This document shows positions 1 through 53,079 of a stretch of 53,079 bases of DNA, piece by piece. Origin of the DNA: Acidimicrobiaceae bacterium (GTDB lineage Bacteria > Actinomycetota > Acidimicrobiia > Acidimicrobiales > RAAP-2); the NCBI GenBank assembly GCA_003133325.1, contig PKXA01000031.1:25092-78170 (forward strand), written 5' to 3'. Positions within the stretch are counted from its first letter, which is position 1. Every line of letters begins with the position of its first letter. The notes under the pieces are model-generated. The model was given only the letters and a program-made list of their open reading frames with translations, did not search any database and had not been told where the DNA came from. A program made the position numbers and the translations under genes.

Positions 1-128
1 AAGGCGGCCAGCCTCGAGCCGGTGTGGACGAGCACGACCACCTGCCCTCCTCATCGGTCTTCGATCGTGCTCACCAGCACCATGGCATCGTCCTCACCAA
101 TGGTCCCTTGTTGCACCGGCGAAGTCAT
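1..128 (-). other. Edge reading frame with in-frame stop, unidentified
   Basis: A minus-strand ATG at 128 overlaps the stop of the pfkA remnant (ATGA), as in a translationally coupled gene. The frame runs 25 codons to a TGA at 51-53, then stays open to the window edge with a GGAGGG ribosome-binding-like stretch and a GTG at 41. The residues after it (VVVLVHTGSRLAA) are too few to identify. It may be a gene broken by a nonsense change, or a short coupled peptide followed by a new gene starting at 41. I cannot assign a function. Confidence 0.2.
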
Positions 129-405
129 CCCACGGTCAGGCGACTTGCCACTTCGAGGAGCGTCGCAGGCACCTGACGCGCGCCCGCGGCCACCTCATCG
201 AGTGATACAAGGTCGACTTCTTCATCGACGACGGAGACCATCGTTCCCGCCGATCCCTCGGACGAGCCGTTCGGGCCCCGGAACAGAGCCCCCTCCGCCA
301 CGACCACGACGGAGGAAGAGGATGCTGCGTCGTGACGTCGTTGGATGGCCTTCGCCAACTCATCGAGATCGGTCAGTTGTTCGGGAAGACAGATCGCATC
401 CGCGG
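125..405 (-). pseudogene. 6-phosphofructokinase (pfkA) remnant
   Basis: The frame ending at 125 holds two pieces of an ATP/PPi-dependent phosphofructokinase. The first, ADAICLPEQLTDLDELAKAI followed by SSVVVVAEGA, matches the family block that normally reads (I/L)PE-P-D-DE ... IVVVAEGA. The second, GTMVSVVDEEVDLVSLDEV and on to the stop, matches the C-terminal block with TMVAL...VPL-EA. The intervening 60 or so residues with the usual LGH-QRGG motif are missing, as are the entire N-terminal half and a start codon. The homology begins just after the CoA-transferase stop. It is therefore a truncated, internally deleted gene with no expected activity. The family call rests on remembered motifs, not a search. 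Confidence 0.6.
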
Positions 406-414
406 GCCGTCTGC

Positions 415-1668
415 TCAACCGTCGGCCGGTTGGTGCGCCCGAATGAGGCCGAGGGTCCCTGCTGCCTCGATGAGGTCCTCGCGCGCTCGGGGATCGGCCA
501 CTCGCTCGATGATCAATCGGGCCTGCGCCTTCTCGGAGCGACCGAAGAGCTCGGCACAACCGTGCTCACTGACGATCGCCGAGTGTTGGAACGACGTGAC
601 CGGGCTAGTGAGGATCGGTAGCACCGACGAGGTATCGGTCTTGTCATGCCACGAGTGCAGGGCGACCACAGCGTGCCCACCCGGCGAGTGGAGGGCCCCG
701 GCCACGAAGTCGGGCTGGCCGCCGAATCCGGAGTAGACGGCGCCTCGAACGAAGCCGGCATTCACCTGGGTGAACAGATCGATCTGCAGGGCCATGTTGA
801 TCGAGAGCATGGCCGGGTTTGCTGCGATGCGCACCGGATCGTTGATGATCTCGGTACGGGCCATCCTCAGCCGGGGGTTGCGATGGGCCCATTCGTAGAG
901 CTCAGGCGATCCGAAGAGGAACGATGCATTGACGGGTCGGCCGAGGTCGAGTGAGCCGGACCGCTCGAGGGCGAGTACGCCGTCGCTGATCATCTCGGAC
1001 CAGATGCCGAGGTGCCGGCGGGAGACCAGTTCGCCGGCGGCCACATCGGGGATCTGTCCGATGCCGAGTTGCAGGGTTGCTCCATCACCGGCGAAGTCAG
1101 CGACCTGTCGGCCGATTCTCTGCTCCGCTTCCTCGGCCGGGCGGGGCTCGGGGTGCCCGAGGGGGTCGTCGACCTCGACAGCGAGGTCGATCCAGTCCAC
1201 CGGGAACTCCCCGTCACCGAAGGTGTAGGGCATGTTCGGATTCAACTGGGCCACGATCAGGCCCCCTCGGGCATGCACCCGCTCGATTGCCGCCGGCAAG
1301 ATGTTGACCTCGATCCCGAGGGAGATCTTCCCATCTCGGGGCGTCGAGGTGTGGATCAGGACGGCGTCGACGGGCCGTAGGGAGTCGAACAGGCGCGGAA
1401 CGAGTGACAGGCGCATGGGCACATAGTCCAGAGTCGGGTCGTGGCGCATGCCCGGCCCGACAAAGGGAGTTTCACTGATGAAGCCACGATGTCGGGGCCA
1501 ATCGGACTGGGCATTGAGGGCGAACACCCGGCACCGGTCGAGGGCGGCCTCGAGTGCATGCACGAGCACCATGGGGGTGGCGAAATTCCCTGACACGACG
1601 ATGCGCGGCTCGGGCCCCGGGAGGCTGCCGAGCTGGGCTATGAGGCCTTCAACCGAGACAATCCGCAT
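415..1668 (-). CDS. Acetyl-CoA hydrolase / 4-hydroxybutyrate CoA-transferase family protein
   Basis: A 417-residue protein of the acetyl-CoA hydrolase/transferase fold, which moves CoA between acyl-CoA and a carboxylate such as acetate or 4-hydroxybutyrate, or hydrolyses it. Visible family features are the N-terminal domain with VLIHTSTPRDGKISLGIEVN (around residues 104-123), the glycine-rich LQLGIGQIPD segment (near 200), WSEMISDGVLALERSG, and the C-terminal GGQPDFVAGALHSPGG region. The catalytic Glu (typically in a GVEVN-like context) probably corresponds to the SLGIEVN segment. It starts 4 bp after the oxidoreductase stop and is the last intact gene of the CODH operon. Its substrate is unknown. 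Position suggests a link between CO-derived reducing power and acyl-CoA or acetate metabolism, but no acetyl-CoA synthase gene is present in the window. Confidence 0.85.
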   Translation of the reverse strand: MRIVSVEGLIAQLGSLPGPEPRIVVSGNFATPMVLVHALEAALDRCRVFALNAQSDWPRHRGFISETPFVGPGMRHDPTLDYVPMRLSLVPRLFDSLRPVDAVLIHTSTPRDGKISLGIEVNILPAAIERVHARGGLIVAQLNPNMPYTFGDGEFPVDWIDLAVEVDDPLGHPEPRPAEEAEQRIGRQVADFAGDGATLQLGIGQIPDVAAGELVSRRHLGIWSEMISDGVLALERSGSLDLGRPVNASFLFGSPELYEWAHRNPRLRMARTEIINDPVRIAANPAMLSINMALQIDLFTQVNAGFVRGAVYSGFGGQPDFVAGALHSPGGHAVVALHSWHDKTDTSSVLPILTSPVTSFQHSAIVSEHGCAELFGRSEKAQARLIIERVADPRAREDLIEAAGTLGLIRAHQPADG

Positions 1669-1672
1669 GCAG

Positions 1673-2923
1673 TCAGGCTGCCGACCGGCTCGCCGATCCG
1701 TGCCCTAACGCTTCGAAGACGATGTCGGCCATCCCGAAGCCGGGCTCGACCAGGCGCCGGCCGTATCGGTCGACGGGAATGCGTTGCACCATGAGGGAAT
1801 GGTAGACGCCGGCTGCGCGGATGTCACCGGCCAACTGAGCCCCGATGATCTTGTCGTCGCGCAGGTAGACGGCGCGCAGGTCGGCGCCTTCCTGCCATCG
1901 CAGGACTTCATCGGGTGACTCGATGGTGCCCATGGCCACGATGGGTACGCCGAGGTGTTTGAGGCTGTTCATCGACTCCGCTCCGTCATAGCGGAGGTCG
2001 GCCCCGAGCAGGTTGGCCGCCGCGATCGGGGCCTGGGCCACGGCGTTGGGGAAGATGGCGTGGACGTAACGCTCGCCGGTGAGCCGGTCAGTTGTTTCGG
2101 CTACATCACCGGCTGCAACGATCCCGGTCACCGAGGTCGCCAGCCGCGTGTCGACGTGAATCCCCCATCCGGTCTCGACCCCTGAGCCGATGAGGAATTC
2201 GGTGTGAGGCTTGACTCCGGTCGCCGCCACGATGAGATCAGCTTCGAGGAGCCTTCCATCGGCCAACCGGACGCCGGTGGCCGATGGGTCACCCACGATG
2301 GCGTCGGCTTCGACCCCGAGTCGCAGTGTCACGCCCCGGGAAGTGAGCGCTGCCTCGGCGACCTTCGAGCTGACCGGGTCGAGCACCCTCGGCATCACCC
2401 AGTCGCGGCGACCGATCACCGTGACGTCCACGCCCAGGTCGGCCAGGAGAAGCGAGAGTTCGATGCCGATGAACCCGTTGCCCACGATGAGGGCGCTCGT
2501 GGCCTCGCCCCGGCGGACCCGACCGATGAGTTCGGTCGCCGTACGCAGGGACTTGAAGTCGAGGACCCCGGGAAGGTCGGCGCCCGCGAGGGGTGCGTGG
2601 AGCCGGCTCCCCGACGCCACCACCAGACCCTCGTAGGCAATCCGCTGGCCGTCGGCGAGCACCACCTCGCGGCTGCCGGTGTCAATGCCCTCCACCCGTG
2701 CGCCGCGCCGCTCATCGATCCCGAGGCGGTCTGCCACGTCCTGGCCCTTCCAGTAGAGGGGCAAGTCGCGGCCGGTGAGGAAATGGTCAGCCATCGCCGG
2801 AGGCGAGTACGGAGCGAACGGCTCGGTGGTCAGTGCCACCACGGACCCCGACGGGTCAAGCCTGCGGAGGGTCTCGGCCGCGGTGATGCCCGCCGGACCG
2901 GTTCCGATGACGATGGCCCGCAT
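1673..2923 (-). CDS. CODH-associated FAD/NAD(P) oxidoreductase
   Basis: A 416-residue pyridine nucleotide-disulfide oxidoreductase-like flavoprotein. The N-terminal FAD Rossmann motif is IGTGPAGITAAETLRRLDP (residues 6-24). A second NAD(P)-binding motif VGNGFIGIELSLLLADLG lies near 147-164, and the late FAD motif TGIVAAGDVAE near 266-276. No redox-active CxxxxC pair is visible, so it is closer to the NADH oxidase/ferredoxin reductase type than to disulfide reductases. The start ATG overlaps the cooC stop (TGATG), so translation is coupled. Flavoproteins in this position are known from other CODH operons (FNOR type) and are proposed to pass CO-derived electrons from the CooF ferredoxin to NAD(P)+. 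That role is inferred here from context. NADP versus NAD preference cannot be read from the sequence. Confidence 0.9.
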   Translation of the reverse strand: MRAIVIGTGPAGITAAETLRRLDPSGSVVALTTEPFAPYSPPAMADHFLTGRDLPLYWKGQDVADRLGIDERRGARVEGIDTGSREVVLADGQRIAYEGLVVASGSRLHAPLAGADLPGVLDFKSLRTATELIGRVRRGEATSALIVGNGFIGIELSLLLADLGVDVTVIGRRDWVMPRVLDPVSSKVAEAALTSRGVTLRLGVEADAIVGDPSATGVRLADGRLLEADLIVAATGVKPHTEFLIGSGVETGWGIHVDTRLATSVTGIVAAGDVAETTDRLTGERYVHAIFPNAVAQAPIAAANLLGADLRYDGAESMNSLKHLGVPIVAMGTIESPDEVLRWQEGADLRAVYLRDDKIIGAQLAGDIRAAGVYHSLMVQRIPVDRYGRRLVEPGFGMADIVFEALGHGSASRSAA

Positions 2924-3807
2924 CAGGCCACCGAACCCACCGGGTGAAGGCGGGTTGCCACCACCTCGGTCGACAGCCTCACCATGGCGTCAACGAGTGG
3001 CGACCCTTCGAACAGCTGGTCGACGGCCGGTTCACATTGGAGCACCGATTCGTCGAACGGGAGGGCGGTGACCGATGCGAACGAGAACCCCCCCAGGCGT
3101 TCGATGTGGGACAGCACGCGAACAATGTCGCCGTCCGACCTGCTCCGATTGACGGCCAGATGGAGCGAGCTGATTCCCAACTCGGCCGCCATCCGGGCCG
3201 ACTCAACGCCCACCTGCACCGCGTTGAACGTCGGTTCGACCACCACGATGGCGGTGTCGAACCCCCGCGCCAGTGAACGTCCGAAGTGCTCCACACCGGC
3301 ATGGGTGTCCATGACCACCACGTCCTCGTGGTGCAGATGCATTTGGGCCACGGCCGCCGAGATCAACGCGGTTTCGGGGCAGAGGCAACCACCGCCGGCC
3401 CGGCGCACGCCGCCCATCACCACCAGGCGTACCCCGTCGGGCGCCGGCACGGAAAGCCGGTTCACCAGGTCCGAGGTGTCGGGGTTGAGCCGGAGCATCC
3501 CGCCCGCCCCCTCACCTGGCCGGGCCCCGGTCTTCTCCTCGACGTAGTCGGCATCATCGGCAACCGGGACGATGGCTGCAGCTGCCTGCAGGTCCATGCC
3601 GATCGTCGCCGCCAGGTTGCGCTGCTCGTCGGCGTCGACCGCCATGACGCTGAACCCCTGGCGGGCCAACATGCGGGCCAGCAGTGCGGTCAATGTCGAC
3701 TTGCCCACTCCGCCCTTGCCGACTACGACAATACGGGTCCCCTCGGCATGGCCCGGTTCCTCGTGGCGCCCGACGGACGGCCCATGGCCCCCGCAGGTTT
3801 CGCACAT
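2923..3807 (-). CDS. cooC: CooC-type nickel-insertion ATPase for CO dehydrogenase
   Basis: A 294-residue MinD/SIMIBI-class ATPase. The deviant Walker A motif VVGKGGVGKSTLTALLARML lies near residues 28-47 and VMAVDADEQRNLAATIG follows. The CLCPE segment (C-x-C, about residue 141) matches the metal-binding pair of CooC proteins, and VVVMDTHAGVEHFGR is the switch/Walker B region. CooC matures the Ni-containing C-cluster of CooS. An N-terminal extension with CETCGGHG and further histidines looks like an added metal-binding site, which I have not seen as a fixed feature of the family. It starts 5 bp downstream of the cooS stop and overlaps the next start, firmly inside the operon. Confidence 0.93.
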   Translation of the reverse strand: MCETCGGHGPSVGRHEEPGHAEGTRIVVVGKGGVGKSTLTALLARMLARQGFSVMAVDADEQRNLAATIGMDLQAAAAIVPVADDADYVEEKTGARPGEGAGGMLRLNPDTSDLVNRLSVPAPDGVRLVVMGGVRRAGGGCLCPETALISAAVAQMHLHHEDVVVMDTHAGVEHFGRSLARGFDTAIVVVEPTFNAVQVGVESARMAAELGISSLHLAVNRSRSDGDIVRVLSHIERLGGFSFASVTALPFDESVLQCEPAVDQLFEGSPLVDAMVRLSTEVVATRLHPVGSVA

Positions 3808-3812
3808 CGTTC

Positions 3813-5774
3813 TCAGATCTCCGATCCGATGGCGAGGGGAACGCCGGCTGCCGGCTCGGTTGCGCTCGACGTCTCGATCTCGACGAACGGCAGGCCCAGA
3901 TCACGGCGCTTCGTTTCGATGTGGCGACGAATCCACAACGCGGCTTTCGCGGGGTCCGGCTCGACCACGAACTTGGCTCCGACCACATCGTCGAGGCCGC
4001 CGGCCAACAGGTCGACGACGTGGGGACTGCCGAAGATCGCGGGCTGGACCCCGAGCACCGTGGTGATGCCCGAGGCCACCACATAGGTCCCGATGGCTAC
4101 CGCCTTCTCCGAGTACCACTCGGGGGCGGCCCCGGCCAAAGGCAGCTGGTCGATGTCGACGCCGAGGAAGTCGGCCAACGCCGCGGCCAGCGCCATGACC
4201 CGGCTGTTGTCCACACAACTCCCCATGTGCAGGACCGGCGGGATGCCCAGCGCCTCACAGACCGACCGCAGCCCCGGCCCGGCCATGGCGGCCGCCTCGG
4301 GGAGCATCTGGCCAGCCTTGCCATTGGCCACCGCGGCACAACCGGTGACGAGAACGAGGATGTCGTTCTCGATGAGTCGTCGGGTGAGCTCGATGTGCTC
4401 AAGGTCCTGGGGAAGCTTCGGGTTGTTGCAACCGACGACCGCGACCGCACCCCGGATGGTTCCGGCGGCGATGGCGTCGACGAGCGGCTTGGGAGTGCCC
4501 CCGAGCGCACCGAGGATCGCCTCCACCGAAAACCCGCCCATCATGCGGACCGGCTTGGTGGGGATCCGGACCCGCTCGTGGTTGCGATTGGGATAGGCCT
4601 CGATGGCCATGCGGACGATCTGCTGGGCGGTCTCGGCGCCATGCTTGGGGTCGAAGGACACATGGGTGGCCCCGGTGAACTTGGCCTTGTCCGAGGTCGA
4701 GATGATCTTCGTGTGGTAGCACTTCGCCACGTCAACGACCGAGGGCATGATGCACTGGTAGTCGACGACCATCGCCTCGAGGGCGCCGGTGATGAGGACC
4801 AGCTCCTGCATGAGATGGTTGCCGGCCATGGGCACACCACGCCGCATCAGCAGCTCGTTGCCGGTGCAGCACAGGCCGACCACGTTGATGCCGGTCGCAC
4901 CGAGCGAGCCGGCCAACTCGACCAGCTCGGGGTCTTGGGCGGCGGACACGACGACGTCGGACAACATCGGGTTGTGCCCGTGCATAGCGATGTTGACCTG
5001 GTCGGTCCGGAGCACGCCCAGATTGACCTCGGAGATCACGGGAGTCGGAGTGCCGAACATGACATCGGACAGCTCGGTGGCGATCATCGATCCGCCCCAA
5101 CCGTCCGAAAGCCCGGTTCGCAATGCATGCAACAGGGTGTTCACGTAATCGTTGTCGACTCCCATGTGGGTCCGATGCAACATCTCGACGTTTTCGCGGT
5201 CGATACCCCGTGGAGTGATCCCCAAGGAGTCCCACTTGGCCCGTCGCACCTCGGGGACGCGCCCGACAAAGGACAGCGACCCCCGTCGGGTGCCGTAGTC
5301 ATCGAGCAGGACGTCGGCCAGATCCGCACCGACGTCCTCGGCGGAGCGTCCCTCCGTAGCCACACCCACCTCTGCAGCCAGGCGGCGGAGCTTCTCCTCG
5401 TCGGCAATCTGGTAGCCGGTGGTCTCACCGTGAGTCAGGGAGCTGAACGTCTCGAGGATGTCTCGGCCATGGTCGGAGTGCGACGAGGAGCCAGCGGCGA
5501 TCGTCCGACCCAGATTGCGGGCCACGATCACATCGGCATCGGCACCGCAGACGCCCTTTTGGGGGCCCTCACCGAACGGATCGATGCGGCACGGGCCCAT
5601 GGCACAGTTGCGACAGCTCAGCCCGAGGGCGCAGTACCCGCACTGGGGCTGTTGGGCCGCGAGCCGATCCCATACTGTCTCGATGCCCTCGCGCTGTGCG
5701 ATGTCGATCATCGCCTGCGCATCCTCGTTGATGGTCAGGCGCGGTGACCGGCCGTTCATGTTGGTCCCACTCAT
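3813..5774 (-). CDS. cooS: Anaerobic Ni-Fe carbon monoxide dehydrogenase catalytic subunit
   Basis: A 653-residue CooS that oxidises CO with water to CO2, two electrons and two protons. C-cluster ligands seen in Carboxydothermus CODH-II are all present by remembered alignment: His in MHGHNP (H267), Cys in GLCCTGNE (C303), DYQC (C341), VVGCNN (C449), VTGCA (C479) and HMGSC (C520). The acid/base Lys lies in SEKAVAIGTY. The B-cluster cysteines are C54, C57, C62 and C76. The D-cluster region reads QCGYCALGLSC: the cysteine pair is C45/C48 (CX2C), and the residue equivalent to CODH-II Cys47 is Ser53. Such spacing is associated with a [2Fe-2S] D-cluster and better oxygen tolerance (as reported for Desulfovibrio vulgaris CODH). 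The start ATG overlaps the cooF-like stop, with AAGGGAG upstream. No acetyl-CoA synthase is nearby, so this is a CO-oxidising rather than Wood-Ljungdahl arrangement. Confidence 0.97.
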   Translation of the reverse strand: MSGTNMNGRSPRLTINEDAQAMIDIAQREGIETVWDRLAAQQPQCGYCALGLSCRNCAMGPCRIDPFGEGPQKGVCGADADVIVARNLGRTIAAGSSSHSDHGRDILETFSSLTHGETTGYQIADEEKLRRLAAEVGVATEGRSAEDVGADLADVLLDDYGTRRGSLSFVGRVPEVRRAKWDSLGITPRGIDRENVEMLHRTHMGVDNDYVNTLLHALRTGLSDGWGGSMIATELSDVMFGTPTPVISEVNLGVLRTDQVNIAMHGHNPMLSDVVVSAAQDPELVELAGSLGATGINVVGLCCTGNELLMRRGVPMAGNHLMQELVLITGALEAMVVDYQCIMPSVVDVAKCYHTKIISTSDKAKFTGATHVSFDPKHGAETAQQIVRMAIEAYPNRNHERVRIPTKPVRMMGGFSVEAILGALGGTPKPLVDAIAAGTIRGAVAVVGCNNPKLPQDLEHIELTRRLIENDILVLVTGCAAVANGKAGQMLPEAAAMAGPGLRSVCEALGIPPVLHMGSCVDNSRVMALAAALADFLGVDIDQLPLAGAAPEWYSEKAVAIGTYVVASGITTVLGVQPAIFGSPHVVDLLAGGLDDVVGAKFVVEPDPAKAALWIRRHIETKRRDLGLPFVEIETSSATEPAAGVPLAIGSEI

Positions 5775-6529
5775 TGTGGCTCTCCCTTGCTCTCGTCTCT
5801 GCCCGAGGGGCTACTCCCGGCGTGACCATTGCCCTGGATCGCGGCGTCCGTGACATGCCGTTCGGCAACCCAGTCAGCCGCGGCGCCAGCAGCGGCTTGG
5901 ATCGCCCCGCCCCATGCGTGCCAGCCTGCGAGGGGGTCACCATCGGGCAGCCCGGTGGGTGTCGCACCCGCGGCAGCGAGGACCGCACCGGTCTCGCGAA
6001 GCCGACCCGCGGTCATCAGCTCGTTCAGCTCGCCGAACACCAGAGCGTCGACCTTGCAAACTTCCGCACACGCCGGTGTCTCGCCCCGTCGCATTCGCTC
6101 GATGCATCCGTCGCACTTCACAGCCACTGCGATGTCGGGTCCCGGGCCATCGGCCAATGGATGGAACGTGAGAACGTCGAAGGGACACACCGCCGCACAC
6201 ATCGCGCAGCCGATACACCGCTTCGGTTCGACCAACACCAGTCCGTGCTCATCATCGCGGATGATGGCCCCGGTCGGGCAGACCTGCAGGCATGGTGCCG
6301 GATCGCAGTGGCGACACCGGTTGGGGAAGGAGAAGGTGACTACCGGGCCCGCCTCGACATGGACGCGCTTGCGCGGAACCGGTGTCTCGAGAAAGGCAAC
6401 GGTCTCGTCCTGGCTGGACGAGTGTTCGACCGCGCACGCCAATTCGCACTGGAGGCAACCGATGCACCGCTCGGGATTCACGAATACAGTCCGCACGATA
6501 CGGCCCCTTCCCTGTCCGTCAGGCATTCG
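5771..6529 (-). CDS. cooF: CooF-like four-cluster ferredoxin, electron acceptor of CODH
   Basis: An iron-sulfur protein of about 252 residues from the chosen ATG at 6529. Cysteine motifs occur in order: CIGCLQCELAC, CRHCDPAPCLQVCPTGAI, CIGCAMCAAVCPFD and CDGCIERM...CAEVCKVDAL, giving four [4Fe-4S] sites of the CooF/HycB/DmsB type. A C-terminal tail of about 70 residues (Ala/Gly-rich) lacks cysteines. The frame is open to 6592, but an upstream start there would overlap the DosR-like box at 6580-6594, so a downstream start is preferred. ATG 6529 has AAGGAG about 11 bp before it, and GTG 6496 with GGGAAGGGG is the alternative. It leads the CODH operon and probably carries electrons from CooS to the flavoprotein encoded downstream. 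Confidence 0.88.
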   Translation of the reverse strand, partial: RMPDGQGRGRIVRTVFVNPERCIGCLQCELACAVEHSSSQDETVAFLETPVPRKRVHVEAGPVVTFSFPNRCRHCDPAPCLQVCPTGAIIRDDEHGLVLVEPKRCIGCAMCAAVCPFDVLTFHPLADGPGPDIAVAVKCDGCIERMRRGETPACAEVCKVDALVFGELNELMTAGRLRETGAVLAAAGATPTGLPDGDPLAGWHAWGGAIQAAAGAAADWVAERHVTDAAIQGNGHAGSSPSGRDESKGEPQ

Positions 6530-6579
6530 GTCGCCCACTCCTTGTTTGAAGTCTCCGGCGATGGCTTGCCGGCCGCTAG

Positions 6580-6594
6580 GGCCGAAAGTCACGG
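6580..6594 (-). promoter_or_regulatory. DosR/DevR-like box upstream of the CODH operon
   Basis: The minus strand reads GTGACTTTCGGCCCT. This matches the mycobacterial DosR consensus GGGACTTTNGGCCCT at every position except the second. Its centre is about 58 bp before the ATG at 6529 and it faces the cooF-cooS-cooC operon. A DosR-like regulator gene is only 10 kb away. The match is visible directly. Function as an operator is inferred. Confidence 0.75.
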
Positions 6595-6654
6595 CGTGCC
6601 GTTTGACGGGGGATCACCATGTCGGCCCTTTCCGAAGACGTTGGAAGGCGGGAG

Positions 6655-7458
6655 TCAGGCTCCGCACACCTCCGCGGGTCCGGGCGTCGGAAGGGCGTTG
6701 ACCGCGGCCAGGTTCGTCGCCGTGCACCGCTGCAGCCAGCGGAGCCCAGTCGGTGACAGTCGGTCGCACACCCAGTCCCAGTGGAGCGAGACGGTGTCAC
6801 CGGGAATCACCACCGGCGCCAGGCCGACGCCGTCGAGGCTCAGGCGCGCCACCTCGGTGCATTCGGGTCCGAGAACGAGGCGCGAACCTTCGAAGGCCAG
6901 GGTGCGGTTCCGCACGGTGACCAGGTCACCGGAGACGGTGCCGACCCGGCCCCAGCGGATCCGGCAGCGGTCTAGCACGGTGAGTGGAGCGCCTTCCATC
7001 CCAGCGCGGAGAAGCCCCAACCACGGGTAGATGGCAAAGACGTGGAAGCTGTGATGGCTGACCCCGCCCAGGGGGACGGCCGCGGCCATCGAGTTGAAGT
7101 GGGACCCGGCCCGCCGCTCGAAGCGGTCTCCGAGCGATGCCACCATCGCCGGGACGGGCACTCGTTGGAGCAAGCGGTTGCCCACCCAATAGGCCTCGAC
7201 CACCCGGGCATCGAGAGGGTCGGCGATGCCGTTGCTGCCGGCGATCAGCTCGAGATAGGGCCATGCTCCGGCAAACTGGGAGGCGAGGTGGGAGAGCGTC
7301 GACAGGTCGGACCCCTCGGCGGCCGTCCCGAGCAGGGCGCCGGGGTCGGCCGGACCGCAGTAGCCGAGCTCGTTCGGAGGGTAGGCATAGCGGGCGAAGA
7401 GCAGAGGTCCGGGTGTGACCGTTGTCCGTGACGGAGCCCTGGTGGCCTCGGTGCTCAC
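6655..7458 (-). CDS. Hydrogenase-associated protein, DUF6390-like
   Basis: About 267 residues. I recognise the style LLFARYAYPPNELGYCGPAD at the N-terminus from proteins encoded next to actinobacterial [NiFe] hydrogenases (DUF6390, from memory). The body contains VEAYWVGNRLL and a region with HHSFHVFAIYPWLGLLR, followed by a beta-rich C-terminus. No signal peptide or membrane segment is evident. The chosen start, GTG at 7458, overlaps the EamA stop (GTGA). An ATG at 7485 is possible. It is the last gene of the hydrogenase operon. Its biochemical role is unknown, and a part in maturation or regulation is only suggested by location. Confidence 0.75.
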   Translation of the reverse strand: MSTEATRAPSRTTVTPGPLLFARYAYPPNELGYCGPADPGALLGTAAEGSDLSTLSHLASQFAGAWPYLELIAGSNGIADPLDARVVEAYWVGNRLLQRVPVPAMVASLGDRFERRAGSHFNSMAAAVPLGGVSHHSFHVFAIYPWLGLLRAGMEGAPLTVLDRCRIRWGRVGTVSGDLVTVRNRTLAFEGSRLVLGPECTEVARLSLDGVGLAPVVIPGDTVSLHWDWVCDRLSPTGLRWLQRCTATNLAAVNALPTPGPAEVCGA

Positions 7459-8441
7459 GCTGACACGGGTCGGGGGACGCGCCATACAACGACCGCCGTG
7501 CCCGCGGCGATAAGGGCGAGGCCCACGAGCTGAGGTGCCCGGGACTGGATGCCGGCAGCCGATTGGAGTAGCGCGGTCACCAGTGCACTGGCCACCAGCA
7601 CCGAGGTGACATCGACGGCCCGGGCCCTCGAGAGGGCGGTCATCCATGTCCCGACGTAGCCGGCCAGGAGCAGACCGGTGAGCAGAACCCACCCGATCGG
7701 ACCGATGCCCAGTGACAGCAGCGCTCCGAGTGCCCCGGTGACCGCCAGGTAGACGAGGAGGGTGGCCGAACCGACGCCCATGCGGACGAGCGACAGTGTC
7801 GCCGGTGCGACATCGGCCATCAGGCGCTTGGCCATGATCACCTCCACGGCCCACAGGACCGTCGCCGCCATCACCAGTACGTCGCCGGATCCGGCGTCGA
7901 AGTGCCCGTTCGAAAGGGACAGCGCAACCGAGCCCCCGACGAGCAGGGCGATGGCACCCATGTTCCAGGCGGTGACCCGTTCGTGGAGGAAGGGCACGCT
8001 CAGCACGGCGACCCAGATGACCAGGGTGTCCCGATCGAGGGCGGCCGGCGTGGCCGCGGTCCGGGCCAAACCGTTGAAGAACAACACGAAGGCAACTCCG
8101 CCGCCCACCACACCGACATAGGCGAGCCCGATCCACTGGAGCAGGCCGGGCAGGGCGCCGGAGCCGGACTTGATGACGGGGGCTCGGTGTGGCGCGTCGA
8201 TCGAACGGACGGCCGCAGTTCCCGAACTCCTGCGGCGCCACGCGCCCGCCAGCAGCGCCCCAATTGCCAACGCCGCGAAGGCGACCAGGTTCTTGGCCGT
8301 CGTGTACACCGAGGGCGAGTGGACCGCGTGCACGGCGTAGCTGTTCACGAACACCGAGACTCCGCTGATCACTGCAGTGATCCCTGCCACCGCGACGCCC
8401 CCGAGACCGGCCCCCGCCGATGTGGCCTTCCCGTCGCTCAC
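7455..8441 (-). CDS. EamA-family (DMT superfamily) permease in hydrogenase operon
   Basis: About 328 residues with ten hydrophobic segments in the two-repeat EamA pattern. The first half ends with GGVAFVLFFNGLARTAATPAA and WVAVLSVPFLHERVT. The second half contains VLWAVEVIMAKRLMADVAPA and a final helix PQLVGLALIAAGTAVVVWRV. The start GTG at 8441 overlaps the hypC stop, and the stop overlaps the next gene, so it is translationally locked into the operon. DMT transporters move small metabolites. No substrate can be predicted. Nickel uptake is not a known EamA function, so its presence among hydrogenase genes is unusual. Confidence 0.88.
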   Translation of the reverse strand: MSDGKATSAGAGLGGVAVAGITAVISGVSVFVNSYAVHAVHSPSVYTTAKNLVAFAALAIGALLAGAWRRRSSGTAAVRSIDAPHRAPVIKSGSGALPGLLQWIGLAYVGVVGGGVAFVLFFNGLARTAATPAALDRDTLVIWVAVLSVPFLHERVTAWNMGAIALLVGGSVALSLSNGHFDAGSGDVLVMAATVLWAVEVIMAKRLMADVAPATLSLVRMGVGSATLLVYLAVTGALGALLSLGIGPIGWVLLTGLLLAGYVGTWMTALSRARAVDVTSVLVASALVTALLQSAAGIQSRAPQLVGLALIAAGTAVVVWRVPRPVSA

Positions 8442-8695
8442 CGGTCGGCCCCCATGTGCACGGTGCCGTCGATTCCGCCGGATCGCAGTTCGGCGACGAC
8501 CGACTCGGCCTCGCTCCCGTCGACCCGGTCGATCGCATACCCGCTGTGGACGACCAGCCAGTCGCCGGGTTCGGGAACCGGCGGTTCCAGAGCGAGCAGC
8601 GATACCCGGTGTCGGTTCCCGTCGACATCCTCGACCACGACGGTGCCGGGTTCCGCTGGGGCCACCACACGATGCAATCGGCTTGTGCACATCAT
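8438..8695 (-). CDS. hypC: HypC/HupF-type hydrogenase maturation chaperone
   Basis: A small protein of 85 residues with the family start Met-Cys (MMCTSRLHRVV; the functional N-terminus is probably the second Met followed by Cys). It continues with the beta-barrel pattern VVVEDVDGNRHRVSLLALE and the PGDWLVVHSGYAIDRVD signature. HypC carries the Fe(CN)2CO moiety with HypD and docks with the large-subunit precursor. The start ATG overlaps the protease stop (ATGA). HypA, B, D, E and F are not in this window and must be supplied from elsewhere if the enzyme is made. Confidence 0.93.
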   Translation of the reverse strand: MMCTSRLHRVVAPAEPGTVVVEDVDGNRHRVSLLALEPPVPEPGDWLVVHSGYAIDRVDGSEAESVVAELRSGGIDGTVHMGADR

Positions 8696-9186
8696 TCGAC
8701 CTCCTCGATCAGTTCCATCACGTGGCGAGCCGCGTGGGGCAAGGCCCGGTCGACAGCCGGGCTCAGGCCAGTGCCTTGGCCGAAGTCGTCCCCCTCTATG
8801 CCCACCACCACCACCCGCTTCGGAGCGCTGCCCACCGCTCGGGCCAGTCGGAGCACTCCAGCCAGTCCGATCCCGTGGGTGCTGGTGGTCCCTGCTGGAT
8901 CGCCACCCGACTCTCCCTTGGGTGCGGCACCCACCTCGATCAGCCGGACGGTGCCCGGCTCGGCTCCGGAGTGCACGGCATCGATCACGACGGCCAATTC
9001 GGCTCCGTCCCAGAGGCCGAGGAGGTCGAGGGGGTCGGCGATCGGCCCGATGTTGACCACACCGTCGCGGAGCTCGGCGACTCGATCGGCAACGGCAGGG
9101 CCTGCTCCGTCGTCGCGGCGGTACTCACTCCCCATCCCGACCACCACGACCCGTGGCGTGGGCGACGTCCGGTCGTCCCCGTTCAC
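8692..9186 (-). CDS. Hydrogenase maturation endopeptidase (HycI/HyaD family)
   Basis: About 164 residues from GTG 9186, which overlaps the large-subunit stop. The N-terminal RVVVVGMGSEYRRDDGAGPAV carries the conserved GxGN(E)xxRxDDGxG signature with Asp that binds nickel, though the usual Asn is Ser here. A second metal Asp lies in AVVIDAVHSG, and STHGIGLAGVLRLA is the third site. It removes the C-terminal peptide after the DPCxxCxxH motif of the large subunit once nickel is inserted. It is encoded immediately after its substrate gene. Confidence 0.92.
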   Translation of the reverse strand: MNGDDRTSPTPRVVVVGMGSEYRRDDGAGPAVADRVAELRDGVVNIGPIADPLDLLGLWDGAELAVVIDAVHSGAEPGTVRLIEVGAAPKGESGGDPAGTTSTHGIGLAGVLRLARAVGSAPKRVVVVGIEGDDFGQGTGLSPAVDRALPHAARHVMELIEEVE

Positions 9187-10487
9187 TGCCGAACCACCGT
9201 GACATCGAGGAAGTGGGCAGCGCACGAGATACACGGGTCGTGATTGCGTACTGCCTGTTCGCACCGCCAGGCGAGCTCGTCGTCAGGAAGTTCGAGAGAT
9301 GCCTGGGCCACCCGGCGGAGGTCGGATTCGATGGTGATCTGGTTCTGCGAGGTGGGGGGCACGATACGGGCGGTTCGAATCAGACCGTTGTCATCGAGTT
9401 CGTAGCGGTGGAACAGCAGGCCTCGCGGAGCTTCGGTGGCACCGGTACCGACTCCGCCCCTTGGCTGCACCAATGCCGCGGGTGGGTCGGGAGGCTCATA
9501 GGCGGCGATCAACCTGAGCGCCTCGTGGCAGGCGAAGACCAGTTCCACCGCTCGCACGATGATGCTCCGGAACGGGTTGGTGCAGATCGTTCCGAGACCG
9601 GCTCCTTCCGCTGCTTGGCGGGCCGGGTCGGGTAGTTCCGACGAGTTCAGCGCATAACGGGCCAGCGGTCCGGTGAGGTAGTCGAGCCGACCCCCGATCC
9701 GGGCGTGGAGCGCGGTTGACCTGGCCACGTGTTCCTCGATGACCATGTCGGCGAAGCCGGCCGGGCTGGTGTCGAGTCCGTCGGATGAAGCGACCCGGCC
9801 GGACTCGATCGGGTACCGACCGGGGCTGCGCAGGGCGACGAAACGGTAGTCACCTTCGACATCGGGGAAGTCGAAGCCTCCTACCCACCCGACGGTGGCT
9901 ACGGCGGCGTCAAGCGCCCTCCTTAGTGGTTCAACCAGCGTGCCCACCTCGGCCACCGTGGGGGCTCGGTAGAAGCCTCCGACCCGTACGTTGACCGGGT
10001 GGATGGCCCTCCCTCCGACGGTTTCCATGATCAGGTTGCCGGTTCGTTTGAGTGCCAGCCCGCGCTCGACGGCGGCCCGGTCCCGCTCCGCCAGTTCGAC
10101 CGCGTCGGCGCAGCCGAGGAAGTCGGGGGCGTGCAGCAGGTAGATGTGGAGGGCGTGGCTCTGGATCCATTCGCCACAGTAGAGAAGGCGGCGAAGCGCA
10201 GTGATTCGTTGGTCGACCGTGACGCCACACGCGTCCTCTACGGCGGCGCAGGCGCTCATCTGGTAGGCCACCGGGCAGATCCCGCAGATCCGCGCGGTGA
10301 TGTCCGGCGCCTCGCTCGCCTGCCTCCCTTCGAGCAGTGCCTCGAAGAAGCGGGGCGGCTCGAAGATAGAGAGGGCAACATCGTGCACGACGCCATCACG
10401 TACCTCAACTCGGAGCGAGCCCTCACCCTCCACCCGGGACAGACCCTCAACTGCCACGGTGCGGTGCGCGCCCGACCCATGGGTCAC
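9183..10487 (-). CDS. hyhL: Group 3b-type [NiFe] hydrogenase large (alpha) subunit
   Basis: A 434-residue catalytic subunit. The N-terminal nickel motif is RICGICP (C68, C71) and the C-terminal motif is DPCISCAAH (C419, C422, H425) with a nine-residue tail that the neighbouring protease would remove. Other family segments include LSRVEGEGSLRV and GNLIMETVGGRAIHPVNVRVGG. The accompanying small subunit, diaphorase-like and 4Fe-4S subunits are those of soluble bidirectional NADP-linked hydrogenases (HyhBGSL; Hyd3 in Mycobacterium smegmatis, which is DosR-controlled). In vivo it would reduce or oxidise NAD(P)(H) against H2. Start ATG 10487 overlaps the small-subunit stop by 4 bp. Confidence 0.95.
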   Translation of the reverse strand: MTHGSGAHRTVAVEGLSRVEGEGSLRVEVRDGVVHDVALSIFEPPRFFEALLEGRQASEAPDITARICGICPVAYQMSACAAVEDACGVTVDQRITALRRLLYCGEWIQSHALHIYLLHAPDFLGCADAVELAERDRAAVERGLALKRTGNLIMETVGGRAIHPVNVRVGGFYRAPTVAEVGTLVEPLRRALDAAVATVGWVGGFDFPDVEGDYRFVALRSPGRYPIESGRVASSDGLDTSPAGFADMVIEEHVARSTALHARIGGRLDYLTGPLARYALNSSELPDPARQAAEGAGLGTICTNPFRSIIVRAVELVFACHEALRLIAAYEPPDPPAALVQPRGGVGTGATEAPRGLLFHRYELDDNGLIRTARIVPPTSQNQITIESDLRRVAQASLELPDDELAWRCEQAVRNHDPCISCAAHFLDVTVVRQ

Positions 10488-11302
10488 GTGGACTCCTCCT
10501 CCTGCTCGGTCGATCCTGTCTCACTCGAGGCGGCCAGGGTGGTCGCCTGGTTGCCGAAGACCGGGTTACCCACATAGAAGGTGGCGAACAGTCGGGAGGC
10601 ATCGACAGGTGCCATGCCCTCGCTGAGCAGGCGCCCGGCCAGAGCCTCGGGGTTGGCCCCTTCCGAGGGCCCGAAGCACCCGAAACAACCGCGGCCGATC
10701 GATGGACAGAGCGCACCGCATCCGGCGCGGGTGACCGGGCCGAGGCAGGCGGTCCCGTTGGCGACGAGCAGGCAGACGGTGCCGTGGCCCTTGCACTGTT
10801 GGCACACGGTATGGCCGGGGATGACCGGTCGGCGGCCCACCAACTCGGCCGTGATCACCTCGAGTAGCTGGCGGCGGTCGATCGGACAGCCCTGAAGCTC
10901 GAGGTCGACGGCCACATGGCCGGAGATCGGTGTGGAGGTGTCGAGCGAAGACACAAACTCGGGGTGTGCGTAGACCGTGCTGGCGTATGCACCGTCTTCG
11001 GCGAAGTTGCGCAGCGCCTGGATGCCCCCGGCAGTGGCACATGCGCCGATGGTGATGAGGCGGCGCGAGGACCGGCGGACCTCTCGGATCCGCTCGGCGT
11101 CTGCCTCGGTGGTGATCGACCCCTCGACGAGCGACACGTCATAGGGGCCTTCGACGTGGGTCCGGGACATCTCAGTGAAGTGGACGATCCGGACCGCGCT
11201 GGTGATCGCCAGCAGTTCGTCCTCACAGTCGAGGAGGCTCAGCTGGCAGCCATCGCAGGATGCGAACTTCCAAACGGCCAGGGTGGGTCGGGTGTCCGTC
11301 AC
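10484..11302 (-). CDS. hyhS: Group 3b-type [NiFe] hydrogenase small (delta) subunit
   Basis: About 272 residues from GTG 11302, which overlaps the diaphorase stop. [19 protein letters not shown] provides the proximal cluster Cxx[18 protein letters not shown] and [11 protein letters not shown] supply the remaining conserved cysteines. A second Cys-rich domain ([39 protein letters not shown]) would hold the medial and distal clusters. No Tat signal is present, consistent with a cytoplasmic group 3 enzyme. It relays electrons between the large subunit and the flavoprotein gamma subunit. Confidence 0.95.
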
Positions 11303-12171
11303 CGCTGGCGCTCCATGAACAGCCTGTCGGCCATGCCCCCGAAGGGGACGATGGGACCGTCGCGGCAGACGAGGAGGGGCCCCAGCTGGCAGTGGCCGCA
11401 GAGCCCGATCGCACACTGCATGTTCCGTTCGAGCGAGACCCGTATCCGCAACGGATCGACCCCCCGGTCGGCCAGAGCACGGGCTGCGAAGCGCATCATG
11501 ATCTCGGGCCCACAAGTCAGGGCCACCGATCGGACCGGATCGAACGGCGCCCCGGCGAGGAGGGAGGTGACCACGCCGACCGGGCCCTCCCACCCCGGTG
11601 CGCCCACGTCGACGGTTACGATCACATGGGCACCGGATCGGCGCCATTCCTCGATGTCCTCGGCGAAGAGGATCTGCTCGGGCGAGCGCGCTCCCACCAC
11701 GACGAACACCTCTCCACGACCGGCCCGCATCCTGTCGATCAGGTCCCGCACGGCGCCGCGCAGCGGGGCGAGACCGATTCCCCCGGCAACCACCACCACG
11801 TCGGCGCCATCCTCGAGGTCGTCGATGCCCCAGTTGGTCCCGAACGGCCCGCGTACGCCCACCGTCGCGCCGATCGGGGCTACACACAGCGCATGGGTCA
11901 CCGCCCCCACGTCGCGAACGGAGTGCTCGATCGGGCCCGGGGCCCCAGGAGCACTGGAGATCGAGATGGCAACCTCGCCGACCCCGAACGCGGTGATCAT
12001 GTTGAACTGGCCATGCGAGAACGCCGATGACGTCCGCCCGCCGGGGGGCTCGAGGGACAGGGTGACCACGTCGCCGGTCTCGACCCGCCGCCCCACGATG
12101 CGGTAGAGCTCAGGGGTGAGCGGGCCGAGCAGTGCCGCCGTGTCCGATGACGATTCAGTGCGGGTGGTCAT
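11299..12171 (-). CDS. hyhG: Hydrogenase diaphorase-like gamma subunit, FAD/NAD(P)-binding with [2Fe-2S]
   Basis: A 290-residue ferredoxin reductase-fold protein. The FAD domain includes [20 protein letters not shown], the NAD(P) domain [20 protein letters not shown] and [14 protein letters not shown], and the C-terminal [2Fe-2S] loop [17 protein letters not shown]. This is the pattern of HyhG/sulfhydrogenase gamma and dihydroorotate dehydrogenase electron-transfer subunits. It exchanges electrons with NAD(P)H. The start overlaps the cNMP-binding gene by 17 bp. It is one of two modules that couple this hydrogenase to the pyridine nucleotide pool. Confidence 0.95.
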
Positions 12172-12631
12172 TACCAGGGCCGTAGAGGTCGAGGAGTCGG
12201 ATACGGGCCGCCTGCAGCCGTTCGAGGAGCACCGACGACAGGCGCTCGAGGAGGGCGTAGCCGACCGCCGGGTTTTGGTCGAGCTGGGTCCGGAGGCACT
12301 CGCTGTCGATGGCGAGCGTTGTCACCGGCTCGAGGGCACGGGCGTCGAAGTGCCAGCGGAACGGGGGCGAGACCCACGACAACCCGACCACGTGACCAGG
12401 TTCGACGGTCTCGATGACGAGGCTTCCCTGTGCCGGGCGGTGGATCTCGATGGCCACCCGTCCCTGCTCGACCAGGTGGAGTGTTTCAGCCGGTGCACCT
12501 TCGGTCAACAGGAGGTCGCCGGTCTCGAAGGTCACACGCCTCACACAGCCTGCCACCAGTGTCGCGGTGCCCTCGGGGAGCCCGGCAAGGAAGCGATGGG
12601 CGCCGAGTGCCTCTTCCAACGACCCGGTCAC
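12155..12631 (-). CDS. Stand-alone cyclic-nucleotide-binding-fold protein in hydrogenase operon
   Basis: About 158 residues from GTG 12631, which overlaps the preceding stop (GTGA). The cNMP-binding jelly-roll is visible in TFETGDLLLTEGAPAETLHL, VEQGRVAI, VEPGHVVGLSWVSPPFRW and the following beta strands, then a helix with LLERLSSVLLERLQAARIRL. There is no C-terminal helix-turn-helix, so it is not a CRP/FNR transcription factor. The usual phosphate-binding cassette (GE-[6-8]-RA) is replaced by GLSWVSPPFRWHFDA, so binding of cAMP is doubtful. It lies between two electron-transfer subunits, suggesting allosteric control or a structural subunit of the complex. This is inference only. Confidence 0.85.
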   Translation of the reverse strand: MTGSLEEALGAHRFLAGLPEGTATLVAGCVRRVTFETGDLLLTEGAPAETLHLVEQGRVAIEIHRPAQGSLVIETVEPGHVVGLSWVSPPFRWHFDARALEPVTTLAIDSECLRTQLDQNPAVGYALLERLSSVLLERLQAARIRLLDLYGPGNDHPH

Positions 12632-13770
12632 GATATCCGGCCCTCCCCGGCTGCCACTGCGCCGTCGGTCGCCCGGATAGCCGCCGCCTCCTCGGTGAGA
12701 TCGATACCGACCGGGCACCAGGCGATGCAACGACCACAGCCCACGCAACCCGACTCGCCGAACTGGTCCCACCAGGTCGAAAGCTTGTGGGTGAGCCACT
12801 GGCGGTAGCGGGATGCCGTGGTCGGTCGCACCGGCCCGCCGTGCAGGTACGAGTGCTCGAGGTCAAAGCAGGACGCCCAACGGCGCTGTCGTTCGACGGC
12901 GCCGGCAATGTCGCTCACGTCCTTGATGTCACTGCAGAAGCAGGTCGGGCAGACGAGCGTGCAGTTCCCACAGGACAGGCATCGTTCGGCGACCTCTTGC
13001 CAGCGGGGGTGCTCGAGGTTGCGAGCAAGGAGGCCGGGCAGCCCCTCGGTGTCGAGGGAGTGGCCCATCTGGGCCTCGGCACGAGCCAGGACTGCTTGGC
13101 GTGCTGACCGATCATCAGTGGTGACAGGCCGGTGGGGGACCCCGGCGAGTACCTCAGCCCCGGTCGCAGACCCGACCTGCGCGTAGAACCGGTGCTCAAC
13201 TTCGACCAGCTCGGTCAGGGCCAGGTCGTAGCCGGTACCGGCGGACGGGCCGGTGCCCATGGATGTGCAGAAGCAGGTGCCGGCGGGTGTCCCGCACTCG
13301 ACTACCAGCAGAAAAGCATCGGCGCGTCGTGCTGCATATCGGTTGTCGGGCACTTTGCCACCCATGAGAACCCGATCGAGCACTCCGAGCGCGGTCACTT
13401 CGCAAGGACGTGCCCCGATGATGGCGATCGGTCGTGCGGGTTCATCGGGTTCGGCGAGCGTCACATGGCCGTCGGAGGTGGGGGTCCGCCACAGCACTTC
13501 TTCCGGAGAGAAGAACTCCGACTTCCACGAGGCCGGGCCGACGGCCCAATGGAAGAGCTCGGGGCCTTGGTTCTGTTCCAATCGGTACCGGCCGGGCTCC
13601 TGGCGGTCACGCCAGCCCAGGGGCAGGCCACCTGACCGGGCCACCTCACCGAGCACGATGGCCCCGTTGCGCGCTACGGGACCCATCGTCCTGAAGCCCG
13701 TTGATCGAAGCCCCGCGATGAGCGCATCGAGGCCACCACGGTCGATCACCGCCCCGTCGCCAACGTCCAT
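12628..13770 (-). CDS. hyhB: Hydrogenase beta subunit with two [4Fe-4S] clusters (HyhB-like)
   Basis: A 380-residue electron-transfer subunit of the HyhB/AsrA type. The C-terminal half carries CLSCGNCTLVCPTCFC and CVGCGRCIAWCPVGID, two [4Fe-4S] motifs. The N-terminal half includes IAIIGARPCEVTALGVLDRV and a CGTPAGTCFCTSMGTGPSAG cysteine region, typical of the family. It is the first gene of the hydrogenase operon, with a DosR-like box centred about 43 bp upstream of ATG 13770. Subunits B and G together make the NAD(P)-linked module of group 3b enzymes. Confidence 0.93.
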   Translation of the reverse strand: MDVGDGAVIDRGGLDALIAGLRSTGFRTMGPVARNGAIVLGEVARSGGLPLGWRDRQEPGRYRLEQNQGPELFHWAVGPASWKSEFFSPEEVLWRTPTSDGHVTLAEPDEPARPIAIIGARPCEVTALGVLDRVLMGGKVPDNRYAARRADAFLLVVECGTPAGTCFCTSMGTGPSAGTGYDLALTELVEVEHRFYAQVGSATGAEVLAGVPHRPVTTDDRSARQAVLARAEAQMGHSLDTEGLPGLLARNLEHPRWQEVAERCLSCGNCTLVCPTCFCSDIKDVSDIAGAVERQRRWASCFDLEHSYLHGGPVRPTTASRYRQWLTHKLSTWWDQFGESGCVGCGRCIAWCPVGIDLTEEAAAIRATDGAVAAGEGRIS

Positions 13771-13805
13771 GACTTCACCCTAAGAGCACAACGGAAGCTT
13801 GGAAA

Positions 13806-13820
13806 GGGTCCAATGGCCCC
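13806..13820 (-). promoter_or_regulatory. DosR/DevR-like box upstream of the hydrogenase operon
   Basis: The minus strand reads GGGGCCATTGGACCC (plus strand GGGTCCAATGGCCCC), a near palindrome. It agrees with the DosR consensus at about 10 of the 14 fixed positions, weaker than the other three boxes. The centre lies about 43 bp upstream of the hyhB-like start, where a class II activator site would overlap the -35 region. It sits between the hydrogenase operon and the usp gene end. Confidence 0.5.
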
Positions 13821-13863
13821 ACTCGGAACTCGCCGGAATACCTCTAACGACAGCCCGGCGGAA

Positions 13864-14310
13864 TCACTTCCGGTCGCGCAGCACCAATACCGGGCAGTGG
13901 GCATTGGTGACACAGTGCTCGCTCACCGAGCCCAGAAGCATGCCGGCAAACCCACCGTGACCACGGCTGCCGACGACGAGCAGATCCGCTCCCTGGGACG
14001 CCTTCACCAGCAAGGGGGCAGGATGACCCTCGATGACGGACGACTGGATGGAGATGCTGGGATGTGCTTCACGCACCGGTTCGAGAACCTGCTCGAGCAG
14101 GGTCTCGCTGTCGTCTGCCGGATCGTAGCCGGAGGGGACCGGGAGCGACCATCCGTAGGTGGTCGGCCATTCCCACGTCATCAGGGCCTCGAGGTCGGCT
14201 CCGGTGAGCTCTGCCTGGTGTGCAGCCCACTCTGCGACAGCCGCCGAGGTCGGCGAACCGTCGATGCCAACGACGATTCGGTGGGTGGCTGCTGCTTGCG
14301 TGCTCGTCAT
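13864..14310 (-). CDS. Universal stress protein (UspA family, ATP-binding type)
   Basis: A single-domain protein of 148 residues. The N-terminal strand HRIVVGIDGSPTSAAVAEWA and the C-terminal ATP-binding signature VVGSRGHGGFAGMLLGSVSE (G-2x-G-9x-G-S) are intact, ending HCPVLVLRD. Start ATG 14310 has AGAGGAG about 6 bp upstream. The frame is open far upstream because the preceding usp remnant reads into it without a stop. Usp genes are common members of DosR regulons. A clear box is not seen directly upstream of this one, so transcription may come from the remnant's former promoter. Confidence 0.93.
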   Translation of the reverse strand: MTSTQAAATHRIVVGIDGSPTSAAVAEWAAHQAELTGADLEALMTWEWPTTYGWSLPVPSGYDPADDSETLLEQVLEPVREAHPSISIQSSVIEGHPAPLLVKASQGADLLVVGSRGHGGFAGMLLGSVSEHCVTNAHCPVLVLRDRK

Positions 14311-14397
14311 GGCTGTCTCCTCTGAAGACTCGATCGTGCTGGGCCCGGGCCGGATCTCGCCCTCGGTCCCGCTGGTTTCGGCTGAAATGGTGTCGTG

Positions 14398-14723
14398 CTG
14401 GCGCCGGCCGACAATGGACACGGGGCATCGTGCGCGATGCACGCACTGTCGATTGACAGAGCCGAGCACCATGCCACTGAATCCGCCACGGCCCGCGAAC
14501 CCGCGACGAGGAGTTCTGGTTCGGGCTTCTCCCCAACGAAGGCAACGCCTGGCGAACCCGGGTAGGCATTGCCCGCGATGCTGATCCCTGGTGCGACCCG
14601 CTCCGCCCACGCCGCGGCCGCTCGGTCCCGGGCTGCATTCGGGTCGTTCGACCCGTCGACACCGACCACGATCCGGCGTGTGGCGATGGCTGGCCCCCGG
14701 CTCGTGCTCGGTGTGATTGCCAC
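14398..14723 (-). pseudogene. Universal stress protein remnant, deleted and frameshifted
   Basis: Starting from a GTG at 14723, one frame encodes ATRRIVVGVDGSNDPNAA, a normal Usp N-terminus, but jumps directly to sequence of the C-terminal half (AWAERVAPGISIAG, ELLVAGSRA), so about 40 central residues are gone. Near 14500 the reading frame shifts and the signature resumes in another frame as GRGGFSGMVLGSVNRQCVHR and CPVSIVGRR. Internal deletion plus frameshift make it non-functional. It is a tandem paralogue of the intact usp just downstream. Confidence 0.7.
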
Positions 14724-15156
14724 GGTTCCCCGGCCTCCTCGCGTTGTCACTGCTTCTCCACATGCACGGCGACTGACAACCGCCTCCGTTGTCCCACGGT
14801 AGATCATCGGCCATGATCGATCTCGTCAGCCACCGGGTCCACAATGTTGCCCCTTGGTATCTCCGAGTAGCTGACCGCATCTTCGAGCGACCGATCGTCA
14901 CCCTGTTCCCTGTTGCCTCCACAAATCGACACGCGGCTTCGACCTTGGGTCCCATTGAGTCGACGGGGAAGGGCTGGGCCCGGAGGGCTTCCGAGATGAT
15001 AGGGAGGATTGAACGCGGGCGTTCCCCTCGATCTACGTGCACGGCACGGAATGGAGGGTGGAGCGAAGAGGGGGAAAGGTCCCATTGATCACACTTCTGT
15101 TTGGCCGGTCGATCGGCCGGCACCAAGACGGATGCGGTCTTCCGAAATCGATCAGG
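14724..15156 (-). other. Intergenic stretch upstream of the usp remnant, no gene recognised
   Basis: No frame here has recognisable protein features on either strand. It contains a possible weak DosR-like element at 15069-15083 (minus strand GGGACCTTTCCCCCT, about 11 of 14 fixed positions) roughly 350 bp before the usp remnant. The sequence GGTCCCATTGA occurs both near 14949 and near 15079. It may hold the eroded promoter or 5' part of a deleted gene. Confidence 0.4.
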
Positions 15157-16305
15157 CTATTGCTTGATGGGTACCTGCCAGGAGAGAACCGTCCCGCCGG
15201 CATCCGGGCTCTCGATGGAGAACTGCCCTTGCAGTTTTTCTGCGCGGCGCCGTAGATTGCCCAGTCCGAGTCCTCCGGTGCCCGGCTCGGTGTCAGCTAT
15301 CCCGCAGCCATCGTCAACGACCCGCAGTCGACAGTGATTGTCGCTCACGCTGATCACGACGGTGGCCGTGGTGGCTTGGGCGTGACGTTCGATGTTGGTG
15401 ACCGCCTCGCGGATGACCGCCAGAAGATGTTCGAGGACGATGTCGGGGACAGCTGAATCGACGGGACCCTCGAACGACGCGTGGACATCGAATCCGACGA
15501 CCGGCCTCAGCTCTCGCAAGAGCGACAGGACATTGTCTCGGGCACCTCGGCCAAGCCCATCCGAACCGAGTTCGAAAATGCTGGTGCGGACTTGTCGGAT
15601 GGTGTCGTCGACGTCCGAGATCGTCGCTGTCAGCCGGTCCCCGACCGCTGGTGCCGAAGGATTGCCGACCAGGCTCTGGAGAGTCAGGCCGATGGCGAAG
15701 AGACGCTGGATCACCGTGTCGTGGAGGTCCCGGGCCAGACGGTCTCGCTCCTCATAGACGGCCACTTCTTGGACGCGCTGGTGAAGACGGGCGTTTTCGA
15801 TGGCAATGCCGGCGGCGAGGGCGAGGGCTCCGACCAACGCCTCATCGTCACTGGTGAATTCGGACCAACCGATCTTGTCCGTGAGGTAGAGGTTGCCGTA
15901 CACCGCGTCTCGCACTTTGATCGGCACACCCAGGAACGAGGTCATCGGGGGATGGTTCGGGGGGAAGCCGTAGCTCTCGGGGTGGGAGCCCAGTTTGGGC
16001 AATCGGAGGGGCTTCGGATCGGTGATGAGCATTCCCAACACCCCCCTGCCCGTAGGGCGGGCGCCGATCCGCATCTCCTCGTCCGGGCTGAGACCGACGG
16101 TGAGGAACTCGGACAGAGAAGTGCCTTCGTCGTCCAGCACCCCGAGGGCGCCGTAGCGGGCATTGGTCATCGAACGGGCCTCGTCGATGATGTGGCGTAG
16201 CAGGGTGGGCAGGTCTAGATCCGCCTCGATGAGCAGCGTCGCTTCGAGCACTCGACGCAACCTGACGGGATCATCGATGGAACGATAGGGCACGGCATCC
16301 TCCAC
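15157..16305 (-). CDS. DosS/DevS-like heme-GAF sensor histidine kinase with a single GAF domain
   Basis: A 382-residue soluble kinase. The GAF domain (about residues 20-172) contains ITDPKPLRLPKLGSHPESYG, then FPPNHPPMTSFLGVPIKVRD and LYLTDK. His118 in NHPPM aligns with the heme-ligand His149 of M. tuberculosis DosS, and Tyr140 aligns with distal-pocket Tyr171. The HisKA_3 segment DRLARDLHDTVIQRLFAIGL carries phospho-acceptor His195, and the ATPase domain has IREAVTNIERHAQ and VDDGCGI. DosS and DosT carry two GAF domains, whereas this protein goes directly from one GAF to the kinase core. It probably binds heme and senses O2, CO, NO or redox state, then phosphorylates the divergently encoded regulator at 16457. 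Heme binding is inferred from conserved residues. Confidence 0.92.
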   Translation of the reverse strand: MEDAVPYRSIDDPVRLRRVLEATLLIEADLDLPTLLRHIIDEARSMTNARYGALGVLDDEGTSLSEFLTVGLSPDEEMRIGARPTGRGVLGMLITDPKPLRLPKLGSHPESYGFPPNHPPMTSFLGVPIKVRDAVYGNLYLTDKIGWSEFTSDDEALVGALALAAGIAIENARLHQRVQEVAVYEERDRLARDLHDTVIQRLFAIGLTLQSLVGNPSAPAVGDRLTATISDVDDTIRQVRTSIFELGSDGLGRGARDNVLSLLRELRPVVGFDVHASFEGPVDSAVPDIVLEHLLAVIREAVTNIERHAQATTATVVISVSDNHCRLRVVDDGCGIADTEPGTGGLGLGNLRRRAEKLQGQFSIESPDAGGTVLSWQVPIKQ

Positions 16306-16456
16306 CGATCAGAGCAGCTAGAGTCGCATGAGCGGTCGTTGCATTCCAATGTAGCCCGTTGCAGACCATCAGGAAACGGCCGAAGCGGTCAAGGTGATAG
16401 CTATACTTCTAACCGACTATCAATGCCCGATAGGGCCGAGTTAGGAGGATCGACCC
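16306..16456. promoter_or_regulatory. Divergent promoter region of the sensor kinase and regulator genes
   Basis: The 151 bp between the two starts must hold both promoters. It is less GC-rich than its surroundings. A -10-like TATACT lies at 16402-16407 on the plus strand, and TTAGGAGG precedes the regulator ATG at 16457. I see no good DosR-like box here, so clear autoregulation is not supported. Confidence 0.4.
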
Positions 16457-17128
16457 ATGCAGATCGGCGTATTCCTCCTCGACGACCACGAGGTCGTTCG
16501 GGCCGGGCTCCGGTCATTGCTTGAGGCCGAGGATGATTTTGCCGTGGTAGGTGAGGCATCGACTGTGGCTGAGGCTCTGGCTCGAATCCCTCCCACTCGT
16601 CCACATGTGGCCATTCTCGATGTGCGGCTGCCTGACGGGAGTGGCATCGAGGTCTGCCGGGAGATCCGATCGAGTTCGCCCGAAATCGCCTGCGTGATGC
16701 TTACGTCCTATGCCGACGACGAGGCTCTTTTCGCCGCCATCATGGCCGGTGCCGCCGGGTATGTGCTGAAGCAAGTGGGTGCATCGAACCTGGTGGACGA
16801 TATCCGAAGAGTGGCCGACGGACAGTCGTTGCTCGATCCGGCCCTGACCGAACGCGTCCTCGAAAAGCTCCGGCATGGGCCCGACGAAGACCCTCTTTTG
16901 GCCAATCTCACCCCTCAGGAGCGACGCATCCTCGACCTTGTTGCCGATGGCCAGACCAACCGTCAGATTGCCGGCACGCTCTTCCTTGCCGAGAAAACAG
17001 TGAAGAACTATGTGTCCAACCTCTTGGCCAAACTGGGCATGGAGCGTCGGACCCAGGCTGCCAGCTATGCGGCCCGCGTCGCCGAGCGTTCGGCCCAGGC
17101 ACGTCGCACCGACGCCACAGGGACCTGA
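16457..17128 (+). CDS. DosR/DevR-like NarL-family response regulator
   Basis: A 223-residue regulator. In the receiver domain the acidic pair is in FLLDDHEVV, phospho-acceptor Asp55 in AILDVRLPDGSGIE, Thr83 in MLTSY and Lys105 in GYVLK. The LuxR-type HTH reads LTPQERRILDLVADGQTNRQ and then LAEKTVKNYVSNLLAKLGM-ERRTQAA. From memory the recognition helix (EKTVKNYVS) is the same as in M. tuberculosis DosR, so it should recognise the same GGGACTTTNGGCCCT-type boxes. Four such boxes are found within 11 kb. It is divergent from its likely cognate heme-GAF kinase. The start ATG has a strong AGGAGG site. Confidence 0.95.
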   Translation: MQIGVFLLDDHEVVRAGLRSLLEAEDDFAVVGEASTVAEALARIPPTRPHVAILDVRLPDGSGIEVCREIRSSSPEIACVMLTSYADDEALFAAIMAGAAGYVLKQVGASNLVDDIRRVADGQSLLDPALTERVLEKLRHGPDEDPLLANLTPQERRILDLVADGQTNRQIAGTLFLAEKTVKNYVSNLLAKLGMERRTQAASYAARVAERSAQARRTDATGT

Positions 17129-17181
17129 CGCCCTCCTCTTCTCTCGGGCTGCCCCGGATGGGACACCTGCCGATTGCCGAG

Positions 17182-17502
17182 TCAGTCCAGGGGGATCCCC
17201 CTGGACACAAGAACCCATTCGGTTCGTTTTCGTTCGTCGTGCGGCCATCCGAAGCGGAGAGGATCGCAATCGACTCCGACGCATCGGGCAAAGCGGGCGA
17301 GGGCAGTGTCATAGGCCACCTGCTCGGCCAATGCGGTGGTAGCCCAGCCCCGATCCGCCTGTGGCCCTTCACGCTTGACCACCTGGCGACGGCACCGCAC
17401 CAGTTCGGCCAACGCCTCGCCGGCGGACGCCGCCCCATCGGACTGCTCTCGTTCGCTGAGCGCAGCGCCGAGGAGTTCGACGTAGAGAGATCTGGGATCC
17501 AC
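17182..17502 (-). CDS. Conserved-looking hypothetical protein
   Basis: About 106 residues from a GTG at 17502. It is mostly helical by composition (SLYVELLGAALSEREQS; LAEQVAYDTALARFARCVGV) and ends with a distinctive FGWPHDERKRTEWVLVSRGI segment. No signal peptide, membrane helix or known catalytic motif is visible. It lies about 60 bp downstream of the coiled-coil gene on the same strand and may share its transcript, which would place it under the DosR-like box at 17975. I do not recognise the family. Confidence 0.6.
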   Translation of the reverse strand: MDPRSLYVELLGAALSEREQSDGAASAGEALAELVRCRRQVVKREGPQADRGWATTALAEQVAYDTALARFARCVGVDCDPLRFGWPHDERKRTEWVLVSRGIPLD

Positions 17503-17563
17503 GGGAACGGCCCCCTAGCGTCATCTGCCCGATGGGGACAGAATGGCAAAGGACGTTGGCTGA

Positions 17564-17914
17564 CTACTGGTCTTGACCACGGCGAACCACGGACTCGGCG
17601 GCATCATATGCATAGCGGAGGTCCCGCATCAGCTGGTCAAGATCCAGACGGAGGGAACTCAGATTCGAGCTCGCATCGTGCCGCGCGTCCGAGAGGAGGG
17701 ACCGAGCAGCCAAGTAGACGTTCTCCGTGGTGTCGAGACGCTTGCGGATTTCGTCTCGGATGTCGAGGTTGGCCAGATCCAACTGGACCATCAGCTCGTC
17801 GATTTTTGCCCGCCACTCATCGAGAGCCCGCCCGACCTCCTGAATGGTGTTGCGCTGACCGCCGGCGCCGCTCTCCGAATGCTGGTCCCTTGTCTCTTCT
17901 GGCGTTCCGGACAT
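17564..17914 (-). CDS. Small coiled-coil protein, possible DosR-type regulon member
   Basis: A 116-residue, highly charged helical protein. After a polar N-terminus (SGTPEETRDQHSESGAGGQ), heptad-like stretches run through VGRALDEWRAKIDELMVQLD, IRDEIRKRLDTTENVYLAAR and SSLRLDLDQLMRDLRYAYDA. No membrane segment or enzyme motif is present. ATG 17914 is chosen because GGAG lies 6 bp before it and a DosR-like box is centred about 68 bp upstream. A longer frame would run through both boxes. Function unknown. The pattern resembles small structural or scaffold proteins. Confidence 0.75.
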   Translation of the reverse strand: MSGTPEETRDQHSESGAGGQRNTIQEVGRALDEWRAKIDELMVQLDLANLDIRDEIRKRLDTTENVYLAARSLLSDARHDASSNLSSLRLDLDQLMRDLRYAYDAAESVVRRGQDQ

Positions 17915-17974
17915 CCTGCGCTCCTTGTTCGAGGTCTCCAGCCTCAATGGTGCAGGAGGGACTTGCATCCTGCC

Positions 17975-17989
17975 AGGGCCAAACGTCCC
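17975..17989 (-). promoter_or_regulatory. DosR/DevR-like box facing the coiled-coil gene
   Basis: The minus strand reads GGGACGTTTGGCCCT, identical to the DosR consensus GGGACTTTNGGCCCT except for one central base. It is about 68 bp (centre) upstream of ATG 17914. It pairs with an oppositely oriented box 40 bp away. Confidence 0.78.
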
Positions 17990-18014
17990 GACGAATTCCC
18001 GAGCATCGTCGGCA

Positions 18015-18029
18015 GTGACTTTTGGCCCT
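18015..18029 (+). promoter_or_regulatory. DosR/DevR-like box facing the MFS gene
   Basis: The plus strand reads GTGACTTTTGGCCCT, differing from the DosR consensus only at position 2, the same deviation as the box before the CODH operon. The centre lies about 49 bp before the GTG start at 18071 of the MFS transporter gene. Confidence 0.78.
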
Positions 18030-18070
18030 GGCCGCCCGACTACGGCCGTGGTCGGCTGTTCAGGTGGGCC

Positions 18071-19631
18071 GTGCTCGTGGTGTTGTGCGTCTCGTTCCTC
18101 GTTGTCTCGCTCGACAACACCATCCTCAACATTGTCTTGCCCACGCTCATCACGGATCTGCACGTCAGCGAAGCGCAACTCCAGTGGGTGGTCGATATCT
18201 ACTCATGCGTCTTCGCCGGGCTCTTGCTGGTGGCGGGTAGCGTCGGCGACCGGGTGGGGCGAAAGAAGCTGTTCTGTGTTGGACTGGCAATCTTCGGAGC
18301 GGGATCGGCAGCCTCGGCCTTCTCGACAACGGTGATGACGTTGGACGCGGCCCGGTCGCTCATGGGCCTCGGCGCGGCCTGCATCATGCCCGCCACTCTG
18401 TCGATCATCACCGATGTCTTTCGTGATTCCGACAGTCAGGCGAAGGCGATCGGGATCTGGTCTGGGGCTACCGGTTTGGGCATCGCCATAGGTCCCATCG
18501 CCGGAGGCTGGCTTCTGGCCCATTTCTGGTGGGGATCGATCTTCCTCATCAATGTTCCTGTGGCTGTGCTTGGTTTGACCATGGCGTTGTGGCTTGTCCC
18601 GGAGTCATCCGATCCCGTGCGCAGGCCAATCGATGTGTTCGGGGGGCTGCTGTCCACTGCCGGACTGACCTTGCTGGTGTGGTCGATCATCGATGTTTCG
18701 GTGCATGGCTGGCGTTCTTCATGGGCACTGGGCGCAGGAGCGGCCGCCGTGATCATCCTCTGTGGGTTCGTGGCCTGGGAGCGCCATGTGGCGCATCCCA
18801 TGCTGATCCTCGAGCCGTTCGCAGATCGCCGGTTCTCGGTGGCCATGACGGCAGGTGCTCTTGCGGTGTTCGCCCTGATGGGCTCGTTGTTCGTCCTCAC
18901 CCAATATCTCCAGTTCTCCCTGGATTCTCTGCATTGGCGGCCGGCGTGAGAATTCTGCCCATCGCCGCGGTACTTGCAGTCTCGGCGATATCTTCGACAA
19001 CGCTCGACCGGTGGCTCGGGACAAGGTGGTCATTGCCTCGGGTCTGATGATCGTGGCCGGAGGCCTTTGGCGGTTGACCACGACGACAACCACGCAGGGA
19101 TTCGGTCACGCACTGGTGGGCATGGTGCTCCTTGGACTGGGAGCCGGCCTCATCATCGCTCCGGCTACGGCGTCAGTGATGGCCGCCTTGCGACGTGAGC
19201 GTTCCGGAGTCGGCTCGGCCACCAACAGCAGCGCCTTGCAGGTAGGGGGCGCGCTTGGCGTTGCCGTGGTCGGTTCGGTGCTCTCCACCCGTTACCAGGC
19301 CAAGATGACCAGTGTGCTCGCCGGGCACTCCCTCCCGGCCGTGGCCGGCCATGCCATCTTGGGCTCGATCGGCGGAGCGCTGGCAGTGGCCCGAATCGCA
19401 GGGGGCACCCTCGGGGCAGCGCTGACGGTTGCTGCTCGCCACGCCTTCATCGATGGCATGGACCTGTCACTGGCATTGGGAGCTGTCGTGGTGGTCGCCA
19501 GCGCGGTGTTGGTCATCTTTGCGCTGCCGTCAAGGCGCAAGAATCTCCCGGACGCTGCGGGGGTTGGTTCTGCGCTGAGGCTACCGATCGAAGGAGGAGC
19601 CGATGACACTTGCGCAGAACGACAGGCATGA
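18071..19631 (+). pseudogene. DHA2-type (EmrB/QacA-like, about 14-TM) MFS transporter, broken by two frameshifts
   Basis: Three consecutive reading frames together make one transporter. Frame 1, from GTG 18071 (AGGTGG just upstream), starts LCVSFLVVSLDNTILNIVLP, with motif A GSVGDRVGRKKLF and motif C GLGIAIGPIAGGWLL, and ends at 18949. Near 18928 one base appears lost (CTGGATTC where CTGGGATTC would keep frame) and the protein continues as AAGVRILPIAAVLAVSA. Near 19015 another base is lost, and VARDKVVIASGLMIVAGG continues to the stop at 19631. Both lesions look like a GGG run shortened to GG, so sequencing error is a real alternative to inactivation. The family exports drugs or metabolites. 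A DosR-like box sits upstream. Confidence 0.8.
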
Positions 19632-19675
19632 TGCCGGATGGCCGACCCTGGGGCGGTCTGATGCCGGGTGTGCGG

Positions 19676-19947
19676 TGGTAGTCGTGCGGCCACAGGCAGC
19701 GTCACCGGCGTCGCCCTCACCGGCATCTTCGCCAGTCTCGTCGTGAATGCCGCCGGTGTCTCGGCTGGCCGGCTCCATCTCGTCCGCCAATCGGTCCTCG
19801 CCGTCAATCGGCCCCGCATACCCGTTCGTGAGGGCGTGGATCATTCCGTGGGTCACGGACAAGACATTCGGTCTTCGAGTGAGTCCCGACGGGCAGGTCG
19901 TCGGCCTCGACCTGAGCGAGAGATACTGGGACGAAGGTTGTCGGTGA
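19676..19947 (+). pseudogene. Ammonium transporter (Amt) C-terminal remnant
   Basis: One frame encodes TGVALTGIFASLVVNAAGVS, which resembles the Amt segment (ILTGVFA ... VNPAG). A second frame then gives VTDKTFGLRVSPDGQVVGLD and LSERYWDEGCR, which matches the Amt cytosolic tail (DKTIGLRVS-E-E--GLDLSEH). The rest of the roughly 400-residue protein is absent and the two pieces are in different frames, so this is a decayed tail. It ends 34 bp before ppk2. The assignment is from remembered family motifs. Confidence 0.55.
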
Positions 19948-19981
19948 TGTGGGCCGACGCTGGCAAGGAGGTGGGTGAGGC

Positions 19982-20884
19982 ATGAAGTTGGAAAGAGCCG
20001 TCATCGATGAATTGGTGGTCCACCCGGGTGAGCGCGCTGCTCTGCATGGCCGGAGCACCGTGGCGACCACGGTCGACTGGATGGGGACCCCTGGAAAGAA
20101 GCCGAAGGAGGTGGCCGAGCAGGATCTCCGCACCTTCGTCGACGAGCTCAAGTCGTCTCAGGAGTTGCTTTGGGCGAGCGACGCCTACGCCCTTCTGATC
20201 GTCCTCCAGGCCATGGACGCCGCCGGCAAGGACGGGACCATCAAGCACGTGATGTCCGGAGTCAATCCTCAAGGATGCCAGGTGGTTGCCTTCAGGCAAC
20301 CCTCCGACGAGGAACTCGGCCACGACTTCCTTTGGCGCTGCAGCAAGTTGCTCCCGGAACGTGGTCGGATCGGGATCTTCAACCGCTCCTACTATGAGGA
20401 TGTTCTGGTGGTCCGGGTGCATCCTGAGATGCTGTCCCGCGGGGATGCATCGTCGGGCAAACGACCACTGGAACACGTGTGGAGTCACCGATTCGAGGAC
20501 ATCAACGCGTTCGAACACCACCTCCACCGCAGCGGTACCCGGATCGTGAAGATCTTCCTGAACGTTTCCAAGGAGGAGCAGAAGAAGCGATTCCTACAAC
20601 GCCTCGACGACCCGAGCAAGTTCTGGAAATTCTCTGCTGCAGATCTGGCCGAACGCCGGCATTGGGACGAGTACCAGGCCGCCTATGAGGAAGCTCTGTC
20701 CGCCACCTCCACATCGTGGGCACCGTGGTTTGTGGTCCCGGCCGACCACAAGTACGTCCTGCGGGCCCTGGTGGGCGGCATCATGGTCGACGCCATCGAC
20801 CAGATGCAGCTCCGGCCCCCAAAGGTCGATCCGGACGAATCCCAGGCCCGCGCCCGGGCCCGGGCCGAGCTTCTGGCCGAGTGA
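19982..20884 (+). CDS. ppk2: Polyphosphate kinase 2 family protein
   Basis: A 300-residue single-domain PPK2. The P-loop region reads VLQAMDAAGKDGTIKHVMSG (about residues 74-93), Walker B and lid elements appear as RIGIFNRSYYEDVLVVRVHPE, and a later conserved segment is RIVKIFLNVSKEEQKKRFLQ. PPK2 enzymes transfer phosphate between polyphosphate and nucleoside mono- or diphosphates. Subclass (ADP or AMP preference) cannot be fixed by eye. An Arg/Ala-rich tail (QARARARAELLAE) ends the protein. Its place beside usp and DosSR-like genes fits an energy-stress role. No DosR-like box was found directly upstream. Confidence 0.93.
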   Translation: MKLERAVIDELVVHPGERAALHGRSTVATTVDWMGTPGKKPKEVAEQDLRTFVDELKSSQELLWASDAYALLIVLQAMDAAGKDGTIKHVMSGVNPQGCQVVAFRQPSDEELGHDFLWRCSKLLPERGRIGIFNRSYYEDVLVVRVHPEMLSRGDASSGKRPLEHVWSHRFEDINAFEHHLHRSGTRIVKIFLNVSKEEQKKRFLQRLDDPSKFWKFSAADLAERRHWDEYQAAYEEALSATSTSWAPWFVVPADHKYVLRALVGGIMVDAIDQMQLRPPKVDPDESQARARARAELLAE

Positions 20885-21319
20885 CGGATCACCATCGACG
20901 ACCGGTGCAGTGGTCAGGATCGGCATTGGAGAGGATCGTGGCGGGTCGAGTGAGGGATACGCCCAAGCATCGTCTGTTTGCCAGCTTCTCGCATTGCTCA
21001 GTGACCGGTCGTGGCGAGTTGTGACGAGTTGTGGTGCTACGGCGAACAGAACCTTGGCTGTCCCTGTACCGAGCATCCGATAGGCAACCAGCTTGACCCG
21101 GTCATTCACCGAGAACCACACCAGCGGGCACTTCACCCGCAAGGTCACCCTCGATCCGTGACCGCCACCTTTGCATGGTCGAACGACATTCCATGGGTCG
21201 CTCGGCCGATTGCGATCGTTATTGCTATCGGGCATGCCCCATGCCCCATGCCCCATCCACGCCGCCCACCCGGATCTTCATCTGGGGGAGAGGGTCGGCA
21301 AAGATGGGCTACGGCATTG
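20885..21319. other. Gene-free stretch between ppk2 and an integrase remnant
   Basis: I see no supported gene. The frames that cross it have no family features. It includes a small tandem repeat at 21234-21254, three copies of ATGCCCC. It ends where a transposase-like frame begins, so part of it may be an old element end. Confidence 0.5.
21234..21254. repeat. Short tandem repeat (ATGCCCC)3
   Basis: Three perfect 7-bp units lie in the non-coding stretch before the integrase remnant. No function can be assigned. Such arrays vary in copy number between strains. Confidence 0.8.
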
Positions 21320-21535
21320 TCCTTCCTCCATGTGGCGTTCGTGTGCCTGCTCGAGTTACTCCGGCTTCGCCGGAACGAACAAGATGAACTGGCCGTCGAG
21401 GGAGTCATACTCCGTCATGATCTGGCGGTTCTATGTCGTCAAGGGGACCGGCTTGCTCTGTGGCCAACTGACCGCACGGTCCTGGCGGGACTGAGCCGGC
21501 TTGTGTCAAGGCGCCGGACGGGGTCGGTTCTTTGA
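21320..21535 (+). mobile_element. Integrase/transposase N-terminal remnant
   Basis: About 70 residues resembling the start of actinobacterial integrase-core (rve) transposases. LLELLRLRRNEQDELAVEGV and ILRHDLAVLCRQ correspond to the usual (E/N)-x-VLRHQLAVLRRQ block, followed by LWPTDRTVLAGLSRLVSRRR (usual W-DRALLAAL-RLLPR). The frame ends at 21535. No DDE catalytic domain follows, so it is a dead fragment. Confidence 0.6.
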
Positions 21536-21766
21536 CCAGCCCTCGACGGAGCTGTGCCGGCATCGAGGGCTGGTTCGGCGCCGATGGACGTATCCTCAGA
21601 AGGGCCGCCCGGTCCGGCCGGCTCTGTCCGCAGGACGGTTCAGGTGATGTATCCACAGGTTCCGGTTATAACTCCTAAATAATGGGGCATGGCAGTGATA
21701 CCTACGTCAGTGCAGTGAAGCACTTGAACAATGAACACGCCGCCCTACTGTTCCGAGTGCTGAACG
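21536..21766. other. Intergenic region with a hairpin
   Basis: A perfect inverted repeat CCCTCGA...TCGAGGG spans 21540-21569 with a 16-nt centre that can pair further (CGG/CCG). There is no T-run after it, so it is not a convincing intrinsic terminator. It could be a trace of an element end. The part near 21660-21760 is AT-richer and probably holds the hydrolase promoter. Confidence 0.4.
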
Positions 21767-22417
21767 ATGAGTAAGGCTCTCGTCTTCGTGGGAGGCTTCG
21801 GTGCTCCCGGTAATGAATGGCCGTTGACCCCGATCCGGCGCAGCGCTCGTGAACGTGGCTGGCGAACCAAGTATTTCAACGAGCGATTGGTCTTCGGGCC
21901 ACTCGCCACTTCAGCGGGTCGGCTGGTCGATCTGGTCGACGAACTGGATAAGACCCACGACACCATCGTGGTGATCGGGCATTCGATGGGAGGTCTGGTC
22001 GCAGAGCACGCTGCAGCGCTCGGAGCATCGATCGATGGACTCGTGACTATCGGCACACCGCATCAGGGCCACTATCTGTCACGCTTCGGCCCATTGCCGG
22101 TCATGAGGGATATGGGGACCAACAGCGCCTATCTCAGGGGTGTGGCAATGATCCCTGGCGAGCGCCCACCCATTCTGGTGGTCACAGCGGCGAAAGACAG
22201 GTTGGTACCGAAGAGTGGTAGTCGACCGAACAGGCCACATACTTTCCTAGAGGTGTCGAACGTCGGGCACCTACGCGTGATCTTCGATCAGAGCACAGCC
22301 GAAACCATCATGGAGTGGGCCGATGCTCTCGCAGAGGAGATAGCTGAAAGGCACCAAGATCTTGATCGGGCCCCTCGATCCGGACGTAGACCCAATTCCC
22401 CACCGGCGACGTCGTAA
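21767..22417 (+). CDS. Alpha/beta hydrolase
   Basis: A 216-residue soluble hydrolase. ALVFVGGFGAPGNEW is the first strand and oxyanion loop, GHSMGG the nucleophile elbow (Ser near residue 73), VVTAAKDRLVP the region of the acidic residue, and NVGHLRVI supplies the catalytic His near 164. TIGTPHQGHYL is typical of lipase/acyltransferase-like hydrolases. No signal peptide. ATG 21767 follows an AT-rich stretch without a strong ribosome site. It stands alone between two integrase remnants, and codon use looks less extreme in GC than in the neighbouring housekeeping genes. Substrate unknown. Confidence 0.85.
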   Translation: MSKALVFVGGFGAPGNEWPLTPIRRSARERGWRTKYFNERLVFGPLATSAGRLVDLVDELDKTHDTIVVIGHSMGGLVAEHAAALGASIDGLVTIGTPHQGHYLSRFGPLPVMRDMGTNSAYLRGVAMIPGERPPILVVTAAKDRLVPKSGSRPNRPHTFLEVSNVGHLRVIFDQSTAETIMEWADALAEEIAERHQDLDRAPRSGRRPNSPPATS

Positions 22418-22597
22418 CCGCGGGTTGATCACTGGCTCTGAATGACCGTCAGGCCATAAGCAAGCGATAGCGGCCCCCGGGTAGGCGGAAATGGATGCAT
22501 GCATACCGCCCGCCCCCGACGCGCTCCGACTCTCGTTCGCCAGTGGCCTGAGCGTCAACCCGTCCGAAGGTGACGTTGGCTATGCCGCCGCCGGTCA

Positions 22598-22914
22598 GTA
22601 CCCGTGCATGATGTCACCAAGCACGTCGCGGCGGTGAACATGGAGCGATGGGTGACCCCCTCCACCCGGGGGGGCGGTGATGCCGGATACATGCACTGGC
22701 CGGATGTCGAGCCCGATGGAGAAGAGCACGTAGAGACGGCGCAGGATCCCCCACACCGAAGACGGAGCAAGACCATGCCCATCGTGGCCAGCTTGCCCTG
22801 GATTCTCCGGCAGCCCCAGGTTGGGTTCCCCCCGGCCAGCCGCAGCACCAACTGGACCGTTCCCGTGGACGGAGCTGGCCGGCCCGGGCGGCCCTGCTGG
22901 GGGTACGTCCACCG
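22598..22914 (-). mobile_element. Integrase-core transposase remnant, frameshifted
   Basis: On the minus strand RWTYPQQGRPGRPAPSTGTV, LVLRLAGGNPTWGCRRIQGK and LATMGM match the integrase segment RWTYP-R-GRPP...RLARENP-WGYRRIQGEL---G. Near 22776 the frame changes and LAPSSVWGILRR, then RPVHVSGITAPPGG (usual RRVHI-GVTAHP), continue. The central catalytic residues are missing between the pieces. It is a deleted, frameshifted relic related in type to the relics at 21.3 and 31.2 kb. Confidence 0.65.
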
Positions 22915-23045
22915 ACAACGGACCAATGCCCGACCGCCAGGTAGGGGGAAGACAATGCCATTGCCCACCTTCTCGGCTGCCTGCCATCGGCAGGGTCCTG
23001 GCGCAGGGTGGATGGGGCTCTCCGCCCCCACACTTCCCGCCCGGA

Positions 23046-24599
23046 TCAGATCTTCTCGCGACCTTCCCAGTAGGGGCCGCGCAGCTTACGCTTGTAGAGC
23101 TTCCCGTTGGGGTCGCGGGGCATCTCGTCGGTGAAGTCGATCGACCTGGGCGTCTTGAACCTCGCCAGCTTGTCGGTGCAGAAGGCGAGGATGTCAGCGG
23201 CCAGTTCGGGCGACGTCTCGAAGCCATCGGCCGGCTCGACCACGGCTTTCACCTCCTCGCCCCAGTCGTCGTTCGGGATGCCGAAGACGGCCACGTCGCC
23301 GACGCCGGGGTGCATCAAGAGCACGTTCTCGATCTCGACCGGGTAGATGTTGGCTCCACCCGAGATGATCATGTCGATCTTGCGGTCCCGCAGGAAGAGG
23401 TAGCCGTCCTCGTCGATGAGCCCGACGTCGCCCACGGTGAAGAACTTCCCGATGCGGTTCTCCTTGGTCTTGTCGTCGTCCTTGTGGTACTCGAAGTCGC
23501 CGGTCTGCATCGACATGTAGACGGTACCGATCACCCCGGGCTCGGTGACCTGATTGCCCTCGTCGTCGAAGATGGCGATCTCCGAGATGGGCCAGGCCTT
23601 ACCCACTGTCCCCGGCTTGGCCAGCCACTCCTCGGTGTTGACGACGGTGCCGCCGCCCTCCGACGCCGCGTAGTACTCGTCGATCACAGGGCCCCACCAC
23701 TCGATCATCTTGTGCTTGACGTCGATCGGGCAGGGAGCGGCGGCGTGGATCATGTGACGGAGCGACGACAGGTCATAGCGGATGCGGACGTCCTCGGGGA
23801 GCGCCAGCAGGCGGTTGAACTGGGTGGGCACCATGTGCGACGTCGTCACCTTGTAGCGCTCGATGAGGCGCAGCATCTCCTCGGGGAGCCACTTGTCCAT
23901 CACCACCAGGGTGTGCCCGAAGTGGATGGAGGCACCACCGAAGCGGAGCACGGCGGTGTGGTAGAGCGGCGAGCCGACGATGTGGACGTTGTCGTCCTGG
24001 GGGTTGATACCGAAGAGGAACAAGATGCCACCGAGCCCGAGTGCCGCCTCCTCGGGGGTGGCACCCGAGAGGGCCCGGTGGACGCCCTTGGGGTTGCCGG
24101 TGGTCCCCGAGGTGTAGTTCATGACGTCGCCGATGGTGCGGCCCTCGGGGAGGGTGGTGGGCTGGACATCGCGCACCCGTGCATAGGAGTTGAAGCCGAT
24201 GATCTCGCCGACGGCCAGGCAGGCCGTCCCGGGGATCTCGGCCTCGTCGGCCGCGTCGACACAGGCGTCGGCGAACCGCTCGTGGCCGACGAAGACCTTG
24301 GCCCCGGAGTCCGAAAGGATGTAGGCGATCTCGGATGCCACCAGGTGGTGGTTGATGGGCACCAGGTACCAACCGGCCTGCAGTGCGGCCAGGTACACCT
24401 CGATCATCTCGGTGCAGTTGGGCAGCACCGTGGCCACTACGTCGCCGGGTTTGAGATCGAAGCCCCGCAGGGCGTGGACTACCTGATTGGCCCGGCCCAG
24501 GAGCCCGCCGGCGCTGAGCTCGGTACCGTCTGGGGCCACGAGGGCCAGGTGATCGGGGTCCTCCTGGGCCAACGCCCAAAATCCGAGATCGCCCATCAT
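23046..24599 (-). CDS. Fatty-acyl-CoA synthetase (AMP-forming, FadD-type)
   Basis: A 517-residue acyl-adenylating ligase that activates a carboxylic acid with ATP and CoA. Signatures: the P-loop MNYTSGTTGNPKGV (about residues 160-173), DEYYAASEGGGTVV (A5-like), GDVGLIDEDGYLFLRDRKID (A7/A8), IISGGANIYPVEIE, and the C-terminal PNGKLYKRKLRG with the catalytic Lys. The length is normal. ATG 24599 has a strong AGGAGG site. The chain length or ring specificity cannot be told. A KstR-like palindrome lies about 170 bp upstream, compatible with control of lipid or sterol catabolism. It is flanked by a relic and by acyl-lipid genes (PlsC-type, patatin). Confidence 0.93.
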   Translation of the reverse strand: MMGDLGFWALAQEDPDHLALVAPDGTELSAGGLLGRANQVVHALRGFDLKPGDVVATVLPNCTEMIEVYLAALQAGWYLVPINHHLVASEIAYILSDSGAKVFVGHERFADACVDAADEAEIPGTACLAVGEIIGFNSYARVRDVQPTTLPEGRTIGDVMNYTSGTTGNPKGVHRALSGATPEEAALGLGGILFLFGINPQDDNVHIVGSPLYHTAVLRFGGASIHFGHTLVVMDKWLPEEMLRLIERYKVTTSHMVPTQFNRLLALPEDVRIRYDLSSLRHMIHAAAPCPIDVKHKMIEWWGPVIDEYYAASEGGGTVVNTEEWLAKPGTVGKAWPISEIAIFDDEGNQVTEPGVIGTVYMSMQTGDFEYHKDDDKTKENRIGKFFTVGDVGLIDEDGYLFLRDRKIDMIISGGANIYPVEIENVLLMHPGVGDVAVFGIPNDDWGEEVKAVVEPADGFETSPELAADILAFCTDKLARFKTPRSIDFTDEMPRDPNGKLYKRKLRGPYWEGREKI

Positions 24600-25219
24600 T
24601 CCTCCTGTTCACACCCCGATCGGGGCACCGACTGAGACGGGTGCGTGGGGGACGACCCGATTATTCAGCGGACCTGCCTACGCTGTCCCGGCGCCGGTGG
24701 CCCGACTGGAGTTGCTCGGATTGCACCGACACGCTGGGTGGCGCCCACCCGTTGCCGCACGCTAGAACATGTTCTCGTATTCGGTCAACCCCCGGCCACT
24801 CGGCACACCTCGACCCCGCGTGATCCGTTTCGCGAGACTCACCACGTTGGTCCGTCTCGTTTGGTCGCCCTCGGTCTGCTCGCCGAGAACGGCCCGATGA
24901 ACGGCCTGATGCTCCGCCGGGAAGCCGGGGCGGGACACGTCGAGTTCTGCGGCGGGGCGAGTCCTTGGCACTACTTCTGACGTGTTGTGAGCCACCTGTC
25001 GAGAAGCAGATCCCTGCCGATTCGGGCGCGGCGGGCTTACAGACCGGGCCGCCATGGCGCCCTCGTTCCGTAGGCCCTGTATTGCTGCATGCGCGGATAC
25101 AGTTGGGTTCCTCATGGGGGTCGCCGGTGGTGCACCTACCGGGATCGGAACCTGCAGGACGCCCAGTTAGCCTTCCCACGGCGACATTGGCGCCGGTCAC
25201 GGTGCATAGTTGATGAGTA
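24600..25219. other. 620-bp non-coding region between fadD-type and plsC-type genes
   Basis: Divergent upstream region of the acyl-CoA ligase (minus) and the acyltransferase (plus). No frame has recognisable coding features. The only notable element is the palindrome at 24763-24776. Confidence 0.55.
24763..24776. promoter_or_regulatory. TetR/KstR-like palindromic operator candidate
   Basis: The sequence TAGAACATGTTCTC contains the perfect palindrome GAACATGTTC and fits the actinobacterial KstR pattern TNNAACNNGTTNNA at all fixed positions except the last. It sits between the divergent acyl-CoA ligase and acyltransferase genes. KstR controls steroid and lipid catabolism in mycobacteria. No KstR-like gene is in this window, so the assignment is tentative. 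Confidence 0.4.
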
Positions 25220-26047
25220 GTGGACAGCAGCAACACCACAGATGCCCAGGTGGGGTCCGCCCGTGACCCGGCGTTTCTTCGGGTCGCTCGACCGATCCTC
25301 GAACGTTTTGCGTCCTACTTCCGACCAGAGGTGAGGGGGTTCGAGCGGCTACCACAGCGGGGGCCCTTCCTGGTGGTGGGCAACCATTCGGGAGGCCAGA
25401 TGCCACCGGACCTTCCCGTCCTGTTGACCGCGTGGTGGCGTGAACGAGGCGAAGACGAGCCTGTTTACGCACTGTTCCACTCCTTTTTCTTAGGGCTTCC
25501 AGGTCTGGGTCCGATGATGGCGCGAGCTGGCGCGGTCGAGGCCGGGCCGGTCGAGGCGGAGGCGATCCTTCGAGGCGGAGGAATCCTTATCGACTACCCG
25601 GGTGGTGACTTTGAGGTCTTCCGACCCTGGTGGGAGCGGAACCGCATCGAGTTCGGCGATCGCACAGGCGTCGTCCGTCTTGCACTGCGAACACGGGTTC
25701 CGGTAGTTCCCGCAGTCTCAATTGGCGCCCACGAGACGGTCATCGTTCTTGCGCGAGGGGAGCGCCTCGCAAAGCGGCTTGGCCTCGACCGGATGTTCCG
25801 CATCAAGGTGATGCCTCTGGTGCTCGGACCGCCCTTTGGTGTCGTTCCTGGGGGGATCCCGACGTGGCCTCTTCCTGCGAAGATCACGGTGGAACTGTGC
25901 GAGCCAATCGATTGGTCGTCTCGGTACGGACCTGAGGCGGCGGAGGACGAAGTCGTCGTCCGTGATTGCTACAAGGAACTTACGGACACGATGCAGGCAG
26001 CACTCGACCGACTCGCGACTGAACGCCGGTTTCCCATCATCGGATAG
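25220..26047 (+). CDS. PlsC-type 1-acylglycerol-3-phosphate acyltransferase family protein
   Basis: A 275-residue acyltransferase. Motif I is NHSGGQMPPD (catalytic His with the Asp five residues on), and motif III-like is DYPGGDFEVFRP, where most family members have FPEG or YPGG. VVPAVSIGAHET is motif IV. There is no clear transmembrane helix, so it is probably membrane-associated. It probably esterifies lysophospholipid or glycolipid acceptors. The start is GTG 25220. It is divergent from the acyl-CoA ligase, which could provide its acyl-CoA. Confidence 0.87.
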   Translation: MDSSNTTDAQVGSARDPAFLRVARPILERFASYFRPEVRGFERLPQRGPFLVVGNHSGGQMPPDLPVLLTAWWRERGEDEPVYALFHSFFLGLPGLGPMMARAGAVEAGPVEAEAILRGGGILIDYPGGDFEVFRPWWERNRIEFGDRTGVVRLALRTRVPVVPAVSIGAHETVIVLARGERLAKRLGLDRMFRIKVMPLVLGPPFGVVPGGIPTWPLPAKITVELCEPIDWSSRYGPEAAEDEVVVRDCYKELTDTMQAALDRLATERRFPIIG

Positions 26048-26259
26048 CTGGTCGTCGTTGAGAGCTGGGCCGGTGCGGGTGTAGCGCATCATGCCGGCTC
26101 AGTAACTCGTGCCTTCTGCTTCAAACCCCTGGGGCTTGTTGTCGCGAGCGCCGTTCACCGGCCTCGTCTCGGCGGCTTCCGGATCGGCCCATACGTCTGT
26201 CGACCTTGATGAGCAAAACGTTGCCTGCCGGGGCACGCCGGACGGGTGGGCAAGCAGGC

Positions 26260-27186
26260 ATGTGGGACACTGCGGCGATGCGTGACGCAACAGGCACCGG
26301 CACCCGGGCACTGGTGTTGGGCGGCGGCGGTGTTGCTGGCATCGCCTGGGAGATCGGCCTGCTGGCGCGCTTGGCGGCGCTGGGGACCGACTTGGCTGCC
26401 GGCGCCGACCTGGTGGTGGGCACGTCTGCCGGGGCCTGTGTCGGCGCGCTGGTCGCCGGTGAGTCCGGGTATGACGCGCTGATCGCAGCCCAGCGGCTCC
26501 CGGCCGGTCAGACCAGGGAGCGTGTGCCCGAGTTCGATCTCAATCTGATGATGGAGATCTTCGGCCTCATGACGACGGTGCAAAAGGACCCCGCTGCGGC
26601 GCGTCGGCAGATCGGGACGCTGGCCACGGCTGCGGCCACGGTGGCCGAGGCCGAGCGGCGCGAGATCATCGCCTCGCGACTGCCGAGCGAAGAATGGCCG
26701 GCACGGTCACTCGTCGTCACGGCGGTCGATGCCCGAACCGGGGAGCGAGTTACCTTCGACAGGTCGTCGCCCCTGTCATTGGTCGACGCCGTGGCGGCCA
26801 GCTGTGCCGTACCGGGCATCTGGCCCCCGGTGACTATCGGGGGCCGCCAGTACATCGACGGCGGCATCTACTCGGTCACCAACACCGATCTGGCCGAGGG
26901 CCATCACCGGATCATCGTGCTGTGCCCAGTGGCCATGGGGCCGGGAGCCCCGGACGCAGCGTGGGGAGAAGCCGCTTTGCCAGGCGACGGGTCCCTGACC
27001 ATCGTGGCCGACGCCGAGTCCCTTGCGGCATTCGGGCCCAACCTGCTTGACCCGGCCAGCCGAGGGGCCGCCCTGGAGGCGGGGATGCGCCAGGCCGACG
27101 AGGTGACTGCGGTCGTGCGGAGCTACTGGACCGAGGCCGCCACGCCGACCGGCGATCAATCGGGGGGTCCCAACAGCCGGTCGTAG
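26260..27186 (+). CDS. Patatin-like phospholipase
   Basis: About 308 residues. The oxyanion-hole motif is LVLGGGGVAGIAWEIGLL, the nucleophile elbow GTSAGA, and the catalytic Asp is in the DGG of YIDGGIYSVTN, the complete Ser-Asp dyad set. The frame is open further upstream to 26206. ATG 26260 or 26278 is more likely because homology begins just after, but neither has a good ribosome site. No signal peptide. It would hydrolyse acyl esters of lipids. It lies downstream of the acyltransferase on the same strand, about 210 bp away. Confidence 0.9.
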   Translation: MWDTAAMRDATGTGTRALVLGGGGVAGIAWEIGLLARLAALGTDLAAGADLVVGTSAGACVGALVAGESGYDALIAAQRLPAGQTRERVPEFDLNLMMEIFGLMTTVQKDPAAARRQIGTLATAAATVAEAERREIIASRLPSEEWPARSLVVTAVDARTGERVTFDRSSPLSLVDAVAASCAVPGIWPPVTIGGRQYIDGGIYSVTNTDLAEGHHRIIVLCPVAMGPGAPDAAWGEAALPGDGSLTIVADAESLAAFGPNLLDPASRGAALEAGMRQADEVTAVVRSYWTEAATPTGDQSGGPNSRS

Positions 27187-27351
27187 ATGACGACCGGTGA
27201 TCCGGGCAGAGGCACCAAGGGGGACTTCGGCTCCGGGCCGGGGATGGCCTTGATCCGTTCTCACGGTTGGACGTGCCCGGCTGCAACCCAGGCCAGGCCG
27301 TAGACCGCCAACGTTGCTCGATACCGCCTTCGACAACGCCGTGGCGGATTG

Positions 27352-28236
27352 TCAGCCGGTGACAGATACGCTCACTTCGAAGAGGCGGCTCGGTGCGAGG
27401 CATGCGGGATAGCAGTTCGGGTTGTCCGTTGCTGTCACTGTTGCCTCGCCGGGCCCGGCGGCGACAAACCTGGCACTCGCCGTGCTGCCCGATGAAGTGG
27501 ACATTGGCTGGAGTGCCCCTTGGTCGGAGGATGCCGGCTTGGTCCAGGTGTAGCTGGACGGCCCCGACAGTTCCACATCGAGCTGGTCGTCTCTGTGCAT
27601 GGTGTAGCTGTGACCACTATCTGCGTCTGTCACGGCAATGGTCTGGGACGGAGCCGGGCGATGGGTGATGGTGAGGCGGAGGCTCCACAGGCGTGCCAGG
27701 GCAGGGCAGGGTTGGCCTGGCGCACAGGCCAGCGTTCCGACCGCGGTCACGGTCGCTTGGCCGATCGCGGTGGCGTACAAGTCGGCAGTAAGCCCGCCGC
27801 TTGATCGACGCTGAACCCCGGCCACCTGTACGACGTCGGAATCGCTTTTGGGGTCATCCCAATGAAAGCCGGGGTCGAGCACGATGTGGACGGTGGACCC
27901 GACATGTGCCGTTGCCGCACAAGGTCCGATTCGGGACGTGACGACGACGTCCGGGCTCGTCACCACTCCACAAGGTGGAGCCGCTGGCTCGGTTGTCGTG
28001 GCAGCGCTGTTGGTGGAGCTGCTCGTACTGGGGTTACCGGACGGTGGCACTGGCGGATTTGCACACGCGGCCAGCAGAGCCACCAAGGCAGCGAATGTGA
28101 AGAGCCCAAGGAGACGGCCACGGGCGGTTCGCAACGTGACACCCACAACTGCAGTCAAGCACCCAACAGCCTCCCGAGCTCGCTCGTGCCAATCGGTCGG
28201 GAATGCTTGATGCTGCGATGTGGACCGCACCTTCAT
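27352..28236 (-). CDS. Predicted lipoprotein with Thr/Ser-rich linker
   Basis: A secreted lipoprotein. The hydrophobic segment LLGLFTFAALVALLAAC ends in a lipobox (LAAC), after which comes a low-complexity linker NPSTSSSTNSAATTTEPAAP and then a beta-rich domain with paired cysteines (PPCGVVTSPDVVV, IGPC, LACAPGQPC, NCYPAC). From ATG 28236 the Cys is residue 58, long for a signal peptide. A GTG at 28146 would put it at 28 and is plausible. The fold is reminiscent of small beta-sandwich proteins but I recognise no family. It stands alone and its function is unknown. Confidence 0.75.
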   Translation of the reverse strand: MKVRSTSQHQAFPTDWHERAREAVGCLTAVVGVTLRTARGRLLGLFTFAALVALLAACANPPVPPSGNPSTSSSTNSAATTTEPAAPPCGVVTSPDVVVTSRIGPCAATAHVGSTVHIVLDPGFHWDDPKSDSDVVQVAGVQRRSSGGLTADLYATAIGQATVTAVGTLACAPGQPCPALARLWSLRLTITHRPAPSQTIAVTDADSGHSYTMHRDDQLDVELSGPSSYTWTKPASSDQGALQPMSTSSGSTASARFVAAGPGEATVTATDNPNCYPACLAPSRLFEVSVSVTG

Positions 28237-28916
28237 CTATCCACCGTGTCGAATGGGCGTCCCCCTGTCCATGGCAGATCATCCCATCTGCGTTGCCAAG
28301 CTCACAATGGGCTAGGGCTGGGGCCATCTCCACGCCAGACGGCTCTCGGAAGACATGGCTCAACTGAATGTCGAGCAAGGTGAGCAGTGAGTAAAGGTCA
28401 GAGGTGTTCGATCCCCATTCGCCGGGCGTCGTCCATCTCGAGGCGTTCTGGACCGACCCGGTCGCAACTACGGCGGACATCGGCCCCACCGCTCCCTTGC
28501 TCAGCACCCGCCGCTTGGCGTGAGCAAGACGCCGTTACGGACCAACGATCCGGATCCTGGGCGACTACGCCGGAGCTACATACTCGGCGTACTCGTCAGC
28601 GAGTACCGGCTGGTGGCGTGAGCTGGGCGAATGGGTTTCTCGGCACTGACACGCTGGACCGGCACTTCGCATCGACGGAAGCATTCGTCGCCTCGATCCT
28701 AAATCTGATGAGCTCCGCCTCGGAACGGGATGTATCCGCCGGCACCCGTTCGACGACGACACCGATCAAGAGTTCGTCGCCGTTGTCGTCGACTGGCGCG
28801 GCCTCCTGGCCGGCGCGAAATGTGGCATCAATCTCCAGTCCAGCCACATAGCCCGGATAGCCTCTAAAGGAGGGCTCGCCACGGGCCCGGCCGACAGGGA
28901 CGTGTAGACAAGGGTC
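28237..28916. other. 680-bp region without a convincing gene
   Basis: Several frames are open on both strands. The best is on the minus strand around 28596-28865 and encodes a balanced, soluble-looking peptide (GLEIDATFRAGQEAAPVDDN; ELLIGVVVERVPADTSRSEA), but it has no credible start and no known motif, and its extension overlaps the start of the next plus-strand gene. It may be a small or decayed gene. Nothing else stands out. Confidence 0.35.
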
Positions 28917-31013
28917 ATGGAACGCCAGACGCGAAGCCAACGCCGACTGCGGCGGCGCCGACGCCGGACCGCCGCCATTGGCGTGCTCGCCGTGCTGGTG
29001 CTGGTCGGCGTCGTCTTCGTGTCGTGCTTGGGCGGCAGTTCGACGACGTCAACCACCACGACGAAGCCCAGCTCCGGCACCAACAACCCAGGCCACAGCA
29101 CTGAACCGCCCTCCATCGAAGCCGGTGTCGAGCCATGGCAACTGCAGGCGCCGTTGTCGCGCGAGGCCGTGGTGGCCAATGGGCCGGGCCTCACCGTGCT
29201 CGGCGGTATCACCCCGGCCGGCTCGTCGGTCGCCGGCGTTTACACGGTCGATCCGGCCACGGGCGCCCATGCCGCCGCCGGGACGTTGCCCGACGCCGTG
29301 CACGACGGGGCCGGTGCCGCGCTCGGATCCTCCACCTTCGTCTTCGGTGGCGGGTCTCCGACCACGGTCGCCAACGTGCAGTCGATCGCCACTCCTGCCA
29401 ACCCGCCGAGCGGATCCCCGACGGGGGCGGTCGCCGGCCGGCTGCCGCAGCCTCGTTCCGACCTGGCGGCGACCACCGTCACCGTCGGGAAGACGACGAC
29501 GGCCTATCTCGTCGGGGGATACGACGGGACGACATACCTGCCCGGGGTGCTGTCCACCACAGACGGGTCACACTATTCGTCGGTGGTGGACTTACCCGTG
29601 CCGGTCCGGTACCCGGCGGTTACCGCGCTGAATGGCAACGTCTATGCCTTTGGAGGCCAGACGGCGGCGCCCGGGAGTGCCACCACGGCCACCGACGCCA
29701 TTCAACGGATCGACCCCGCCACGCATCGGGCCACCGTGGTCGGGCACTTGCCCCAGACCCTCTACGGTGCGGCGGCGTTCGTCATCCTCGGCACCATCTA
29801 CGTCGCCGGCGGCCAGAGCCCCGCAGGGCCGACGCTCACCCAGATATACGCGTATGTCCCCTCGACGGGCAAGGTGCTCGATGCCGGGCTCCTCCCCCAG
29901 GCGGTGGGCTTCGGGGGCTATGCCACAGTTGGATCGGGGACGTCGGCCATTGGATACATCGTGGGCGGCGAGGTGGCCGCCCAATCCGGAAACGACCAGG
30001 CGGGGGTGGCTTCCGGCTCGCTCCAGACCGTCCTCTCGCTGCGGCCGAGCCCCTACGGGGGACCGGCCGGCGGTTCGGCCGCGGGCGCCCCGTTCTCGGG
30101 CAAGCTGCTGGTGGCCGATCGGGGCAACGACCGGCTACTCGTCATGGACCCGGCCCGCAACCTTCAGTGGCAGTACCCCTCGGCCACCATGCCGGCCCCT
30201 CCGGGCGGCTTCTACTTTCCCGATGACGCATTCTTCTTCGACCACGGCACGGGGATCATCTCCAACCAGGAGGACAACCACACCATCGTGGAGATCGGCT
30301 ACCCCTCGGGTGCGATCCTGTGGCAGTACGGGCACCCGGGCCAACCCGGCTCGGCGCCGGGATATCTGAACCAGCCCGACGACGCCTACCTGCTGAAGAA
30401 CGGCACGATCACCGTGGCCGACGCCTCCAACAACAGGATCCTGTTCCTCTCTCAGCAGAAGCAGGTGACCGGTCAGATCGGCAATGGTGCTGACGCCCAC
30501 GTACCCGGCACGTCCATCGCCTATCCCAACGGCGATACCCCGCTCGCCGATGGCAACGTCCTGGTGTCCGAGATCCACGGCTCGTGGATCGACGAGTACA
30601 CCCCGAGCGGACATCCGGTGTGGAGCGTCCAATTCCCGACTGTGAACTACCCGTCGGACCCCCAACAACTCGGGCCCGACCTGTACCTGATGACCGACTA
30701 CGACCCGCCGGCAGAGGGACGGGTCCTTGAGTTCGACCGCGAGGGGAAGATCTCCGAGTCGTACGATGTCACGGTGGGCGACGGCATGCTGAAGAAGCCG
30801 TCACTGGCCGAGCGGCTCCCCAACGGGCTCATCCTCGTCAATGACGACTACCGCGACCGTGTCGTCGCCATCGACCCGGCCATCAACTCGATCGTGTGGC
30901 AGTACGGCCTGACCGACAAGCCGGGAACGGCACCGGGGCTGCTCTCGATTCCCGACGGTTTCGATCTGCTCCTGGCCAACGGCACTACTCCGACCCATCT
31001 CCAGACCGGCTGA
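28917..31013 (+). CDS. Membrane-anchored Kelch/NHL-like beta-propeller protein
   Basis: 698 residues. An Arg-rich N-terminus (QRRLRRRRRRT) precedes one transmembrane helix AAIGVLAVLVLVGVVFVSCL and a Thr/Ser/Pro linker, so the bulk is probably extracellular. Residues about 85-385 hold Kelch-like repeats (NVYAFGGQ, TIYVAGGQ, YLVGGYDG). Residues about 390-690 hold repeats such as LLVADRGNDRLLVMDPARN, TITVADASNNRILFL, GLILVNDDYRDRVVAIDP and two WQYG motifs, an NHL/PQQ-like propeller. Two propellers in one chain suggest binding or surface roles rather than catalysis. ATG 28917 starts immediately at the Arg-rich segment. Confidence 0.88.
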   Translation: MERQTRSQRRLRRRRRRTAAIGVLAVLVLVGVVFVSCLGGSSTTSTTTTKPSSGTNNPGHSTEPPSIEAGVEPWQLQAPLSREAVVANGPGLTVLGGITPAGSSVAGVYTVDPATGAHAAAGTLPDAVHDGAGAALGSSTFVFGGGSPTTVANVQSIATPANPPSGSPTGAVAGRLPQPRSDLAATTVTVGKTTTAYLVGGYDGTTYLPGVLSTTDGSHYSSVVDLPVPVRYPAVTALNGNVYAFGGQTAAPGSATTATDAIQRIDPATHRATVVGHLPQTLYGAAAFVILGTIYVAGGQSPAGPTLTQIYAYVPSTGKVLDAGLLPQAVGFGGYATVGSGTSAIGYIVGGEVAAQSGNDQAGVASGSLQTVLSLRPSPYGGPAGGSAAGAPFSGKLLVADRGNDRLLVMDPARNLQWQYPSATMPAPPGGFYFPDDAFFFDHGTGIISNQEDNHTIVEIGYPSGAILWQYGHPGQPGSAPGYLNQPDDAYLLKNGTITVADASNNRILFLSQQKQVTGQIGNGADAHVPGTSIAYPNGDTPLADGNVLVSEIHGSWIDEYTPSGHPVWSVQFPTVNYPSDPQQLGPDLYLMTDYDPPAEGRVLEFDREGKISESYDVTVGDGMLKKPSLAERLPNGLILVNDDYRDRVVAIDPAINSIVWQYGLTDKPGTAPGLLSIPDGFDLLLANGTTPTHLQTG

Positions 31014-31150
31014 TGGGCCAGGAGGTCTGGGGATGCTGTTGGTCACCAGTGCCGTAAGGGCCTGTGGCGTGCATATACCCGAACGCGGCTTGATCGGGCC
31101 CGGTGCCTGCGGCAGCCCCTCGGATCCTGGCCCTCTCGTTTCCATTCCGT

Positions 31151-31666
31151 ATGGTCCATCGATCCTCCGAGGTTCTTCGGGTTCATCGTCTCAACGCCAC
31201 CGAGAGAGACGCCGAGATCATCGTGCTCCGTCACCAGGTCCAGGAGCTGCAGCGAGGTACGCCGCGTCCCCGGTTCACCCTGGCTGATCGGGCATTCCTC
31301 ACCCTTGCCGGTGGTCTCCTTCCCCGCCACCGGTGGTCTCCCCTGATCGTGACGACGGCGACGGTGTCAGCCTCGGAGCGGAAGATCGTCGGGAAGCGTT
31401 GGAACCATCCGCATCGGGGACCCGGCCGTCTTCCGATTCCCGATGAGCAGGTCGAGCTGATCTGTCGACTGGCACGGGAGGATCCGCGGTGGGGCGAGCT
31501 GCGATCGTGGGCAAGCTGGCCGAGATCGGCATGACGGTGTCTACCGCCTCCGTGCCCAACGTGCTGCGCCGCCAACACCAGCACTTGGCGCCGCCCTGGG
31601 AACAACTCGCTATCGCGGTGTTCGAGGAACAAGTCGTCGACGATCTGCTCGACGAGTTGAGCTGAC
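31151..31666 (+). mobile_element. Integrase-core transposase remnant next to tRNA-Lys
   Basis: The frame from about 31151 encodes EIIVLRHQVQELQRGTPRPR, FTLADRAFLTLAGGLLPRHR and PGRLPIPDEQVELICRLARE, followed by DPRWGE, the N-terminal half of an rve-type transposase (normally RLARENPRWGY). Near 31500 the frame shifts, and IVGKLAEIGMTVSTASVPNV, then LRRQHQHLAPPWEQ, continue to a TGA at 31664-31666. The DDE core is absent. It ends 9 bp from the 3' end of a tRNA gene on the opposite strand, which hints at an insertion hot spot. Confidence 0.7.
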
Positions 31667-31675
31667 TCGGATCCC

Positions 31676-31751
31676 TGGTGGGCCGTGCGAGTCTCGATCT
31701 CGCCACCTTGGGATTAAAAGTCCCCTGCTCTACCCGATGAGCTAACGGCCC
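31676..31751 (-). tRNA. tRNA-Lys (anticodon UUU)
   Basis: A 76-nt cloverleaf with encoded CCA: acceptor GGGCCGT/ACGGCCC, D-stem GCTC/GAGC, anticodon loop CTTTTAA (anticodon TTT), T-stem GCGAG/CTCGC. Two oddities: the T-loop reads ATCGAGA, so the almost invariant T54 is A, and the anticodon stem top pair 27-43 is G-A. The gene may still work, but these deviations and the adjacent transposase relic raise the chance that it is a degenerate copy. Confidence 0.85.
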
Positions 31752-32230
31752 ACAGGGAAAGCTACTTGGCCTGGCCACCCCTGAAGCAAGTTGCAGGATG
31801 ATCGCCCCCGATGTGGCCCTTTGCTCTCTCAATGCTCTGCCACTGCTTTCCGTCGGACCGAATTCCCTAAAGCGTTAACATCGTGTTGCCGATGACGCAT
31901 CAGGCCCGTGTGCCGGTAGCGATGCACGCGGCGCACGCCGGTTGTATCAAATGCAGACGTATTCGGGTGCGCGAATCGGGTGAATCGTTCGGCGCGTACC
32001 CGGTGAATAAGATGTTCCGCTGAGCGACTTCGGCGGCTCTGATTCACTGGTTTGACCCGTTTTCATGCCGGAAAGTCCAAATATCGAAAGTTGGCGAAGG
32101 TGGCCCGGTTCCCCTTGCATGGATCAAACCACCGGCGGGGCGTCTTTCCACAACGTGGCGGTCAGGTGGATCCGCCAGCGGACGGCCTCGTACCCGTCAT
32201 GGGCTGGCACCAACAGCTCACGGACTCCGC
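31752..32230. other. 479-bp intergenic region, no gene seen
   Basis: It lies between the tRNA and the secreted repeat protein gene and is relatively AT-rich in places (for example AAATATCGAAAGTTGG near 32085). It probably holds the tRNA promoter and the promoter of the following gene. No RNA gene or repeat was recognised. Confidence 0.5.
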
Positions 32231-34090
32231 ATGCCTACGCGTAGCCCGGTTGGAGTTGTGAAGAGATCCGTTGTGTGGCTCTTGACAATGGCAATCGGTG
32301 TCATCGCCGGCACGTCTGTCGTTACTGCATTACCTGGCAGCGCCCGAGCGAGCATCAGCGAAACTCCGGCTGGTGTCCAACAATTCACCGGACGCGACGT
32401 GTACAACCCCGACGTGATGCCCAATGCCAACGGTCCGGGCTACGTCATGTGGTACGGCGGTTGGCAATCCCAGCAGACGGCCGACTCCGGGCAGGGAGAT
32501 TCCATCTACCAACGGACCGCTCCTGCCGTCAATGGCCCTTGGTCGAGTCCAATCACGGTCCTTGTCGCCTCGGAGGTTGCCCCGCTGATCACGGAAGTGA
32601 ACCATCCGGCGGTCAGCGTGACCTCCGCCGGTGGTTCGCTTCACTACACCATGTTCTTCACCGTTCTGGCGTGCCAAACAGGATCACCGGGATGCGTCAG
32701 TGCACAACAGTTGGAGAGCCACGGGGAAATTTGGTCAGGAACGTCCGTCGACGGCATCAATTGGGGGTCATTTCAGAGACTGGCCGTTTCCGATCCAAAT
32801 CAGTCGGGTGTTACTTCGCCGTGGAGCATCGTCCAGCCGTCAGGAGCACAGAATTGGTTGGTGTACTACGCATCCGGCTGTTTGATCGGCGTCGCCAGCG
32901 TCGACGCCAACCGGAATGTGCTCACATCTTCGATCACCTTCAAGGGGCCGGGGACCCAGTGCATGGCCAGCCCTCACGTCGTCGAAAGTGGCAACACGTG
33001 GTACATGTTCTTTGACGTGTTGGAACCGACGTATGCAGACTCAATTCGCTTTGACGTGTGGCAGACCAGTTCCGGTTCGCCGACCGACTGGTCTCATTCG
33101 ACCGCTTCTGCCGCAATCGTGGTGGACGGGATCACTTCCTGTGCGGTGCTTTCTCCCGATGTTCTTCCAGTGAATGCCACCCAGTACTTTGTCTACTACG
33201 GGCGGGTGGGCGTGGATGCCTCGGGCCGATGTGACGACTTGACGCAATCAACTTCGATCGAGCTGAGCTCCGGCTCGTTTCCGGCCACAGATCCTTCGCC
33301 GATCACCTCTCCACCGACAGCTCCGTCCCAGGGCTGCGTGCGAATGCCTGCGGGCTCGGTGGTGGGCATGTTTGCCACCCCCACTGACAATGGGTACTGG
33401 ATTGTTGACGCCATGGGCCAGGTGGACGCCTGCGGCGACGCCGCCACCAGTTACGGCCAAATCTCGGCTCCCTTGGCTGCGCCAATTGTCGGAATGGTGG
33501 CTACCCCCGACGGTAAGGGCTATTGGTTGGTAGCGAGCGATGGCGGCATCTTCAGCTTCGGGGATGCCGGATTCTTCGGATCAGCAGGCGGTCATGCATT
33601 GAACAAACCGATCGTGGGAATGGCAGCTACGCCCGACGGGAATGGTTACTGGCTGGTGGCAAGCGATGGCGGCATCTTCAGCTTTGGGGATGCCAATTTC
33701 CATGGTTCGACCGGCAACATCACCCTGAATCGGCCGATTGTCGGCATGGCGGTCGACCCGGCCACCGGTGGCTATTGGATCGATGCCTCCGATGGCGGGA
33801 TTTTCGCATTCGATGCCCCGTTCTATGGCTCGATGGGTGGGCGGCCGCTCGCCCAGCCCGTTGTGGGTATGGACGTGAATCTGGTCAATGACTCCTACTA
33901 CCTCGTTGCAGCCGACGGCGGAGTCTTTGCGTTCGGGGTCCCGTTCTTGGGCTCTACCGGCAGCATCAGGTTGTCCCACCCCATCGTGGCGATGGAGTCA
34001 GCCCCCTCGGGATACGGTTACCGGTTCGTCGCCAGCGATGGCGGGGTCTTCTCTTTCGGCTCCAGCCACTTTTACGGATCGGCCACGTAA
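32231..34090 (+). CDS. Secreted protein: glycosidase-like five-bladed propeller domain plus six C-terminal repeats
   Basis: 619 residues with a signal peptide (VVWLLTMAIGVIAGTSVVTA, cleavage near ARA-S). Residues about 45-355 contain features of GH43/GH32-like propellers (VYNPDVMPNANGPGYVMWYG, EVNHPAVSVTS, QCMASPHVVESGNTWYMFFD, AVLSPDVLPVNATQYFVYYG) with regularly spaced Asp/Glu, but I cannot confirm catalytic residues. From Ser376 to the end run six repeats of about 41 residues of the form PIVGMAATPDGNGYWLVASD GGIFSFGDA-FHGS. Such repeats are frequent in exported proteins of Acidimicrobiia. Its likely place is outside the cell, with a carbohydrate or cell-wall target. Confidence 0.87.
   Translation: MPTRSPVGVVKRSVVWLLTMAIGVIAGTSVVTALPGSARASISETPAGVQQFTGRDVYNPDVMPNANGPGYVMWYGGWQSQQTADSGQGDSIYQRTAPAVNGPWSSPITVLVASEVAPLITEVNHPAVSVTSAGGSLHYTMFFTVLACQTGSPGCVSAQQLESHGEIWSGTSVDGINWGSFQRLAVSDPNQSGVTSPWSIVQPSGAQNWLVYYASGCLIGVASVDANRNVLTSSITFKGPGTQCMASPHVVESGNTWYMFFDVLEPTYADSIRFDVWQTSSGSPTDWSHSTASAAIVVDGITSCAVLSPDVLPVNATQYFVYYGRVGVDASGRCDDLTQSTSIELSSGSFPATDPSPITSPPTAPSQGCVRMPAGSVVGMFATPTDNGYWIVDAMGQVDACGDAATSYGQISAPLAAPIVGMVATPDGKGYWLVASDGGIFSFGDAGFFGSAGGHALNKPIVGMAATPDGNGYWLVASDGGIFSFGDANFHGSTGNITLNRPIVGMAVDPATGGYWIDASDGGIFAFDAPFYGSMGGRPLAQPVVGMDVNLVNDSYYLVAADGGVFAFGVPFLGSTGSIRLSHPIVAMESAPSGYGYRFVASDGGVFSFGSSHFYGSAT
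33356..34087 (+). repeat. Six tandem ~41-residue coding repeats
   Basis: Units begin at VVGM/PIVGM and contain GYWLVASDGGIFSFGDA and F-GS-G. Units 2 and 3 are nearly identical at protein level, units 1, 4, 5 and 6 have diverged. They probably fold as beta blades of a six-bladed propeller. Confidence 0.85.
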
Positions 34091-34288
34091 CCCTCGGCGT
34101 TGTGCCCGGCCCGCCGATGGGTGGATGACTGGGGGTTTTCGAAGTTTGGGCGACCAGCTCAACGGGAGCTCCGGTAACTTTCTGGTAGCCGTACGCGCGA
34201 CTTTCACGACGTGGGTGACATCAACGACGGGAATGCTGCCGCATCGGCCGGGATGGAAAGACGCTCAGGAACCCGGAGGAGACGACCA

Positions 34289-35008
34289 GTGCACGTGCTC
34301 GACAATCCGGTGTGGCACGCGCTGATCGGTCCCCAACGCGCCCTCGGTCGCACCACCGAGTTGGCAGGCCGATTCGATCCGGATGTTGCTCCGTTCGGCG
34401 CACTGGCGAGCGGGTCGGTCACCGACTCGGTCTGGGAAGGCCTGGCCCAGTTGGTCGGCCCCAAAGGAACAGTGTCGCTCACCGGTGATCTATCCGATCC
34501 ACCTCCGGGATGGACGGTCATCGCCCGATTCGACGGTATGCAGATGGTGGGTGATGACGTACTGATACCGGGATTGGACGTCGGCCGGTCGCCACCGGGT
34601 TCGGCGGAGTCAGCGTTACCGGTACCCGTGCCGCTCGGTCCCGTCGATGCCCCCGAGATGCTGGCCCTTGTCGAGGTGACCCGGCCCGGTCCGTTCGAGC
34701 GGAGGACCGTGGAGCTCGGCGGCTACCTGGGCATCCGTATCGACGGGCAACTGGTGGCCATGGCCGGGGAGCGTCTTCGACCACCGGGGTACGCCGAGAT
34801 CAGTGCGGTTGCCACCGACCCGAACTATCAGCGCCGCGGGTTGGCCGGGCATCTTGTACTGGCGGTGGCGGAAGGCATCCTCCGGCGCGGCGACATTCCG
34901 TTTCTCCACGTCTCGACCACCAACATCGGCGCCATCCGCCTGTATGAGTCGTTGGGCTTTACGATCCGGCGCCCGGTGGCGTTCCTGTTGTTGGAGGCGC
35001 CGGAATGA
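34289..35008 (+). CDS. GNAT-family N-acetyltransferase (FR47-like)
   Basis: About 239 residues from GTG 34289, chosen for GGAGGAG 8 bp upstream; the frame is open to 34211. The C-terminal half holds the acetyl-CoA-binding pattern AEISAVATDPNYQRRGLAGH (Q-x-x-G-x-G/A), VSTTNIGAIRLYESLGFTIR and a closing strand. The N-terminal half is less conserved, as in FR47-like proteins. Substrate unknown. It overlaps the convergent lipoprotein gene tail to tail by 50 bp. Confidence 0.88.
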   Translation: MHVLDNPVWHALIGPQRALGRTTELAGRFDPDVAPFGALASGSVTDSVWEGLAQLVGPKGTVSLTGDLSDPPPGWTVIARFDGMQMVGDDVLIPGLDVGRSPPGSAESALPVPVPLGPVDAPEMLALVEVTRPGPFERRTVELGGYLGIRIDGQLVAMAGERLRPPGYAEISAVATDPNYQRRGLAGHLVLAVAEGILRRGDIPFLHVSTTNIGAIRLYESLGFTIRRPVAFLLLEAPE

Positions 35009-36059
35009 CCACCGCGGTGGGCTGACCCCCCACGTCCACCGCTCTTCCGATGGCTCCGCTGACCAGATTCACCGGAACCAAGGTTGCGTTCCCGCCGCAC
35101 ACCCAGGCGGTCCGTCCGTTGTCGGCCAGGGCCAGGCCTTGGGCGGTGGTCCCGACCGTTAGAGGGGTCCCGGTATCAAGGTCATTCAGGTCGAGAGGGG
35201 TGACGCTGTCTCCGCCGCTCACGTAGGCGATCATGGTCGACTTCCAGAGAGCGATGCCGGTGGGATTGCCGGCCACCGGGATGATCTTTCGCACCGTCAT
35301 CGTCGAGAGGTCGATGGCGGTCACCGTGGAAGTTTCGAAGTCGGCCACCAGGGCTGTGGTGCTGTCCGGGCCGATCAGCACCGCGTCGGGCTCGGGTCCG
35401 GCGGGAAGCGGGGTCATGGGGAGCAGCCTGGGTAGACCGATGGGAGTGACCGTCCCGTCCTGGTAGTCGGCCACCACCGCCACCTTCCCGTTGGGAGAGA
35501 TCGTCACCGCCACCGGTTGGTGGCCCACCGGGATGGGCGGGCCTGCCTTGAAGGATGGGAGCGAGACCGGGGTGATCGTGTTGTCGCCGAAGTTGGCCAC
35601 CAAAGCAAGGGAGCCGTCGGGGGTTACCGCCACCGCATCGGGCTCGAGGCCGACAGTCAGCCGGCGGGTGACCTTGCCGGTCGACATGGTGATCTCGGTG
35701 AGTTGGTCATTGCCCTTGTCGGCCACCAGCAGGTGGGCACCGTCCGGGGTGGCGGCCAAGGCAGCCGGGAGCGAGCCGGTGGCCACTGATTTCAGTGTCT
35801 TGGAGGTGGCGGTGTCCACCAGTGCCAGGGCGTCACCGGGGTCGGCCATCCCGGCCACGGTGGCCAAATAGGCAACCGATCCGGCCGGCGACCCTGAGGC
35901 GGCAGGAGAACCGCACCCGGCCAACAAGAAAGCGGAGCCGACAAGGGCGGAGGCCACAATCGAGGCCGACAGCCTCCCGAGCCGAGCACCCGGTCGCGGC
36001 GGCATCGGCGCCACCCATTCAACCTTGCCCACTCTTCCCACTCTTCCCACCATCGGCAC
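34959..36059 (-). CDS. YncE-like seven-bladed beta-propeller lipoprotein
   Basis: Up to 366 residues. The signal SASIVASALVGSAFLLAGCG ends in a lipobox (LAGC), followed by a Ser/Gly linker. Blades of about 42 residues repeat the pattern AATPDGAHLLVADKGNDQLT, AVTPDGSLALVANFGDNTIT, TISPNGKVAVVADYQDGTVT. This is the YVTN/YncE family, thought to bind ligands in the cell envelope. The open frame starts at GTG 36059, but ATG 36005 (GGGTGG 6 bp before) gives a normal-length signal peptide. Near the start the DNA has three GTGGGAAGA-like units. It follows the aminotransferase gene on the same strand with only about 6 bp between. Confidence 0.87.
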   Translation of the reverse strand: MPMVGRVGRVGKVEWVAPMPPRPGARLGRLSASIVASALVGSAFLLAGCGSPAASGSPAGSVAYLATVAGMADPGDALALVDTATSKTLKSVATGSLPAALAATPDGAHLLVADKGNDQLTEITMSTGKVTRRLTVGLEPDAVAVTPDGSLALVANFGDNTITPVSLPSFKAGPPIPVGHQPVAVTISPNGKVAVVADYQDGTVTPIGLPRLLPMTPLPAGPEPDAVLIGPDSTTALVADFETSTVTAIDLSTMTVRKIIPVAGNPTGIALWKSTMIAYVSGGDSVTPLDLNDLDTGTPLTVGTTAQGLALADNGRTAWVCGGNATLVPVNLVSGAIGRAVDVGGQPTAVVIPAPPTTGTPPGAGS

Positions 36060-36065
36060 CGACGC

Positions 36066-37502
36066 TTACCCGCGGGCGCACGAGGCGCCCAGCTCCCGGG
36101 CCGCGTCGCGCCACCCCGGCAGCTCGGTGACCGGAAAGTAGTCACCGGTCCCGACGTCCTGTTCATAGGCAACCGGCGCCGGGAGGCCACCCGACAGGTC
36201 GGCCACCGCGGCCAGCAGGGTGTCGATCTCCTCACCTGATGTCCCCAGTCCGGCACTGGCCCGCACCGCCCCGGGAACGTTGCGGTGGTCCCCGCTGAGC
36301 ACCTCATTGCGGTAGGCGTCGACGGCCACGTCACCGAGCCCGAGCAGTCGCACCACATAGGGATGGGCGCAGAAGCAACCGTGACGCACGGCGATCCCGT
36401 ACTCGGCGCTGAGGCGGGCCGCCACCAGCGCGTGGTGCATTCCCTCGATGGTGAAGGCGGCCACCGGCAGTGTCTCGATACCGCTGTCCACCGCCGGACC
36501 CAATAGGTGTACACCTTCGATGGCGGCCAATCCCTGTCGCAGCCGGTCGCCGAGAGCGTGCTCGTGGGCGGCGATCCGCTCCCAGCCGATGGCCTCGAGC
36601 GCGTCGATGGCGGCATGGAGCGCCACCGCCCCGATGACGTTGGGAGAGCCAGCCTCCTCCCGGTCGGGGGGTGCGGTCCACACCACTTCATCCAGCCCGA
36701 CAAGATCCACGGCTCCACCGCCGGCCAGAAACGGATCGCCGGTCTCGAAGGTGGACCGCGGGCCGATGAGGGCTCCCGATCCGAAGGGGGCGTAGAGCTT
36801 GTGCCCGCTGAAGGCCAGGTAGTCGGCATTGGCCGGCAGGGGGCGGTGGGGCGCCAGTTGGGCGGCGTCGACTGCCACCGGAATGCCGCGGAGATGGGCG
36901 CTCTCGATGATGGCGTCGATGGGGGGAAGCCAACCCGTCACGTTCGACGCCCCGGTCACCGCTAACAGGGCGGGTTTCGGTCCGGAGTCGAGGGCGGCTT
37001 CCACGTCCTGGAGTGTGAAGGTGCCATCGGTGGCGCACTCTACGTAGCGGCGCTCGGCCACCCGTCCCCAGGGAAGCAGATTGGCGTGGTGTTCGACCAC
37101 GGTGGTCACCACCACGTCGGAGGGAGCCAGCCGTAGCCGGTAGGCCAGGTGGTTCACCGCCTCGGTGGTATTGCGGCACAACACAGCCACGTCGTCACCG
37201 TCGGGATCCCGTCCGGCGAAGGAGAGCACAGCCCGCCGGGCATCCTCGTAGGCGGCGGTGGCCCGGCGCGAGCGGAAGCCGGCGCCGCGGTGGACACTCG
37301 AGTACCACGGCAGAAACTCCGCCACCCGGGCAGCGGCCTCGGGCAGCGCCTGGGTGGAGGCGGCTTGGTCGAGTTCGACGGCCGGGCGGTCGACCCCGTC
37401 GAGGCAGGGCACCAGTTGGCCCGAGCCGATCAACTCGGCCACCGGGTCGGCCGGCGATGTGCTGGCGTCGGGTGTGGGGGTGGGGCCGGTCACAGTGTTC
37501 AC
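36066..37502 (-). CDS. Class V aminotransferase, cysteine desulfurase-like
   Basis: A 478-residue PLP enzyme of the SufS/Csd type. Signatures: TTVVEHHANLLPW (His stacking on PLP), VAVDAAQLAPHR (Asp that contacts PLP N1), FSGHKLYAPFGSGALIG (Schiff-base Lys) and RHGCFCAHPY with cysteines at the position of the catalytic Cys loop. It would liberate sulfur or another leaving group from cysteine-like substrates. N- and C-terminal extensions of about 40 and 30 residues make it longer than SufS (about 410). No suf genes are adjacent. It is followed closely by the YncE-like lipoprotein gene and is divergent from the DksA/TraR-type gene. Confidence 0.9.
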   Translation of the reverse strand: MNTVTGPTPTPDASTSPADPVAELIGSGQLVPCLDGVDRPAVELDQAASTQALPEAAARVAEFLPWYSSVHRGAGFRSRRATAAYEDARRAVLSFAGRDPDGDDVAVLCRNTTEAVNHLAYRLRLAPSDVVVTTVVEHHANLLPWGRVAERRYVECATDGTFTLQDVEAALDSGPKPALLAVTGASNVTGWLPPIDAIIESAHLRGIPVAVDAAQLAPHRPLPANADYLAFSGHKLYAPFGSGALIGPRSTFETGDPFLAGGGAVDLVGLDEVVWTAPPDREEAGSPNVIGAVALHAAIDALEAIGWERIAAHEHALGDRLRQGLAAIEGVHLLGPAVDSGIETLPVAAFTIEGMHHALVAARLSAEYGIAVRHGCFCAHPYVVRLLGLGDVAVDAYRNEVLSGDHRNVPGAVRASAGLGTSGEEIDTLLAAVADLSGGLPAPVAYEQDVGTGDYFPVTELPGWRDAARELGASCARG

Positions 37503-37523
37503 CCTACGGGTACGATCCGGGGG

Positions 37524-37745
37524 ATGGACACCGACCTCGATCAGACGGATGCGCCTCCCGAAGACGGTGCGGTGACCGACGCCGATATCGACGCCGTCGA
37601 CGCCGTCCTCGACGAGGTCGAGCAGTCACTGGCCCGTCTCGACGCCGGCACCTATGGGAGGTGCGGGGAGTGCGGCGAACTCATCGATGATGCCCGGCTT
37701 GCCGAACTCCCCACCGCACGCACGTGCGGCACCTGCCCGACCTGA
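37524..37745 (+). CDS. DksA/TraR-type C4 zinc-finger protein
   Basis: A 73-residue acidic protein with the zinc motif CGECGELIDDARL...CGTC (C-x2-C-x17-C-x2-C), preceded by a helical segment ADIDAVDAVLDEVEQSLARL and the typical DAGTYGRC lead-in. Proteins of this type bind RNA polymerase through the secondary channel, though the short actinobacterial ones may act otherwise. A TACGAT -10-like hexamer ends 8 bp before the ATG, so the mRNA may be nearly leaderless. It ends tail to tail with sodN with no gap. Confidence 0.85.
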   Translation: MDTDLDQTDAPPEDGAVTDADIDAVDAVLDEVEQSLARLDAGTYGRCGECGELIDDARLAELPTARTCGTCPT

Positions 37746-38162
37746 CTACTTTTTGGTCTCCCAGAAGATTCTGTCGATCTCGGCAATTTCGGCCAACAGG
37801 CGTTCGCCCACCTTCACGTCGTTGGTCTTCTTCGCCTCGCCGGCCGTCTTGGTGGCCTTCCAGAAGAGATCGTGAAGCTGAGGATGCTTCTCGAGATGCT
37901 CGGGCTTGAAGTAGTCGGTCCAGAGCACCCACAGGTGGTGCTTCACCAGCTCGGCGCGCTCTTCCTTGATGATGATGGCCCGCGTCTTGAACGACTCGTC
38001 ATCGGAGCCGTTGTACTTGTCCATGGTGTTCTTCACCGACTCGGCCTCGATACGGGCCTGGGCCGGGTCGTAGACGCCACAGGGCAGATCGCAGTGGGCG
38101 TGACCGGTCACCGGCGTGGCCAGATGGTCGAGGGTGGTCAACAGACGATTGGCGATTCGCAT
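37746..38162 (-). CDS. sodN: Nickel superoxide dismutase
   Basis: 138 residues. The nickel hook HCDLPCGVYDP starts at His23, after a 22-residue propeptide that must be removed so that the His amino group ligates Ni (His1, Cys2, Cys6 of the mature enzyme). The rest is the helical bundle (NTMDKYNGSDDESFKTRAII; ERAELVKHHLWVLWTDYFKP). It detoxifies superoxide in the cytoplasm. The maturation protease gene sodX is divergent, 78 bp away. Start ATG 38162 has AAGGAG upstream. This adds a nickel demand to that of CODH and hydrogenase in the same window. Confidence 0.97.
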   Translation of the reverse strand: MRIANRLLTTLDHLATPVTGHAHCDLPCGVYDPAQARIEAESVKNTMDKYNGSDDESFKTRAIIIKEERAELVKHHLWVLWTDYFKPEHLEKHPQLHDLFWKATKTAGEAKKTNDVKVGERLLAEIAEIDRIFWETKK

Positions 38163-38240
38163 GGGGCAACGCTCCTTGTGGGTTCTCTAGGGCAAAGTAG
38201 GTGAGATGCACTTCCGGTCCACCTTACCCAGGTTCTTCTG

Positions 38241-38732
38241 ATGGCGGTCCGCCACATTACTCCTACCCAAAGAAGGGCCCTGGCAACCCTCTCCGCCGTC
38301 ATTGCCATTCTCATCGGGAGCGGAATGTGGTTGGCCAGATCGGTGCGCAGGGTGAGCATCGAGGGTGGATCGATGGCGCCGGCCCTGCTTCCCGGCGACA
38401 GGCTCCTGATGATCAAACCGCCACAGTTGCTGCGATCGCGATTTATCGGAAAGGAGCCATGGATGAAGCCGGGAGAGGTGGTGGCGGTCCGCGACCCTCG
38501 GCATCCAGCCAGAATCCTGGTCAAGCGCGTGGCGTCCGTCGACCGGAAGGGCCGCACCCTCGAAGTCCTGGGCGATGCCAGCCAGACGAGCACCGACAGC
38601 CGGACGTTCGGGCCGGTTCCCCTCTCGTCGGTCCTGGGTCGGGCGGTCTACCGATATGCCCCGGACGGACGGACGGGTCGTGGCCCCTGGCCCGCGAGTA
38701 CGATCGTCGGTAATGGCGAGTCTTCAGGCTGA
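38241..38732 (+). CDS. sodX: SodX-type S26 signal peptidase for Ni-SOD maturation
   Basis: 163 residues with a single N-terminal hydrophobic helix ALATLSAVIAILIGSGMWLA, the nucleophile motif EGGSMAPALLPGDRLL (Ser44) and the general-base region RILVKRVASV (Lys95), forming the Ser/Lys dyad of type I signal peptidases. Location opposite sodN is the standard arrangement for the protease that trims the SodN propeptide. Its 3' end overlaps the rsiG-like start by 20 bp. Confidence 0.93.
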   Translation: MAVRHITPTQRRALATLSAVIAILIGSGMWLARSVRRVSIEGGSMAPALLPGDRLLMIKPPQLLRSRFIGKEPWMKPGEVVAVRDPRHPARILVKRVASVDRKGRTLEVLGDASQTSTDSRTFGPVPLSSVLGRAVYRYAPDGRTGRGPWPASTIVGNGESSG

Positions 38733-39279
38733 TCTCGATCGTCTTCTTATCGACTCCTACCTCAACGGTATCGAGTCCAAGTCGCTCGACGACATCCGGG
38801 CCTTGCGCGCCGAATGCCAGGATGCCGAAGTCGCCCTGTCCTACCTCCGTCGGCTGGCCCAGGGCCGTCTCGATATCGTGCACGCCTATCTGGTCCGCAC
38901 TGACCGCACCGGCGACGATGCCACCTCGGCCTCCGAGCCCCCCGATCTCGCCGCTCTGGTCGAAGGGCTTCCTGCCATCCTCAGCGCCGGACCGGGTCGG
39001 CCACCCGGACCAGGGCGTCCGATGACAGTGCTGGCTCCCGATACCGAGGAGTCCGACCTCACCGAGGAGCTCGACTCCGTGGTGAGCTCCAATGAAATCG
39101 GTCATCTCGGTGACCTGAGCCAGGAGCGGCTCGGCGCCATGGCTGCCGGGCTCGAGGAAATTGAACATCGCGTATCGGTCGACCGCCGTCGCCTCCACCA
39201 ACGTATCGATGCGCTTCAGGCCGAACTGGTGAGCCGCTACAAGTCGGGGCGCGCCTCGGTCGACGGCCTGCTCTCGTGA
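38713..39279 (+). CDS. rsiG: RsiG-like c-di-GMP-responsive anti-sigma factor
   Basis: A 188-residue helical protein from ATG 38713. In Streptomyces, RsiG binds c-di-GMP through two E(X)3S(X)2R(X)3Q(X)3D motifs and sequesters sigma WhiG. Here helix one has a perfect copy: E39, S43, R46, Q50, D54 (EVALSYLRRLAQGRLD). Helix three has E151, S155, R158, His162 in place of Gln, and D166 (EHRVSVDRRRLHQRID), an otherwise exact copy. A Pro/Gly-rich linker (SAGPGRPPGPGRP) joins the coils. So it is the two-motif architecture with one substitution. The stop overlaps the XRE gene start (GTGA). No WhiG-like sigma gene is in the window. Confidence 0.88.
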   Translation: MASLQADLDRLLIDSYLNGIESKSLDDIRALRAECQDAEVALSYLRRLAQGRLDIVHAYLVRTDRTGDDATSASEPPDLAALVEGLPAILSAGPGRPPGPGRPMTVLAPDTEESDLTEELDSVVSSNEIGHLGDLSQERLGAMAAGLEEIEHRVSVDRRRLHQRIDALQAELVSRYKSGRASVDGLLS

Positions 39280-39734
39280 GAACCAAAAAGGACTCCCATG
39301 TCGAGAGAATCCCCATCGTGAAGGAGCTGCCGGAACGGTTCAACGAGCTCGGTTCGTTCATTCGCGAGCAGCGGGGAAACGCCCGGTTGTCGTTGCGACG
39401 ACTCTCCGAACTGGCCGGGATCTCGAACCCGTACCTGAGTCAGATCGAGCGGGGGTTGCGACGCCCGTCCGCGGAGATTCTCCAACAGATCGCTAAGGCG
39501 CTGCGTATTTCGGCCGAGACCCTCTACGTCCAAGCCGGCATCCTCGAGAAGCCCGATGGAAACACCGATCTCGGCCGCCACATCTTCGGCGACAGCCATT
39601 TGACCGAGGAGCAGAAGCAGGCGCTGATGAGGATCTATCTGTCCTTCCGGCACGAGAGCGAAGGCAATGACGTTGCCACTGCCGCCGATGGGGGTGCGGG
39701 TACCGCCGCCCACGAAGGCCCCTCCACCGGCTGA
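39276..39734 (+). CDS. XRE-family transcriptional regulator
   Basis: 152 residues. The helix-turn-helix is LRRLSELAGISNPYLSQIER with GLRRPSAEILQQIAKALRIS completing the Cro/CI fold. A C-terminal segment HLTEEQKQALMRIYLSFRHE and an Ala/Gly-rich tail follow. Start GTG 39276 overlaps the rsiG-like stop, with an ATG at 39299 out of frame. Close coupling to the RsiG-like gene suggests joint control of a developmental or envelope programme. Its target is unknown. Confidence 0.9.
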   Translation: MRTKKDSHVERIPIVKELPERFNELGSFIREQRGNARLSLRRLSELAGISNPYLSQIERGLRRPSAEILQQIAKALRISAETLYVQAGILEKPDGNTDLGRHIFGDSHLTEEQKQALMRIYLSFRHESEGNDVATAADGGAGTAAHEGPSTG

Positions 39735-39783
39735 TTTGGCCGGTAGCTGACAGATCGGGCCATCCCGATAGGCTCGGCGGCGC

Positions 39784-41127
39784 ATGAGACGTCTAGCTGT
39801 CCTGTCGTTGCACACGTCACCATTGGCTCAACCCGGAACCGGGGACGGCGGCGGCATGAACGTGTACGTGCGCGAGCTCTCCTCCGCCTTGGCCCGGACC
39901 GGAGTGGTCTGCGATGTCTTCACCCGGGCCTGGTCCGACAGTCTTCCCGCCACCATCACGGTGGAGCCGGGGTTTCGGGTGCACCACATCTCCGCCGGCC
40001 CGCCCACCCCGATGCCAAAAGAGCTGCTTCCCGGAGTGGTGGGAGAGTTCGCCGAGGGCGTCCTCAAGTACATGGAGTCGGCGGGGTCGGGGTCAAGGTC
40101 AGTTCCGGGGTCAAGGTCGGGCTCGGGTCCGGGGGGAGGCTCGGGGTCGGGTCTTGGGGAGAGGGGTGGCCCCTCGGCTGATGAAGACGTGCCCTTCGAC
40201 GCCGTCCATGCCAACTACTGGTTGAGCGGACTGGCCGGGCACACCATCAAGCATCAGATGAACCTGCCATTGGTGTCGACCTTTCACACCCTCGACCGGG
40301 TGAAGGCCGAGTTCAGCCCCGAGGAGGTCGAGGCCGACTCCGCCCATCTTCGGGCCGAGGCAGAGGCGGCCACCATCAACTGTTCGGACAGCGTGCTCGC
40401 CTCGTGTTCGGTCGAGGCGGAGCAGATCTCCGAGCTCTACCACGCCGACCCGTCCCGGATCCGCATTGTGGCGCCGGGCGTGGACCACGCTTTCTTTGGT
40501 CCGGGATACCGGCCGCAGGCCCGCGCCGCCCTGGGGTTGCCGATGGACGGTCCCCTGCTGCTTTTCGTGGGACGGATTCAGCCGCTGAAGGGGGTAGAGG
40601 TGGCCGTGCGGGCTCTCGCCGCTCTCGGCCCGGACCATGCTGACGCCCGTCTGGCCGTCGTGGGTGGCCCCAGCGGCCCGAGAGGCGACGTCGAACTTGA
40701 CCGGATGGTGTCCCTGGTCGGAGAGCTGGGTCTGGAGGATCGGGTGTTCTTCGTTCCGCCCCGCCCCCACGAGTTGCTCTCCACCTACTACCGGGCGGCC
40801 GATGTCTGCCTGGTGCCCAGCCGTTCCGAGTCTTTCGGCCTGGTGGCTCTCGAAGCCGCTGCTTGTGGCACTCCGGTCGTGGCTTCGGATGTGGGCGGAT
40901 TGCGCACCCTGGTCGATCACGGCCGCACCGGATTTCTGGTGGACGACCCGACGCCAGAGGCGTTCGCCGCCTGGATTCGTCAGATCCTGGCCGAGCCGCT
41001 GCTGGCCGAGCGGCTGGGAACCGGCGCGGTGCTACGGGCCCGGCGCTACACGTGGGCTCGGGCCGCCTCCCTGCTGCGGGACATCTATGAAGACCTCACC
41101 GTCGGGCGCCTGGTCGACTGCTCGTGA
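39784..41127 (+). CDS. mshA: MshA-like GT4 glycosyltransferase
   Basis: 447 residues. The N-terminus LSLHTSPLAQPGTGDGGGMN then VYVRELSSALART is the MshA signature region (UDP-GlcNAc:1L-myo-inositol-1-phosphate transferase, first step of mycothiol synthesis). The nucleotide-sugar site is in LLLFVGRIQPLKGVEVAVRA and PSRSESFGLVALEAAACGTP (E-x7-E). The acceptor region NYWLSGLAGHTIKHQMN is conserved. A low-complexity insert of about 35 residues (Ser/Gly-rich, residues about 99-134) interrupts the N-domain and is encoded by short DNA repeats. The mshA call is probable, but a related GT4 acting on another inositol phosphate or lipid is possible. Confidence 0.8.
   Translation: MRRLAVLSLHTSPLAQPGTGDGGGMNVYVRELSSALARTGVVCDVFTRAWSDSLPATITVEPGFRVHHISAGPPTPMPKELLPGVVGEFAEGVLKYMESAGSGSRSVPGSRSGSGPGGGSGSGLGERGGPSADEDVPFDAVHANYWLSGLAGHTIKHQMNLPLVSTFHTLDRVKAEFSPEEVEADSAHLRAEAEAATINCSDSVLASCSVEAEQISELYHADPSRIRIVAPGVDHAFFGPGYRPQARAALGLPMDGPLLLFVGRIQPLKGVEVAVRALAALGPDHADARLAVVGGPSGPRGDVELDRMVSLVGELGLEDRVFFVPPRPHELLSTYYRAADVCLVPSRSESFGLVALEAAACGTPVVASDVGGLRTLVDHGRTGFLVDDPTPEAFAAWIRQILAEPLLAERLGTGAVLRARRYTWARAASLLRDIYEDLTVGRLVDCS
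40079..40165 (+). repeat. Imperfect GGGGTC(A/G)GG-type repeats inside the glycosyltransferase gene
   Basis: Short units such as GGGGTCGGGGTCAAGGTC and GGGTCAAGGTCGGGCTCGGG repeat irregularly and encode a Ser/Gly/Pro-rich loop. This is a probable slippage-prone insertion in frame, between conserved blocks of the enzyme. Confidence 0.75.
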
Positions 41128-41158
41128 TGCTGTGCCGACTGCCCGCGATGCCCGGTCG

Positions 41159-41680
41159 ATGACCGCCGGCGTCGACCGATGGGGCGGCATCCTGAGCGAA
41201 GACGAGCGCGAAGCCGTGTGTGCGGTGATCGACGGCTGGGCCGAGCGGGAGTTGGCGGACGAATCCAGTGCGCTGGTGGCCGCCGATCGCCAAGAGGGTG
41301 GGGACCCGGTTACCGGGGCTCCCCGTTGGTACTTGAGGATGCGCGGCGACGAAAAGGACTACGTGACGGTGTGGCTCACGCTTCGTCAGCGGACCCTGCA
41401 TCACGAAGCGCAATTCATGCCCGCCCCCGAAACCAACGTGGAGGCCACCTGGGAGTACCTCTTGAAGAGGAACGCCGACCTGCTGGGCATGAGTTTCGCC
41501 CTGGGTCCGGAGGCGGCCATCTATCTGGTGGGTCGGGTCCCGGTGGAACGGGTCGACGACGAGGAGCTCGATCGGGTGATGGGAGCGTCGTTGGCCTATA
41601 CCGACGAGTGCTTCCCGACGGCGATGACCCTGGGTTACGAGGGCATGTACCGTCGCCGGCCACAGTCGGCACGGGGCTGA
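41159..41680 (+). CDS. YbjN domain-containing protein
   Basis: 173 residues, soluble. WYLRMRGDEKDYVTVWLTLR (beta hairpin), TLHHEAQFMPAPETNVEATW and EYLLKRNADLLGMSFALGPE are typical of actinobacterial YbjN proteins, which share the type III secretion chaperone fold. Function is generally unknown. ATG 41159 is chosen because the homology starts shortly after. It follows mshA by 31 bp, the common actinobacterial order of these genes. Confidence 0.85.
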   Translation: MTAGVDRWGGILSEDEREAVCAVIDGWAERELADESSALVAADRQEGGDPVTGAPRWYLRMRGDEKDYVTVWLTLRQRTLHHEAQFMPAPETNVEATWEYLLKRNADLLGMSFALGPEAAIYLVGRVPVERVDDEELDRVMGASLAYTDECFPTAMTLGYEGMYRRRPQSARG

Positions 41681-41762
41681 GCTGGTCGGGGCGAACCGGG
41701 CTCGGTCGAAGGAGTGGTCCCTGACCTCCTGCCTGCCATCGGCCCGCTGCTAGCGTTTCCAT

Positions 41763-42554
41763 ATGGCACCGAAACTTCTGCTCGTAGGTGGAGGCAAGAT
41801 GGGTTCGGCCCTGCTCACGGGCCTTCTCGCCGGCGAATGGGCCGAGGTCAGCGAACTCGCGGTGAGCGACCCCGACCCAACACAACGGGACAGGCTGGTC
41901 GCCGCCCATCCGGGCCTGACGGTGTTGGACGCACCGGTGGCGGCCGGGGGAGCCCTTCTGGCTGTGAAGCCCGAAGTCGCCGAAGGAGTGTGCCGGGCCC
42001 TGGCCGCGGTAGGGATCGACCGGGTCCTGTCAGTGGTGGCCGGGTTGCCAACGGCCCGGCTCGAAGCCGTCCTCAATCCCGGGGCGGTGGTGGTGCGGGC
42101 CATGCCCAACACCCCGGCGTTGATCGGTGCCGGTGTGGCCGGGATGTCGGGTGGAAGCGAAGCGAGATCGAGCGATCTCGATTGGGCTGAGGGGATCCTC
42201 TCGGCGGTGGGAACGGTGGTGCGGCTCCCCGAACGGCAACTCGACGCCGTCACCGGAGTATCGGGCTCGGGTCCCGCCTACATCTTTCTGGTGGCTGAGG
42301 CCATGATCGACGCCGGGGTGGCGGCCGGGTTGCCCCGTGATGTGAGTCACAAACTGGTGGTCGGCACATTGCTGGGGTCGGCTCGCATGCTCAGTGAGAC
42401 AGATGATGATCCAGCGGAGCTCCGGGCGGCGGTGACCTCGCCGGGCGGGACGACCGCGGCGGGGTTGCGCACGTTGGAGTTCAAGGCGGTGCGTTCGGCC
42501 TTCATCGAGGCGGTGGCGGCAGCCGTCGAACGCTCAAGGCAGCTGGGCCGGTGA
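41763..42554 (+). CDS. proC: Pyrroline-5-carboxylate reductase
   Basis: 263 residues. LLLVGGGKMGSALLTGLLAG is the NAD(P) Rossmann motif, VVRAMPNTPALIGAGVAGMS and VTGVSGSGPAYIFLVAEAMI are conserved, and TSPGGTTAAGLRTLEFKAVR is the C-terminal signature. It catalyses the last step of proline synthesis. The stop overlaps the following lipoprotein start (GTGA). Confidence 0.95.
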   Translation: MAPKLLLVGGGKMGSALLTGLLAGEWAEVSELAVSDPDPTQRDRLVAAHPGLTVLDAPVAAGGALLAVKPEVAEGVCRALAAVGIDRVLSVVAGLPTARLEAVLNPGAVVVRAMPNTPALIGAGVAGMSGGSEARSSDLDWAEGILSAVGTVVRLPERQLDAVTGVSGSGPAYIFLVAEAMIDAGVAAGLPRDVSHKLVVGTLLGSARMLSETDDDPAELRAAVTSPGGTTAAGLRTLEFKAVRSAFIEAVAAAVERSRQLGR

Positions 42555-42608
42555 GGCCAGCTGGGCCGGTAAGGGCAGCGAAGAGAGCGAGGGCAGCGAA
42601 GAGAGCGA
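42540..42608 (+). repeat. Short direct repeats at the proC/lipoprotein junction
   Basis: CAGCTGGGCCGGT occurs at 42540-42552 and 42558-42570, followed by two perfect 18-bp units GGGCAGCGAAGAGAGCGA at 42573-42590 and 42591-42608. They duplicate the basic n-region of the lipoprotein signal peptide. Confidence 0.85.
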
Positions 42609-43291
42609 GGGCAGCTGCTGGCACCAGGGCGGCATTTGCCCTTGGTGTGGGGCTGGCCATGGCCGGTGGGCTGGCGGCTTGCGGCGCGTCGACCACGGCC
42701 ACGTCGACTACGAACTCCTCTACCTCCACCACGACTTCCACCGCCGCGGCTCCCATCACCACCCTGACCGGGACCCAGGAGTCTGCGATCAAGCCGCTGC
42801 TGCTGACGGGATCCGACTTCCCATCCGGCTGGGCCCAGGACACCGCCAAGGACGCGGCCGGCACCAAGGGGACGCCATCGTGCGTGGCCGACATGGTGCT
42901 GCTCAAGGGTTCGGATGCCCGTTCCAGCGTGGTCTTCGCCGATGCGGGGTCGAGTCCAAGCGCAGTGATCCAGACAGTGGGTCTGTTTCCGCCAGGAAAG
43001 GCGACGGCATCGGCCAAAATGCTCAAATCGACCTTCCAATCCTGCAACGGAGGAACCCTCAGCTCCGGCCAGGTGAAGGCGACGATCGGGATCAAGGCGA
43101 TATCGGTGGGATCGACAGGAGATGCCGGGTTTGCCGCCCAGATGATCCTCACCGAGGGGGCTCAATCCAGCTATCTCGACGTCCTCTGTGCCGTCAAGGG
43201 CCCCAATGGCACCTTCCTCGGGTGGTCGACCACCACGGCCAGCACCACTTGGTTCGCCCAGCTGGCAGCCAAAGCGGTGGCCAAGCTCTGA
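42551..43291 (+). CDS. Predicted lipoprotein
   Basis: 246 residues. The n-region RAAKRARAAKRARAAAGTRA is encoded by duplicated 18-bp units, then AFALGVGLAMAGGLAAC gives the hydrophobic part and lipobox (LAAC). A Thr/Ser linker (SSTSTTTSTAAAP) leads to a domain of about 170 residues with two likely disulfides, one Cys in TPSC and one in FQSCNGG, and a third in DVLC. It is similar in style to sensor-domain lipoproteins of actinobacteria. Function unknown. Start GTG 42551 overlaps the proC stop. Confidence 0.8.
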   Translation: MRPAGPVRAAKRARAAKRARAAAGTRAAFALGVGLAMAGGLAACGASTTATSTTNSSTSTTTSTAAAPITTLTGTQESAIKPLLLTGSDFPSGWAQDTAKDAAGTKGTPSCVADMVLLKGSDARSSVVFADAGSSPSAVIQTVGLFPPGKATASAKMLKSTFQSCNGGTLSSGQVKATIGIKAISVGSTGDAGFAAQMILTEGAQSSYLDVLCAVKGPNGTFLGWSTTTASTTWFAQLAAKAVAKL

Positions 43292-43387
43292 ACTCGCGGG
43301 CTGGTCCCACCCAGTCAGCCAATTCCCACTTTCCCCATCAGCCACAGTGGCGTACAGTCACCACAAGCGGAGGAGGGTCGATCGCCG

Positions 43388-43579
43388 ATGGAAGAACATG
43401 CGAATACGCGGTTTCTGACCGTGACCGAGGTGGCGGCCACGCTGCGGGTATCCAATATGACTGTGTACCGGCTGATCAATACCGGGTCGCTGGCCGCGGT
43501 GCGGATCGGCAAGTCGTTCCGGATTCGGGAAGACGACCTGAATCGGTACCTGACCCAGCAGTACACCAAGGCCGGCTGA
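43388..43579 (+). CDS. BldC/excisionase-like small DNA-binding protein
   Basis: 63 residues with a single winged helix of the MerR/excisionase type: FLTVTEVAATLRVSNMTVYR and INTGSLAAVRIGKSFRIRED. It resembles M. tuberculosis Rv0500A, which also follows proC. The regulator's targets are unknown. GGAGG lies about 9 bp before the ATG. This gene order supports membership of the conserved actinobacterial proC-to-hem segment. Confidence 0.9.
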   Translation: MEEHANTRFLTVTEVAATLRVSNMTVYRLINTGSLAAVRIGKSFRIREDDLNRYLTQQYTKAG

Positions 43580-43653
43580 GCCCGGCTCAGGTTGGCGGAG
43601 AACGATTCGGAAAGACTGAGAACGATTGAGTTCGGCCAACGGGGACTGATCCG

Positions 43654-44547
43654 GTGACGGGTCCCTCGTCCCCATTGATCACCTCGCCTGTGCCGCCGGC
43701 GATCTATTTCCTGTCCGACTACGGCACCTCTGACGAGTTCGTGGGTGTGGTGCGGGCTGTCCTGCACCGGGATGCGCCCGGGGTGCCGGTCATCGATCTC
43801 ACCCATCAGGTGCCCCCGTTCGACGTGACCGCCGCCGCCGCCGTCCTGGTCCGATCAGCGCCCTATCTGGGACCGGGAGCGGTGTTGGCAGTGGTCGACC
43901 CGGGGGTGGGGACCTCCCGCCTGGGGGTGGCCATTCGGGTTGCCGGGCGAGTGGCGGATCGAGGGTCGGGCGGCGGGGCCGGCAAAGGGTCCCTCGGACC
44001 CGAATGGTGGGTGGGCCCCGACAATGGCCTGTTGTTGCCGGCAGTGGAGGGACTGGGTGGACCCGCCGCGGTGTATGCGTTGGCGACCGAGGCCGGCTCC
44101 ACCTTCGACGGTCGGGACGTGTTCGCCCCGGCCGTCGCCTACCTGGTGGGAGGAGGAGACCCGAGCTCGCTCGGGACCCAGGTGGACCCGGAGTCCCTGG
44201 TGAGCGCCCCGGACCTGCCTCCCGACCATTTCGACGGGGCAATCCTGGTCACCTCGGTGACCCATATCGACGCCTTCGGCAATATCCAGCTCCGGGCCCG
44301 GCCGGCCAGCCTTGACCAACTGGGAGTGACCGCCGATTCCGTGATGGAGGTGGAGCTGATGCCCAGCCGCACGGTCACCCTGACGGCCCGACGGGTGGCG
44401 GCCTTCGGCGATCTCGGTCGAGGGGAGTTCGGGGTGTTGGTCGACAGCGACAACCACCTGGCCCTGGTGCTCGACAGGGCATCAGCGGCCGGTCAGCTTC
44501 GCCTCCATGCCAGCGGAATTCGGGTTCGGATCCGGCCCCTCGGGTGA
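43654..44547 (+). CDS. SAM hydrolase (DUF62, SAM hydroxide adenosyltransferase family)
   Basis: 297 residues of the chlorinase/fluorinase superfamily. The N-terminal FLSDYGTSDEFVGVVRAVL gives the conserved Asp, DLTHQVPPFDV and VVDPGVGT are SAM-site segments, and GPDNGLL with STFDGRDVFAPAVAYL supplies the Arg-His-type polar set of hydrolases. VTHIDAFGNIQL is in the C-domain. Family members without halogenase loops hydrolyse SAM to adenosine and methionine. GTG-type start at 43654. Confidence 0.88.
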   Translation: MTGPSSPLITSPVPPAIYFLSDYGTSDEFVGVVRAVLHRDAPGVPVIDLTHQVPPFDVTAAAAVLVRSAPYLGPGAVLAVVDPGVGTSRLGVAIRVAGRVADRGSGGGAGKGSLGPEWWVGPDNGLLLPAVEGLGGPAAVYALATEAGSTFDGRDVFAPAVAYLVGGGDPSSLGTQVDPESLVSAPDLPPDHFDGAILVTSVTHIDAFGNIQLRARPASLDQLGVTADSVMEVELMPSRTVTLTARRVAAFGDLGRGEFGVLVDSDNHLALVLDRASAAGQLRLHASGIRVRIRPLG

Positions 44548-44592
44548 CCTCGGTTTTCCTCCCCGAGGTCGAACGTCCTACGATCCGTCCCC

Positions 44593-45345
44593 GTGCCGAC
44601 ATCCCCTGAACCCAGCTTCCCGGATTCCACCGGAAGCCCATCTCCGACCTCTGATCCCCACCGTCGGATCCCCGAGGCCACCGTGGGTCGCCTGCCCGTC
44701 TACCAACGCATTCTCGAGGAGTTGCTGCGGTCCGGCACTACCACCGTGTCCTCGGAGTTGCTCGGCTCGCTGGCCCGGGTGAACGCGGCCAAGGTGCGCA
44801 AGGATCTTTCGTTGCTCGGCTCGTTCGGCACCCGGGGGGCCGGGTATGACACCTCCTTTCTCGTCGCGCAGATCGACCGCGAGCTCGGCCTCGACTATGT
44901 CTGGCCGATGGTCATCGTCGGTATGGGAAACCTGGGGCGGGCCCTGGCCCACTCCCATGGATTCATCGCCCGCGGTTTTCAGGTGATGGCCCTGCTCGAC
45001 ACCGATCCCAAGATCATCGGGGAAGAGGTCGGTGAAGTGGTGGTCCGCCACCTCGATGCCCTTCCGGACATCGTCGCCGACCAACCCCTCGCCATCGGTG
45101 TGATCACCACCCCGGCATCGGCGGCCCAGGGCGTGGCCGATCTTTTGGTGGAGTCGGGAGTCCATTCGCTCCTCAACTTCGCCCCCAAGGTCCTCACTGT
45201 GGGCCCCGAGATCCTGCTGCGGTATGTCGATCTCAGCATCGAGTTGCAGATCATGAGCTTCTATCAGTCGAGGCGATCGACACCGGGCAGTGACGTGATG
45301 CCGGTCATCCGTTCGATCGGCCTGACCAGCGCCAACCTAGACTGA
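44593..45345 (+). CDS. rex: Redox-sensing transcriptional repressor Rex
   Basis: 250 residues. The N-terminal winged helix is RLPVYQRILEELLRSGTTTV and SSELLGSLARVNAAKVRKDL. The NADH-sensing Rossmann domain has MVIVGMGNLGRALAHSHGF, and the C-terminal swapped helix ends IMSFYQSRR. Rex senses the NADH/NAD+ ratio and represses respiratory and fermentative genes. A convincing Rex operator (TTGTGAA-N4-TTCACAA type) was not found in this window, including before hemA. Start GTG 44593. Confidence 0.95.
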   Translation: MPTSPEPSFPDSTGSPSPTSDPHRRIPEATVGRLPVYQRILEELLRSGTTTVSSELLGSLARVNAAKVRKDLSLLGSFGTRGAGYDTSFLVAQIDRELGLDYVWPMVIVGMGNLGRALAHSHGFIARGFQVMALLDTDPKIIGEEVGEVVVRHLDALPDIVADQPLAIGVITTPASAAQGVADLLVESGVHSLLNFAPKVLTVGPEILLRYVDLSIELQIMSFYQSRRSTPGSDVMPVIRSIGLTSANLD

Positions 45346-45487
45346 GACTCCTACCGTCGCTGCCGCAACTGGCGACGTGGCGACCTGACCGGCATGCTTG
45401 ATGGTCCGGCTTGTCGGATCGAGTGAGTCAGAACGAGTAGGGAGTCAATGAACGTCCTAGCGTCCGAGCGACCGAAGCGGTGACAAC

Positions 45488-46789
45488 GTGTCAGTGATCG
45501 TCGTAGGCATCGAGCAGCGTGAGGTCCCGCTGCACCTGCTCGAGCAGGTGGCGGTCACCGAGAGCGCCCTGCCCAAGGCGCTGGCCACCTTGCGGGACCG
45601 CTCCAACCTGTCCGAAGCCGTCATCGTCTCCACCTGTCTGCGGACCGAAGTGTACGCGGTGGTCGAACGGTTCCACGACGGCGTGGCCGAGCTCCAGGAG
45701 TTCCTCGCCCTCATGGGTGACACCACCGTCGACGCGCTCGCCGATTACCTCACCATCCGATTCGACGACGATGTGGCCGATCACCTGTTCACAGTGGCCT
45801 CCGGGCTCGACTCGGCATTGCTGGGCGAATCCGAGGTGCTCGGCCAGGTCCGCCGGGCGTGGCAGAAGGCCCAGCACGAGCGGGCGTCCGGTCCGGTGCT
45901 CGGCGCCCTGTTCAGGCATGCGGTCGAGACCGGCAAGCGGGTGCGCTCCGAGACGGCCATTGCCCGGGGCATCACCTCGCTGTCCCACGGGGCGGTGGCC
46001 CTTGCCGCCGGCCATCTTCGCGATGGAGAGGCCGGGCCCGGTGGGTTGGCCGGGTCGCGGGTGCTGGTGGTGGGAGCCGGGGAGATGGGCGACGGCGTGG
46101 CCCAGGCCCTCGCTGCCCACCGACCGGCGGCCATCGTGGTGGCGAATCGCACTGCCGCTCGCGCCGATGCGGTGATCGCCGGACTCCCCGATGGACTGGC
46201 CGCGGTGACCCGGTCGGTCCCACTGGAAGACCTGGCCGGAGAGCTCGATGTCGCCGATGTGGTGTTCACCTCGGTGAGCAGCGTTCGCCCGATCATGGAG
46301 CGTTCGTTGCTGGAGGCGGCCATGGTGCGCCGGGCCCCCGGTGGGCCCCTCCTGGTGGTCGATCTCGGCGTCCCCCGCAATGTGGAACCGTCGGCTTCGG
46401 AGATTGCCGGGGTGACCCTTCTCGATATGGACACGCTGCGCGCCGCGGTCGACGGGGTGCTCTCCGGTCGCCAGGGCGAGGTGGCCCAGGCCAGAGAGAT
46501 TGTTGGCGACGAGGTGGAACGGTACCGAGCGGCATCCCGGGCCCGGGGGGCCGCGCCGTTGGTATCCGCTCTGCGGGGCCAGGCCGAACTTGCCCGCCGG
46601 GCCGAGTTCGATCGGCAGCGGGCCAAACGGTCCGATCTGACCGACGCGCAGTGGGAACAGGTGGACGCGGTCACCCGGGCCATGGTGGCCAAGCTGTTGC
46701 ATCAACCGACCATGACACTGAAGGATGCGGTCGGCACCCCGCGAGGCGAGCGCCTGATCGAGTCGCTCCGGACATTGTTCGACCTGTAG
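45488..46789 (+). CDS. hemA: Glutamyl-tRNA reductase
   Basis: 433 residues. The catalytic Cys is in VIVSTCLRTEVYAVVERF, the tRNA/NADPH parts include ESEVLGQVRRAWQKAQ, SHGAVALAAGHL, and VLVVGAGEMGDGVAQALAAH (NADPH Rossmann). The C-terminal dimerisation domain has LRGQAELARRAEF and KLLHQPTMTLK. It starts the C5 tetrapyrrole pathway. GTG 45488 start. rex lies 142 bp upstream, the usual actinobacterial order. Confidence 0.95.
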   Translation: MSVIVVGIEQREVPLHLLEQVAVTESALPKALATLRDRSNLSEAVIVSTCLRTEVYAVVERFHDGVAELQEFLALMGDTTVDALADYLTIRFDDDVADHLFTVASGLDSALLGESEVLGQVRRAWQKAQHERASGPVLGALFRHAVETGKRVRSETAIARGITSLSHGAVALAAGHLRDGEAGPGGLAGSRVLVVGAGEMGDGVAQALAAHRPAAIVVANRTAARADAVIAGLPDGLAAVTRSVPLEDLAGELDVADVVFTSVSSVRPIMERSLLEAAMVRRAPGGPLLVVDLGVPRNVEPSASEIAGVTLLDMDTLRAAVDGVLSGRQGEVAQAREIVGDEVERYRAASRARGAAPLVSALRGQAELARRAEFDRQRAKRSDLTDAQWEQVDAVTRAMVAKLLHQPTMTLKDAVGTPRGERLIESLRTLFDL

Positions 46790-46793
46790 GCCT

Positions 46794-47753
46794 GTGACCG
46801 ACCGACCGGTCATCCGACTGGCCACCCGAGGGTCACCCCTGGCCCTGTGGCAGGCCCGTCGGGTCGCCCGCCTGCTCGAAGCGTTGGGCGTGGAGGCGTC
46901 GTTGATCACGGTGGAGACCGAAGGCGATCGCCGGACAGATACTCCACTCCAGTCCATCGGCGGGCAGGGTGTGTTCGTCAAAGAGGTACAGGCCGCCGTG
47001 GTCCGTGGTGAGGCCGACGCCGCGGTGCACTCGGCCAAGGATCTTCCCGCCGCCAGTGAGTTGCAGGTCCCGGGGTTGGTCCTGGCTGCCTTCCCGGAAC
47101 GGGCGGACCCACGCGATCTGCTGGTGGGCGCGACCCTCGAGACGCTTGGTGCCGGAGCCCGGGTGGCCACCGGATCGGCCCGACGACGGGTGCAGCTGGC
47201 CAATCTCCGGCCTGACCTGTTGTTCACCGACCTACGGGGGAATCTGGCCACCCGTTTGGAGGTGGCGGTGGCGGGCGCCCGCGATGTCGCCGCGGTCGTG
47301 GTGGCGGCGGCCGGGGTCGAGCGACTGGGGTGGTCACCTCCCGACGGGGTGGAGACCGAAATACTCGATCCGATGGTGATGCTTCCCCAGGTGGGTCAAG
47401 GGGCGTTGGCGGTGGAGTGCCGTGTCGATGACGAGAGGACTCGGGCGGCACTGGCACTCATCGATAACGGGTCGGTCCGCCGGGCGGTGATCGGCGAGCG
47501 GGCCTACCTGGGCGAGCTGGGCGGCGGGTGCACGCTGCCAGTGGGGGCCTACGCGACCCTGACGGATGACGGGGGCCGTGACGGCAATGGGGGGACGGTG
47601 ACCCTTACCGGCATCATGGGCAGCGACGACGGTCGGGTGGTGTTGCGCCATACCGCCTCTGGTGATGATCCCGAGAAGATCGGTCGGGCTGTGGCCCGGT
47701 ACCTGCTCGACGACGCGGGCGGGAGCTCACTGGGGTCGGTCGGGGACCGGTGA
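46794..47753 (+). CDS. hemC: Hydroxymethylbilane synthase (porphobilinogen deaminase)
   Basis: 319 residues. RLATRGSPLALWQARRVARL, AVHSAKDLPAA, TGSARRRVQLANLRPDL and LRGNLATRLEV are active-site segments. The dipyrromethane cofactor Cys is in ELGGGCTLPVGAYA. It assembles four porphobilinogens. It starts 4 bp after hemA and overlaps cobA by 4 bp. Confidence 0.95.
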   Translation: MTDRPVIRLATRGSPLALWQARRVARLLEALGVEASLITVETEGDRRTDTPLQSIGGQGVFVKEVQAAVVRGEADAAVHSAKDLPAASELQVPGLVLAAFPERADPRDLLVGATLETLGAGARVATGSARRRVQLANLRPDLLFTDLRGNLATRLEVAVAGARDVAAVVVAAAGVERLGWSPPDGVETEILDPMVMLPQVGQGALAVECRVDDERTRAALALIDNGSVRRAVIGERAYLGELGGGCTLPVGAYATLTDDGGRDGNGGTVTLTGIMGSDDGRVVLRHTASGDDPEKIGRAVARYLLDDAGGSSLGSVGDR

Positions 47754-48454
47754 CCGTCTATCTGGTCGGTGCCGGCCCCGGTGACCCGGAGCTGCTCACG
47801 TTGCGCGGTGCCGGCCTCCTTGGAGGGGCGGATGTCGTTATTCACGACCGCCTCATTGCTCATGAGTTGCTGACGTTGGCCCCTCCCCGTGCCGAGGTGA
47901 TCGATGTGGGCAAGACGCCCGGTCGGCCCCGGCGCCAGCACGAGATCAACGAGATGTTGGTGGCCCATGGGAAGACCGGTCGTCAGGTGGTGCGGCTGAA
48001 AGGTGGTGATCCGTTCGTCTTCGGGCGCGGTGGGGAGGAGGCGCTGGCATTGCGGGCCGCCGGCATCGAGTATCAAGTGGTGCCGGGGGTGTCGTCCGCG
48101 TTCGCCGCTCCCGCTGCCGCCGGGATTCCGGTCACCCACCGGGGAATGTCCACCTCGGTCACCGTGGTGACCGGTCATACCGGTGACCCGTCGGCTCCCG
48201 GAGGTGTCGACTGGGATGCGCTGGGCCGGGCCGGCGGCACTCTGGTTGTCCTCATGGGCATGGGGGAGCGGGCCACCATCGCCACCGAACTGGTGGGCAG
48301 TGGTCGGCCCGGCACAACGCCGGTGGCGGTTGTGCACTGGGGGACCACCGACCGGCAACGGGTGGTGCGCACCACCCTCGACTCGTTGGCCGATGTCGAT
48401 CTCCCGGCACCTTCGACCATCGTCATCGGCCCGGTGGCCGCGCTCGACGTGTGA
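47750..48454 (+). CDS. cobA: Uroporphyrinogen-III C-methyltransferase (SUMT)
   Basis: 234 residues, single SUMT domain: YLVGAGPGDPELLTLRGA (SAM site), VVIHDRLI, VVRLKGGDPFVFGRGGEE and YQVVPGVSSAFAAPAAAGIP. It makes precorrin-2 for siroheme or B12. In many actinobacteria cobA and hemD are one fused gene; here they are separate but overlapping. Confidence 0.95.
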   Translation: MTVYLVGAGPGDPELLTLRGAGLLGGADVVIHDRLIAHELLTLAPPRAEVIDVGKTPGRPRRQHEINEMLVAHGKTGRQVVRLKGGDPFVFGRGGEEALALRAAGIEYQVVPGVSSAFAAPAAAGIPVTHRGMSTSVTVVTGHTGDPSAPGGVDWDALGRAGGTLVVLMGMGERATIATELVGSGRPGTTPVAVVHWGTTDRQRVVRTTLDSLADVDLPAPSTIVIGPVAALDV

Positions 48455-49293
48455 TGGTGAAGGCGGCATCAATTATGACACCGTCCGGGTCGCTGGCCGG
48501 CCGAAGTGTGGTGGTGACCCGCACCCGGGCACAGGCCTCTTCGTTGGTGGACAACCTCGCGGCGTTGGGGGCGACGGTGGTCGAGTTGCCGGTCATCGCC
48601 ATCGAGGATCCAATCGACGGTGGGGCCGGATTGGCCGAGGCCGCGGATCGGGTGGCCGGCGGAGCCTATGCCTGGGTGGTATTCACCTCCACCAACGCGG
48701 TGTCGCGGTTTCTGGCCGTCCTCGGTGGGCGGGCCGTCCCCAACGGCACGCGGTGGGCGGCGGTGGGGGCGGCCACGGCGCGCCGGCTGTCTGACGGGGG
48801 ATTCCCCCCGACCCTGGTACCGGAGGTGACGATCAGCGATGCACTGGCCGAGGCGTTTCCCCGAACCGGTGGTACCGGCACCAGGGTCCTCTTTCCCCGG
48901 GCCGAAACGGTGCGGGAAGTTCTGGTGCCCGGACTCGAGACCAAGGGCTGGAAGGTGGATGAGGTCGTCGCCTACCGCACAGTTGCCGGCGATCCCGATC
49001 CCCGGTCCGTCGTGGCCGCCCGTGCCGCTGACGCGGTGGCATTCACGTCGTCGTCGACTGTTGAACGCACCGTCGATCTTTTGGGTATAGGTGCGGTGCC
49101 CCCGGTGGTCGTTTCCATCGGACCGGTCACGTCGGCATCGGTCAGAACCCACGGTCTCAACGTGACGGTGGAGGCCGGCGAGTCCACCGTCGACGGACTG
49201 GTGGCTGCTGTGGTCGTCGCTCTCTCACCCGACGTGGCTTCTGCCGCCGCTCCCGACAATGGTTCCGACGTGAGCGGCGCCGGGCTGCCGTAG
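48451..49293 (+). CDS. hemD: Uroporphyrinogen-III synthase
   Basis: 280 residues in two pseudo-symmetric domains: SVVVTRTRAQASSLVDNLAA and VVFTSTNAVSRFLAVLGG in the first, VLFPRAETVREVLVPGLETK, VVAYRTV, AVAFTSSSTVERTVDLLG in the second. It closes the linear tetrapyrrole with ring D inversion. GTG 48451 overlaps the cobA stop, and ATG 48454 is an equal choice. Confidence 0.92.
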   Translation: MMVKAASIMTPSGSLAGRSVVVTRTRAQASSLVDNLAALGATVVELPVIAIEDPIDGGAGLAEAADRVAGGAYAWVVFTSTNAVSRFLAVLGGRAVPNGTRWAAVGAATARRLSDGGFPPTLVPEVTISDALAEAFPRTGGTGTRVLFPRAETVREVLVPGLETKGWKVDEVVAYRTVAGDPDPRSVVAARAADAVAFTSSSTVERTVDLLGIGAVPPVVVSIGPVTSASVRTHGLNVTVEAGESTVDGLVAAVVVALSPDVASAAAPDNGSDVSGAGLP

Positions 49294-49304
49294 GCTTGGG
49301 GACC

Positions 49305-50321
49305 GTGTTGCCCGACACTCCGACCATGCCGCCATTCCCCACCGCGCGAATGCGGCGTCTGCGGCGCACGCCCGCCCTACGGCGTCTGGTCGCCGAGACG
49401 AGGTTGTCGGTCGACGACCTGGTAGCCCCCCTCTTTGTGGCCGATGGGCTCGAGGATCCACGACCGATCCCGTCGTTGCCCGGGGTAATGCAGCACACCC
49501 TCGATTCGCTGTCGAAGGAGGCCGCCCGCCTCGCCGCCCTCGGAGTACCCGGGGTCATCCTCTTTGGTCTGCCTCGACCTGAGCAGAAGGACGCGATGGG
49601 AAGCCAGGCGTTCGCCTCCGATGGCATCGTGCAGCGGGGGCTGGCTGTCGTACGCGACCAGGTGGGCGACTCGATGGTGGTGATGGCTGACTGTTGCTTA
49701 GATGAATTCACCGACCACGGCCATTGCGGTGTGATCAATCCGCTCACCGGCGACGTCGATAATGACGGCACCCTGCCGCTCTATGCCCAAGTGGCGGTGT
49801 CCCAGGCGGTCGCCGGCGCCGATGTGGTGGCCCCCAGCGGCATGATGGACGGTCAGGTGGGTGCCATACGCACGGCCCTGGACAGCTCGGGCTTGGTCGA
49901 CACTGCGGTGATGGCCTACGCCGCCAAGTACGCCTCGGCCCTCTACGGTCCGTTTCGGGACGCGGTGGGCGTCACCATTGCCGACGGCGGTGACCGGCGG
50001 GGTTACCAACAAGATGCGCGCAACCGCCGGGAAGCGCTCGCTGAAGTGGCACTCGACATCGCCGAAGGGGCCGACCTGGTGATGGTCAAGCCCGCACTCA
50101 CCTATCTCGATATCATCGCCGACGTCCGGGCGGCGGTGTCGGTGCCAGTGGCGGCGTACCACGTGAGTGGGGAGTACGCCATGGTGTGCGCGGCGGCCGA
50201 GCGCGGGTGGATCGATGGCCCGGCGGTGGCGCTCGAACAGATCAGCGCGGTGAAGCGGGCCGGAGCTGATGTGATCCTCACCTACTTCGCCGGTCAGTTG
50301 GCCGAGGCACTCGGTGGTTGA
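49305..50321 (+). CDS. hemB: Delta-aminolevulinic acid dehydratase (porphobilinogen synthase)
   Basis: About 338 residues. The metal segment DCCLDEFTDHGHCG has two of the three classical zinc cysteines in place (C-L-D instead of C-L-C), as in other actinobacterial forms. Active-site lysines are in YAAKYASALYGPFRDA and MVKPALTYLD. Start GTG 49305 (GGGG just before) is preferred over TTG 49296, and ATG 49326 is possible. It overlaps hemL by 8 bp. Confidence 0.94.
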   Translation: MLPDTPTMPPFPTARMRRLRRTPALRRLVAETRLSVDDLVAPLFVADGLEDPRPIPSLPGVMQHTLDSLSKEAARLAALGVPGVILFGLPRPEQKDAMGSQAFASDGIVQRGLAVVRDQVGDSMVVMADCCLDEFTDHGHCGVINPLTGDVDNDGTLPLYAQVAVSQAVAGADVVAPSGMMDGQVGAIRTALDSSGLVDTAVMAYAAKYASALYGPFRDAVGVTIADGGDRRGYQQDARNRREALAEVALDIAEGADLVMVKPALTYLDIIADVRAAVSVPVAAYHVSGEYAMVCAAAERGWIDGPAVALEQISAVKRAGADVILTYFAGQLAEALGG

Positions 50322-51624
50322 GCACTCCCGGTCTGCAGAGTTGTTCGATCGCGCCCAACGGGTGATCCCTGGTGGGGTGAACTCGCCGGTCAGGTCGTTC
50401 CGCTCGGTGGGCGGACACCCCTACTTCGTGGCCCGGGGTGAAGGTGCCTCGGTGTGGGACGCGGATGGAAATCAGCTGCTCGATTTCGTCCAGTCCTACG
50501 GTGCCTCGCTGTTGGGCCACGCTCACCCGGTGGTGGTGGAGGCGGTGTGCGCTGCGGCCGGCCGGGGGACCACCTACGGTGCGCCGACCGAAGGCGAAGT
50601 AATGCTGGCCGAGGCCATCTGTACCCGGGTCGAAGGCTGCGAACAGATTCGGCTGGTGTCGTCGGGTACCGAGGCGGCAATGAGTGCCATTCGGGTGGCC
50701 CGCGGATATACCGGCCGGTCCCGGATCGTAAAGTTCGCCGGCTGCTATCACGGTCACTCTGACGGACTCCTGGCCGGAGGCGGTAGCGGTGTGGCCACGC
50801 TCGGTCTACCCGATTCAGCCGGCGTGCCGCCTGGCGCCGTAGCCGAGACCATCGTGGTCCCCTACAACGTCGTTCCCGAACTCAACGAGCAGGTGGCCTG
50901 CGTGATCGTCGAACCGGTGGCGGCCAACATGGGACTCATTCCGCCGATGGAAGGGTTCTTAGGGGGTCTGCGCCGGGCCTGTGATGCGTCAGGAGCGTTG
51001 CTGATCTTTGACGAGGTGATCACTGGGTTCCGCCTGGGGTCGGGCGGCGCGTCGGCGTGGTCGGGCGTGCGCCCCGACCTGTGGTGTTTCGGCAAGGTGA
51101 TCGGTGGGGGCCTGCCGGTGGGGGCGTTCGGTGGGCGGCGCGATGTATTGGAGGTACTGGCTCCCGAGGGACCGGTGTATCAGGCTGGCACCCTCTCGGG
51201 GAACCCACTGGCCACCGCGGCGGGTCTGGCGGTCCTGGGTGCTGTGAATGCGGAGTCGTACACGGCTCTGTCGGATCGGGTGGCTTCGTTCGGCGCGGCG
51301 CTGGAGAAGGTGTTGAACGAGGGATTGGCTCGATCGGGAGCCGGGCATATTGCTGTCGAGGCACGGGTCCCGGTGGTCGGGCCTCTGCTGGGTTTGTTTT
51401 TTGTTCCTGCGGGTGCAGGCCCGATGCGTGGCTACGACGACGCGGTGCGCTCAGCCACGACGGGGTTGTACGCCCGGTTCTTCAGGGCCATGCTCGACCG
51501 TGGTGTGGCGCTGGCGCCAGGACCGTATGAGATCGCGTTCACCTCGATGGCGCATACGGATGGTGATCTCGAACGAACGGTGGACGTCGCTTCTCAAGCA
51601 ATTGTCGAAGTTGTGGCCGGCTGA
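50314..51624 (+). CDS. hemL: Glutamate-1-semialdehyde 2,1-aminomutase
   Basis: 436 residues, class III PLP aminotransferase fold. RVIPGGVNSPVRSFRSVGG at the N-terminus, SSGTEAAMSAIRVARGYTGR (PLP phosphate), CYHGHSDGLL, FDEVITGFRL (Asp) and CFGKVIGGGLPVGAFGG (Schiff-base Lys) are all present. It makes 5-aminolevulinate from the HemA product, completing the C5 route. GTG 50314 overlaps the hemB stop. Confidence 0.95.
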   Translation: MVEHSRSAELFDRAQRVIPGGVNSPVRSFRSVGGHPYFVARGEGASVWDADGNQLLDFVQSYGASLLGHAHPVVVEAVCAAAGRGTTYGAPTEGEVMLAEAICTRVEGCEQIRLVSSGTEAAMSAIRVARGYTGRSRIVKFAGCYHGHSDGLLAGGGSGVATLGLPDSAGVPPGAVAETIVVPYNVVPELNEQVACVIVEPVAANMGLIPPMEGFLGGLRRACDASGALLIFDEVITGFRLGSGGASAWSGVRPDLWCFGKVIGGGLPVGAFGGRRDVLEVLAPEGPVYQAGTLSGNPLATAAGLAVLGAVNAESYTALSDRVASFGAALEKVLNEGLARSGAGHIAVEARVPVVGPLLGLFFVPAGAGPMRGYDDAVRSATTGLYARFFRAMLDRGVALAPGPYEIAFTSMAHTDGDLERTVDVASQAIVEVVAG

Positions 51625-51650
51625 GCCACGGGCCCGAGTGGACGAACTGT

Positions 51651-51684
51651 CCCCGCCCAACCTGCCTGCCCCGCCCAACCTGCC
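51651..51684. repeat. Two copies of a 16-bp direct repeat after hemL
   Basis: CCCCGCCCAACCTGCC occurs at 51651-51666 and 51669-51684 in the short gap between hemL and the convergent HNH gene. No terminator-like T-run is seen. Confidence 0.8.
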
Positions 51685-51740
51685 CTCACCCATGCGCGCT
51701 ACTGACCCACCCGTTGGTGGTGACGGCAACGGGGAGTGAG

Positions 51741-53033
51741 TTACTCCAACTCGAAGAGCGGTGGCGGTGGCGGTGGCGGTGGCGGTTCGTGAGGTGCCTG
51801 TGCCGACGACAACGGCCCCGAAGCTTCATCATGGAGTTGCTTGGGTAGATCGGCACCGAGATCGGGCTCCTGGCCAAAGGGTGGGGGTGGGTCAAAATGC
51901 CACTGCTTGTCCTTGTCGCACCGCAAGGCGTAGCCCTCATTGGTCTTTTGGCCGTGATGGAAGGTGCAGAGCCGGGCCAGATTGGAAATCGTCGTCGGTC
52001 CGCCTTCGGCGAAGGGAACCAGGTGGTCGATCTCCAAGAATCGGGTGGCCCCGCATCGGGGCACGACACAACAGGGATCCCTGTGTTGAAGGGCGGTGAG
52101 GAGCGACGCATTGATCGTCCGGGTGAAGTGGAAAACTTTGGAGACGTCCTCACCGTGGAAGAAGATCACCTTGATCCCGGCGTCAGACATGAGGTCGATG
52201 ACCTTGGGGACAGGGATCGGGCCCACCCCTCTAATCTCGGATAGCTCGGTCCCTACCGGATAGCCACGCAACAAGGCGTCGTGGTCCACCCGGACATTCA
52301 CCACGGCTGCAGGGTGGCCGGAATCTCTCTCTCCGGCCACCAACCCGGCCAGGGCATCGGCCCGATAGGCACAGAGAGGCTCTTTGGCCCCGGCTTTCCT
52401 CGATTCCTCGAAGAGTTCGTTGGCCAGGGCGTCCAATGATGCCACCACGTTGGCCCCGACATCAGGGGTGAAACGGCCCTGGAGACACAAGGCTCCTTGC
52501 TCGTCGGTCCAGTGCCTGAGGGTTCGTGCCTCGTGGACGGCCTTGTAGGTCGCCATCGGATCGGAACGGGCCGATGCAGCCCGAACCCGGCGACAGTCGT
52601 CACCCAGCTCGGTGCTCGACTTCTTCCGAGCGCTCTCGATGAGCTGGTCTTCTCGCTCGGGAGCCAGCACAGCTGCTGCGGTGATGGTCTTGGCCTGGGC
52701 TTCGGACAGATCCCCGTTCGCCATGGCCTCCCCGGTCGATCGACACTCACGGAGCCGACCGGCGGTCAAAAGGGTCGTCGTGGCGGCACCTATGCCCACC
52801 CCTTCGATGTCTGCCACCTGAGCTGCGGCATTGCGATAACCGGACTCCCGAGACACCCCCGAGGAGTCGATCCGGGACGCCAGCGACATTTTGGCCGAGG
52901 TCGCCACCCGCAGCATCTCGACCACCGAGGAGAACAAGGACACCGCATCGGGACCGGACAACGCCTCGGGGAGCAGGGCCGAGCACGCTGTCCTCACCGA
53001 GACCCGAGCCGATTCGAACAACGGGGCGATCAC
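51741..53033 (-). CDS. DUF222 / HNH endonuclease protein
   Basis: 430 residues. The N-terminal DUF222 helical domain (LSEAQAKTITAAAVLAPERE, VHEARTLRHWTDEQGALCLQ) is followed by the HNH motif CCVVPRCGATRFLEIDHLVP and TISNLARLCTFHHGQKT, with His, Asn and His in the right places and Zn cysteines. The C-terminus is proline-rich (HEPPPPPPPPP), encoded by GGTGGC repeats around 51757-51786. Such proteins are abundant in actinobacterial genomes, often mobile. The frame is open past GTG 53033 to the window edge, so the true start may lie outside. Confidence 0.9.
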   Translation of the reverse strand: MIAPLFESARVSVRTACSALLPEALSGPDAVSLFSSVVEMLRVATSAKMSLASRIDSSGVSRESGYRNAAAQVADIEGVGIGAATTTLLTAGRLRECRSTGEAMANGDLSEAQAKTITAAAVLAPEREDQLIESARKKSSTELGDDCRRVRAASARSDPMATYKAVHEARTLRHWTDEQGALCLQGRFTPDVGANVVASLDALANELFEESRKAGAKEPLCAYRADALAGLVAGERDSGHPAAVVNVRVDHDALLRGYPVGTELSEIRGVGPIPVPKVIDLMSDAGIKVIFFHGEDVSKVFHFTRTINASLLTALQHRDPCCVVPRCGATRFLEIDHLVPFAEGGPTTISNLARLCTFHHGQKTNEGYALRCDKDKQWHFDPPPPFGQEPDLGADLPKQLHDEASGPLSSAQAPHEPPPPPPPPPLFELE

Positions 53034-53079
53034 GTCGATGCCGGCCTCGCCACCGTCCGATCCGTCGCCGTCCGCTCCG

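Follow-up and report, generated by a model that had tools for sequence, protein, structure and literature searches.

The window analysed here, the whole stretch of 53,079 nucleotides, probably encodes (we put the probability near 0.6) a working Ni-CODH of structural group E-2 that belongs to facultatively aerobic peat Acidimicrobiia and would be used at low oxygen under Dos control, feeding NAD(P)H or H2. Judged from the genes around it, its most likely function is that of a hypoxia-induced module that would convert CO to NAD(P)H (and H2). Ni-CODH is usually seen as an enzyme of anaerobes, and aerobic CO oxidation in soil is credited to Mo-CODH. If this reading is true, a family of actinobacteria from peat and permafrost that carry aa3-like oxidases would oxidise CO with a nickel enzyme when oxygen is short; the Mo-CODH absence behind this nickel-for-molybdenum reading refers to one genome, that of the host, in which no Mo-CODH large subunit CoxL was found over the cut-off. 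A broader proposal, which we hold at slightly short of even odds, is that aerobic actinobacteria combine a [2Fe-2S] Ni-CODH, a CooF/FNOR relay and a group-3b hydrogenase into a single hypoxia module, controlled by Dos, whose products from CO are NAD(P)H and H2. If so, an oxygen-sensitive enzyme class would become part of the dormancy response of an aerobe.

The catalytic subunit and its D-cluster motif

The original prediction placed a Ni-CODH at 3813-5774, and an open reading frame lies exactly there, on the minus strand, which it had left unstated.

3813..5774, minus strand: cooS, Ni-CODH catalytic subunit, 653 aa, clade E / structural group E-2
5616..5642, minus strand: D-cluster codons C45 to S53, placed by alignment and invariant in relatives

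CooS is a predicted Ni-CODH according to the family model and the catalytic residues. It passes NCBIfam TIGR01702 with 707 bits (cut-off 478), and residue-level alignment found the B-cluster ligands C54, C57, C62 and C76, the catalytic K557 and H99, and the C-cluster His and five Cys (H267, C303, C341, C449, C479 and C520), so that the claimed retention of all C-cluster ligands was confirmed. The best solved match is the E-2 enzyme of D. vulgaris (Nitratidesulfovibrio; PDB 6b6v; E 4e-247), with which CooS has in common 59% identity, the CX2C motif, the C-cluster ligands, a Trp in the tunnel and the position of DvCODH C301 (C302 here). The AlphaFold model of CooS has a good fold, and its best structural matches are D. 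vulgaris structures (TM 0.89); pLDDT is below 50 at residues 42-57, making the model uninformative on D-cluster geometry.

In the alignment, C45 (codon at window positions 5640-5642) corresponds to C39 of CODH-II, and S53 (5616-5618) to its C47, a position held by Thr in D. vulgaris CODH. C48 (5631-5633) stands opposite a D-cluster Cys of D. vulgaris CODH, and opposite Gly in CODH-II, R. rubrum CODH and Thermococcus CODH. The CX2C pair C45/C48, with Ser53 where a CX7C enzyme has its second cysteine, had therefore been described exactly, and the proposed likeness to the D. vulgaris spacing agrees with both the alignment and the tree described below. The motif Cys-X2-Cys-X5-Cys with an intact active site, in clade E, defines the type III D-cluster, that is, structural group E-2 (PMC6344411), and CooS is assigned to this group by its motif, active site and clade. 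The cluster published for the CX2C of D. vulgaris CODH is [2Fe-2S] (PMC6168284), and by homology the D-cluster of CooS would be of the same kind. The enzyme subtype is already known; its one studied member, D. vulgaris CODH, is unusually robust in air, and the E-2 member described here is a peat actinobacterial one.

CX2C was carried by 80/80 of the best relatives in a scan of named genomes, and C45, C48 and S53 were invariant in 24 diverse relatives. A conserved CX7C pair was thus not what the alignment revealed, and chance occurrence of CX2C can be dismissed. In a quick tree of 123 rows, several of whose anchors sit on long branches, the CX2C rows of clade E and DvCODH formed one group of 86 rows (SH-aLRT 99), neighboured by CX7C clade-E enzymes. 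Inside it, a 21-row branch, mostly Desulfobacterota/Myxococcota-type, holds DvCODH, and a 65-row branch comprises Actinomycetota, Chloroflexota, Gammaproteobacteria, Bacillota and Acidobacteria. CooS is placed in clade E, as it groups with TcCODH and DvCODH and apart from clade F and ChCODH-V, in a test run without anchors from clades A, B, C or G. CX2C was also seen outside clade E, beside ChCODH-V.

The CooS of L024, L068 and L029, labelled Micrococcales or Chloroflexi, lay inside the acidimicrobial/actinobacterial branch, which may reflect mislabelled MAGs or transfer. A separate lineage of CX7C Ni-CODHs with a CNIGxxGMCC motif (L130-L135, L153, L157-L159 and L162) was observed in genomes of Acidimicrobiia and Chloroflexota, mostly with an aa3-like oxidase.

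D-cluster spacing and oxygen

The spacing had been proposed as an adaptation to oxygen in a probably aerobic organism. The aerobic lifestyle is supported by aerobic-respiration genes of the host genome, including two strong COX1 matches, both aa3-like oxidases. We counted as oxidase-bearing the genomes with an aa3-like COX1 match of at least 350 bits, a cut chosen in this analysis. Among the E-2 genomes searched by locus, such a match was present in 26 of 39 in the larger branch and in 0/11 of the mostly Desulfobacterota-type set; in the host's own family, the host itself counted in, it was present in 10 of 11 genomes. In Actinomycetota, aa3 was found in 20/25 CX2C E-2 genomes versus 5/70 CX7C/CX9C genomes, a difference that follows the tree. 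In tests that ignore shared ancestry, the motif showed no association with the oxidase in Chloroflexota (10/17 CX2C versus 9/20 CX7C genomes, p = 0.51), and in Acidimicrobiia alone the proportions were 10/13 and 5/6 (p = 1.0). The link between CX2C and aa3 follows lineage, and CX7C Ni-CODHs also occur in aa3-bearing hosts. The proposed adaptation is only partly supported: in its favor are the D. vulgaris-type spacing, the grouping with that enzyme in the tree and the aerobic genes of the host; against it, the motif is inherited by a subclade that includes the genomes lacking aa3, and some oxidase-bearing Acidimicrobiia have CX7C instead. On the Desulfobacterota-type, acidimicrobial CX7C and Chloroflexota counts, CX2C was rejected as a general marker of aerobes.

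A Trp engineered at A559 makes CODH-II oxygen-tolerant, according to the title of PDB entry 7err. CooS has Trp at this tunnel position (W553, window 4116-4118). As an oxygen marker it was rejected, since it is common to clade-E enzymes of both D-cluster types, including CX7C.

It is quite plausible, although we would bet against it, that CX2C has no special oxygen role and reflects E-2 inheritance, oxygen being handled by Dos-directed expression at low oxygen, by CooC repair or by residues elsewhere in the enzyme, the tunnel Trp being one candidate. The three counts that rejected the motif as a marker favor this explanation, as does the Trp of the CX7C enzymes, whereas the Actinomycetota difference and the D. 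vulgaris work, which ties the D-cluster to oxygen tolerance as cited in PMC13240472, speak for a role. In the reading we prefer, CX2C came with the lineage, and the D-cluster it builds should let the enzyme survive the return of oxygen, in line with what is reported for the D. vulgaris enzyme. The strongest link to oxygen appears to be regulatory, through the Dos-type sensor pair and the conserved box before cooF, and not the D-cluster. Because both CX2C and CX7C enzymes occur naturally in related hosts that use oxygen, the D-cluster hypothesis can be tested by comparing them, and the same set provides candidates for an air-robust CODH.

Gene run, hydrogenase and Dos-type regulators

Thirteen genes of the same strand, overlapping or separated by short gaps, run from 13770 down to 415. 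They are given in order; cooS, listed above, stands between cooF and cooC.

12628..13770, minus strand: hydB, Fe-S subunit, first gene of the run
12155..12631, minus strand: cyclic-nucleotide-binding-domain (cNMP-binding) protein, start inferred
11299..12171, minus strand: hydG, FAD/NAD-binding subunit
10484..11302, minus strand: hydD, small subunit (Oxidored_q6)
9183..10487, minus strand: hydA, [NiFe] hydrogenase large subunit, group-3b-like, RICGIC and DPCISCAAH motifs
8692..9186, minus strand: hydrogenase maturation protease (TIGR00072 over cut-off)
7455..8441, minus strand: EamA-type transporter, start inferred
6655..7485, minus strand: DUF6390 protein (PF19927, 294 bits)
5771..6496, minus strand: cooF-like ferredoxin, 16 Cys for four [4Fe-4S] sites, GTG start at 6496 inferred from relatives
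2923..3807, minus strand: cooC-like Ni-insertion ATPase, P-loop GKGGVGKS, CXC at 141-143, order conserved
1673..2923, minus strand: FAD/NAD(P) oxidoreductase of the CODH-associated FNOR kind, order conserved
415..1668, minus strand: acetyl-CoA hydrolase/transferase-like gene (CoA-transferase-like), end of the run

The HydA/D/G/B set, and Sulfhydrogenase 1 alpha as the nearest solved structure to HydA (3e-65), point to a [NiFe] hydrogenase of the group-3b type, which we call group-3b-like because the NCBIfam equivalog cut-offs were not reached. In the cyclic-nucleotide-binding-domain protein, a DNA-binding domain was looked for and none was found. The DUF6390 gene accompanies hydrogenase genes in several relatives, and an acetyl-CoA hydrolase/transferase-like gene also follows FNOR in L017, L019 and L042.

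The order cooF-cooS-cooC-FNOR is conserved in Actinomycetota, Chloroflexota and Gammaproteobacteria. Among 80 loci, hydrogenase linkage was found in the acidimicrobial ones only, where the hydrogenase genes lie upstream, downstream or divergent. CooF and FNOR also stand beside CooS in Geobacter sulfurreducens and Clostridium, but those studied clusters belong to other structural groups (E-1, C-1 and C-2), FNOR being reported with some E-2 enzymes as well. The CODHs of R. rubrum and C. hydrogenoformans (CODH-I) are likewise genetically linked to a [NiFe] hydrogenase, which there is a membrane-bound, energy-converting enzyme of group 4, whereas the present one would be soluble, group-3b-like and NAD(P)-linked. 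The D. vulgaris CooS is encoded together with a regulator and CooC in a small operon (PMC13056359), in contrast to the CooF, FNOR and group-3b-like hydrogenase found here in a host with aa3-like oxidases. Catalytic genes of [NiFe] hydrogenases have been reported beside E-1, F-1 and F-2 only, and not E-2 (Inoue 2019, PMC6344411); given that range, the pairing with E-2 looks new.

Upstream of the run lie the following genes, and a box-like element precedes cooF.

13864..14310, minus strand: universal stress protein (PF00582)
15157..16305, minus strand: DosS/DevS-like GAF histidine kinase (DevS GAF structures, 3.7e-45)
16457..17128, plus strand: DosR/DevR-like response regulator (3c3w, 3e-68)
6577..6592, minus strand: DosR-box-like element GTGACTTTCGGCCCTA, 96 bp upstream of the cooF start

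The kinase has FPPNHPPM at the haem-ligand segment, and the adjacent GAF haem-sensor-type kinase and DevR-type regulator make up a putative DosS/DosR system with predicted haem binding. L019 and L042 also have genes of this kind next to the locus. A box-like element was found at -78 to -129 before cooF in 14 of 15 acidimicrobial loci, in surrounding DNA that is poorly conserved. The strict box core occurred in 6/15 of these loci versus 0 per shuffled set, and the mean best consensus score of the loci was above that of all 200 shuffles. The element before cooF scores 13/20 against the published DosR consensus used, that of M. tuberculosis (PMC2275270), a score at which single sites arise by chance. 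A generic core, GGGACNNNNGTCCC with 2 mismatches, matched fewer sites than chance and was replaced by the conserved 16-mer. The latter had 11 matches in the host genome (2 for the reversed pattern), 130 in 11 CODH-bearing family genomes (7 reversed) and 25 in 11 family genomes without CODH (6 reversed), a control that leaves the dependence between related genomes and uses a 16-mer derived from the same loci. Some genome-wide matches lie near CBS, PNPOx-like, erythromycin-esterase and GNAT genes, which are gene kinds known from mycobacterial Dos regulons. DosR-box-like elements are also clustered outside the window, at G000:C122:15914-23009, probably a Dos-type regulon island. Before hydB of the window there is only a weak box (12/20), which we do not claim; a box also adjoins hydB where this gene is a separate unit (L021, L022).

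We take the Hyh hydrogenase of M. smegmatis to be of group 3b, and we know of no Ni-CODH linked to it. Hyh is soluble and belongs, together with Hhy, to the M. smegmatis Dos regulon, and in mycobacteria low oxygen, the redox state and haem ligands are the signals to which DosS responds (PMC8125079); Dos-type control of a soluble actinobacterial hydrogenase is thus known there and would apply here. A search of the open-access literature found no description of a Ni-CODH under DosR, nor of a Ni-CODH in Acidimicrobiia peat lineages, and the gene arrangement and Dos-type switch around an E-2 CooS appear to be undescribed so far.

Proposed use of the CO electrons, and the host

Under the reading we favor, CO would be oxidised at the C-cluster, and the electrons would pass through the B-cluster to a [2Fe-2S] D-cluster whose ligands are C45 and C48 from each of the two subunits, then to CooF and to FNOR, which would produce NAD(P)H. 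The group-3b-like hydrogenase would exchange NAD(P)H with H2, so that the run may vent CO electrons as H2 or recover them. The DosS/DosR-like pair would sense O2, NO or CO via haem and switch on cooF-cooS-cooC-FNOR via the candidate box at 6577-6592. Against this reading, CO did not induce the Dos-regulated hydrogenases of M. smegmatis (PMC8125079).

The module might instead detoxify CO, keeping it from the aa3 oxidases and from haem proteins in general; NAD(P)H would then be a by-product. The aa3-like oxidases of the host and the adjoining sensor of a CO-binding type fit this explanation, which we consider unlikely: the linkage to hydrogenase and FNOR favors an energy or redox use, and in M. 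smegmatis the Dos response is dispensable for growth in CO (PMC8125079). Reductive use, with CO2 reduced to CO at the expense of NAD(P)H or H2 to supply carbon fixation, is highly improbable. CODHs are reversible and an H2 enzyme is linked, but no acetyl-CoA synthase CdhC/AcsB (PF03598) was found in the host genome (96.55% complete), which leaves nothing to consume CO and places the enzyme outside CODH/ACS (Wood-Ljungdahl). NAD(P)H is moreover too weak a reductant for CO2 to CO without bifurcation. Finally, the host assembly has 133 contigs and 3.13% estimated contamination, but that the CODH contig came from another organism by a binning artefact is scarcely credible, as orthologues with the same neighbours occur in many independent assemblies of the family, one with a CooS 100% identical over 617 residues.

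The host genome has one cooS copy. The relatives are MAGs named Acidimicrobiaceae or Acidimicrobiales, and the isolate names of several contain palsa, bog or Chersky; from these names we read the host as a peat/permafrost bacterium of the Acidimicrobiia. Ni-CODH was above the family cut-off in 96 of 396 sampled Actinomycetota genomes, a sample spread over groups and not weighted by abundance, and in 10 of 296 genomes of class Acidimicrobiia; the original prediction that anaerobic-type CODH is uncommon in actinobacteria therefore holds for the class and fails for the sampled phylum. The Ni-SOD it attributed to the organism is present in the window.

37746-38162: Ni-SOD (PF09055, 153 bits)

Nickel is thus used by another enzyme encoded in the window.

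What the first reader, a model, noticed from the sequence alone, without database searches (positions are those of the whole stretch)
38713..39279. RsiG-like anti-sigma with a Gln-to-His change in its second c-di-GMP motif
Motif one is exact (E39-S43-R46-Q50-D54). Motif two keeps E151, S155, R158 and D166 but has His162 for Gln. The two-motif architecture is that of Streptomyces RsiG, while Rubrobacter has one. This is an informative point in the evolution of the sigma/c-di-GMP switch outside Streptomyces. It is coupled to an XRE regulator.
Basis: partly seen in the sequence, partly recalled or inferred. Interest (0 to 1): 0.55.

Follow-up and report, generated by a model that had tools for sequence, protein, structure and literature searches.

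The report
Pilus-linked c-di-GMP anti-sigma factor RsiG
This gene encodes an ordinary two-site member of a known signal-controlled brake on a sigma factor; its supposedly odd histidine is the usual residue in its bacterial class, but genome comparisons suggest that the brake there controls surface pili rather than spores, which is a new and testable link.

Summary
ORF 38713-39279 is a twin-motif RsiG (Pfam 84.8 bits, cut-off 27; the model's best PDB matches are S. venezuelae RsiG) with Gln50 in motif 1 and His162 in motif 2. His162 is the class norm: 68 of 109 class RsiGs have His there, 21 Phe, 13 Gln, 6 Tyr, 1 gap. A 2021 paper already reports Gln/His exchange in motif 1, c-di-GMP binding by a His-type RsiG, and twin-motif RsiG in 3 of 4 Acidimicrobiales. 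The genome has a WhiG sigma factor (256 bits) and seven GGDEF domains over cut-off. RsiG and WhiG co-occur across 247 class genomes (150 both, 82 neither, 15 discordant).

New here: the only perfect TAAA-N15/16-GCCGATAA site in this 4.05-Mb genome lies 28 bp before a type IV prepilin operon. WhiG-type sites precede 26 of 115 class pilin genes, against 4 of 329 upstreams of other genes. A switch with twin-motif RsiG therefore probably controls type IV pili here, a role so far published only for single-motif Rubrobacter. The XRE coupling is real and conserved among close relatives; its meaning is unknown.

The parts
38713..39279 (+). rsiG: twin-motif c-di-GMP-dependent anti-sigma factor, 188 aa
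   Evidence: Pfam RsiG 84.8 bits; PDB 6pfj_T E 1.9e-12; fold match to 6pfv/6pfj
38827..38874 (+). motif 1, E39-S43-R46-Q50-D54, on helix 25-66
39163..39210 (+). motif 2, E151-S155-R158-H162-D166, on helix 137-178; His162 codon CAC at 39196-39198
39276..39734 (+). XRE-type HTH regulator, GTG start overlapping the rsiG stop by four bases
   Evidence: Pfam HTH_3 50.9 bits; next gene in 23 of 23 closest relatives, 43 of 80 named and 53 of 109 class loci
38241..38732 (+). sodX-like nickel superoxide dismutase maturation protease, overlapping the rsiG start by 20 bases; neighbour, not shown to belong to the switch
   Evidence: TIGR02754 64.5 bits, cut-off 63.25; found in 22 of 23 closest relatives
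31868..31895 (+). candidate WhiG-type promoter, one mismatch (TAAA-N16-GCCGATGA), 335 bases before ATG 32231 of a secreted repeat protein; tentative
   Evidence: one of three one-mismatch N16 sites in the genome; a similar repeat protein follows a second one; distance is long and the genome shows no general excess of weaker sites

Best explanation
The protein is a genuine twin-motif RsiG. When c-di-GMP is high, two c-di-GMP molecules bind as an intercalated dimer across its antiparallel coiled coil, with Gln50 and His162 as the guanine-stacking residues. This arms it to hold the sigma factor WhiG away from RNA polymerase; when c-di-GMP falls, WhiG is released. Shown here: family, fold, both motifs, a WhiG with the c-di-GMP-contacting residues, cyclase domains in the genome, and strong RsiG/WhiG co-occurrence. 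Inferred from characterised homologues: binding, stoichiometry, sequestration. Inferred from promoter sequences: a main output in this class is type IV pilins, not sporulation. His162 is a conservative, lineage-typical residue that should keep binding.
For: RsiG family, sequence and fold matches. WhiG in the genome, 256.5 bits against a cut-off of 189.6, best PDB match S. venezuelae WhiG at 296 bits against 148 for the best FliA, with K..GR kept. Seven GGDEF matches over cut-off. Co-occurrence 150 both, 5 RsiG only, 10 WhiG only, 82 neither of 247. His is the commonest motif-2 state, and a His-type RsiG binds c-di-GMP (PMC8325347). One perfect WhiG-type site in the genome, 28 bp before a prepilin operon, and another before a homologous prepilin in a genome of another family. 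WhiG-type sites in 26 of 115 pilin upstreams against 4 of 329 upstreams of other genes and 33 of 4000 random windows.
Against: No genome-wide excess of weaker WhiG-type sites in the own genome (72 against 70 reversed), none of the scanned strict sites at the main pil cluster, and 89 of 115 pilin upstreams have no site within two mismatches. WhiG-negative genomes gave 0 of 6 upstreams, too few to test the link. Two pilin hits are in genomes where RsiG was not found (G068, G228). Relatedness inflates all p-values. Nothing was measured on this protein.
Confidence: 0.7

Rival explanations
1. His162 weakens or abolishes the second c-di-GMP site, so this RsiG is an asymmetric or c-di-GMP-independent anti-sigma factor.
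For: Motif 2 is the freer one: Phe, Tyr, Leu and Met also occur there, while motif 1 had only Gln or His in the loci read.
Against: E, S, R and D of motif 2 are invariant or nearly so in 51 aligned relatives, and a His-type RsiG binds c-di-GMP and its WhiG (PMC8325347).
Confidence: 0.12
2. The switch is real, but the pilin promoters are read by another sigma factor, and RsiG-WhiG controls something else, such as secreted repeat proteins or morphogenesis.
For: Five further sigma-like matches lie below the WhiG cut-off in the genome; two of the three one-mismatch sites precede secreted repeat proteins.
Against: Only one sigma is over the FliA/WhiG cut-off; the site matches the promoter class mapped for Rubrobacter pil genes (PMC8325347).
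Confidence: 0.2
3. RsiG acts with the XRE regulator next door as a two-gene unit, the XRE being a co-regulator of the same response.
For: Four-base overlap, next gene in 23 of 23 closest relatives.
Against: XRE is next in only 53 of 109 class loci, so RsiG is often kept without it; only an HTH domain was found.
Confidence: 0.1

Closest known systems
[quoted passage not shown]
   Same: Twin motifs on two antiparallel helices, same fold (Foldseek E 2.2e-5; VIA Z 12.7 over 154 residues), WhiG partner in the genome
   Different: Gln in both motifs there (also in 19 of 19 loci of family f71 read), His in motif 2 here; sporulation there, predicted pili here
Rubrobacter radiotolerans (RsiG)2-(c-di-GMP)2-WhiG (PDB 7lq2-7lq4)
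   Same: WhiG-type promoters before type IV pilus genes (PMC8325347)
   Different: Single motif, acts as a homodimer; promoters there were backed by mapped transcription starts, here only by sequence
Conexibacter woesei RsiG
   Same: His at the stacking position with measured c-di-GMP binding (PMC8325347)
   Different: Single motif, so His on both sides of the dimer

Membership tests
RsiG (PF22802) | Pfam RsiG score over the curated cut-off | tested here: met
   84.8 bits against 27
RsiG (PF22802) | Two E(X)3S(X)2R(X)3[Q/H](X)3D motifs (twin-motif form) | tested here: met
   Residues 39-54 with Gln, 151-166 with His; [Q/H] as the 2021 paper writes it
RsiG (PF22802) | Antiparallel coiled coil with the fold of S. 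venezuelae RsiG | tested here: met
   Model pLDDT 85.5; Foldseek TMt 0.72-0.75 to 6pfv; Z 12.7 against 8.9 for the next unrelated chain
RsiG (PF22802) | Binds c-di-GMP | not testable with these tools
   Inferred from conserved residues and characterised homologues
RsiG-WhiG switch | WhiG homologue in the same genome with the c-di-GMP-contacting K, G and R | tested here: met
   256.5 bits, LVKFVAGR aligned to LVKYVAGR of S. venezuelae WhiG
RsiG-WhiG switch | c-di-GMP-dependent sequestration of WhiG by RsiG | not testable with these tools
   No interaction was tested
RsiG-WhiG switch controlling type IV pili | WhiG/flagellar-type promoters before pilus genes | tested here: met
   Own genome: the single perfect site; class: 26 of 115 pilin upstreams against 4 of 329 others. 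Sequence only
RsiG-WhiG switch controlling type IV pili | Transcription of pilus genes by WhiG | not testable with these tools
   Needs 5'-end mapping or in vitro transcription

The most novel reading that the evidence does not exclude
Type IV pilus control is the ancestral job of the RsiG-WhiG switch: it was kept through the internal duplication that made twin-motif RsiG, is still used across Acidimicrobiia, and was replaced by sporulation only in the lineage leading to Streptomyces. After the duplication the stacking position of motif 2, but not that of motif 1, was freed to become His, Phe, Tyr, Leu or Met.
Probability: 0.5. Interest if true: 0.6.

Novelty: new member of a known kind. Interest (0 to 1): 0.45.

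Why it matters
The published view sets single-motif RsiG with pili in unicellular bacteria against twin-motif RsiG with spores in Streptomyces. WhiG-type pilin promoters in a twin-motif class would uncouple architecture from output and suggest that pili came first. His162 itself matters little, since it is the normal state of the class. If true, the pilin promoters give a simple reporter for asking how c-di-GMP controls surface attachment in Acidimicrobiia, many of which are known only from assembled environmental genomes.

Tried and rejected
Tried without result: Rfam on the window found only a tRNA, so no known c-di-GMP riboswitch reached threshold. N15 promoter pattern within 1 mismatch in the own genome: no match. 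N16 within 2 mismatches: 72 against 70 in the reversed control, so genome-wide counting is uninformative. Exact N15/16 pattern over 247 class genomes: 41 genomes matched; control columns also hold many matches, and many hits lie in family f27, where RsiG was not found. Viral contigs: no RsiG relative. A WhiG-type site before rsiG itself: 3 of 109 RsiG upstreams within 2 mismatches, so no autoregulation is claimed. The first neighbour script used stop-to-stop frames and misjudged directions; one search replaces it. Considered and rejected: that the His is an assembly or alignment quirk (22 of 23 closest named relatives have His, one Phe); that the sigma is a flagellar FliA rather than WhiG. Flagellar genes of the genome were not searched.

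Literature: PMC8325347 was read in parts 1-6 of 9 and by passages. All other papers were seen only in search listings. That pilus control by a twin-motif RsiG is not in print rests on these searches of an open-access library only.

Full report
Observation. The ORF at 38713-39279 encodes 188 aa with E39-S43-R46-Q50-D54 and E151-S155-R158-H162-D166; the His codon is CAC at 39196-39198. It is an RsiG by Pfam (84.8 bits against a cut-off of 27), by sequence to S. venezuelae RsiG (E 1.9e-12; profile E 3.7e-35) and by fold. An AlphaFold2 model from 51 aligned sequences (pLDDT 85.5) has two 42-residue helices, 25-66 and 137-178, each with its motif starting at the 15th residue. The three Foldseek hits with E under 0.001 are all S. 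venezuelae RsiG, and VIA-align gives Z 12.7 and 12.2 for it against 8.9 for the next, unrelated chain.

Where it comes from. The closest named relatives (94% identity) are an Acidimicrobiales and an Acidimicrobiaceae assembled genome whose isolate names (Chersky, palsa) suggest permafrost and peat (the habitat is my reading of the names). The window lies in contig C129 of a 4.05-Mb, 133-contig assembly with one RsiG gene (two matches, one per motif).

Is His162 special? No. PF22802 was found in 155 of 247 class genomes. I read 109 of these loci (30 given by the search, 79 fetched and chosen by me from the listing; 46 genomes not read). The motif-2 stacking position is His in 68, Phe in 21, Gln in 13, Tyr in 6 and a gap in 1; motif 1 is Gln in 73 and His in 36. 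The pair Gln/Gln never occurs among these 109. In 80 named loci motif 2 is His in 51, Phe in 26, Gln in 3 (motif 1 is biased there because the search pattern contained its Gln). On a tree of 110 rows with both positions left out, motif 2 needs at least 10 changes (shuffled mean 37.3) and motif 1 at least 4 (quick tree, many branches weak). Outside the class, of 50 loci read 41 are twin-motif and 9 single-motif; in the 41, motif 2 is Gln in 25 (19 of them from family f71, which I take to be Streptomyces), Leu in 9, His in 4, Phe in 2, Met in 1 (the strict E/S/R/D pattern would miss degenerate motifs). The 2021 paper PMC8325347 (parts 1-6 of 9 read) reports His as frequent in motif 1, says it suits the same stacking contact, measures binding by a His-type RsiG (Kd 25 uM alone, 1.7 uM with WhiG) and finds twin-motif RsiG in 3 of 4 Acidimicrobiales. 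What my wider sample adds is that motif 2 is the freer of the two.

Partner. The own genome has one sigma gene over the FliA/WhiG cut-off (256.5 against 189.6 bits; five weaker matches). Its best PDB match is S. venezuelae WhiG (296 bits; best FliA 148). It keeps LVKFVAGRV, with the K, G and R that touch c-di-GMP according to the paper; 29 of 30 class WhiG loci printed keep K..GR too (L207 has Ser for Gly). Across 247 class genomes 150 have both, 5 RsiG only, 10 WhiG only and 82 neither, 42 of the last from one family; Fisher p 2.4e-47 without correction for relatedness. Eight GGDEF matches were found, seven over the cut-off.

What it controls. The paper links single-motif RsiG-WhiG of Rubrobacter to type IV pili through promoters TAAA / GCCGATAA. 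In the own genome the pattern with N15 or N16 has exactly one perfect match and none in the reversed control: contig C28 79997-80024, 28 bp before the GTG of MRHEISDAG|VSLIEVMVAITVLVIVLVPALLL, a prepilin (N_methyl 24.2 bits, cut-off 21.2), followed by a second prepilin and a third gene. C28 also carries pilB with MshEN domains, a second ATPase, pilC and a pilA-like gene (pil names inferred from the Pfam matches). In G214, a genome of another family of the order, one of five perfect matches lies 7 bp before a GTG (19 bp before an ATG) of an ORF whose start is homologous to the same prepilin (40% over 63 aa, E 7e-13).

Class-wide test. From the PF07963 search (117 of 247 genomes matched) I took 90 loci (30 given, 60 chosen by me from the listed places). 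A regular expression found 115 prepilin starts in 77 genomes. Of their 250-bp upstreams 26 hold a site within 2 mismatches (spacing 14-17), 8 of them within 1. Controls: opposite strand 3 and 1; 100 shuffles mean 1.67, maximum 6, and mean 0.09, maximum 1; 60 permuted consensuses mean 2.45, maximum 7, and mean 0.12, maximum 2; upstreams of six other genes 4 and 0 of 329; random windows 33 and 3 of 4000. Hits fall in 12 of 30 families and 23 of 77 genomes, against permuted means of 2.55 (maximum 8) and 2.92 (maximum 11) in 200 trials. The idea was first counted on the 30 given loci (39 upstreams, 5 hits); the other 60 loci served as a fresh set (76 upstreams; 32 matches, 10 of them within 1 mismatch, some being one site at two spacings; 5 on the opposite strand, shuffle mean 1.4). 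Hits are in major-pilin-like genes (21 of 62) and V-F-VR genes (5 of 8), none in 45 others. WhiG-negative genomes gave 0 of 6 upstreams, too few to be a test; loci from genomes without RsiG gave 2 of 12.

Against this reading. No genome-wide excess of weaker sites in the own genome (72 against 70). No site with an intact GCCGAT core within 2 mismatches at the main pil cluster (spacing 15-17). Most pilin upstreams have none. Relatedness inflates the significance. All statements on output are from sequence.

The neighbourhood. The XRE gene overlaps rsiG by four bases (GTGA) and follows it in 23 of 23 closest relatives, 43 of 80 named and 53 of 109 class loci, while the downstream glycosyltransferase (called MshA-like from recall, not by a family search) is within 3 kb in 82 of 109. 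So the coupling is an old gene order that many lineages lack, not a fixed partnership.

Verdict. Observation confirmed; the His change is ordinary for the class. The useful result is the predicted link of a twin-motif RsiG-WhiG switch to type IV pili.

Noticed in passing
window 31868-31895 (+) with ORF 32231-34090; genome contig C66 51077-51104 (L223): Two of the three one-mismatch WhiG-type N16 sites in the genome precede secreted proteins that share the repeat GYWL(V/I)ASDGGIFSFGDA; the third appears to lie inside an ORF. The window's 619-aa protein has no Pfam match.
   Followed up: partly
L280 8603-11233 (genome contig C28): The pilus ATPase PilB carries MshEN domains (PF05157, 2.7e-34), a domain type known from recall to bind c-di-GMP, so pili may be under c-di-GMP control at two levels.
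   Followed up: no
L156, L158, L167, L169, L170, L174-L178: In 10 of 41 twin-motif RsiGs outside the class the motif-2 stacking residue is Leu or Met, which cannot stack like Gln or His; the second site may work differently there.
   Followed up: no
genomes G346 and G302 (L173, L179): Six and five PF22802 matches in one genome, suggesting several RsiG copies; the 2021 paper reports a second copy in only one of 134 genomes.
   Followed up: no
window 37746-38732: A nickel superoxide dismutase gene (-) lies divergent from its maturation protease gene (+), which overlaps rsiG by 20 bases; sodX is found in 22 and sodN in 18 of 23 closest relatives but in 10 of 109 class loci each.
   Followed up: partly
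family f1 of the class survey: Only 2 of the 16 genomes of the window's own family in the survey have RsiG, and the same two have WhiG; the other 14 (1.5-2.2 Mb) lack both, which looks like joint loss in small genomes.
   Followed up: no
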